Assembly: GCA_001512885.1 (NCBI GenBank)
Contig: LFSZ01000107.1
Coordinates: 1 to 46,453 of the forward strand
DNA length: 46,453 nt
Reading direction: 5' to 3'
Source: Rikenellaceae bacterium DTU001
GTDB taxonomy: Bacteria > Bacteroidota > Bacteroidia > Bacteroidales > DTU049
Shown here piece after piece: positions 1 through 46,453 of this stretch. Under the pieces are notes generated by a model. The model had not been told where the DNA came from and did not search any database. It saw only the letters and a program-made list of their open reading frames with translations. A program made the position numbers and the translations under genes. Each line of letters begins with the position of its first letter. Position 1 is the first letter of the stretch.

Positions 1-48
1 AAAGCAAATAATATTTTTGATCCTTCTAAAGCTACTGTAATGAAATAG
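1..48 (+). CDS. 3' end of an upstream CDS, truncated by the window (…KANNIFDPSKATVMK*)
   Basis: Open frame 1 from base 1 to TAG at 46-48; too short to identify. Confidence 0.4.
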   Translation, partial: KANNIFDPSKATVMK

Positions 49-70
49 ATTGTAATCATTAATAAAAAAA

Positions 71-105
71 TAAGGCTACTGTAAAAAGTTTTTACAGTAG
101 CCTTA
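71..105. terminator. Strong hairpin, probable intrinsic (possibly bidirectional) terminator
   Basis: Perfect inverted repeat TAAGGCTACTGTAAAAA-G-TTTTTACAGTAGCCTTA; A-rich flank on the left gives a U-tract for minus-strand transcripts. Confidence 0.75.
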
Positions 106-440
106 ACTTTTAAAGCTCTTTCACACCAAAACTAAACAAAATAAATTTTTAAAAATTAGAAATATTTATTTTTCTTATAATATCATTATTTTTTTGTAAC
201 GATCTAAAATTTTATTGCCCACAATAAACGTTATAGAACCAAAGTTTATTAATAAATTTGCTTATATTTAATAACTAAATATATGTATATTGTGCTTTAT
301 GTCTACATCTATGTATAATATGGCTATAATAAAATATAATCTATCTAAATCATAGTAATTGATGAAAATTTAAATTTATTTTTAATTTGTAAAAAATTGA
401 TTATCTTTACAAAAAACAAAATATAAAAATAAGGATTGTA

Positions 441-2669
441 ATGAATGCTGAAACTATTGGAACAAGCAATATTACGAGAGAAGAGATTTATTATATACTA
501 AAGTCTGTCTTTGGTTATGATAATTTCAAACTATATCAAGAGCAAATTATCTGTAGTCTACTCGCGGGTAGAGATACATTTGTAGTGATGCCTACAGGAG
601 GAGGGAAATCTCTAACATATCAATTACCTGCACTTTTGTGTGATGGTACAGCGATCATTATTTCACCATTATTAGCCTTGATGAAAAATCAAGTAGACAT
701 TATTAGAAATATACATACAGATGACAAAGTAGCTCATATGCTAAATAGTACTCTGCCTCGTAGAGAGCTAAAACAAATTTTTGATGATTTAGCAAATGGC
801 AAAACAAAAATGCTTTTTATAGCTCCAGAGTCTTTAAAAAAAGAATCATATATAGATTTTTTTAAAAATTTAAAAATTTCTTTTTATGCTGTAGATGAGG
901 CGCATTGTATTTCTGAATGGGGACACGACTTTAGACCAGAGTATCGTATGATTAGACCTATGATAGAATCTATTGGGCAAGATGTGCCAGTAATATCACT
1001 AACTGCTACAGCTACTCCTAAGGTGCAAGAAGATATCATTAAAAATTTAAAATTGAAGAATCCCAATATTTTTATTTCTAGTTTTAATAGACCAAATCTT
1101 TATTATGAAGTAAGGCCTAAAACTAAAAATATTAACAAGGAATTGATACAAATAATAAGAGAAAGGGAAGGGAAAAGCGGCATAATTTACTGTATGATGA
1201 GGAAAACTACTGAAAAAATTGCAGAATTTTTACAAGCTAATGGTTTCAATGCCTTACCCTATCATGCTGGTCTCAGTGGTGCTATTAGACGACAAACTCA
1301 GGATCTTTTTCTCAGACAAGAGATAGATATTATTGTAGCTACTATTGCTTTTGGTATGGGAATTGATAAGCCAGATATTAGATACGTAATACATTATGAT
1401 ATGCCTAAAAGTTTAGAGGCTTATTATCAAGAGACAGGTCGTGCCGGTAGAGACGGTGGAGAAGGTGACTGCATCGCTTTCTATAACGAGGATGATCTAA
1501 TTAGATTTGATAAGATGGAACAGAACAATCGTGGTGTAGCAGAAAAAGAAATTGCAGGTCTCATAATGTATGAAACTATCTCCTATGCTGAAAGTACTAT
1601 CTGTAGACGCAAATTACTTTTACACTATTTCGGTGAAGATTACACAGAAGATAATTGTCACTGTTGTGATAATTGTTTATATCCTAAAATGCAATTTGAT
1701 GCTAAAAATGAAGTTTTGACAGTTTTAAATGTTATAGATGAAACTAAAGAACTATATAAAGCTAAAATGATTGTTAAAATACTATTAGGTAAAGAAAAAG
1801 ATAAAGCTACTTTAAAACAATTTAAAGCTGAAAAACTTAAAAGTTATGGTGCTGGTGCTGATTATGATGAAAAATTTTGGAATTCAATTATTAGACAAAT
1901 ATTAATTTTGAATTTTTTAGAGAAAGATATCAATAATTATGGTGTCTTAAAAATAACAGAAAAAGGAAGAGAATTTTTAACAAAACCGAAAAGTATTATG
2001 CTAACAAGAGATAGAGACTTTTCAGAAGGTAATGAAGAATTAGATGATGAAATAAAAATGAAAGGTGGGTCCGGAGCAGATGCTATTTTGCTCAAAATGT
2101 TAAAAGACCTTCGCAATAAGATTGCAAAGCAACATAATCTACCACCTTTTGTCATCTTTCAAGATCCTTCATTAGAAGAAATGACCATTCAATATCCTAT
2201 TACATTAGATGAGTTGCAAAATATTACTGGCGTTGGTGTCGGTAAAGCTCAAAAGTATGGTCAACCATTTGTAGACCTTATAAAACGCTATGTAGAAGAA
2301 AATGAAATAGAACGTCCTAATGATATTATAATTCGCACCTCCCCTAATGCTTCAAATTTAAAAATTTTTATTATTCAAAGTATTGATCGCAAAATACCAC
2401 TAGATGAAATAGCATATGCTAAAAATCTAAATTTTGATGAACTACTAGATCAAATAGACAAAATAGTAGCAAGTGGTATTCGTATTGATATTGATTACTT
2501 CATAGACGATGTCATAGATCCTTATCATCAAGAAGAAATATATGAGTACTTTAGATCTGCTAGCACAGATGACATTAAACAAGCATTAGAAGAATTAGGT
2601 GAAAATGAATACTCAGAAGAGGAAGTACGTTTAATGCGTATTAAATTTATTTCTGAAATGGGTAATTAA
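441..2669 (+). CDS. recQ: ATP-dependent DNA helicase RecQ
   Basis: MPTGGGKS Walker A, DEAHCISEWGHDFRP, QETGRAGRDG, Cys-rich zinc site (CRRKLLLHYF…CHCCDNC), HRDC-like region. Confidence 0.95.
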   Translation: MNAETIGTSNITREEIYYILKSVFGYDNFKLYQEQIICSLLAGRDTFVVMPTGGGKSLTYQLPALLCDGTAIIISPLLALMKNQVDIIRNIHTDDKVAHMLNSTLPRRELKQIFDDLANGKTKMLFIAPESLKKESYIDFFKNLKISFYAVDEAHCISEWGHDFRPEYRMIRPMIESIGQDVPVISLTATATPKVQEDIIKNLKLKNPNIFISSFNRPNLYYEVRPKTKNINKELIQIIREREGKSGIIYCMMRKTTEKIAEFLQANGFNALPYHAGLSGAIRRQTQDLFLRQEIDIIVATIAFGMGIDKPDIRYVIHYDMPKSLEAYYQETGRAGRDGGEGDCIAFYNEDDLIRFDKMEQNNRGVAEKEIAGLIMYETISYAESTICRRKLLLHYFGEDYTEDNCHCCDNCLYPKMQFDAKNEVLTVLNVIDETKELYKAKMIVKILLGKEKDKATLKQFKAEKLKSYGAGADYDEKFWNSIIRQILILNFLEKDINNYGVLKITEKGREFLTKPKSIMLTRDRDFSEGNEELDDEIKMKGGSGADAILLKMLKDLRNKIAKQHNLPPFVIFQDPSLEEMTIQYPITLDELQNITGVGVGKAQKYGQPFVDLIKRYVEENEIERPNDIIIRTSPNASNLKIFIIQSIDRKIPLDEIAYAKNLNFDELLDQIDKIVASGIRIDIDYFIDDVIDPYHQEEIYEYFRSASTDDIKQALEELGENEYSEEEVRLMRIKFISEMGN

Positions 2670-2710
2670 AATAAAAATGACTTTTTAACGTTTTAAAAAA
2701 TAAATTAATT

Positions 2711-3391
2711 ATGGAAGAAGAAAAAAATTTAGATCCGAATTATGAATCATCTACACCATCTGAAAGTATAGATAGTAATTTAACAAACAACAATGCATAT
2801 ACTAAAAAATATAATAATTTTTTTATATGGTGGTGCGTTATACTTTCTATATTGGTATTATTTTTGTTGATTATTCAATTTGTCCCTACTAAAAAAATAT
2901 CAGCCCCTGTATCTACTGGTTATGTAAATGGCAAAATAGCACATATAAATATAGATACTATTATGACTAAATATCCCTTAGTGGATACCCTACAAAATAG
3001 ATTACAAAGACAAATTACTTCTTTGGAAACAGATCTAATAAATAGGCAAAGTAGACTTCAAAAAAACATGGAGGCATATCAAAAAGATATTCAGGCAGGT
3101 AAAATAATTACCAAAGATGAGGCTGGTAGACGAGAAGAACAACTCGTAAAAGAACAACAACAACTCATGTCTATCAGAGATCAATATGATATTCAAATTC
3201 AAAATTTACAAATGACTATGCAATCTGAAATTTTAGACAGTATCAAAAATGCTATAAAATACTTACCTGCAGAATTGGAATTTGATTATGTACTCGGTTA
3301 TTCACATGAAGGTGCTATTTTTTATGCTAATCCTAGTTTAGATATTACTAATGAAGTATTAAAAATTTTAAATAAAAGACTGAAAAAATGA
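2711..3391 (+). CDS. OmpH/Skp-like periplasmic chaperone family protein with N-terminal TM anchor
   Basis: TM helix followed by IAHINIDTIMTKYP and a coiled-coil region, typical of the OmpH family. Confidence 0.75.
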   Translation: MEEEKNLDPNYESSTPSESIDSNLTNNNAYTKKYNNFFIWWCVILSILVLFLLIIQFVPTKKISAPVSTGYVNGKIAHINIDTIMTKYPLVDTLQNRLQRQITSLETDLINRQSRLQKNMEAYQKDIQAGKIITKDEAGRREEQLVKEQQQLMSIRDQYDIQIQNLQMTMQSEILDSIKNAIKYLPAELEFDYVLGYSHEGAIFYANPSLDITNEVLKILNKRLKK

Positions 3392-3810
3392 AAATATTAA
3401 CAAAATTTATTTTTGTTTTTATTACTATAATCTCTTTTACTGGATGTAAAAAAGATTTAACCCAAGTAATTGAAGAGTTTTACCCTGATGGTAATCCTAA
3501 AATTGTGTATTATTTAGATAAAAATAATAATAAAGTAAAAGTAGAAGAATACTATCCTAATGGTAAACTAAAATATGTAGGTGGGTTAAATAACGGCTTG
3601 AGACATGGTATATGGAAATATTATCACCCAAACGGAAAACTATGGTCTGAAGGCGAATATAATAATGGGACACGTGAAGGAAAAAGTCTGGTTTACTTTG
3701 AAAATGGCAATCTACGCATAAAAGGCAGCTATAAAGGGGGTAAGCCATATGGCAAATGGTATTTTTATGATGAAAATGGTAAATTAATTGAAACGAAAGA
3801 TTTCCATTAA
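3388..3810 (+). CDS. MORN-repeat (YwqK-like) putative lipoprotein
   Basis: Repeated YYPNGKLKY…G…HGIWKYYHPNGKLWSEGEY units; signal peptide with SFTGC lipobox; ATGA overlap with upstream gene. Confidence 0.8.
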   Translation: MKILTKFIFVFITIISFTGCKKDLTQVIEEFYPDGNPKIVYYLDKNNNKVKVEEYYPNGKLKYVGGLNNGLRHGIWKYYHPNGKLWSEGEYNNGTREGKSLVYFENGNLRIKGSYKGGKPYGKWYFYDENGKLIETKDFH

Positions 3811-3824
3811 TACTATAAACATTA

Positions 3825-4406
3825 ATGAGAGATAATGTATTTCTATTAGTAGGTCTAGGTAATATAGGTTATGAATACGAGCACACTAGACATAATGTAG
3901 GTTTTGATGTATTAGATTATTTTGTAAAAAAATATTCCTCAGCTTTTAAGCAAGATAGATATGCATATAGAGCTGATATAAAGATAAAAAATAAATTTTT
4001 TATTTGTATAAAACCCACTACATATATGAATCTAAGTGGTAGAGCAGTTGATTATTGGGTAAAAATGCTTGAAATACCTCTAGATAATACAATGATTATT
4101 TTGGATGATATAGAATTACCGTTAGGTAAAATACGTATCAAAGCTAAGGGCAGTGCGGGCTCTCACAAGGGCTTAGCTAACATAATTGATGTTTTGCATA
4201 CTACGCAAATCCCACGAATGCGCATTGGTATTGATGATAAATTCACTCCAGGTAAACAAATAGATTATGTTTTAGAAAAATGGCCCCTTAGAGAATGGGA
4301 AATAATTAATAAGGTTTTTCCTATAGCTTCTGATGCTATTTATACATGGGCATTCGAAGGAATCGATAAAGCTATGAATGAATATAACAATTTAGTGATT
4401 ACTTGA
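3825..4406 (+). CDS. pth: Peptidyl-tRNA hydrolase
   Basis: LLVGLGNIGYEYEHTRHNVGFDVLD, KPTTYMNLSGRAV, GSAGSHKGLANI. Confidence 0.95.
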   Translation: MRDNVFLLVGLGNIGYEYEHTRHNVGFDVLDYFVKKYSSAFKQDRYAYRADIKIKNKFFICIKPTTYMNLSGRAVDYWVKMLEIPLDNTMIILDDIELPLGKIRIKAKGSAGSHKGLANIIDVLHTTQIPRMRIGIDDKFTPGKQIDYVLEKWPLREWEIINKVFPIASDAIYTWAFEGIDKAMNEYNNLVIT

Positions 4407-4466
4407 TTGTTAATTCTTATTTATGGAATATTAATTTAATAAATTTATACTAAAAACACTGTACAT

Positions 4467-5852
4467 ATGGCTAAAATGTTAGATCTAACAAAAGGTGACG
4501 AACGAAAAACGATAGTAAAATATGCGGTACCACTCATCGTAGGTAGTGTATTACAAAATTTGTATTCACTAATAAATAGTGTAATAGTAGGTAATTATTT
4601 GGGTAAAGAAGCCTTGGCGGCAGTAGGTATATCTTTTCCTATTATTTTTGCTGTGACATCATTGATTATTGGTTTTACTATTGGATTGTCTATTGTTATT
4701 GGTCAATATTTTGGTAGTAAACAATATGATAATTTGAAAAAAAGTATTAGCACTAGTTATATATCTTTAGTAGTTTTTGCTATAATAATGACTACGTTTT
4801 CTATATTAACAGGTAAATATTTATTAAAATTATTAGGAGCTCAAGAAGATATTATAGCCCAAGCCACATCGTATTTTAATGTATTTTGTTTGGGATTTCT
4901 TTTTGCCTTTCCATTTAATGCAACTAATGCGGTTTTGCGTGGTATAGGAGATTCTATAACACCTGTTTATTTCTTAGTATTTAGTATTGTGGTCAATTTT
5001 GTACTCAATTATGTTTTTGTTGTTGTTTTAAATTATGGGCTAACTTCTACGGCTTGGGCAAGTGTGATAGGACAGATTTTAGCTCTAATCTTAATGATAG
5101 TTTATATAAACAAAAAGCACCCTTTCATTTCTATCAAATTAAAAGAAATGAAGTTTGATTCGAAAATTTTCAAATATATTATGAAAATTAGCTTGCCAAG
5201 TGGTATTCAACAATTTGTAATTGCTATTAATGCTGTGGTTTTGATGAGCTTAGTTGCATCTTTTGGTACTGATGCTATAGCTGGTTATTCAGTAGCTACT
5301 AGGATAGATGCTATAGCTAGTATACCAGCATTTATATTTTCATCGGCGTTAGCCAATTTTGTAGCACAGAATGCAGGGGCATTAGAATTTAAAAGAATAA
5401 AAAACGGCTTAAAAGCTACTTTACGCATAACAGTTTCTATGACTATTATTATTTCTGTTTTGATTATTATTTTTAGTAAAACTATCATGAGCTTATTTAC
5501 CAAAGATATAGCTGTAATAGAAATAGGTAGTGAGTATTTGAGAACGCTTAATTACTTTTATGTATTATATGCAATGATGTTTGCTTATCAATCAGTATTC
5601 AGAGGTAGCGGAGATACCATGATAAGTATGTTGATCACATTAGCTGCTATTTGGATAGTACGCATTCCCTTTTCGTATATGCTATCGAAGCATTTAGGTA
5701 CACTAGGTATTTGGTTAGGAATACCTATAGGATGGTTTGTTGGTTTGATACTTTCGTACTCATACTATAAATCGCGTAGATGGGAATTGAAATTTGTCAT
5801 GCAGATGAGAACTAGACATACTCCACCTCCAGAGATAGCTGATAATATTTGA
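4467..5852 (+). CDS. MATE family efflux transporter
   Basis: Polytopic ~461 aa protein; N-terminal PLIVGSVLQNLYSLINSVIVGNYLGKEALAAVG signature. Confidence 0.9.
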   Translation: MAKMLDLTKGDERKTIVKYAVPLIVGSVLQNLYSLINSVIVGNYLGKEALAAVGISFPIIFAVTSLIIGFTIGLSIVIGQYFGSKQYDNLKKSISTSYISLVVFAIIMTTFSILTGKYLLKLLGAQEDIIAQATSYFNVFCLGFLFAFPFNATNAVLRGIGDSITPVYFLVFSIVVNFVLNYVFVVVLNYGLTSTAWASVIGQILALILMIVYINKKHPFISIKLKEMKFDSKIFKYIMKISLPSGIQQFVIAINAVVLMSLVASFGTDAIAGYSVATRIDAIASIPAFIFSSALANFVAQNAGALEFKRIKNGLKATLRITVSMTIIISVLIIIFSKTIMSLFTKDIAVIEIGSEYLRTLNYFYVLYAMMFAYQSVFRGSGDTMISMLITLAAIWIVRIPFSYMLSKHLGTLGIWLGIPIGWFVGLILSYSYYKSRRWELKFVMQMRTRHTPPPEIADNI

Positions 5853-5944
5853 GTAAAAAAGTAAGAAATAATTAAAATTTTATTCTATCAATCAATAATA
5901 TTTTTTATTTTAAATTATTTTATCTAATTTTATAAAAAAGTATA

Positions 5945-6517
5945 GTGAGTTTAAATGATTATTATAAAATATTGGGAATAGATCCTGGCTCAAATGTAAC
6001 AGGTTATGCAATTATAGGCATTGATGATGATAAATTAATAACTTTAGATATAGGATGTATATCAGTTAAAAGTGTAAAAGATCATTTTGAAAGGATAAAA
6101 TTAATTCATAGAAATGTAAAAGAATTAATTATTTCTTACAATCCAAATGTTTTAGCAATAGAAGCTCCATATTATGGTAAAAATGTACAATCTATGTTAA
6201 AGTTAGGACGTGCTCAAGGAGTAGTAATAGCTGCAGCATTAGAGTATGGTATAGATGTATATGAATATGCACCTCGTAGAGTGAAAATCTCTGTTACTGG
6301 CAATGGTAGAGCCTCAAAAGAACAAGTAGCAGGTATGGTAAATAATATTTTAAAATTAGAAAATAATTCTTTATCTTTTGATGCTACTGATGCCGCTGCC
6401 ATCGCACTCTGTCATTATTATTCTACATATTCGTCTATTATACCTGAAAACATGATGAATGGTAAAAAAAATAAATGGTTAAAATTTATTGAAGAAAATC
6501 CTGATAGAATTATTTAA
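5945..6517 (+). CDS. ruvC: Crossover junction endodeoxyribonuclease RuvC (GTG start)
   Basis: ILGIDPGSNVTGYAII, LAIEAPYYGKNVQSMLKLGRAQGV, DATDAAAIALCH. Confidence 0.93.
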   Translation: MSLNDYYKILGIDPGSNVTGYAIIGIDDDKLITLDIGCISVKSVKDHFERIKLIHRNVKELIISYNPNVLAIEAPYYGKNVQSMLKLGRAQGVVIAAALEYGIDVYEYAPRRVKISVTGNGRASKEQVAGMVNNILKLENNSLSFDATDAAAIALCHYYSTYSSIIPENMMNGKKNKWLKFIEENPDRII

Positions 6518-6541
6518 TACAATAGCAATAAATACAAAAAT

Positions 6542-7126
6542 ATGAAAGAAACAATCAAAAATTTAGTAAAAGCTTTTATAGGCGAAAGTCAGGCAAGAAA
6601 TCGTTATACTTTTTATGCAAAAATAGCTAAAAATGAAGGTTATGAGCAAATAAGTGAGATTTTTACTATGACTGCTGATAATGAAAGAGAACATGCGAGT
6701 TGGCTTTTTAAAATGATAAATGAGCTCAAACAAGAAACTAATGAAAATATTGATGAAATTACGGTTGAAGCTAATGCTATTACAATTCTTGGCTCTACTA
6801 TTGATAATCTAAAATCTGCTATTGCAGGTGAAGAATATGAATATAATAGTATGTACCCAGAGTATGCTAATATAGCTGATAAAGAAGGTTACTCTGCTAT
6901 AGCTATTAGGCTTAGAGCTATTGCTGTAGCCGAAAAACATCATGCTGAACGTTATGCTAAAATATTGAATCAAGTAGAGGCTGGTACTTTTTTCAAAAAA
7001 GATATACCTGTGAGTTGGTTTTGTAGAGAGTGCGGTTATGTACATGTAGGCACAGAACCACCTCAAGTATGTCCAGCCTGTTCGCATCCTAGAAGTTTTT
7101 ATCAATTGAAAGTAGAAGAATATTAA
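6542..7126 (+). CDS. Rubrerythrin
   Basis: Ferritin-like diiron domain (GESQARNRYTFYA, EREHASW, EKHHAERY) plus C-terminal rubredoxin site CRECGY…CPACSHP. Confidence 0.95.
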   Translation: MKETIKNLVKAFIGESQARNRYTFYAKIAKNEGYEQISEIFTMTADNEREHASWLFKMINELKQETNENIDEITVEANAITILGSTIDNLKSAIAGEEYEYNSMYPEYANIADKEGYSAIAIRLRAIAVAEKHHAERYAKILNQVEAGTFFKKDIPVSWFCRECGYVHVGTEPPQVCPACSHPRSFYQLKVEEY

Positions 7127-7245
7127 AAAAAAACAGTTGTTCTATTTTTTATATTGAGTGCATTAATAACATTTCAATGCTCTGAATTGCCTAGGTAAGC
7201 TTTTGACTGAGTTTGTAAGAGTTATAGCATAAGACACTTATACGA

Positions 7246-8508
7246 TCAAACAATCTCATTATGATACATATCTAGATTGATAAATGTAGCTAATAATAAA
7301 GTAAATGCCCAGTAGGATGATCCGCCGTAGCTCAGAAAGGGAAGTGGAATACCGATGACTGGTATCAAACCGACAGTCATACCAATATTAATAACAATGT
7401 GAGTGAAAAAAATTGATGCTATGGCATAGCCATATACTCTAGAAAAAATAGATCTTTGTCTTTCGGCTAAAATAATTATACGCAATAAAAAAAATAAATA
7501 AAGAGCTATCACAACAAAAGCACCGACAAAGCCCCATTCTTCACCAATAGCGCAAAAAATAAAATCGGTAGTTTGCTCAGGGACAAATTTCATTTGTGTT
7601 TGTGTGCCTTGCAAAAAACCTTTACCTGTAAATCCACCAGAACCTATTGCTATCATAGATTGTCGCAAATTCCATGATGCCCCCTTGGGATCATCTTTGA
7701 GCCCTAGCATTACCTCTATTCGCTCTTGATGGTGTGGCATTAGCATATTATAGAAATAATTAACACCAATTATTAAAACTATACTTAATACATAAACCTG
7801 AACAAATTTTATTATAATATTTTTTTTCTTTCTAAAAATAAATATTAATGCCAAGGTTAAACCAGTTAAAATCAATAAAAATGTAAATTGTTTAACTAAA
7901 AATGAAAGGATAAAAACTATAATAAACCAAAAACCAATAAAAATAACATATGTAGGTAATCCTTCGCGATAGAGAGCAAAGATAAAAGCAAAAAATACTA
8001 GCATAGTGCCTACATCTTTTTGAAAAAAAACAAGTAGGATCGGTATAAATATTACAAGCAATACTTTTCTAATAGTATTATTTATATTTATTTTAGCATC
8101 TGGATAGCTCCATATCTTAGATATTAATAATGCCGTAGTATATTTAGCAAATTCGGATGGTTGTAGTCTGATACCTTTGCCTAGATCTAACCAGGCTTTA
8201 TTGCCCCCTACAATAGCTCCTATGACTAAAACTAAAAAAAGTAATAATATTACAATAGCATAAAATATCTCGGCAGCATTAGAAAATAAATGTGGATTAG
8301 AATAAATAATTAATATAAATAAAATCCATCCCGTTAATATCCATACAAATTGCTTTACATGTACATATTGAAATGAAAAACTAAAAAAACTGATACCATC
8401 TTGATAAGAAGCTGAATAAATATTTACTAATCCAATGATAGATAAGATAAGATATATAAAAATTAAAGTAAAGTCTGGAGGGAAACGTCTTTTAATATTT
8501 TTTTGCAT
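7246..8508 (-). CDS. rodA: Rod-shape-determining protein RodA (SEDS family)
   Basis: Polytopic; LQPSEFAKY, FIFCAIGEEWGFVG, GIPLPFLSYGGSS. Confidence 0.93.
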   Translation of the reverse strand: MQKNIKRRFPPDFTLIFIYLILSIIGLVNIYSASYQDGISFFSFSFQYVHVKQFVWILTGWILFILIIYSNPHLFSNAAEIFYAIVILLLFLVLVIGAIVGGNKAWLDLGKGIRLQPSEFAKYTTALLISKIWSYPDAKININNTIRKVLLVIFIPILLVFFQKDVGTMLVFFAFIFALYREGLPTYVIFIGFWFIIVFILSFLVKQFTFLLILTGLTLALIFIFRKKKNIIIKFVQVYVLSIVLIIGVNYFYNMLMPHHQERIEVMLGLKDDPKGASWNLRQSMIAIGSGGFTGKGFLQGTQTQMKFVPEQTTDFIFCAIGEEWGFVGAFVVIALYLFFLLRIIILAERQRSIFSRVYGYAIASIFFTHIVINIGMTVGLIPVIGIPLPFLSYGGSSYWAFTLLLATFINLDMYHNEIV

Positions 8509-8665
8509 AAGTAATTTTTTAAAATCACAACTAACAACTTACAAAGTTAAATATATATAATACAAAATTCCAAATACACCATCTTTTTATTTGGTTCTGT
8601 TTTCATCTTTGTATTTTATCCCAAACTTCATTGATTTACATATAAAAGTGCAAATTTGTACTATC

Positions 8666-10630
8666 CTATTCATCTATTATATCATAATATCTCAATCGAT
8701 ACCACCCTATTTCTATATATGGTAATTTAGTTAGTTCCTTCCAATGTAAGATTTCTTTTTTATCACCAACCACAAAAGTTTGATCTTTGTTAGCTATAAC
8801 TGGATTATTCAAATAAAAGGCTGAGGATTTTACTTTATCTTGCAAATCATAGCTATTATTATTTTTACAATAATAATAATTACAAAACATGTCAATTTTT
8901 GTATTAATGTCAGGCAGCTGTGCTGAATCTGGTTTTATGATTAAATAATGAAATTTTTCTTGTTCTTTTTGACCTATAACAGCATATTTATTATTTAATA
9001 TCTCAAAAGATGGATTTTCTCTAATGCGCTTAGCTATTGAGAGATTATAGTTAATGCCAAACAAAATTACTGTAATTATCAATGATGGATATATTTTAAT
9101 ATTTTTATAATAAATCTGCAAAACTATTAAAATAATTATTATTCCAATCAAAAAAGCTGACAATGGATCTATGTATATATTTGATAAAGTAGAATATGGC
9201 AAATCAGATATAAAGCGTATAAAAAGTATAAACAACTTGACTAATAGAGCAAATATTTTTTTTATTAATAATCCAACAAAAGGAATAAATGATAAAATAA
9301 TCGCAAAAAAACCTATATATATTAGAATTGATGCCATAGGCACTGCAATTAAATTAGCTATTAAAAAATAAGTAGGAAATTGATGAAAATAATAAATAGT
9401 AAGGGGCAAGGTGCCTAATTGTGCGGCCATTGTAACTGATAAAGAGCCTATCACCCATTTTAGCCATTTTTTATTTGTTTTACAAATATTCATTAATGGT
9501 GCATTGAAAAAAAATATGCCCAATACTGCTGTAAATGAAAGCTGGAACCCCAAAGAATATAATTGTAATGGATTAGCAATTAAAATAAACAATGCAGCTG
9601 TAGCTAATGAATTGTAATTATTAACTGGTCTATTAAAAAGTACACCTATTTGTAACAATGTAAGCATAATAGCGGCTCGTACTACTGACGGCATAGCTCC
9701 TACCATTAATGTATATAGCCATAGAGTAATAAGTGCTAATGGAATTGTGATTTTGTTTCGATATTTAAAAGGAATAATGAATGATAATAATAAATATATT
9801 CCACCATAAATGATGCCTACATGTAGTCCTGATAGAGCTAATAGATGTACTACGCCTGCTTGTTGAAAGTCTTTAATTATCTCTGCATCCATAGCATCTT
9901 TATAACCTAAAAGCATTGCAGCTATTAAATTTGCTGATGCGGGATCTGATATATTAGTATATATGATTTCTACTATCTTATTGCGTACTCGAGAGAGTTG
10001 TTCTAAAAATGTACTTTCTCTAGGTAGAAGAAAAAAATCATAATCGTTTATAAAGCCTGTATGATAGACTTGCTGATTTGCTAAATACTGTGCATAGTTA
10101 AATTCATAAGGATATTTAGGTAAATTAGGTGATTGTAGTGAATTTATAAAAATTATAGAATGATCATTATCTTGCAAACTATCGATTGGTAAATTTAGAT
10201 ATATTAATACCTTACCATTAGTATTTACCCACTGAGAGTCTATTAGCATTTTTTTTAAATTTACAGTAGCTTTAGTTCTCGTCTGTGATGAGGCTTTTAT
10301 ATCTGTTATATCGCCAAAATAATATGAGGTTTTATCCAAATGATTCGCATAAAAATCTTCTTTTGTTCTTTCATCGAATGTGTAGCTTCTGAAATATCCT
10401 AATGCAATAAAAGATAAAAATATAGTGAGTGCAAGATACCAAGTATGTAATGATATTTTATTAGAATAATAAAAATAAAATCCAAATGAGAGTACTAGTA
10501 AAAACGTTGTAAGTAGTGTAACTATATAAAAAAAATTATGAGATGGTAAATGATTGTAAATAATAATACCAATAATATAAAATAATGTAATACGGACAAT
10601 AGGTGCTTTTGCCCAATTCATATAGCTCAA
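8666..10630 (-). CDS. ComEC/Rec2 family competence protein
   Basis: LLALSGLHVGIIYGG, GAMPSVVRAAIMLTL, N-terminal DUF4131-like part; no metallo-beta-lactamase HxHxDH motif seen at the C-terminus. Confidence 0.88.
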   Translation of the reverse strand: MSYMNWAKAPIVRITLFYIIGIIIYNHLPSHNFFYIVTLLTTFLLVLSFGFYFYYSNKISLHTWYLALTIFLSFIALGYFRSYTFDERTKEDFYANHLDKTSYYFGDITDIKASSQTRTKATVNLKKMLIDSQWVNTNGKVLIYLNLPIDSLQDNDHSIIFINSLQSPNLPKYPYEFNYAQYLANQQVYHTGFINDYDFFLLPRESTFLEQLSRVRNKIVEIIYTNISDPASANLIAAMLLGYKDAMDAEIIKDFQQAGVVHLLALSGLHVGIIYGGIYLLLSFIIPFKYRNKITIPLALITLWLYTLMVGAMPSVVRAAIMLTLLQIGVLFNRPVNNYNSLATAALFILIANPLQLYSLGFQLSFTAVLGIFFFNAPLMNICKTNKKWLKWVIGSLSVTMAAQLGTLPLTIYYFHQFPTYFLIANLIAVPMASILIYIGFFAIILSFIPFVGLLIKKIFALLVKLFILFIRFISDLPYSTLSNIYIDPLSAFLIGIIIILIVLQIYYKNIKIYPSLIITVILFGINYNLSIAKRIRENPSFEILNNKYAVIGQKEQEKFHYLIIKPDSAQLPDINTKIDMFCNYYYCKNNNSYDLQDKVKSSAFYLNNPVIANKDQTFVVGDKKEILHWKELTKLPYIEIGWYRLRYYDIIDE

Positions 10631-11751
10631 AGATTAAAATATGATATTTTTGTATTTGGATAATAAAATTCTAAAATTTCATTAAAATTTTTCCCTTCCT
10701 TTGCCATTTCTATTGCTCCTTCTTGACTCAGTCCTACTCCATGTCCATAGCCTCGTCCTTTGAAAATAACTTTGTCGCCCTCATCTTGTATATTAAAATA
10801 CGTAGATTTTAAATTAAAATCTTCTCGTATTTTTCTTAAGGTTAAAGTATCTATAAAATATTTTTTTCTAATAGGTTGATAAAAATTTGTGGCATTTTCA
10901 AAATTTTTATTTGTAGAATCTATACCATGTTTAGCTAGATACGACAACCATTGATCTTTTGATATGGTATATGTCCAAGTACTATTTTTAGATTTGGTAC
11001 TATATTCATCTTTTATGGTAATGAGATATGGTAGTGATTTGCCCCAATAATTTTCTGAACTATTTGTTAGACCTCCACTATTAGAGTGATATACTGCTAA
11101 TATCGGCAAATTATCATTATCTACTAAAATCATTCCTTTAGTTTCTTTGCAGGCAGAGATTATTGTCTGGTTGTTGCATTTCCCCTTATATAATTGGCAA
11201 TGTGTAGTACAGCACAAGTCATATTTATCATTTATATGCTTTTTTTCTATATTTATCATATATGTGGTATATGTGCGTACAACTATTGATTTAGCTTTAT
11301 AAAATTCATAAGGTAAATTAGGATATGTTTCTGATAATATCACTGAGGCTACATATTTGTCTATGTCTAATTGATTTATAAAATTAATACTTGTATTATT
11401 TTTAGGATAAAATATAGCGTTGTCTTCATATTCTATTAATTTGTTATTAATAATTGTAGAAAATATTCCATTTGTACTTGTGCTTATTAATAAGATACTA
11501 TCGCCTTTTATATTTTTTATGCCAGTTCTCGCACTTAGTTTATTATAATTATTTTCTAAAATAATGGTGTCATTTTTCTTTAAAATAATACTATCATTAC
11601 CATTAGTAAGGGCATAATCACCCTCTGAGATTTTGATTTTAATGTTTTTTAAATCATTTCTAATGCCTATTTTTACTAAAATTTGTGCAGATATAGAAAA
11701 ATTTAAAAGGGATAAATTTAAAAAAATCAAAAACAAATATTTTGCATTCAT
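10627..11751 (-). CDS. SpoIID/LytB domain-containing secreted protein
   Basis: YVASVILSETYPNLPYEFYKAKSIVVRTYT, YHSNSGGLT, GRGYGHGVGLSQEGA; overlaps comEC by 4 nt. Confidence 0.88.
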   Translation of the reverse strand: MNAKYLFLIFLNLSLLNFSISAQILVKIGIRNDLKNIKIKISEGDYALTNGNDSIILKKNDTIILENNYNKLSARTGIKNIKGDSILLISTSTNGIFSTIINNKLIEYEDNAIFYPKNNTSINFINQLDIDKYVASVILSETYPNLPYEFYKAKSIVVRTYTTYMINIEKKHINDKYDLCCTTHCQLYKGKCNNQTIISACKETKGMILVDNDNLPILAVYHSNSGGLTNSSENYWGKSLPYLITIKDEYSTKSKNSTWTYTISKDQWLSYLAKHGIDSTNKNFENATNFYQPIRKKYFIDTLTLRKIREDFNLKSTYFNIQDEGDKVIFKGRGYGHGVGLSQEGAIEMAKEGKNFNEILEFYYPNTKISYFNL

Positions 11752-11954
11752 AGCTAATAATTCTCAGTTTATTTAATAAAAAAATTAATTGATTTGGCAA
11801 ATATAGAAACTTTTTTTTTATTTTAAATGATTACTAGATAAATTTGTTCAATATATATCAAAGGAGCATGTCGAGACTATGGAATAGAGTAAAATTATAT
11901 TGGTAAATAACTCTAAATTTTATTTTAAGTAAGGCCTTATAATAAATAATTATA

Positions 11955-11962
11955 TATCTTTG
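11955..11962 (+). promoter_or_regulatory. Putative Bacteroidota -7 element (TATCTTTG) upstream of glutamine synthetase
   Basis: Matches TAnnTTTG consensus ~15 nt before the start codon; no clear -33 TTTG. Confidence 0.5.
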
Positions 11963-11975
11963 CAAAAAAGATATT

Positions 11976-13487
11976 ATGTATTTTGAAGAATTAATACCAT
12001 TACAAGATTTTATAGACAAAGATAAGCAAGATTATCAAGTAGAGGATATAGTGAAATATGTAAAAAAGTTTGATATAAATCATTTAAATTTTCATTATAT
12101 TGGAGATGATGGCAGAGTCAAAACATTAAATTTTATCATACAAGGCGAAGATCACTTAAGAGAGATTTTATCTACAGGAGAGAGGGTAGATGGTTCTAGT
12201 CTTTTCAAATATTTAGAAACTGGATCAAGCGATTTATATGTCATACCAAAGCTGCACTCTGCATTTTTGAATCCATTAGAGGTAGATCCTACTTTAGGTT
12301 TCTTTTGTAAATATTTTGATAAAGATGGTAATCCCACACTATTTTCTCCAGAAAATATTTTAATAAAAGCTGAAGAATCTTTAGTAAAAGAAACTGGCAT
12401 AGAGATGCAGGGGATGGGTGAATTAGAATATTATGTAATATTTCCAAAAGATCCTCTTTATTTAGCTACTGATCAGAGGGGTTATCATGAGTCTGTACCT
12501 TTTGTGAAATTTGAAAATTTGCGTCGTGAAGCATTAAATTGTCTAAAAATAATGGGTGCATCTATTAAATATGCTCATAGTGAAGTGGGTAATTTTTCAG
12601 ATGATACTTATTCTTATGAACAAAATGAAATCGAATTTCAACCTGTTGCATTAGAAGATGCAGCTATTCAGTTAATAATAGCAAAGTGGGTGTTGAGAGT
12701 ACTTGGTTATAAATATGGTGTACAGGTGAGTTTTGCCCCTAAAATCACTGTAGGCAAGGCTGGTAGCGGTATGCATATACATATGAAATTATTAAAAAAT
12801 GGTGAAAATGTCGTTTTTAATCAAAATGGTGAAGTAAGTGATATAAGCAAAAGAGCAATTGCAGGCATTATGGAGCTAGCACCTTCACTTACAGCTTTTG
12901 GTAATTGTGTACCAACAAGTTACCTTCGTCTAGAACCAAATCAAGAAGCTCCTACTAAAATATGTTGGGGCGAACGTAATAGAAGTGCGTTAGTAAGAGT
13001 GCCGCTGGGATGGAGCAAAAATGCTGTTGAAATGTTTAAAAATACTAATTATGGAAAAGATCCTGAAAAAGTAAATATATCTCAAAAACCAACTTTCGAA
13101 TTTCGTGTCCCTGATGGATCTGCTGATATTTATTTATTAATAGCAGGATTAACTGTCGCTGTCAGAGAAGGTCTAAATAATCCAAATGCTTTAGATATAG
13201 CTGATAAATATAAAATAGAAGGTAATATTTTTAAAGAGGAATACAAAGATATAGCCAAAAAATTACCTAATTTACCTACTTCATGTGTAGAATCTAGTAA
13301 AAGACTAAAAGAACAAAAAGACATTTATAATAAATTTGATGTTTTCCCTGCAAAAGTTATTGAGCATCAGATCTCTAAATTAGAATCTTATAATGATGAA
13401 AATCTAAGTCAAAAAATCGCTGATACTCCTGAACCTGAAAGAACAAAAATGATAAAACAACTTGTTTATAAATACATAGATTGCTAA
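11976..13487 (+). CDS. Glutamine synthetase family protein (type I-like)
   Basis: GMGELEYYVIF, GSGMHIHMKL, NRSALVRVPLG, EFRVPDGSADIYL. Confidence 0.9.
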   Translation: MYFEELIPLQDFIDKDKQDYQVEDIVKYVKKFDINHLNFHYIGDDGRVKTLNFIIQGEDHLREILSTGERVDGSSLFKYLETGSSDLYVIPKLHSAFLNPLEVDPTLGFFCKYFDKDGNPTLFSPENILIKAEESLVKETGIEMQGMGELEYYVIFPKDPLYLATDQRGYHESVPFVKFENLRREALNCLKIMGASIKYAHSEVGNFSDDTYSYEQNEIEFQPVALEDAAIQLIIAKWVLRVLGYKYGVQVSFAPKITVGKAGSGMHIHMKLLKNGENVVFNQNGEVSDISKRAIAGIMELAPSLTAFGNCVPTSYLRLEPNQEAPTKICWGERNRSALVRVPLGWSKNAVEMFKNTNYGKDPEKVNISQKPTFEFRVPDGSADIYLLIAGLTVAVREGLNNPNALDIADKYKIEGNIFKEEYKDIAKKLPNLPTSCVESSKRLKEQKDIYNKFDVFPAKVIEHQISKLESYNDENLSQKIADTPEPERTKMIKQLVYKYIDC

Positions 13488-13639
13488 TCAATGAATCAAT
13501 AATGTTTTTTGATAAATTTTATAGCTATTTCGAGGCAACAAATTTTAATATAGTAATTAATTTTTATTTAGTAAAGTTAGTACTAATTTAATTATAAAAG
13601 ATTTTTTGAAAAATTAATTATGCTATTGTAGTATACATT

Positions 13640-14620
13640 TCAATCTACACTTACTCTCTTTTTATCAAATTTATATGAAAATCCAATACCAAAGATCTCT
13701 TTAAATTGGATTCTTGGACCTTTTTTATCTACTATACCATCATTATTAGAGTCTATTTCTATCATTACATCATCATCATATATCAAACGTGTAGATATCG
13801 AAACTGTAATATATTTATTGATTTTCATAGATATTAATAATTCCCAATCAATATCAATGTTTTGAGGTTTATATAGATAATTTGAGAATAAGTCAATTTT
13901 GCTTTTTAATGTTACATTTGTTAGTATTTCTTTGTCAAAAGCTAGTCTTATATATCCACCTATTTCTGATCTACTATTTTTGCCTTTTTTGAGCAAATTA
14001 CCATGTTCATCATAAATAGCTGGTTCTACTCCAAAAGCTCCATTATTGGCTAATGACTGATTATACACAAAAGTAAATTTTCCTGTGATAGGAGATATAA
14101 AAGCAGTGAGAAAATCAAATGGTTTGTAATCGATTCCTGCAGCCAGATATAGATATGCTGGAGACATAAAATCCGAAATTATCAAAGAGTCATTCGGATA
14201 ATTGTAGCCAGGGGTCATCTGTGTTTTGAAATCGAGTAATGATGATATATATAGATTTTTAGAAAATTCTCTCCCATACTTAGAAAATAATTCTATTTTG
14301 TCGTCAGTTTTTTTTAACTTTTTTTTGCCTTCAATAAACATTCCATACATAAGGTCTAATGAATTGTCCCAAGAATTTTTATTTTTCAAATAATTAGCAT
14401 TAATATTAAAAATGCCATGACCAGATATAGAGTTCTCACCGCCAGATGCCCAATTAATTAGAGCTGTTTGAGAAAAATTAATAGAAGCTAAACCATTAAA
14501 ACTCCAACCATTTAGACTATCTTTATTCTTTTTTTTGAGCTCTTTTTCTAATTCAGTTATTTGGCCAGATAAATTATTGAAACTAATTATTATTATTAAA
14601 ATAATTAACTTTTTTTTCAT
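13640..14620 (-). CDS. DUF3078 domain-containing outer-membrane protein
   Basis: Signal peptide ending LSG|Q; WSFNGLASINFSQTALINWASGGENS…; beta-barrel-like alternation. Confidence 0.8.
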   Translation of the reverse strand: MKKKLIILIIIISFNNLSGQITELEKELKKKNKDSLNGWSFNGLASINFSQTALINWASGGENSISGHGIFNINANYLKNKNSWDNSLDLMYGMFIEGKKKLKKTDDKIELFSKYGREFSKNLYISSLLDFKTQMTPGYNYPNDSLIISDFMSPAYLYLAAGIDYKPFDFLTAFISPITGKFTFVYNQSLANNGAFGVEPAIYDEHGNLLKKGKNSRSEIGGYIRLAFDKEILTNVTLKSKIDLFSNYLYKPQNIDIDWELLISMKINKYITVSISTRLIYDDDVMIEIDSNNDGIVDKKGPRIQFKEIFGIGFSYKFDKKRVSVD

Positions 14621-14759
14621 CTTAGTAGTATTTGCTTTATTTACAAATGTAGAAAAATTTTTAAAAAACTTATGATAAGGATAAGTTTTTATTGATTTTA
14701 TAGCTTTATATAAAATTATTTATGTTTTTACATTTGCTAGATATATTTAAATTTATAAA

Positions 14760-17054
14760 CTAATATACAAATAGTAATTTTTGAAATGTTTTAGTATTAT
14801 TACACGGAATAAATCTAACTAAAAATGTACCTTTATCTAAAATTTTATAAGTTATTTCAGTTTCTATCAATTCCTCAAAAATTAAATCTCCTATCATAGA
14901 ATAAATCTGAATAAAACCACTAGTGGGGACGATTATTTTAAATTCATCATTAGTAGGATTAGGATAAATTTGCAAATAATTAGTATTATCAAAATCATTA
15001 ATATTGCTCTGCCCTGGCTCACTTATTGCAAAAGCATAATCTCCTGCTTTAGCATTTACTGTGGTTAGATATCCTGCCACTTGATTACCAGTTTTAGTAA
15101 AATTAACGATTTGCCAGGGTTCAGTACTGTTTTTTCTATATACTAAAACTAATGAGTCTACTGATGCAGCCGTAGGTAATAAATAAAAATCAGATGGATC
15201 TATATTTATTGGGTAAGAGCGATTATAGGAAATTTTTAAATTTACCTTATTATTATCTAAATATGGCAAATGTATGGTCCAGTAATGATTAGGGGATATC
15301 CTATGAATAGGATGATTTTTTAAAATTTGATGTGGTCCTATGAAATGATGTTCTACAAAAACAAGTAATGAATCTTCTAAATAAGTGGGCGTAATAATTA
15401 CATTAGTATTGGGGATTGAATGATTGCTGATAGATTTCAAAAAAGCATAACCATTAATAATAGCATCTGCAGTTTTCTGTTTAGGATCTATCCATACGTC
15501 TATTGGTGCTATAGCATGATGGAAACCAATAAAATAATTTTGTAAGCCGGTATTTATTTTCAGTGAATCCATTTCTTTATTTGCTCCCCATAGCCATACT
15601 TCGATAGAATCATGTTCTGTCAAATAATCCCCTCCATACCTATGCTGTGAAGTATAGAGTTGAATAAAATTTATTTCATTATTATGCGAAACATTGAAAG
15701 AATCTATTCTGTAATGTGGCGTCCCTGAATGATACAAATAATTTTGGAAAAAATCATTTAAAACAATATTTGTGTATTGTTCGAAACTTTCCTGTATATC
15801 TATACACGATGCATTAGACCATGCAAATTGTTCTAAAAAATATTTAGTAGCACCGAAAAATAATGAATCTCCCAAATAATTTCTCAATGTATTCACTATT
15901 AGAGCACCTTTATCATACACAGTGGTGCCATAAGTAATATTTTGAGGTATATCGCAGAGTGGATAAAAGCCACCATCTACTTTATGAGCCTTTTTTAATA
16001 CATCAGATAATAAATTTTTAATTAATAAATTTGCTTCTTCTTTTCCATACAATTTTTCTTTGTATAAAATTTCTGAAAATCTTGCCCATCCTTCATTTAT
16101 CCACATTTCTTCAGCAGATTCACAGGTTGCCAAATTACCAAACCAATGATGAGATAATTCGTGTGCATATAAAGATTCATAAGCTAAATTACCATTTATA
16201 CAAGCTATAGGATATGCTATATTCATTGCATGCTCCATGGCTCCCCCACTAAAAGGTACACCTACAAAACCTATACGACTCCACTTGTAAGGTCCATAAT
16301 ATTTTTCAAAAATATGAAATATTGATTTTAAATTTTGAAAGCTACCTGGTACTTTTGCTAATGAGCTATTAGGCACATAAATCTCTATTGGTACAATGTT
16401 ATTAATTCCCTGTACTGTGTCCTTCCATACCACATAAGGACCCACTGAAACTGAAGCTAAATATGCTGGGATAGGATGTGGATTGTGCCAATGCCATTGT
16501 ATAGTAGATAAATTTATAAAAGTAGAATCTATCAAAATACCTCCACATACTGCTTTTTTGCTAATTTCGGTGGTTATGTAATAGTCATAAGTGGCTTTGT
16601 CAGTGAAATTATCAATGCATGGAAACCATGAACGCCCCATATTATGTGGTATATTGTCTATGCCAATACCCATATTAAATGCATAATCACCAGAAAAATA
16701 AAATCCTCCCCAACCTCCAATATCGAGTGTGGGATGACCATGATAAAAAATCGTAATATCTACTGTATCTACAAACAAACCACTAATATTGAGTGTGCTG
16801 TCATTGTAATTATATAAACATAAAGTATTTTCACATTTCACTGAATCTATTTCTAAGCTCAATAAATCAAAGCTGATTTCAGAGATTTCATTTATTCCTA
16901 CATCTAATGTTATTGTGGTTTTACAAAAAATTAATTGATCATCAAAATCAATAGAATCTATGTAAATATTATAATGTAATGCATCAATTTGAGAAAATAA
17001 TTTAATAGTAAATAAAAAAAATAGAACAAAAAAATTTTTTTTCATAATTATCAT
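14760..17054 (-). CDS. M1 family metallopeptidase with T9SS type A C-terminal sorting domain (start more likely at 17045)
   Basis: HELSHHWFGNL…NEGWA zinc site; GGAMEHAMNIAYP; C-terminal YPNPTNDEFKI…LLFVY sorting domain; the second Met (MKKNFFVLFF) gives a cleaner signal peptide. Confidence 0.92.
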   Translation of the reverse strand: MIIMKKNFFVLFFLFTIKLFSQIDALHYNIYIDSIDFDDQLIFCKTTITLDVGINEISEISFDLLSLEIDSVKCENTLCLYNYNDSTLNISGLFVDTVDITIFYHGHPTLDIGGWGGFYFSGDYAFNMGIGIDNIPHNMGRSWFPCIDNFTDKATYDYYITTEISKKAVCGGILIDSTFINLSTIQWHWHNPHPIPAYLASVSVGPYVVWKDTVQGINNIVPIEIYVPNSSLAKVPGSFQNLKSIFHIFEKYYGPYKWSRIGFVGVPFSGGAMEHAMNIAYPIACINGNLAYESLYAHELSHHWFGNLATCESAEEMWINEGWARFSEILYKEKLYGKEEANLLIKNLLSDVLKKAHKVDGGFYPLCDIPQNITYGTTVYDKGALIVNTLRNYLGDSLFFGATKYFLEQFAWSNASCIDIQESFEQYTNIVLNDFFQNYLYHSGTPHYRIDSFNVSHNNEINFIQLYTSQHRYGGDYLTEHDSIEVWLWGANKEMDSLKINTGLQNYFIGFHHAIAPIDVWIDPKQKTADAIINGYAFLKSISNHSIPNTNVIITPTYLEDSLLVFVEHHFIGPHQILKNHPIHRISPNHYWTIHLPYLDNNKVNLKISYNRSYPINIDPSDFYLLPTAASVDSLVLVYRKNSTEPWQIVNFTKTGNQVAGYLTTVNAKAGDYAFAISEPGQSNINDFDNTNYLQIYPNPTNDEFKIIVPTSGFIQIYSMIGDLIFEELIETEITYKILDKGTFLVRFIPCNNTKTFQKLLFVY

Positions 17055-17146
17055 TTTATTACAAAATTAGAACAAATTAATTAATTTTTTTACCTTATAA
17101 TTATTGTTAAAAGTAGATTCAAATTTTTTATATTATTTTTTAATCT

Positions 17147-17154
17147 TATCTTTG
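17147..17154 (+). promoter_or_regulatory. Putative Bacteroidota -7 element (TATCTTTG) upstream of etfB
   Basis: TAnnTTTG consensus ~30 nt upstream of ATG. Confidence 0.5.
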
Positions 17155-17184
17155 CAAACTAAATATTGAAAAAATTGGAATAAT

Positions 17185-18057
17185 ATGAGCTTTAAAATTG
17201 TTGTGTTAGCTAAGCAAGTGCCAGACACTGCTAATGTAACGCAAGATGCTATGAAAGAGGATGGTACAGTAAATCGTGCTGTATTACCCGTTATTTTTAA
17301 TCCAGATGATTTACATGCTTTGGAAATGGCATTGAGTGTTAAAGATAAAATTAAAGGAAGTGAAGTAATACTTCTAACTATGGGACCTGTGCGTGCTACT
17401 GAAATCATAAGAGAAGCATTATTTCGTGGTGCAGATAGGGGATATTTATTGACTGATAGGCGATTTGCAGGTAGTGATACATTAGCTACCAGCTATGCTC
17501 TATCTATGGCTATCAAAAAACTTTGGCCTGTAGATTTAGTTTTTACTGGTAGACAAGCTATAGACGGTGATACTGCACAAGTAGGCCCTCAAACTGCTGA
17601 AAAATTAGGATTATCTCAAATAACTTATGCTGAAAAGCTTATTGATATTGATGATTCGAGTATTACTATCAAACGCAGACTTGGCAGAGGTATAGAAATC
17701 ATAAAAGCACCATTGCCATGTTTGATCACAGTGAATCAAAGTGCCCCACGTTGTAGATTTAGAAATGCTAAATTGGTAATGAAATACAAAAGAGCTGCAT
17801 CTATTTCTGAACTCCAAGAACGTAATGAAGATTATTACCAACTATTCGAAAATAAACCTTATTTGAAAATAGATGAGTGGGGTGTAGAAGATATCAATGC
17901 TGATGTTAATTGGTTAGGGCTCAGTGGTTCGCCTACTAAAGTTAAAAAAATAGAAAATGTTGTCTTTAAAGCTAAAGAAAATCTAATACTTTCTGATAAT
18001 GATAATGATATAGACAACCTTATGAAAACACTCATTAATAGCCATATTATAGGTTAA
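17185..18057 (+). CDS. etfB: Electron transfer flavoprotein beta subunit
   Basis: VVLAKQVPDT, NPDDLHALEMAL, FTGRQAIDGDTAQVGPQTAEKL. Confidence 0.95.
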   Translation: MSFKIVVLAKQVPDTANVTQDAMKEDGTVNRAVLPVIFNPDDLHALEMALSVKDKIKGSEVILLTMGPVRATEIIREALFRGADRGYLLTDRRFAGSDTLATSYALSMAIKKLWPVDLVFTGRQAIDGDTAQVGPQTAEKLGLSQITYAEKLIDIDDSSITIKRRLGRGIEIIKAPLPCLITVNQSAPRCRFRNAKLVMKYKRAASISELQERNEDYYQLFENKPYLKIDEWGVEDINADVNWLGLSGSPTKVKKIENVVFKAKENLILSDNDNDIDNLMKTLINSHIIG

Positions 18058-18080
18058 ACTTCAAATAAAATCTTAGAGTT

Positions 18081-19103
18081 ATGAATAGTATTTTTGTTTA
18101 TTGTGAATTAACAGAAGAAAAAAATATAGCTGATGTCAGCTTAGAACTTTGTTCAAAAGGTAGAAAATTAGCTAATCAACTTGATGTACAGTTAGAGGCT
18201 ATAGTAATAGGTGATGTAGATGAAGGTATTGCTAGTCAATTATCACCCTATGGTGTAGATGTTGTACATTTAGCCCAAGATAACAGGCTTTTTCCTTATC
18301 AAACATTACCTCATGCAGCTATTATGATCGATCTTATTAAAAACGAAAAACCTCAAATAGCTATTATAGGTGCTACTCCAATTGGTAGAGATTTGGCTCC
18401 TAGAGTGGCATCTGCATTACGTTGTGGACTTACAGCAGATTGTACAGAACTGGCTATTGGTTCTCATGTAGAGCCTAAAACTCAAAAAGAATACAAAAAT
18501 CTGCTACTTCAGATTAGGCCAGCTTTTGGCGGTAATATAATAGCTACCATCATAAATCCTGAAACCCGACCACAGATGGCTACTGTTCGCGAAGGCGTAA
18601 TGAAAAAAGAAATAGTTTCTACTACTTATAATACTAAAATTAGTAAAGTCGATATCGGTAAAATCTTGAAACCTGAGCATTTTATATTACAAATCATCGA
18701 GCGCCATGTAGAAGCTCAGAAAATTAATATTAAAAATGCTAACATTATTGTAGCTGGTGGCTATGGTATGGGTAGCAAAGAAAATTTTCAAATGTTATTT
18801 GAATTTGCTAAGCTCATAGGAGCAGAAGTAGGTGCTTCGAGAGCAGCTGTAGATGCTGGATTCACAGAGTCAGAACGTCAAATTGGACAAACAGGAGTCA
18901 CAGTTAGACCTAAACTCTATATAGCTTGTGGTATTTCTGGTGCTGTACAGCATAGGGCTGGTATGGCAGAGAGTGCTACAATTATCTCAATAAATACTGA
19001 TCCAAAGGCTCCTATTAATGAAATCGCTGATTACGTTATAATAGGAGATGTCAATTCAGTAATACCTAAAATGATTAAATTTTATAAACAAAATATTAAA
19101 TAA
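18081..19103 (+). CDS. etfA: Electron transfer flavoprotein alpha subunit
   Basis: GASRAAVDAGF, GQTGVTVRPKLYIACGISGAVQHRAGM FAD site. Confidence 0.95.
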   Translation: MNSIFVYCELTEEKNIADVSLELCSKGRKLANQLDVQLEAIVIGDVDEGIASQLSPYGVDVVHLAQDNRLFPYQTLPHAAIMIDLIKNEKPQIAIIGATPIGRDLAPRVASALRCGLTADCTELAIGSHVEPKTQKEYKNLLLQIRPAFGGNIIATIINPETRPQMATVREGVMKKEIVSTTYNTKISKVDIGKILKPEHFILQIIERHVEAQKINIKNANIIVAGGYGMGSKENFQMLFEFAKLIGAEVGASRAAVDAGFTESERQIGQTGVTVRPKLYIACGISGAVQHRAGMAESATIISINTDPKAPINEIADYVIIGDVNSVIPKMIKFYKQNIK

Positions 19104-19110
19104 TTGTGTT

Positions 19111-20829
19111 ATGGAAAATTTCTTTTTAGATAATAAATCCCTTAAATTTCATCTTAATCATCATCTAATGGAAAAAATAGTTCGTATCAAAGAAGATGAT
19201 TTTTCAGAAAAAGATATTTATGATTATGCACCTCAAGACGTAGAGGATGCCATAGATAATTATGAAAAAGTGTTAGAAATTATTGGTGAAATAGCTGGCG
19301 AAGTGATAGCCAACAATGCAGAAATAGTTGATGCTGAAGGTCCACAACTAATTAATAATGAAGTACATTATCATCCCGCTACTCAAGAAAACTATAATTC
19401 ACTGATGGAGGCTGATGTGATGGGAATGACTTTGCCGAGAAAATATCAAGGCTTAAATTTTCCAATATTACCTTTTGTAATGAGTAATGAGATCATAGCT
19501 AGAGCTGATGCAAGTTTTTCAAATATATGGGGTTTGCAAGATTGTGCTGAAACTATAAATGAATTTGCTAGTGAAGAAATTAAAGATCAATATTTGCCAC
19601 TTTTTTCTCAAGGTAAAACTGGAGCTATGGCATTAACAGAACCTGATGCTGGTAGCGATCTGCAAGCCGTACAATTAAAAGCTACCTATGATGAGAAAAA
19701 AGAAAAATGGTATCTAAATGGTGTAAAGCGCTTCATTACAAATGGTGATGCAGATATTTCTCTCGTTTTAGCAAGATCAGAAGAAGGAACCACTGATGGA
19801 CGTGGCCTTTCACTTTTTTTATATGATCGTAGTGATAAGGCTGTTACTGTTAGAAGAATAGAAAATAAAATGGGAATTCATGGTAGTCCTACCTGTGAAT
19901 TAGTTTTCAAAAATGCTCCTGCCCGCCTCATTGGACAAAGAAAATTAGGCCTTATCAAATATGTGATGTCTCTAATGAATGCTGCTAGACTTGGTGTAGC
20001 AGCTCAGTCCGTTGGTATAGCTGAGGCTGCTTATAGAGAAGGATATAAATATGCTCTAGAAAGATATCAATTTGGTAAGCCCATTATTCAATTCCCTGCT
20101 GTTTATGAGATGCTCAATCTGATGAAAGCTAAACTAGATGGAGCTCGAACATTGATGTACGAAACTACTAGATTTGTTGATATTTATAAAGGGTTAAATT
20201 ATCTTTCCGAAAAAAGACCTCTCAATCAAAATGAAAGAGATGAACTAAAAAAATATCAAAAACTATCTGAATATTACACTCCTCTTGTCAAACTTTTTGC
20301 TAGTGAATATGCTAATCAGGTTACATATGATGCTATGCAAATACATGGTGGATCAGGTTATATGAAAGACTATCCTATCGAAAGACTCTATCGAGATGCA
20401 AGAATTACTAATATCTATGAAGGTACCTCTCAGCTACAAGTAGTAGCCGCTATCAGAGGCATTACTAATAATACTTTTCGTGAAAAATTAAATGATTATA
20501 ATTCTCAAATCACGCACCCTGAATTACAAAATCTGAAGTCTTCATTAATAAAAATGACTTCTCAATACGATCATGTTTATTCGAAAATAAAAGATACTGC
20601 TGATCAAGAATTATTAGATTTTCATGCTCGCAGACTTGTAGAGATGATGGGTAATATTATTATTAGTTATTTATTATTATTAGATACTCAGAGAGATATT
20701 CAATATCTAAGTTCTGCTCAGACTTTTATTAAGTATGCTAATGCACAAAACACTCAACATGCGGGCCTAATTACAACAATGGATGATGAAGACGTGTGTG
20801 CTTGCAAAAATAATTTTGGCATTGAATGA
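19111..20829 (+). CDS. Acyl-CoA dehydrogenase
   Basis: MALTEPDAGSD, HGGSGYMKDYPIERLYRDARITNIYEGTSQLQ; ~120 aa C-terminal extension. Confidence 0.94.
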   Translation: MENFFLDNKSLKFHLNHHLMEKIVRIKEDDFSEKDIYDYAPQDVEDAIDNYEKVLEIIGEIAGEVIANNAEIVDAEGPQLINNEVHYHPATQENYNSLMEADVMGMTLPRKYQGLNFPILPFVMSNEIIARADASFSNIWGLQDCAETINEFASEEIKDQYLPLFSQGKTGAMALTEPDAGSDLQAVQLKATYDEKKEKWYLNGVKRFITNGDADISLVLARSEEGTTDGRGLSLFLYDRSDKAVTVRRIENKMGIHGSPTCELVFKNAPARLIGQRKLGLIKYVMSLMNAARLGVAAQSVGIAEAAYREGYKYALERYQFGKPIIQFPAVYEMLNLMKAKLDGARTLMYETTRFVDIYKGLNYLSEKRPLNQNERDELKKYQKLSEYYTPLVKLFASEYANQVTYDAMQIHGGSGYMKDYPIERLYRDARITNIYEGTSQLQVVAAIRGITNNTFREKLNDYNSQITHPELQNLKSSLIKMTSQYDHVYSKIKDTADQELLDFHARRLVEMMGNIIISYLLLLDTQRDIQYLSSAQTFIKYANAQNTQHAGLITTMDDEDVCACKNNFGIE

Positions 20830-20871
20830 GGTTGTGTTAAAGAAGCTATTAAAATCTAATAGATGAATGCT

Positions 20872-22542
20872 TTAGCCATTCATAGTTAATAAAAATTCTT
20901 CATTATTTTGAGTATAGCGCATTCTCTCTTGTATAAAAAGCATAGCTTCCTGAGTATTCATATCAGCGAGATGATTTCTTAGTATCCAAACTCTTTGCAA
21001 GATATCCTTGGGAACTAGAAGGTCATCGCGTCTAGTACTAGAAGCCACAATATCTATTGCAGGAAAAATACGTTTGTTAGCCAATTTGCGATCTAATTGT
21101 AATTCCATATTACCAGTCCCTTTGAATTCTTCGAAGATTACCTCATCCATTTTAGAACCTGTATCGATGAGGGCAGTGGCAATAATAGTAAGTGAACCTC
21201 CATTTTCTATCTGGCGGGCAGCACCGAAAAATCTTTTGGGTTTTTGCAATGCATTGGATTCTACACCACCTGATAATATTTTACCACTAGGAGGTGCCAT
21301 AGTATTATGTGCTCGAGCTAAACGTGTAATAGAGTCTAAAAGTATCACCACATCGTGTCCGCACTCTACCATTCGTTTAGCTTTTTCTAATACTAATTGT
21401 GATATTTTTACTTGTTTTTCGGCAGGCTCATCAAAGGTAGATGCTATCACCTCAGCTTTAACACTTCTAATCATGTCTGTAACTTCTTCAGGCCTTTCGT
21501 CTATCAAAAGAATTATTAAATAAGCTTCTGGATGATTATATGCAATCGCATTAGCAATTTCTTTCAAAATCATAGTTTTTCCAGTTTTTGGTTGAGAAAC
21601 AATAAGCCCTCGTTGCCCTTTGCCAATCGGGCAAAACAAATCTATGATGCGACTAGTTAAAGTCTCATGAGGATGACCAGTTAGATTAAATTTTTTATAT
21701 GGAAAAAGTGGAGTCATATAATCAAATGGCACTCTATCTTTAACATATTGAGGCTCTAAGCCGTTTACTTTTAATACTTTTACTAATGGAAAATATTTTT
21801 CTTTTTCCCTTGGTGGTCTTATAGTCCCCTCAATAGTATCGCCCAACTTTAGCCCTAAAGATCTAATTAGTGTATTGCTTACATATACATCATCTGGAGA
21901 ATTGTAATAATGAAAATCCGAACTTCTCAAAAAACCAAAACCTTCTGGTAAGATATCTAATACACCTTCTACTTCTATGATACCTTCATTTTCCCAAAAA
22001 TAAATCTTTTTTGTCTTAGTATTACTCTCTTCTGCTATTTCCATTTCACTGTCAACATTTTTTTCTATATCTGTGGCTTCATCCTTATATAATTTGTCAA
22101 TTACCATTTCATCATCTGCCAAGTCAGAAATTTCTAATGCATCTGTATCGATTATTTTTGATTCTTCAATAGGTTTATTATCTTTATCTGTCTTTTTATT
22201 ATCAACACTTTGTGTGTGTTGTTTTTCTTTTTTACTAACATTACTTGCCTTAGGTTGTGTAGATTTACCTGTATCTTCGTTTATATCGACTTTAGTAGTT
22301 TTTATTCTTTTTCTTTTAGTTTTAGTATTTTGTTCGTCATTATTTTCTGTAAAATTACTTTCTTTATCTTTTTCATTTTCGTTAAGTTGTTCTATTATTT
22401 TTAATATATCTTTTTCTTTGAAATCAGGATTATCTTTTATTAAAGAAATCAATTCTGATTTTTTATACTTCCTCGGATTACTAATTTTTAGATTTTTAGC
22501 AATAAGTACTAACTGATTAAATTTTAAATCGTTTAAATCCAT
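20872..22542 (-). CDS. rho: Transcription termination factor Rho
   Basis: [21 protein letters not shown]-type P-loop ([22 protein letters not shown]), [46 protein letters not shown]; charged low-complexity insert after N-terminal helices. Confidence 0.96.
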
Positions 22543-22706
22543 ATATTTTTAAAATTAATTATTTATAATTTTTTAAAGTTAAAATTTTAAACTTGATATT
22601 AAAAGGTTCTTATTTTATATATTTTTTTATGATTTAGTAATATTTTTTTAAAAAAATTATAAGCTCTTTGTTTTCTGCAAAATCAATTAAAGTGATTTAT
22701 TTTATG

Positions 22707-22737
22707 CAAAGATAAATATTTAATTTTATATGACAAA
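22707..22737 (-). promoter_or_regulatory. Bacteroidota-type promoter for rho: TTTG-N19-TATCTTTG
   Basis: On minus strand TTTG (22737-22734), 19-nt spacer, TATCTTTG (22714-22707); exact match to TTTG/N19-21/TAnnTTTG. Confidence 0.7.
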
Positions 22738-22789
22738 ATTAAATAAATTTCCTAACAAGCATTTAAACAACAATTTTTTATAAAATTTA

Positions 22790-25700
22790 TTATAATAAAG
22801 CCCGTACAGTGATGCTGCCTACATGAGTCATGCTACTGTGTTGCATTATTCTACCTTCGTATTGCAAAGAAATTTGTATTAGTTTATTTAAAGTTCTTTG
22901 CCATTGTATTTGGATCAATCCATTATTTCCTTGTTTATATCCTTCTAGCATAAGGTATTCCATAGTAGGATCTGACAAATTTTTTGCAATATTATATATC
23001 CAACCAAATTTCCCCATAAATGTTCCTGCTTTTATCGAAAAGATACGTGGTTCTATGTATAATTCTATTTTGTTATTTTTAATATTTTGCTCTTTATCGA
23101 ATACATACGAATACCTAGGTCCTACACGTATCTGATATTTGGTTTCTAAATATTGTAGTTCTAATTTTTCTGTATATCCAGCGAAACTATAAGAAGTGCT
23201 AGATCTGAATACTGATTTATTAGATTGATATGTATATTCACTTATAGATTGTAAATTCCACTTTTTAGCTATTGGAATATAAAATTGTAAAGAATGATTT
23301 AATTTTTTTTGCTCTATATTACCTACTATTAATGTTTGAAGTATTTTTTGCTTATAAAATTCATATCTTACAGAAAGATTTATTTTTTGAGGATGATATT
23401 CTAATATACTTCTAAACCTCTCGCTAGAATTGATTAATGAGTCCGGCTTTTTGTTAATTCCTAAAAAATTAAAATTAATAGTATTTTGATTTATATCAAA
23501 AAATGATTGCAAGCTAAAATTCTTTAAAAATACCGGGAATTTTTTTATTAGTTGAGGTGAAAATCTAAAATTGAAACTACATGTTTGATGATACGAGCTG
23601 ATGTAATCCTGTGTAGGGATAGTAAGCAATATATATTGAGCTTGATCATTAAAGTTAGCTATGTGAAATTCATCTAACTCTTGCAATCCATTATTATTAG
23701 CATCTATCCAGTAGTGTGAGCCTTGCCCTATCGGTACTTCGATATAAGTATAATCTATTCGTGGTGACTGTCTCTGAGACAAAATATATCGTAGTTGCAT
23801 ATTAAAAGATTTATTTTTAGTGTATAAATTAACCTCATTATCACTGGTAAAATAATTTTTTTTAACTGTATCACTTGTTTGCATAACGAAATAATTATTT
23901 TGTCTTAGACTCCATATTATTTTTTTTATTTCTAATTGATAGCCAGTTTTATGTTGCTTACGAATCAATGGCATTTTTTCATTGTAATATTCGTAGTATA
24001 ATTTCAAAAATGTTTGTGTACTATCTCCCCAGCCTATATAAGGTGAGAAAGAATAATATTCCTGTGAATTATTTAGCATTATTTTGTTTTTGTAAATAGG
24101 ATGATATTCTATTTTATTATCTATACCTAGCCACAGAGTTTTAATGTTAAAGCCAATGTTAGAACTATGCTTTAGATAATCAATCTGATATGATGGCAAA
24201 TGTGTATGCGAATAATCATTAGTAGTTACGAAATGAAATTTTTGCCAATAATATCTTGCATTTGCATTTGCTATGATAGAATATTCATTTTTTGATTTAT
24301 TAAAAAACGAAGTTTTTATATGTGCAAAATTATTTTTTTCGTTTTTAAAATTATAAATTAATCCATTCCATAATTCCATCTTTTCAGAGGTATATAATTC
24401 CCTATTGAAAATTTTATTTTCTTCGGGATTGTATAGAGGTTCTAATGAGGTAAATTGTGATTGCACACCCTGAGAAAAAAAAGTTAGAGTATGCTCAGAT
24501 GATGGTTTACCTATTAATTCAAATTTATATGCTAATCCTTGACTTTTATTATCTTGTTCACTAAATGTATTTATATCATTTTGTGAGTATCCGATTGTTA
24601 TCCGCGTTTCTAAGTTTTCTGAAGGTTTATAAAAAAAATAAGATTCTATTAAATTGATACGTTTGGGAGCATTTAGTATGCGAATTGGCTCATATTCACC
24701 TTGAGGTATTCCATTTATTGGCGCTATCCATTCATATATTTTACCATTTATAGCATAATTGCTCACTATATAATTTCCTTTGTTTTTGCCTACATATGTG
24801 AAATCAACTTTATAGAGTTGTGTAGTACTATCTCGTGAGTAAACAAACACTGAGTCATAGTCTAGCGTATCTATAATAGCATACGTAATATTTTGATCTT
24901 TGTAATTAGTAGCTCTAAATGATGGAATTTTAACAGGTACATTGGCGCCAGCTTCAGCTAGTATCACCTTGTCACTATCAGATAAACTTAGTAACAAGGG
25001 TTGAGCTTTTATATCTCCCTCAGAAAAATAATTGATTCCCCACTGCCATTTGTCTCCAGAGATTTCTGTATATAAACCATAAGAAGCTTGAGCATAATTA
25101 TAGTCGGTATATAAAAACTCTATTACGATATGCATGGATGTGCGTATGAAAATTTTAGGCATAAAAGTGATTTCTGCGGTATTATAATCTATTACATAGT
25201 CTGCGTCATAGCCACGTTTGAGTAAAATGCCATCTAAATAAACTTTTTCAGATCCTGCTATTACTTGTATATAGTTAGCCTCTATAGTTTGTAGTTTGTA
25301 TGGTCCAGAGACACCGTCTATGGGTTTCAACTCTATTCTAGAAAATTTCCCTTTGTTTATAGCTACCACCCCTCCATAATTGAAAGAATGTTTTTCAGTT
25401 TTACTAATATTAGAAAAACTAGTTCCTTGAAGCTTACGTGAATATTTAGATAGCACTGCATTTTCGGGACTATGAATATTGAAATCGCCGAGTGTAAACT
25501 TGAAATTATCTTTTTTTAATGTTATGTATACTCTATCTATTTCTTGCAATCTGGCACTAGTGCCTTCGGGTTGTACAGGTAAATTTTTATCATTTAGATT
25601 GCCTTCTATTTGAAAAGGGGCTATCTCACCATAAAATTGCAAATCTAATGCAGACTGTACTGAGCTCTGTCCTCTACTGCTCATCATTATACTACGAGAT

Positions 25701-26104
25701 ATATAACCATTTGTATATATTTCTCCTCTTTCTTCTGGATGAATTTCAGGTACAATAACATGAAAAGGTGATAGCTCCTCGCTTTGCAATGTATCTTTGT
25801 AGATAATAGATAAAAGAGTAGTAGATATTTTTTTTTTAATATATCTTAATCGGCATCTATATGTAAAAGGTAAATGAATAGACGTGTCAATATTTATATA
25901 GATTTTTTGATTTTCGATGTCCAATATTTGATTATTAATCAATTTATTTGTATCTATTAACAATTTTATATATAATATTTCGGAGTTATTAATATCTATA
26001 GTGTCTTGGTATGAATGAATGATAAATGTCGTATCTATTATGTTTTGAGAGAAAATATTAATGTGAATAAGAAATAAAATAATAAAAACACAATATTTAT
26101 ACAC
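22790..26104 (-). CDS. Large outer-membrane beta-barrel-like protein of unknown function
   Basis: Signal peptide ending IFS|Q; GSEKVYLDGILLKRGYDADYVIDYNTAEITFMPK module; long run of alternating aromatic beta-strand-like segments. Confidence 0.65.
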   Translation of the reverse strand: MYKYCVFIILFLIHINIFSQNIIDTTFIIHSYQDTIDINNSEILYIKLLIDTNKLINNQILDIENQKIYINIDTSIHLPFTYRCRLRYIKKKISTTLLSIIYKDTLQSEELSPFHVIVPEIHPEERGEIYTNGYISRSIMMSSRGQSSVQSALDLQFYGEIAPFQIEGNLNDKNLPVQPEGTSARLQEIDRVYITLKKDNFKFTLGDFNIHSPENAVLSKYSRKLQGTSFSNISKTEKHSFNYGGVVAINKGKFSRIELKPIDGVSGPYKLQTIEANYIQVIAGSEKVYLDGILLKRGYDADYVIDYNTAEITFMPKIFIRTSMHIVIEFLYTDYNYAQASYGLYTEISGDKWQWGINYFSEGDIKAQPLLLSLSDSDKVILAEAGANVPVKIPSFRATNYKDQNITYAIIDTLDYDSVFVYSRDSTTQLYKVDFTYVGKNKGNYIVSNYAINGKIYEWIAPINGIPQGEYEPIRILNAPKRINLIESYFFYKPSENLETRITIGYSQNDINTFSEQDNKSQGLAYKFELIGKPSSEHTLTFFSQGVQSQFTSLEPLYNPEENKIFNRELYTSEKMELWNGLIYNFKNEKNNFAHIKTSFFNKSKNEYSIIANANARYYWQKFHFVTTNDYSHTHLPSYQIDYLKHSSNIGFNIKTLWLGIDNKIEYHPIYKNKIMLNNSQEYYSFSPYIGWGDSTQTFLKLYYEYYNEKMPLIRKQHKTGYQLEIKKIIWSLRQNNYFVMQTSDTVKKNYFTSDNEVNLYTKNKSFNMQLRYILSQRQSPRIDYTYIEVPIGQGSHYWIDANNNGLQELDEFHIANFNDQAQYILLTIPTQDYISSYHQTCSFNFRFSPQLIKKFPVFLKNFSLQSFFDINQNTINFNFLGINKKPDSLINSSERFRSILEYHPQKINLSVRYEFYKQKILQTLIVGNIEQKKLNHSLQFYIPIAKKWNLQSISEYTYQSNKSVFRSSTSYSFAGYTEKLELQYLETKYQIRVGPRYSYVFDKEQNIKNNKIELYIEPRIFSIKAGTFMGKFGWIYNIAKNLSDPTMEYLMLEGYKQGNNGLIQIQWQRTLNKLIQISLQYEGRIMQHSSMTHVGSITVRALL

Positions 26105-26371
26105 TTACAAGATGATATTTGATTTAGTAAATAATTAGTAAAAATAATAATAAATGTAAAAATGGGTAAAAAGAAAAAAAACTTTCAACTAAATACTAAA
26201 AATAACTTATCAATACTTATAATTATTTACTCTATAAAAAATAAATTAAAAAAAATAATGAGCAAAAACAATATCACAATTGCTTAGAATATGACATAAT
26301 AATGATATTGTCTATGATTTTTTCAATAATTATATTGCAAAAATACCTAGTTCAATAAAGCGATATAAAAT

Positions 26372-29300
26372 TTACAACCAACGAACTAAATAAAAGTCTT
26401 GTTTATGAGCTAATAAAGGATGATTGGGTCTCATTCTGATAGAAAAATTATAAACGCCACTTTGCTCCATAGGCATCGAGCATTCATAAATAGTTTTAGT
26501 GTCATCACAACCAATAAAATCAAAAGTTCTAGTAAATTCAATATCTACAATGCGTCCTTCTACTTTTTTGCCAAAAATAAGTTCGATAACTACATCATCA
26601 GGTTTAAGTTCTTTGAGATCCATGACTAATTTAGCAGTAAATTTTTCTCCAAGTGGTAGGGGCCCTTTGCTGCTGTCATACATTTCCATATCTATGATAT
26701 GTATTTCATCCCAGTTTCTTAGCACTTTTCTTTTCCATGAAATAAATTCAAACAAAACTTTATGATCATCATTAGTCAGTGTGTAGTAATAGTTATTTAA
26801 ATTATCATAAAATTTATCATCATATTCTAAAAGCATGCGTTTAGTGATAAAATGAGGAGCAATGTAAAAATAAGCATTTTTCATCATTTCTACCCATTTT
26901 TGTGGTATACCTATATTATCTCTATCATAAAATGTAGGTGCTATCTCGTCTTCGATGATGCTATAAATGATTTCTGCATCTAATTCATCTTGAAGTTTTG
27001 TGTCATCATAAGTGTTTTCTTGCCTCAGTGCCCATCCAGCTCCAGGTACGTAACCTTCTGCCCACCATCCATCTAATACACTAAAATTTAAAGTACCATT
27101 CATAACAGCTTTCATACCAGAGGTACCACTAGCTTCCAAAGGTCTAGTAGGAGTATTTAACCATACATCTACACCTTTTACAAGTAATTTAGCTAATTCA
27201 GTATCATAATTTTCAATAAAAATAATTTTACCGATAAATTCAGGCATACGCGATACTTCTATGATTCGCTTGATCAGATCTTCGCCAGCTTTATCAGAAG
27301 GATGAGCTTTGCCACTAAAAATAAAGCGAACAGGATAATGTGGGTTATTAACAATATCAGCCAAACGTTTTAAATTAATAAATAAAAGATGAGCTCTTTT
27401 ATAAGTAGCAAACCTGCGAGCAAAGCCAAAAGTAAGAATTTCAGGAGTTTTATTTAATTCTTCTAAAGTACGAATGATTTGTGTAGGTGATTCTTGTCTT
27501 TGAGGCATCTCGATGCCCAATCTTTCTATTATAGAATCATAAAGTTCATTTTTTTGTTTTAGCTTTAGATTCCATATAGTAGCCGGTTTCAGATTATCTA
27601 TAAATTTCCAGTAATTATGGTTCTCGTGCATATGTTCGAAAAAGTCGCTACCAGCACAATCTAGAAATAATTTTTGCCAGTCACTAGTCATCCAAGTTTT
27701 AGGATGCACTGCATTTGTAACATAATCAAAAAATAACTCACTTTCGAAAAATCCTTTATATAAATCTTTGAACATAGAACAGGTAACTCGCTTATGAATT
27801 TTGCTAACAGCATTGACGTATGTAGAGGTTTTAATAGCTAAATGAGTAACTGAAAATTTAGTTTCTAAACGATGTTCTCTGCCAAAATCCATAAATTCTT
27901 CCCATGTAATATCTAATGATTCTGGAATATGAGCAAAATAAGTACGCATGAGATCTTCGGAAAATTTATCATGTCCCGCTGGTATTGGAGTATGAGTAGT
28001 AAATATAGAAGTTTTTTTAACCAACTCTAATGCATGTTGCATAGAAAAATGTTTTTCTTTAATATAATATCTCAATCTAGCAATATTAGCAAAAGCAGCG
28101 TGCCCCTCATTCAAATGAAATACCGTAGGCTTTATCCCCATTGCTCTCATAGCATCTATAGAACCGAAACCAAGAAGATATTCTTGTTTTAATCTCATTT
28201 CCCACTCGGCATCGTATAGTCTAGCAGTTATTTCTTTATCTTCATCTAGGTTTTCTTCTATATCAGTATCCAATAAATATAGAGCTATTCTCCCCACTTT
28301 TACTTGCCAGATTTTAGCATAAACATTTCTCCCTGGCAAAGGTAAATGTATTTTTAGCCACTGGCCATCATTATTTCTTACAGCGGTAATAGGTAAATTA
28401 GTAAATTTTTGTGGTATATATTGTACGATTTGCTCTCCTAGGCGAGATAGTTTTTGTTTGAAATAGCCGTATCTAAATAATAGACCGAAGGCTACTATAG
28501 GGAAATTACTATCACTAGCTTCCTTTAGATAATCACCTGCTAAAATACCCAAACCACCACTATAAATTTTCAAAAAAGCATGAATACCGTATTCCATACA
28601 TAGATATGCTACTAATTTATCATTTTCTTTATATGGAGATATGCTCATATAGTCAGTGAACCTTTTGTATATGGAATTTAATTTTTCTATAAAATCTTGA
28701 TCTTTTGATAAATTTATTATCTCTTCATAAGACATCATCTCTAACATAGCAATTGGATTATTCTCAGATTTAATCCAATATACAGGATTAATATTTTTTA
28801 ATAATTCTATGGCTTCTTCATCCCATGTCCACCAAAGATTTTGTATCATATCTACTAGAGGTAAAAGCGAAGCTGGATATTCAGGTTTTACATATACTTT
28901 GCGCCATTCTGCTATCTCAATTTCTTTTGGACTAGTAACTACATAATCCTTTATTGTTTTGAAATAATAAAGATCTAATCTCTTTTCTGATTCTCTAATA
29001 GCAGAATCGTAAAGATCAAAATAATTGCAAATAAAATTATTCCAATGAGCTAACTTAGCTACTTGCCAACATTTATCTCTTAATGATTTTCTTTGCTCTT
29101 CGCTAAGTTGTAATTGTTCAAAGACATAGCTAACTATATTTTTTACTACATCATCATCATTATAATCATTCCTTTCGATTATCCTTATATATTGAGAAGT
29201 ATCAATATTTAGAGATTTAACCCAGTTACCATATCCAGAGAGACTCGTAGAGAGAGTAGGAATGCCATAAGCGGTACTCTCCATAGGAGTGTAACCCCAA

Positions 29301-30607
29301 GGTTCATAATAAGATGGGAAAAGTGTAAGGTCAAAGCCCATCAAAAATTCATAATAAGGAATATTCAAAAGTCCATCATGCCCATCTAAATACGAAGGAA
29401 TAAATAAAACTTTAACTGGATTATCATCTTGATTTATTAGTCCTTCAGCTTTGAAAGCGTTTGTTATAGGATCATGATCTTCATTACTTAGGTAGTGTGA
29501 TGTTAGATATTTTTTAATGGCTACTGAGTTATTATTGTAAGCATCTAGCACATCATGAATAGGTCCTTGTATGCCAGCAGGTACAGCGATACAAGCATAG
29601 ATAGTTCTGTTAGGATTTTGATTTTTTATTTTTCCTAAAGATTTTATAAATAGGTCTATGCCTTTGTTACGCATTTCGTATCTACCTGATAACAATATTA
29701 AAAAGGGATTAGGATCTTCTGCACCGCTAGTAGCTTTAAATAATCTAATAATTTTTTCGCGAGAAGCGGCTTTAATTTTTTCATATTCATCCCCTTGGGG
29801 TACTAGATCTATATCAAAGCTATTAGGTGTTATAACGTTAGGTTCTTTATCTAAAAAGTATTTACATTCTTTAGCAGTCACAGGAGATACAGTAGAAAAT
29901 GCATCAGCACATCTGGCAGCACAGTATTCCATTGAAAATTTAGAAATTATATTAAACTTTTGAGCCATATGCTGTGGATCATAATTAGTCATTTCACTAT
30001 ATAATGGGAGTCCATTACCAGCAATAGTCCTTCCCATAATGGTAGCGTGTGTTGTAAAAGCGGTGCCCACTTGAGGTACTTTATCCTCTAGATATAAAAT
30101 ACCAGCACCAGTAAGCCATTCATGAAAATTGGCAACTATTTTATCCTGAGCTGTAATATGATATTCATAAAAGTGATGAATCACTCTACCTGCCTCATAA
30201 CCAAACAAAGCTGGTTCTATATAATCCCAGCCTCCATATAAAGAGTCTAACTTGTATTTTAGCCATAGATCTGTAAAAATCTTATTTCTTTGTTCAAATA
30301 AATGCCTAAAGTCTACTAGAATAGTTATGGGACTGCCCTTTATTTTCCATCTTCCGATTCTGATTCGTAATCCATCTTCTCGTGCTTTCAATACCCATTT
30401 ATGATACAAACCTTCATCAGGTTCAAACATATAACCATTAGCTGCATCTTTTACTATATCAGGACCTATAAGTATATATTGTGAACCTAGCAAATCCACT
30501 AATTTATAAGCCTTAGTGGATAAGACTGTAAATATGCCACCCACTTTATTACAAACTTCCCAACTAACTTCGAATAAAAAATTTGGCATCAATTTCTTTT
30601 CTTCCAT
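26372..30607 (-). CDS. Fused GT3-type glycogen synthase (N-term) and GT35 alpha-glucan phosphorylase (C-term)
   Basis: N-term FEVSWEVCNKVGGIFTVLSTKA and PSYYEPWGYTPMES; C-term DUF3417-like NLWWTWDEEA, HLNEGHAAF, EASGTSGMKAVMNGTLNFSVLDGWWAEGY (PLP Lys) in one uninterrupted ORF. Confidence 0.93.
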   Translation of the reverse strand: MEEKKLMPNFLFEVSWEVCNKVGGIFTVLSTKAYKLVDLLGSQYILIGPDIVKDAANGYMFEPDEGLYHKWVLKAREDGLRIRIGRWKIKGSPITILVDFRHLFEQRNKIFTDLWLKYKLDSLYGGWDYIEPALFGYEAGRVIHHFYEYHITAQDKIVANFHEWLTGAGILYLEDKVPQVGTAFTTHATIMGRTIAGNGLPLYSEMTNYDPQHMAQKFNIISKFSMEYCAARCADAFSTVSPVTAKECKYFLDKEPNVITPNSFDIDLVPQGDEYEKIKAASREKIIRLFKATSGAEDPNPFLILLSGRYEMRNKGIDLFIKSLGKIKNQNPNRTIYACIAVPAGIQGPIHDVLDAYNNNSVAIKKYLTSHYLSNEDHDPITNAFKAEGLINQDDNPVKVLFIPSYLDGHDGLLNIPYYEFLMGFDLTLFPSYYEPWGYTPMESTAYGIPTLSTSLSGYGNWVKSLNIDTSQYIRIIERNDYNDDDVVKNIVSYVFEQLQLSEEQRKSLRDKCWQVAKLAHWNNFICNYFDLYDSAIRESEKRLDLYYFKTIKDYVVTSPKEIEIAEWRKVYVKPEYPASLLPLVDMIQNLWWTWDEEAIELLKNINPVYWIKSENNPIAMLEMMSYEEIINLSKDQDFIEKLNSIYKRFTDYMSISPYKENDKLVAYLCMEYGIHAFLKIYSGGLGILAGDYLKEASDSNFPIVAFGLLFRYGYFKQKLSRLGEQIVQYIPQKFTNLPITAVRNNDGQWLKIHLPLPGRNVYAKIWQVKVGRIALYLLDTDIEENLDEDKEITARLYDAEWEMRLKQEYLLGFGSIDAMRAMGIKPTVFHLNEGHAAFANIARLRYYIKEKHFSMQHALELVKKTSIFTTHTPIPAGHDKFSEDLMRTYFAHIPESLDITWEEFMDFGREHRLETKFSVTHLAIKTSTYVNAVSKIHKRVTCSMFKDLYKGFFESELFFDYVTNAVHPKTWMTSDWQKLFLDCAGSDFFEHMHENHNYWKFIDNLKPATIWNLKLKQKNELYDSIIERLGIEMPQRQESPTQIIRTLEELNKTPEILTFGFARRFATYKRAHLLFINLKRLADIVNNPHYPVRFIFSGKAHPSDKAGEDLIKRIIEVSRMPEFIGKIIFIENYDTELAKLLVKGVDVWLNTPTRPLEASGTSGMKAVMNGTLNFSVLDGWWAEGYVPGAGWALRQENTYDDTKLQDELDAEIIYSIIEDEIAPTFYDRDNIGIPQKWVEMMKNAYFYIAPHFITKRMLLEYDDKFYDNLNNYYYTLTNDDHKVLFEFISWKRKVLRNWDEIHIIDMEMYDSSKGPLPLGEKFTAKLVMDLKELKPDDVVIELIFGKKVEGRIVDIEFTRTFDFIGCDDTKTIYECSMPMEQSGVYNFSIRMRPNHPLLAHKQDFYLVRWL

Positions 30608-30738
30608 GTTGATATTTTTTACATTATTTACAAATTATTTACAAATATAATATTAAAAGTTATCTAAAAAATCATTTCAACTAATACATGTCTGAATTAT
30701 AAATAGTTTAAGCTAAAATATAACGCCATTAGACATAA

Positions 30739-31329
30739 TTATATATTATTTTGTCCTATAAATTTATTAATCATTTTTCTGGCTCTATGAAGTTTCCCTT
30801 TTACGGTACCTAGAGGTAAATTGAGTTCTTCGGCTATCTCTTCATATTTTTTATCTTCGAAATAAAATTTTTCTACTAAAATCCTATAATGAGGTTTTAA
30901 CATAGAAACGTAATCTCTCACAGCTTCTTTTTCTTCTTGTCGAATAACAATATTATCGGGTTCATGTTTTTTATCCTCAGCTATGTCATTTAAAAAACTA
31001 CTTGCATCATCATTGATAAAATCTTTTTTGCAATTGTGTAAAACATTTTTTTTACAATTGCGAATGTAATCAATTGTATTATTTTTTGCAATAGTGTATA
31101 ACCAAGTACTAAAAGCGTAATCGAAGGAATAAAGAGACAAATTTGTAAATGCTTTATAAAAGGTTTCCATTAATATATCTTCTGCTGCTACCCTGTCACC
31201 TACCATTTTTATAATAAAAAAATATAATCCATCCTTATAATTATTCATCAATGTGGCAAAAGCCATACTATCACCATTCTTTGCGTTAATAACAAGTTCA
31301 TTTATCTTTTTTTTATCTTTTAGCATCAT
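30739..31329 (-). CDS. ECF-type sigma-70 family RNA polymerase sigma factor
   Basis: EDILMETFYKAFTNLSLY, FSTWLYTIAKN, region 4 YEEIAEELNLPLGTVKGKLHRARK. Confidence 0.92.
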   Translation of the reverse strand: MMLKDKKKINELVINAKNGDSMAFATLMNNYKDGLYFFIIKMVGDRVAAEDILMETFYKAFTNLSLYSFDYAFSTWLYTIAKNNTIDYIRNCKKNVLHNCKKDFINDDASSFLNDIAEDKKHEPDNIVIRQEEKEAVRDYVSMLKPHYRILVEKFYFEDKKYEEIAEELNLPLGTVKGKLHRARKMINKFIGQNNI

Positions 31330-31347
31330 ATTTTTTTTAGAAAAATA

Positions 31348-32469
31348 CTATTTCCATTTAGTTTCTTTATTAAAAATACTGATAATAAAGAAACTAAAAA
31401 GAAATATTGAATTTAAAAAATCTAAAATTGGCGCCATCCATATTAGATTTTTTTCTTTTAAGTTTTTATTTATTTTATTTAAAACTAACACTTGAATAAT
31501 AGCTTTTATTATAAATATACTAATAGCAAAGATATAAAATTTTTGAATTATTATTTGTAAAATTATCAACACAGGAAATGCTATCTGTAGGCAATGTATC
31601 AAAGTTAAATATATCTGAGGAACAATTTTGTAATAAGATGAACTCTTAAAATGTCTTTTTTTCTGAATAAAATATTTGTTCAAGCTTTTAGGAGCCTTTG
31701 ATATAGTATGGGCTTTGTGATCTATACAAATAGATACATTATCTTTATTAGCGGCATCTTTTATAAATAAATCATCATCGCCTGTCATTAGATTCATATG
31801 ATTAGTAAATCCTTTTACCCTAAAAAAAAGTTCCTTTTTATAAGACAAGTTACGCCCGACGCCCATATAAGGAAACCCCCATATAGCGGCAGAAAAGTAC
31901 ATAACAGAATGAAAAAAAGTATCCCAACGAATAAGTGTATTGAGAAATCCTTTTGTCTTCTCATATTTGCCATAACCTAAGACTATCTCAGTCTTGTCTG
32001 AATATGCCTCCATCATAGTCATCAACCAAAGATCTGATGCAGGTTTACAATCAGCATCTGTCAATAATAAATAATCGAATTTAGTATTTTTTATTCCTAT
32101 TGATAATGGGAATTTTTTCCCTTTATAAATTTCAAACATTTTATTATCTAATCTCAGATAATTTAGATTAGAGTATTTATATTTTAGTTCACAAATAATA
32201 TCTTCGCTGTTATCAGTCGAATTATCATCCACCACTAGCACTTCGAATTGATTAGGATATCTTTGCTCACATATGAGGGGTAGATGATTTTTTAGATTAA
32301 ATCCTTCTTCTTTAGCAACAATAACAATACTAACAGGAGGATATTTTTTATTAACGGTTTTTTTGTAAAATGCTAATCGGATAAAGATAACTAAATAATA
32401 AAGTAATAAAAGAAAAAAAACTATTAAAAGGCTTATAGTCAGTGGATTATGTAAATATATCGTCATCAT
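31348..32469 (-). CDS. Family 2 glycosyltransferase, membrane-associated
   Basis: PVSIVIVAKEEGFNL, VLVVDDNSTDNS, LLLTDADC, terminal TM segments. Confidence 0.9.
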   Translation of the reverse strand: MMTIYLHNPLTISLLIVFFLLLLYYLVIFIRLAFYKKTVNKKYPPVSIVIVAKEEGFNLKNHLPLICEQRYPNQFEVLVVDDNSTDNSEDIICELKYKYSNLNYLRLDNKMFEIYKGKKFPLSIGIKNTKFDYLLLTDADCKPASDLWLMTMMEAYSDKTEIVLGYGKYEKTKGFLNTLIRWDTFFHSVMYFSAAIWGFPYMGVGRNLSYKKELFFRVKGFTNHMNLMTGDDDLFIKDAANKDNVSICIDHKAHTISKAPKSLNKYFIQKKRHFKSSSYYKIVPQIYLTLIHCLQIAFPVLIILQIIIQKFYIFAISIFIIKAIIQVLVLNKINKNLKEKNLIWMAPILDFLNSIFLFSFFIISIFNKETKWK

Positions 32470-32588
32470 GTCACCACAAAATTACAAATAGATAATGAAA
32501 TACCAAGATAGATTTTTATTCAAAAAAAAATATAAACTAAAATAAATGATGTTAAAAAAAATATTTCAAAGTTTAATTTGAAAAAAAA

Positions 32589-34364
32589 TTATTCAAAAAT
32601 AAATTCATCGAAAACTTCTTGATAGGCAGATAATAAAGAAGATTTAGAAATAAAACCTTTATATTTTCCATTATCTACAACAGGTATATTCCAAATATTT
32701 TTGGCTCTGACTTTTTCAATTATAGAATCCACAGATTCATTAATATCGATTACTATTTCTGGTTTTTTCATTATATCTTTGATATAAACTTTATCATATT
32801 TATCTGGTTCAAATATAATTTTTTTAATATCTTTAAAATGAATCAGCCCAACTAGATTACTAGAGTTATCGATAACAGGGAAAACATTTCTATCGCAATT
32901 TTTGATAGCATCGACTAAGTCGGCTAATTTTTGATTTACAGTAAGAGGATAAAATTCAGTTTCTATCAGTTCATCTTTATCTAATAAAGTAAAAACATTC
33001 TTTTCTTTGTCATGAGTAAGTAATTCTCCACGTTCAGCTAGAGGTTTAGTATAAATAGAATAAGGTTCCACTAGTCTAGTAGTGCCATAGGCAATAGTAG
33101 CAGTTATAATAAGCGGGATAAAAAGATTATAACCACCTGTAAGCTCTGCTATCAAAAATATTGCAGCTAGTGGTGTCTGTATTACGCCAGCCATTACACC
33201 AGCCATACCTACAAGTGTAAAATTATTAATATTTAAACTTGTATTAAATATAAGATTCATCATCAAAGCAAAAGCAGTACCACCTACAGCACCTGTAAAT
33301 AGAGCTGGAGCAAATACACCACCTACACCTCCAGCACCAGTAGTGAGAGCTGTAGCTATTACTTTCATAAAAAATAATATTATTAATAATATTAAAAATC
33401 CTACTTGAGAATTAAAATATGGATAAATGATAGAAGAAGAAAATAGTTGTTCAATTTTCCCACTTAAAATACTCTCCATGCTATTGTATCCTTCACCATA
33501 TAAAGGTGGAAATAAATATATTAACAATCCTAATAATCCCCCACCTATCAATATTTTGAAAGATTTCTTTTTTATTTTAGATAATTTTTTTTCTACAAAA
33601 CTGAAAGTACGTAAGAAATAAATAGATAGTAAACCAGCAAATATGCCAAGTAAAAAAAAGAATAAAGTATTAGAATAATTATAATTAGTAAAAACTGCAA
33701 AATAAAATTCTGCTTTTTGACCTAAAAAAAATGTAGCTACTATAGTAGCTGTAACACAACTGAGCACTACAGGAATCAAAAATCCAGCAGTGATATCCAT
33801 AGCTAATACTTCAATAGAAAAAATTAAACCAGCAATTGGAGCTTTGAAAATAGCAGCTATAGCTGCAGACATTCCTGCACTGATAAATAGAAGTTTATAT
33901 TTATATGAATAATTAAAAAATTTAGCCGTATTTGAACCTATAGCAGCACCAGTAGTTACTATAGGTCCCTCCATACCGATAGAACCACCAAAAGCAGCAG
34001 TGATAACACAAGCTACTATATTTGAATAAATATTATGTGGATGAATATCTCCCTTATTTTTTGTTATAGATTGCAAAACCCGTGTAACCCCGTGGTCTAA
34101 TTTTTCTTTAATTATATTATCTGTAAAAATCACAGTTAATATAATACCAATAATGGGTAGAAAAAAATAAAGTAACGAAAAATGTCCTACACGTGTAATA
34201 TCTTGTACCCAAGCCGTAAGGTTATATACACCATTTTTTAATAGTACTGCTGCTAGCCCAGTTATTATACCAATAATAATAGCTGGAATAATAGCTTGAT
34301 TGATAACAGCTCTATAGCCAATTTTTAGAAAATCGAATGTGGGTCGCTTCTTTTTCTTAATCAT
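32589..34364 (-). CDS. CLC family chloride channel/transporter with C-terminal CBS pair
   Basis: GGSIGMEGPIVTTGAAIGSN, KAPIAGLIFSIEV, tandem CBS-like repeats. Confidence 0.92.
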   Translation of the reverse strand: MIKKKKRPTFDFLKIGYRAVINQAIIPAIIIGIITGLAAVLLKNGVYNLTAWVQDITRVGHFSLLYFFLPIIGIILTVIFTDNIIKEKLDHGVTRVLQSITKNKGDIHPHNIYSNIVACVITAAFGGSIGMEGPIVTTGAAIGSNTAKFFNYSYKYKLLFISAGMSAAIAAIFKAPIAGLIFSIEVLAMDITAGFLIPVVLSCVTATIVATFFLGQKAEFYFAVFTNYNYSNTLFFFLLGIFAGLLSIYFLRTFSFVEKKLSKIKKKSFKILIGGGLLGLLIYLFPPLYGEGYNSMESILSGKIEQLFSSSIIYPYFNSQVGFLILLIILFFMKVIATALTTGAGGVGGVFAPALFTGAVGGTAFALMMNLIFNTSLNINNFTLVGMAGVMAGVIQTPLAAIFLIAELTGGYNLFIPLIITATIAYGTTRLVEPYSIYTKPLAERGELLTHDKEKNVFTLLDKDELIETEFYPLTVNQKLADLVDAIKNCDRNVFPVIDNSSNLVGLIHFKDIKKIIFEPDKYDKVYIKDIMKKPEIVIDINESVDSIIEKVRAKNIWNIPVVDNGKYKGFISKSSLLSAYQEVFDEFIFE

Positions 34365-34616
34365 TACCTCATTTTCATTTCCAAAAATAACAAAAATTTA
34401 ATATATCAAAATAAGCTTAGAAAGTTTAAATAAGGATAAAAGTACAAATTTAGAATTATATTTATTATGTTAGTAAATTACAATAATAGATAATCTTAGT
34501 AAGAGAGTGGGTGAGAAGTAGAAAAGGTAAAATTGTATGTGGAAATTTAATTTTTTTTATATGTTAGCAAACGTGAGATAAAAATAATGGATATAATCAT
34601 TGATAAAAATAAAAAA

Positions 34617-35567
34617 TCACGAAAGTGCTTGATTGAAAATTTTAGCTTGTAAATAATAATGATAAAATATTTGGGGATCTAAAGTTATAAAAAATTGAAT
34701 AGGGTTAACGGGATTATTTTTGATCCTAATCTCATAATGTAGATGTATTCCAAAAGAAATCCCAGTATTACCTACATAACCTATCAACTCACCTGCAGAT
34801 ACTTTGCGTCCAGTTGCTACTTTCTTTTCTAATAAATGTGCATAAACAGTAGATATATTGTTGCCATGATCTATAATAATAGTTTCACCATAGCCAAACA
34901 TTGATTTATCTGGATTTCTAACTACTCCACTAGCAGTTGCATACACAGGAGTACGTAATGGAGCCGCAAAATCAATGCCAGTATGAAAAAAAGTATTTTT
35001 GAGAATTGGATGTATTCGTTCTCCAAATCCACTTGCTATCTCGTAGTTTTCTTTTAATGGCATGCGAATTGGTAATTTCATTAAATCATTAATATTTTCT
35101 GGTAAATAATGAAATAGAAAATTATAATAATAATATTGAATATTTGATTTTTGCTTTATTTTAGTCAAATTTTCATCAATAATTTTTAACATATCAGATA
35201 AAGATTTTGCACTTGTTATTTTTGAAGTATTCATCTCTTTATCTTCGTCAATATAATCTGTATTAAAAATGTTTTTGAATATAATATTATTTTTTATAGA
35301 TAGAGTATCTAATAATATTTCTATTTGTTTTTGATTATTTTGTATTTCTTCATATATTTTTTCTAATTGTGCTAATTCATAAGCTTTTTTCTCCTCCTCT
35401 TTTGATGGAAAAATGTAAATAGCTATTAATGTAAATATAAAACCTAATGCTAAAGCTGTAGCTATGACTCCTAATACAATAGATATATAACGTTTAGTAG
35501 TTTTATATGGTTTTAAATATAAATTTTCCCAATGTAAGCTTTGGTAGTATGATTTATTTTTTTTCAT
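34617..35567 (-). CDS. M23 family metallopeptidase (LytM-like) with N-terminal TM
   Basis: GFGERIHPILKNTFFHTGIDFAAPLRTPVYATASG, HLHYEIR. Confidence 0.93.
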   Translation of the reverse strand: MKKNKSYYQSLHWENLYLKPYKTTKRYISIVLGVIATALALGFIFTLIAIYIFPSKEEEKKAYELAQLEKIYEEIQNNQKQIEILLDTLSIKNNIIFKNIFNTDYIDEDKEMNTSKITSAKSLSDMLKIIDENLTKIKQKSNIQYYYYNFLFHYLPENINDLMKLPIRMPLKENYEIASGFGERIHPILKNTFFHTGIDFAAPLRTPVYATASGVVRNPDKSMFGYGETIIIDHGNNISTVYAHLLEKKVATGRKVSAGELIGYVGNTGISFGIHLHYEIRIKNNPVNPIQFFITLDPQIFYHYYLQAKIFNQALS

Positions 35568-36192
35568 TTGTATTTTTGATATTAAAATATATCATTTGAC
35601 AAAAATCTTAAATATTTTAAATTGAAATTATTGCAAAAATAAAAAAAAATTAATTAAGTGTTTTTATTATTATAATATAGCATTGAGATATTTATATTAA
35701 TGCTTTGTATGTTTGTGAGTTTACTGCATTTTCATTAGTACCTATATTTTTTATATACTCTATTAGTCATTATCCTCATTACAAATATATCACAAGTTTT
35801 TTCTTAAATATTTTATGACTCTCATATTTAATTTACAAAATTATTTATTTTCACAACTACTTGATTTTTAATTTTTAGAATAGTTATGATAAATATATCC
35901 AGACATTGACTAAAAAACGGGTCTTACAATTGCTTTGAACATTTCAAAAATTTCGAAGCTAATCAAAAAAAGATACTAAACCACTTATATACTTCTGCCT
36001 ATCTAGTTTTGTTGGTGCAAAATACAAAATTGAAATTCAATTTTAATGATTAATAATGTTTACTTAACCCTTGTATTTCTTTGATAAATCAAAAATTGCA
36101 TAATTTTTGTTACAATTATATTACTAATTGTAGTAGTATTAGTTAAATACTTATTTCAATTATTCTTTATAATTTCGAAAAAAATTTGTTTC

Positions 36193-37665
36193 ATGGATCA
36201 TCCATTATATTTGTATAATAGTTTGACTAGGAAATTAGATCGTTTTGTGCCTATTAATGAGCCATTTGTAGGGCTTTATGTATGTGGTCCCACAGTATAT
36301 GGTGATCCACATCTAGGTCATGCACGTCCAGCCATCATTTTTGATGTTTTGTTTAGATATTTGAAAGAACTTGGTTACAAAGTTAGATATGTACGAAATA
36401 TAACAGACGTAGGTCATTTAGAAAATGATGCTGATGATGGGGAAGATAAAATCCAGAAAAAAGCGAGATTAGAACAGTTAGAACCCATGGAAATAGTAAA
36501 TTATTATACTCGTAGATATCATCAAGCCTTAGATTTATTAAATATCATGCCTCCATCTATTGAGCCATTTGCTTCAGGACATATACCAGAGCAGATAGAA
36601 TTAATTCAAGAAATTTTAGATAATGGATATGCATATCTATCTAATGGCTCTGTATATTTCGATGTTATTAAATATCAAAATGATACTAATTTATATGGTA
36701 TTTTGAGTGGACGTAAATTAGAAGATTTATTAGCACATACAAGAGAACTTCAGGGCAAAGAAGAGAAAAAGAGCCCTTATGACTTTGCACTATGGAAAAA
36801 AGCCACACCTCAGCATATAATGCAATGGAATTCTCCTTGGAGTAAAGGATTTCCAGGTTGGCATTTAGAATGCTCTGTGATGGGTGCTAAATATTTAGGT
36901 ATTCCTTTTGATATTCATGGTGGAGGTATAGACTTACAATTTCCACATCATGAGTGTGAAATTGCGCAGGCTGTCGCTGCTAAAGGTGTACAACCAGTAA
37001 AATACTGGGTACATAATAATTTGATTACCATTAATGGACAAAAAATGAGCAAAAGTCTTAATAATTTCATAACTCTCGAAGAACTTTTTGCTGGCAATCA
37101 TCCAGCTCTCGAAAATGCTTTTTCGCCTATGGTAATTAGATTTTTTATTTTGCAAGCACATTATCGTAGCCCATTAGATTTTTCTAATGAAGCACTCAAG
37201 GCAGCTGAAGGCGGACTCAATAGATTAACAAAAGCTTTTATGAAAATCGAAAAATTATCTCCTAATACTGATAAAACTGATTTGCCACTCTTAAATCTTA
37301 AAAATAATATTTTATCAGCTCTCAATGATGATTTAAATACTCCTATAGCTATTGCTAATCTATTCGAAGCTGTTAAACACATTAATTTGGCTAGTGAGCA
37401 AAAGATTAATCTATCTTCTGATGATATTGAGATACTATATTGGATGAAAAATACTATAATAGAAAATATTTTAGGTATTAAATTAGAAAGTTCTCAAAAT
37501 GTTAAAGATATTGCACCATTTATAGATCTAATATTAGATATTAGGTGGCAACTAAAACAACAAAAAAATTATGCACTTGCAGATGATATTAGAAATAGAT
37601 TGATTGAGTTAGGAATTAAAATTTATGATTTAAAAGATAAATATACATGGGAAATAGAAGATTGA
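36193..37665 (+). CDS. cysS: Cysteinyl-tRNA synthetase
   Basis: [29 protein letters not shown] (HIGH), [25 protein letters not shown]. Confidence 0.97.
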
Positions 37666-38651
37666 TCCACATATTGTTGTGTTTATTATTGATATTTTGT
37701 TTGATACTTTCTGAAAGTTGTAAAAGAAAAGCTAAAGTAACTGGAGAAATAGAAGAAAAAACAGAAATCATAGTTCCTGATTTTAATTGTGATAGCGCTT
37801 ATACTTATGTAGCTAAGCAGGTAGATTTCGGCCCCAGAGTTCCTGGGACACAATCTCATAAATTGTGTGGTGACTGGCTGGTATCTATGCTCGACAAATA
37901 TGCAGATACTGTCTATGTACAACCATTCAAAGCTCGTATATACACTGGAGAAGTAAAAGAAGGTCGCAATATTTTTGCTCAGTTTAATCCAGATATTCAA
38001 AAGCGCATCTTATTATGTGCTCATTGGGATAGTAGACCTTATGCTGATTATGATCCAGATCCTAAAAATCATAATTTGCCCATACCTGGAGCTAATGATG
38101 GTGCTTCTGGTGTAGGTGTTTTATTAGAATTGGCACGTATCATCCATAAACAAAATATTTCGATTGGCATAGATATAGCTTTTTGGGATTTAGAAGATTG
38201 GGGCGAACCACAAAATGTGAATAATTATGGAGGTGAATATTGGTGTTTAGGTAGTCAATATTGGTGTAAAAATAAAGTGCCGATGTTTTATAATGCTAAT
38301 TATGGTATTTTATTAGATATGGTAGGTGCTACTGATGCTACTTTTTATTTTGAAAGTATTTCTTATCAATATGCCTCATCAATATTAAAAAAAACTTGGG
38401 ATATTGCTTCTAAATTAGGTTATAGTAAATATTTTATACCAGATTATTCTAACCCTATCACTGATGATCATTTGTATTTGAATACAATAGCACAGATACC
38501 TACCATTAATATTGTTCATCAGGATAAAACAAGCCCAACTGGTTTTTTCCCTTACTGGCATACTATGGAAGATGATATAGACAAAATAGATAAAAATACT
38601 TTAAAAGTTGTAGGTAACGTTTTAACTTATTTGATTTATAATGAAAAATAA
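37647..38651 (+). CDS. M28 family, glutaminyl-peptide cyclotransferase-like (type II QC) lipoprotein
   Basis: [61 protein letters not shown]; hydrophobic N-term followed by SESC; 19-nt overlap with cysS. Confidence 0.8.
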
Positions 38652-39106
38652 TGCGTGCAGTTATACAGCGAGTATCTAAGGCTTCTGTAAAAGTGGGTAA
38701 TCAAATTATAGCCTCTATCAGTCAAGGATTATTAATATTAATAGGATTCGAGGAGCTGGAGACTAAAGAAGATTTTAAATGGTTAACAAATAAAATTATT
38801 AATTTACGTATCTTCAACGATACTAAAGGATTAATGAATCTTTCAGTATCAGACATTGATGGAGATATATTAGTTGTCAGTCAATTTACTTTGCATGCTT
38901 GGACAAAAAAAGGAAATAGACCCTCATTTGCTCGTGCAGCACCTTTTCAGGTGAGTGAAAATTATTATAAACAATTTATTGAAATCCTTCAAAATGTCTT
39001 TCATAAACCTATAGCCTGTGGTGTATTCGGGGCTTATATGCAGGTAGAACTTATAAATGATGGGCCTGTTACGATAATAATAGATACTAAAAATAAGAAT
39101 TTTTGA
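38651..39106 (+). CDS. dtd: D-aminoacyl-tRNA deacylase
   Basis: [60 protein letters not shown]. Confidence 0.95.
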   Translation: MRAVIQRVSKASVKVGNQIIASISQGLLILIGFEELETKEDFKWLTNKIINLRIFNDTKGLMNLSVSDIDGDILVVSQFTLHAWTKKGNRPSFARAAPFQVSENYYKQFIEILQNVFHKPIACGVFGAYMQVELINDGPVTIIIDTKNKNF

Positions 39107-39194
39107 TAAGTTTGTTAATGAATTTTTTTATGGCTCTATTTTAAAAAAAAATATAAATAATTTACTTTTTTTAGTTAGTTATTTTAAAATTATA

Positions 39195-39202
39195 TATATT
39201 TG
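39195..39202 (+). promoter_or_regulatory. Putative -7 element TATATTTG upstream of nadD
   Basis: Matches TAnnTTTG, 34 nt before ATG 39236; overlaps the TTG used as start in the ORF track. Confidence 0.4.
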
Positions 39203-39235
39203 TTAAAATTTGGAATTTTATTTAACAAAATATTT

Positions 39236-39826
39236 ATGATTGATCAAAAAAATATAGGTTTATTCTTTGGGACATTTAATCCACCACATATCGGACATAC
39301 CTTAATAGCAAACTATTTTTACATTACAAATGATTTTGATGAAATATGGCTTATTGTTTCCCCCCAAAATCCTTTTAAGAAAAATTCAAATTTATTAGAT
39401 GCAAATTTAAGATTAAAAATGGTAGAGTTGGCTATAGAAGATGCTCATTTTCTTAAAGCTAGTGATGTAGAATTTGATTTACCGAAACCCAGCTATACTT
39501 ATAAAACCTTAGAAACACTTACTACGAGATTTCCTCATTACAATTTTTCTATAATAATAGGCAGTGATAATGCTGTATCATTAGATAAATGGGAAAATTA
39601 TCAATATCTTATTGATAATTTCACTATATATGTTTACCCTAGAAATGGCTTTTTATCATCAAATATTTTTAAACATAAAAATATCTTTATAGATTCTAAT
39701 GCTCCATATATAGATATTTGTAGTAAATGGATTAGAGAGCAATTATCACAAAATAAAGATCTTCGTTTTTTTCTAAGAAAATCTGTTTATGATTTTATAA
39801 TAGAAAATAAATTATATGTAAGTTAA
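39236..39826 (+). CDS. nadD: Nicotinate-nucleotide adenylyltransferase (start revised from the ORF-track TTG at 39200)
   Basis: IGLFFGTFNPPHIGHTLIANYF, IIGSDNAVSLDKWENY; ATG 12 codons into the listed ORF fits the family N-terminus. Confidence 0.9.
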   Translation: MIDQKNIGLFFGTFNPPHIGHTLIANYFYITNDFDEIWLIVSPQNPFKKNSNLLDANLRLKMVELAIEDAHFLKASDVEFDLPKPSYTYKTLETLTTRFPHYNFSIIIGSDNAVSLDKWENYQYLIDNFTIYVYPRNGFLSSNIFKHKNIFIDSNAPYIDICSKWIREQLSQNKDLRFFLRKSVYDFIIENKLYVS

Positions 39827-39875
39827 AATTATAAAATTAATATTTATTATTTAATTTTACAAATAAATTTAATAA

Positions 39876-40955
39876 ATGAGGCAATATATATCATTTATAA
39901 TTAGCCTTATTATTTCTACAATTTTATATTCTCAAGTGAGAAGCTATACTAATGAATTTCTCTATCTGGGTATAGATGCTAGATCTATGGCTATGAGTAA
40001 TACTGCTATTGCTAGCACATACAATGCGAATGCTGGTTATTGGAATCCTGCTCTACTAGTTTTCGCTCCTGCATATCCTCAATTTAGTCTAATGCACGCA
40101 GAATATTTTGCTGGTATAGCTAATTATAATTCATTTGCTATTAGTTTTCATAATAAAGATAGTTTAGCATTTGCATTTTCCTATTTACGTTTTGCAGTAG
40201 ACGACATACCAAATACGACACAACTAATAGACAACAATGGGCAGGTGCATTATGATAAAATCACTTCATTCACAGCTGCTGATAATGCCCTTCTATTTAG
40301 TATTAGCAAAAAGATTAATCACACATTGCAGATAGGAGGTACTTTAAAAATCATTAGAAGAGTAATAGGTGATTTCGCTGGTGCATGGGGCTTTGGACTA
40401 GATGTGGGTGTTTCTTTTATGAGTGATAGATGGAGGGGAGGTTTAGTAGTGCGAGATATTACTTCTACCCCTACTTTTTGGTCTTTTTCATTAAATGATA
40501 AAATGAAAGAAGTTTTTACTCTCACTGGTAATGAAATACCTACTAATAGTTTAGAATTAGGTATTCCTCGTTTAGCCATGGGTATCTGTTATGTGCAACC
40601 TCTATTAAATAATTTTTTAATTCAACCCGAGCTTTCCCTACTATTTACTTTTGACGGACAACGTAATACTTTGATAAGCAATAAATTTTTTAGCATAGAT
40701 CCATCACTAGGTTTTGAGATAAGCTTTAAACAAATGATATTTCTCAGAGGTGGCATTGGCAGCTTACAAAAAGAAAATTTCCCTACTGGCAAAAAATGGA
40801 CATTCCAGCCTAATATAGGTATAGGCATCGCTATAAAAGATATCTTGCAAATAGACTATGCTTATACAGATATCGGTGATAATAGTATTGCTCTGTATTC
40901 TAATATCATATCGTTAATTTATCACATCAAAAAAAATAGTAACACAGCTTTATGA
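39876..40955 (+). CDS. PorV/PorQ family outer-membrane protein
   Basis: Signal peptide LYS|Q; FLYLGIDARSMAMSNTAIASTYNANAGYWNPALL typical of PorV/PorQ (FadL-like) N-terminus; ATGA overlap with the C25 gene. Confidence 0.82.
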   Translation: MRQYISFIISLIISTILYSQVRSYTNEFLYLGIDARSMAMSNTAIASTYNANAGYWNPALLVFAPAYPQFSLMHAEYFAGIANYNSFAISFHNKDSLAFAFSYLRFAVDDIPNTTQLIDNNGQVHYDKITSFTAADNALLFSISKKINHTLQIGGTLKIIRRVIGDFAGAWGFGLDVGVSFMSDRWRGGLVVRDITSTPTFWSFSLNDKMKEVFTLTGNEIPTNSLELGIPRLAMGICYVQPLLNNFLIQPELSLLFTFDGQRNTLISNKFFSIDPSLGFEISFKQMIFLRGGIGSLQKENFPTGKKWTFQPNIGIGIAIKDILQIDYAYTDIGDNSIALYSNIISLIYHIKKNSNTAL

Positions 40956-43900
40956 AACAGTTTAAATATTTTTACTTAATAATTTTTATAATTACTAATA
41001 AATTATTTGCGCAACCTTTTGGTAATGAGTGGATAAATTACAATAAATTTTATTACAAAATAAAAATCAGTTCCGAAGGCATATATCGGATAGATTATAA
41101 TACCTTAGTATCTGCAGGTATTCCAGTAAATATAATAGACCCTCGCTTATTTCAAATTTTTCATAATGGTATTGAACAATATATCTATGTACATGGCGAA
41201 GAGGATGGTATATTTGATAATGACGATTTTATAGAATTTTATGCTAAAGGTAATGATGGTAGCTTCGATAAAAAACTATATAAAAATTCAGAACATCAAG
41301 CTAATGATAATTACAGCTTATTCAATGATACGTCTGCATATTTTCTCACATGGAGTTCATCTTTAAATAATAAGAGAGTAGCAAATTATAAAAATACAGA
41401 GTATCTTTCTTATTTTCCTGAATCGCATGTCTACTATACAAATCGAATAGATTACACAAGCTATTATTATCCTGGACCAGTAGACGCTTCTGGGTTATCA
41501 GATTTTGATTATACCGAAGCAGAAGGATGGTTTGATGGTACTATGAGCATAAATCCTTCTCAGCCGGGTGTTCCTCAAAATTATAATAAGCAAATACAAA
41601 CACCTCTCCCATATAATGCGGGAGGTCCATCAGAGATCAAAATAATGATCACTGGACAATCATCAGCACTCGATTATCCACATCATCTAAAAATTAATTT
41701 TTTATCTAATAATATTGACACGACTTTTATAGGATATAAGAATGTTTTTATCTCACGAAATTTTTTATCTAGCTCTCTATCATCTAATCTAAATATTAAT
41801 TTTACCTTGCCCAATGATCTAGGTGCTCCTTCTGATCGTATAGCACTATCATATATTGAAGTTTCTTATCCTAGATTAACAAATTATAATAATTCTTATT
41901 CTCTCAAATATCGAATAAAAGATAATGGACAAAATGTCAGATACATACATTTTACTAATGTCTATGGCAATAATAATGATACTCTTATTAGTTATGATTT
42001 GACAAATAACAATAGAATCTTTTCTACTAAAAATAATAACAATGTAGACATTTGCATAGCAATGAATGGTAATGACGTAGAAATTTATAGCACTATAGAA
42101 AGTAATGTAAAAAAAATTACTCAGTTAACTGCTATAAACGGAACAGGTAAATTCACTGATTATTTATCATTAGGCCTTATTAAGGCAGATTATCTTATCA
42201 TTACCCATCCAATTTTAATCAATAGCGCAAATAACTATGCAAATTATAGGTCTATAACAGGATATTCACCATTAGTAATAAATGTAGAAGAGCTATATGA
42301 TCAATTTGCCTATGGCATTGGCAAACATCCACTGGGAATCAGGAACTTTTTATTGTTTGCCATTACAAAAGCTGAGGTTCCGATAAAAGGAGTATTTTTA
42401 ATAGGTAAACCATATAAAGCAGGGGAAGGTAACTACAATTATAGAAAAAAGCCTGATATCTATGCTCAAACCTTAGTTCCATCAATTGGTAATCCACCAT
42501 CTGATCAATTATTTTTATCTGGTATAGTAGATACTTTGTATCAACCAGCAATACCAATAGGTCGCTTAGCAGCTCGCAATCCTAATGATGTGGATGTTTA
42601 TTTGCAAAAAGTTATTGATTTCGAAAATGAAATGAAACTACCCTATAATCCTAACTTACCCATAGATCAAGAATGGAGAAAAAAGGTATTACATTTTGCA
42701 GGAGGCTCCAATCAAGTAGAAATGCATCAATTTTTATCTTATCTTAATCAATATAAAAATAAAATTGAAAACCCTTATTTCGGAGGTAATGTATGGACAT
42801 TTACTAAAACTAGTACTGATCCCATAATACAAAGTCTTAGTGATAGTATTAGAAATTTAGTAGATAGAGGCGTGATAATGATGAATTTTTTCGGTCATGC
42901 TGCAGGATTAGGCTTTGATATTAGTATAGATAATCCAAATACTTATAATAATTACAAACGGTATCCTTTTGTTTTAGCTAATTCTTGTTTTGTAGGTGAT
43001 TTATTTCAAGTAGATGCCACTACCAGCGAACAATTTGTTTTAATACCTAATAAAGGTATGATAGGTTTTTTGGGTACTAATACTGCGTCGTATACTTCTT
43101 ATTTACATTTATTTAGTAATCAGTTGATTAATCATTTATCAATAGAATCCTATGGCAAAAGTATAGGAGAAATAGTTAAAAATACTATAAGAGATATACA
43201 AGTACCAAATAATTTTTATAATAAAGTTATTTGTTACGATTTTATCTTGCATTGTGATCCAGTTATCAGACTTTCTATCGATAGTTTGCCAGATTATATG
43301 GTTACTAATCAGACTATTTACACTCAACCAGAAATTATCAGTAACGAAATAGATTCTTTCAAATTTTGTGTAACTGCACATAACTTGGGCAAAGCGATTT
43401 ATGACTCGGTTTTTGTAGAAATAATTCGCACTTATCCAGATAATACAACGGAAACTTATATAAAACGAATCAGAACACCTTTTTTTAAAGATACAATTAT
43501 ATTTACAATACCCACCAACCCTCTTATTAGCATAGGCATGAATAAATTTAAGATAATAATAGATTCGTATAATGATATATTAGAAAAAAATGAAAATAAT
43601 AATACTACTGAATATATTCTTTGGGTTAATTCTTATGATGCAGTACCAATATATCCTTATGAATTTGCTGTAATTCCAGACACTTTTGTAACGCTAATAG
43701 CCTCTTCGAGTAATCCATTTCCATTAATGAATAAATATATTTTTGAGATAGACACTACTATTTATTTCAATAGTCCTTTTAAACTACAAAGTCCTATCAT
43801 TGAACAAACTGGCGGTATTATACAATGGACATTGCCATTTACGATGCTCCAAATGCCTGATAGCATAGTTTATTATTGGAGAGTAAAAACTCTAACCTCA

Positions 43901-46000
43901 TCATATTGGCGTAATAGTTCATTTCAATTTATAAAAAATAAAAGAGGTTGGGGACAAGCACATTTCTTTCAATTCGAAAATAATGATTTCGTTTATATGA
44001 CTACTCATCGCCCTACAAGAACATTTAATTATATAAATACAATAGTTAATATAAAAGCTCAAACCGGCTATTATCCATATATTCCTTGGCATGAGGAATG
44101 GTATAAAATGAATAATGTTTTAAAAGGGCAATGGTCTTGCACAGGTGATGGAGGACATGGTATGAAATTTGCAGTTTTTGATACTATATCTATTACTCCC
44201 TGGGCTAATACCGACCCAGACAATGATGGACTCGGTCCTTATGATGCTCTTAATTGCAGAAATTACATTTATTATGATTTTGATTTCTATACTACCGATA
44301 GTATATGGTGGCAACGTATGACAAACTTTATAAATGCAGTGCCAGATGGTAATTATATTTTAGCTTTTAGTCATAGAAATCATAATGCTGAAAATTACCC
44401 AGAAGACCTCTATCAAGCCTTTGAAAGTTTTGGCTCTGCAATGATCCGCTCTTTACCTAATAATAGACCGTATATGATTTTTGGAAGGAAAGGTTACCCT
44501 ATAGGAACTGCAGACGAAATAATTGGTACTGAGATATCTAGTATTATTAATCATTCTTGGAACCTAACTACAAAATGGAAAGAAGGATCAATGTCTTCAC
44601 CATTAATAGGACCTGCTCTACAATGGAATAGTATTCATTGGCGTGTACGTAGCTTAGAAGATGGACCGATCACTGATACAGTTCGACTTTTTGTTCTTGG
44701 TATAAAAGAAAATGGAACCATAGATACTTTATTTGCTAATATCAGACCTATATCTGATTCATTAGATATTTATAACCTCGATCAACAAATACCAGCCAAT
44801 ACCTACCCGTATTTGAAATTACTAATGAAATCTAGTGATGATGCTATGCATACTGCTCCACAACCTATACGTTGGCAGGTATTATACACACCGGTTCCCG
44901 AAACAGCTATTTTAAGTTTTACTAAGGAATATGAATTTTACAAAGATACTTTGCAAGAAGGCGAAATAGGCAAACTAAAAATTTCAACTAAAAACATTAG
45001 TTCTCAAGATTTTCAAGATTCTTTATGGGTAAAATACTGGATTAAAACTAATATAAATGAAGAGATAAATATAACACTTAGAAAAACTAGACTTCATCCT
45101 GCCAATGATGTATTGACTGATAGTATAAAATTTTCAACCATAGGTTTGAAGGGATTTAATCAGTTATGGGTTGAATTTAATCCAATAAACCCAAATACTG
45201 GTGATTATTTTGAAATAGAACAGACTCATATTAATAATATTGCAAGTATCCCTTTTTATGTAAATACAGACAAAATAAATCCATTATTAGATGTTACGTT
45301 TGATGGTATCCATATTCTTAATGGTGATATAGTAAGTGCCGAGCCACATATAAAAATCACTGTAAGAGATGAAAACAAATTTTTAATATTAGATGACACT
45401 AGTGCTGTTACTATTTTTTTAAAAAAACCAAATGCTTCTGAGTATGAAAGGATATATTTTGTAAAATCAAATACTTATCAATTAATTTTCACTCCCTCAT
45501 CAGATGCTAATAGCAATGTGTGCTATATAGATTGGTATGCTAAATTTGAAGTAGATGGAATATATGAATTACAGATACAAGCTCATGATCGTAGTGGTAA
45601 TCCGAGTGGCATAATAGATTATAAAATCAAATTTGAAATAATTCAAAAACCAGCCATAACATATCTAACGAATTGGCCAAATCCTTTTAGCACCAAGACA
45701 CATTTCGTTTTTACTATTACTGGCAGTCATATTCCTGAGTATTTTACCATTCAGATAATGACTATTTCGGGCAAAATAGTTAAGGAAATTACAAGGGAAG
45801 AGCTTGGTCATATACATATCGGAAGGAATATAACATCATATACATGGGATGGTAGAGATATGTATGGTAATTTATTAGCAAATGGGGTATATTTTTATAG
45901 AGTTGTAACTCGCTTACATGGCGATCCAATCGAACATATTCAAACGGAATTAGATCAATATATAACTAAAGGATTTGGTAAAATGGTGATAATCAGATAA
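40952..46000 (+). CDS. C25 (gingipain-type) cysteine peptidase, PorU2-like T9SS component, with CARDB-like, ILEI-like and FlgD-like C-terminal domains
   Basis: Signal peptide LFA|Q; catalytic FFGHAAG and ANSCFVGD; C-terminal NPF…WDGRDMYGNLLANGVYFYRV. Confidence 0.85.
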   Translation: MKQFKYFYLIIFIITNKLFAQPFGNEWINYNKFYYKIKISSEGIYRIDYNTLVSAGIPVNIIDPRLFQIFHNGIEQYIYVHGEEDGIFDNDDFIEFYAKGNDGSFDKKLYKNSEHQANDNYSLFNDTSAYFLTWSSSLNNKRVANYKNTEYLSYFPESHVYYTNRIDYTSYYYPGPVDASGLSDFDYTEAEGWFDGTMSINPSQPGVPQNYNKQIQTPLPYNAGGPSEIKIMITGQSSALDYPHHLKINFLSNNIDTTFIGYKNVFISRNFLSSSLSSNLNINFTLPNDLGAPSDRIALSYIEVSYPRLTNYNNSYSLKYRIKDNGQNVRYIHFTNVYGNNNDTLISYDLTNNNRIFSTKNNNNVDICIAMNGNDVEIYSTIESNVKKITQLTAINGTGKFTDYLSLGLIKADYLIITHPILINSANNYANYRSITGYSPLVINVEELYDQFAYGIGKHPLGIRNFLLFAITKAEVPIKGVFLIGKPYKAGEGNYNYRKKPDIYAQTLVPSIGNPPSDQLFLSGIVDTLYQPAIPIGRLAARNPNDVDVYLQKVIDFENEMKLPYNPNLPIDQEWRKKVLHFAGGSNQVEMHQFLSYLNQYKNKIENPYFGGNVWTFTKTSTDPIIQSLSDSIRNLVDRGVIMMNFFGHAAGLGFDISIDNPNTYNNYKRYPFVLANSCFVGDLFQVDATTSEQFVLIPNKGMIGFLGTNTASYTSYLHLFSNQLINHLSIESYGKSIGEIVKNTIRDIQVPNNFYNKVICYDFILHCDPVIRLSIDSLPDYMVTNQTIYTQPEIISNEIDSFKFCVTAHNLGKAIYDSVFVEIIRTYPDNTTETYIKRIRTPFFKDTIIFTIPTNPLISIGMNKFKIIIDSYNDILEKNENNNTTEYILWVNSYDAVPIYPYEFAVIPDTFVTLIASSSNPFPLMNKYIFEIDTTIYFNSPFKLQSPIIEQTGGIIQWTLPFTMLQMPDSIVYYWRVKTLTSSYWRNSSFQFIKNKRGWGQAHFFQFENNDFVYMTTHRPTRTFNYINTIVNIKAQTGYYPYIPWHEEWYKMNNVLKGQWSCTGDGGHGMKFAVFDTISITPWANTDPDNDGLGPYDALNCRNYIYYDFDFYTTDSIWWQRMTNFINAVPDGNYILAFSHRNHNAENYPEDLYQAFESFGSAMIRSLPNNRPYMIFGRKGYPIGTADEIIGTEISSIINHSWNLTTKWKEGSMSSPLIGPALQWNSIHWRVRSLEDGPITDTVRLFVLGIKENGTIDTLFANIRPISDSLDIYNLDQQIPANTYPYLKLLMKSSDDAMHTAPQPIRWQVLYTPVPETAILSFTKEYEFYKDTLQEGEIGKLKISTKNISSQDFQDSLWVKYWIKTNINEEINITLRKTRLHPANDVLTDSIKFSTIGLKGFNQLWVEFNPINPNTGDYFEIEQTHINNIASIPFYVNTDKINPLLDVTFDGIHILNGDIVSAEPHIKITVRDENKFLILDDTSAVTIFLKKPNASEYERIYFVKSNTYQLIFTPSSDANSNVCYIDWYAKFEVDGIYELQIQAHDRSGNPSGIIDYKIKFEIIQKPAITYLTNWPNPFSTKTHFVFTITGSHIPEYFTIQIMTISGKIVKEITREELGHIHIGRNITSYTWDGRDMYGNLLANGVYFYRVVTRLHGDPIEHIQTELDQYITKGFGKMVIIR

Positions 46001-46128
46001 TTATACTATAGGGGTTTGTGTTTTAAATCTAAGGGGGAAGGGAATCTTCTAAGAATAATTTTTGTTTTACTTTACGTATTTTATACCACCATCAAATAAT
46101 TTTTATTTAATTTTACAAAAAAATAATT

Positions 46129-46453
46129 ATGGATAATTTCAATTTATTAGATTATCAGGCTCTACCCAAAGAACAAAAACGCCGATTTCTAGATAATCTA
46201 TATCAATTTTTATTAGAAAACAACTACACGGCTGTAGATTATCAGAAGCTAAAAATACAAAGCACAGCCCCCATCTGTCCTAGATGCGAAAGCGAAAATG
46301 TAATAAAAGCTGGAGTACGTGACGACAAACAAGTGTACAAATGCAAAGATTGTGGCCGACAATACCGCGAAACAGCTAGAACCTTCGTATATCGCATGCG
46401 AAAAGCTGATAAAATGCTCGAATACCTAAAATGCATGCTAGAAGGCAAAAGTC
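46129..46453 (+). mobile_element. 5' part of an IS1595-like transposase gene, truncated by the window
   Basis: Open frame to window end: MDNFNLLDYQALPKEQKRRFLDNLYQFLLENNYTAVDYQ…CPRCESENVIKAGVRDDKQVYKCKDCGRQYRETARTFVYRMRKADKMLEYLKCMLEGKS; N-terminal zinc ribbon and LEYLKCMLEGKS motif of IS1595-type transposases. Confidence 0.75.

Follow-up and report, generated by a model that had tools for sequence, protein, structure and literature searches.

A single uninterrupted open reading frame on the minus strand of the analyzed window (the whole stretch of 46,453 nucleotides from Rikenellaceae bacterium DTU001) runs from an ATG to a TAA codon over positions 26372-30607 and encodes 1411 amino acids, in which a glycogen synthase of family GT3 and a DUF3417-containing phosphorylase are joined on one chain. 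This protein is probably a bifunctional glycogen-storage enzyme that would bring both activities to the same particle at a ratio of 1:1. The fusion had been described with exactly these boundaries and this length in the initial annotation, which left out the strand. That annotation also named a frameshift or separate polypeptides as findings that would refute it; the fused frame is kept in five congeneric genomes, spanning all 1411 residues in four of them (80-81% identity) and reaching as far as the contig end in the fifth (80% identity). Most substitutions among congeners affect the third position of a codon, in both halves as well as in the linker, and in the synthase half of locus L004 such positions account for 230 of the 365 differences. 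The five congeners and this codon-position pattern together rule out a chance or assembly-generated fusion and a frameshift artefact.

The domain architecture proposed from the sequence (GT3, DUF3417, GT35) was recovered concordantly with Pfam and NCBIfam profiles, and the motifs quoted in support of it are present in the protein. The synthase half (residues 13-545; 28973-30571, minus strand, as are all features of the gene) comprises both Rossmann subdomains, which are covered in two stretches by the Pfam profile Glycogen_syn (PF05693; 1e-95, 322 bits against a cut-off of 27), and yeast and human glycogen synthases are its Foldseek matches. An interdomain linker of 32 residues (546-577; 28877-28972) leads into the DUF3417 domain (residues 578-679; 28571-28876; PF11897, 1.1e-25), which is followed by the GT35 alpha-glucan phosphorylase core (residues 666-1268; 26804-28612). 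The core is matched by the Pfam Phosphorylase profile (3.9e-34), by Foldseek and by the NCBIfam alpha-glucan family phosphorylase model TIGR02094 (1.2e-236, 787.2 bits against a curated cut-off of 191.7). The C-terminal region (residues 1271-1411; 26375-26797) contains no domain detectable in a Pfam profile search. Residues 566-1411 align end to end, up to the last residue of this region, with a solved phosphorylase of 852 amino acids, identified by Foldseek as the glycogen phosphorylase of Segatella copri (PDB 9l6i, 20yr; 47% identity in the structural alignment of 9l6i), so that the C-terminal region is common to both proteins.

Both predicted active sites appear intact. The active-site E-x7-E motif of GT3 (E435 and E443; 29279-29305) is present along with the donor-binding arginine and lysine (R309 and K315); E435 aligns with Glu510 of human GYS1, in which the donor-binding residues are Arg331 and Lys337 (numbering according to PMC9287172). 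Among 44 fused relatives, H187, R309, E443, R1064, R1065, K1070 and the PLP-binding lysine K1166 of the GTSGMK motif (27110-27112) are invariant, and K315 and E435 are kept in 43, the lone exception being L057. The RR-x4-KR phosphate site (R1064, R1065, K1070, R1071) is likewise invariant in the 44 sequences. This conservation bears out the earlier assertion of an intact PLP-lysine motif and extends it to both catalytic centers.

The synthase half shares its fold and catalytic residues with the eukaryotic GT3 enzymes GYS1 and Gsy2p but was said to resemble them closely, which overstates the relationship: identity is only about 27-28%. Residues 9-529 align with human GYS1 in two blocks, between which the fused protein has 41 residues as against 94 in GYS1, that is, about 53 fewer; that the human segment includes part of the tetramerisation helices rests on the location of Lys429 and Arg430 within it (PMC9287172). 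The arginine-rich regulatory helix, initially reported as not recognisable, does have a counterpart (residues 503-515; 29063-29101) whose alignment with GYS1 is ungapped along the helix and which lies in a predicted helix spanning residues 503-519. In this counterpart, R506, R510 and K512 correspond to human R582, R586 and R588, whereas E, E and Q occupy the positions of human R579, R580 and R591; two of the six arginines in the cluster by which eukaryotic glucose-6-phosphate regulation is recognized are thus retained, plus one lysine (for the roles of the human residues, see PMC9287172). R510 alone among these helix residues is the majority residue of the family (25 of 44). Since the arginine cluster is half lost, the fused enzyme is unlikely to be controlled by glucose-6-phosphate in the eukaryotic manner, in agreement with the second part of the original statement.

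We surveyed 59 genomes, one per family of Bacteroidales with additional representatives of the family to which the window belongs. The fusion was found in 47, a count that includes some copies running off a contig, one whose synthase half is truncated (G043) and one that a frameshift interrupts (G058); eight genomes encode the two proteins as separate genes, one has the phosphorylase only, and three yielded no match. By family, the fusion is represented in 36 of the 48 families of the order. It also occurs beyond the order, in six further families of the class (f62, f77, f93, f109, f110 and f111) and in a metagenome-assembled genome labelled Bdellovibrionales (L025). A rare or unique fusion is ruled out by these counts. 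A phylum-wide search returned mostly separate phosphorylases among the matches listed. The statement that other Bacteroidota encode the two proteins separately and adjacently thus holds for one split clade, apparently a derived one, but not for most families of the order or for several families elsewhere in the class, in which the genes are fused.

A tree was built from the joined synthase and phosphorylase halves, with 67 rows and 1396 columns. In it, all 14 split rows group together with full support (100), and their clade is nested among the order's fused members; fused members from other families of the class branch outside. When the fused members of the order are forced into one clade, the log-likelihood drops by 108 units; this arrangement is rejected (AU p = 2.5e-8), so that an origin of the fusion from separate genes within the order is rejected on the joined data; the single halves are less clear. 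In the GT3-only test with remote outgroups, the nesting of the split genes was unsupported (p = 0.94), a reduced, cleaner GT35 set gave a borderline result (p = 0.054), and a further test with p = 7.6e-30 is confounded by phosphorylase-only rows within the fused group. These four tests in all were performed with a quick tree search throughout, and the group tested was picked with the first trees already in view. Because the families around the split clade are fused, as are those elsewhere in the class, fusion followed by one fission is the simplest history; the fused state most likely goes back to the ancestor of the order, with a single loss by fission. The split-type members encode the same two proteins in the same order, but as two polypeptides parted by a stop codon, which most likely is the derived state. 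In L031 and L032, one in-frame TAA separates the genes, with a downstream ATG 27 and 12 bases later, respectively; in another genome (G052), the split synthase and phosphorylase genes are far apart. Judging from its 852-residue chain, the Segatella copri phosphorylase appears to be of the split type as well.

Within the window, the neighbors of the fusion gene are not glycogen genes. Directly downstream on the same strand, at 22790-26104, lies a gene for a protein of 1104 amino acids that has a signal-like N-terminus and matches no Pfam profile, and further away, at 39876-46000, a gene for a 359-residue protein precedes that for a large Peptidase_C25 protein (1682 amino acids), presumably the PorU component of the type IX secretion system. 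Among the relatives, the gene order debranching enzyme (GDE)-GT4/5-GH57-fusion is complete in L024 and L025, and the GH57 gene adjoins the fusion in eight further loci (L009, L014, L015, L016, L021, L022, L023 and L037), the flanks of which are too short for more. The L025 locus (2900-11767), in the genome labelled Bdellovibrionales, contains the whole set; transfer and mis-binning are both possible. In the genome of DTU001 itself, the GDE, GT4/5 and GH57 trio is located on another contig (C77), and profile searches of this genome detected no second GT3, no GH13 or GH77 match, and no GlgC above its cut-off. Given that the assembly is 97.8% complete and consists of 117 contigs, these absences are provisional. 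No UDP-glucose-making enzyme scored over a curated cut-off in the same genome, where the candidate UDP-glucose pyrophosphorylases resemble an RmlA-type enzyme and an unassigned nucleotidyltransferase; a search with PF01704 gave no match there, and none in the controls either. The presence of the trio along with the lack of GH13, GH77 and GlgC matches over cut-off, and the gene context in relatives, support a predicted role in glycogen metabolism and make an ADP-glucose route through GlgC unlikely.

In the mechanism that we consider probable, the N-terminal GT3 half would use a nucleotide sugar, most likely UDP-glucose, as the donor for extending glycogen at its non-reducing ends, and the C-terminal DUF3417-GT35 half would shorten ends of this kind by releasing glucose-1-phosphate. 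With a single chain, the activities would be present at 1:1 and act on one and the same particle; the net flow would then depend on the levels of the donor, phosphate and glucose-1-phosphate, not on how abundant each of two separate enzymes is. The stoichiometric coupling and futile-cycle problem anticipated in the initial annotation are reasonable inferences. Some observations count against this reading, besides the UDP-glucose-making enzyme not found over a cut-off and the less clear single-half trees. First, the covalent linkage is dispensable, one clade having split it. Second, the synthase half has been lost, truncated or mutated in several lineages: it is missing from L039, L067, L068 and L090, with several genomes keeping the phosphorylase only; a fusion at L034 (972-4442) retains the first part of the synthase, the second synthase subdomain being deleted; and the still fused L057 (genome G042, contig C40) carries the replacements K315E, E435K and H162Q, so that its synthase half is probably dead.

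A co-transcribed pair might instead have been joined neutrally by loss of a stop codon, with equal expression as the only consequence and no physical coupling, an explanation that we regard as possible although somewhat unlikely. It fits the decayed synthase halves of L057 and L034, the tolerance of fission by a single in-frame stop and the poor conservation of the linker, where the majority-residue fraction is 0.31 compared to 0.58 in the GT3 half and 0.65 in residues 681-1200. Against it, most families of the order have kept the two halves fused, as have other families of the class, and the sampled set shows a single split event. Structural models also appear to argue against neutrality. AlphaFold2 was used to model residues 1-1200 of the window protein and L023, which is 48% identical; the C-terminal 211 residues were omitted, and both models were built with the same set of sequences. 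Their pTM values are 0.81 and 0.83, and the linker, with pLDDT below 50 at residues 558-569, is the main low-confidence stretch. For two bodies of similar size whose relative placement is undefined, a pTM near 0.55 is expected by our estimate, so that a preferred placement of the halves is likely, and these pTM values suggest that the halves are docked rather than loosely strung.

Docking might be taken further, to a fixed assembly in which synthesis and phosphorolysis control each other through a conserved interface, forming an allosteric make-or-break switch that would replace control by glucose-6-phosphate and phosphorylation and that would persist as a non-covalent complex in the split clade; this elaboration strikes us as unlikely. 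Even more doubtful is a two-stage builder of glucan, in which the phosphorylase half would be mainly synthetic, extending short maltodextrins from glucose-1-phosphate and handing them to the synthase as primers in place of glycogenin. Phosphorylases are reversible and GT3 enzymes require a source of primer, and the DUF3417 domain sits between the two catalytic cores, all of which would suit such a role; however, the debranching enzyme encoded beside the gene in relatives fits breakdown, the Segatella copri relative was deposited as a glycogen phosphorylase, and the phosphorylase persists where the synthase has been lost. That the chain is cleaved, or the phosphorylase half started internally, so that separate proteins do the work, is highly improbable: a protease might attack the linker, a stretch of about 32 residues with low model confidence, but this linker contains no methionine in the window protein or in 29 of the 44 fused relatives.

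The bifunctional enzyme favored here appears to belong to an already catalogued kind. KEGG ortholog group K16153, the members of which we take to be GT3-GT35 fusions, places the same pair of activities under one ortholog number, and in the protein described here both domains are found in one chain; on the sequence evidence, this protein would be a new member of the group, with a predicted mechanism. The group is named glycogen phosphorylase/synthase [EC 2.4.1.1 2.4.1.11] (PMC8307300). No biochemistry for K16153 and, in line with what had been stated before, no functional study of the fusion were found in the openly accessible literature. In the passages on GT3 of a 2024 review of prokaryotic alpha-glucan enzymes, GT3 is noted in Bacteroidetes, with a suggested acquisition from DPANN, and the fusion is not mentioned (PMC11046441). 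The TreS-Mak and TreS-Pep2 fusions of the GlgE pathway, covered in the same review (PMC11046441), similarly combine two enzymes of glucan metabolism covalently, but these catalyze consecutive steps, whereas the synthase and phosphorylase halves oppose each other.

If both halves are active, the fusion would be a naturally occurring example, widespread in a major bacterial order, of a single chain that carries opposing enzymes. Its relatives provide a series of natural experiments, namely one fission clade, fusions with a dead or truncated synthase, fusions that lack DUF3417 (L073 and L074; L063, from the same genus, has the domain) and phosphorylase-only relatives, which make the benefit of covalently coupling opposing steps directly testable.
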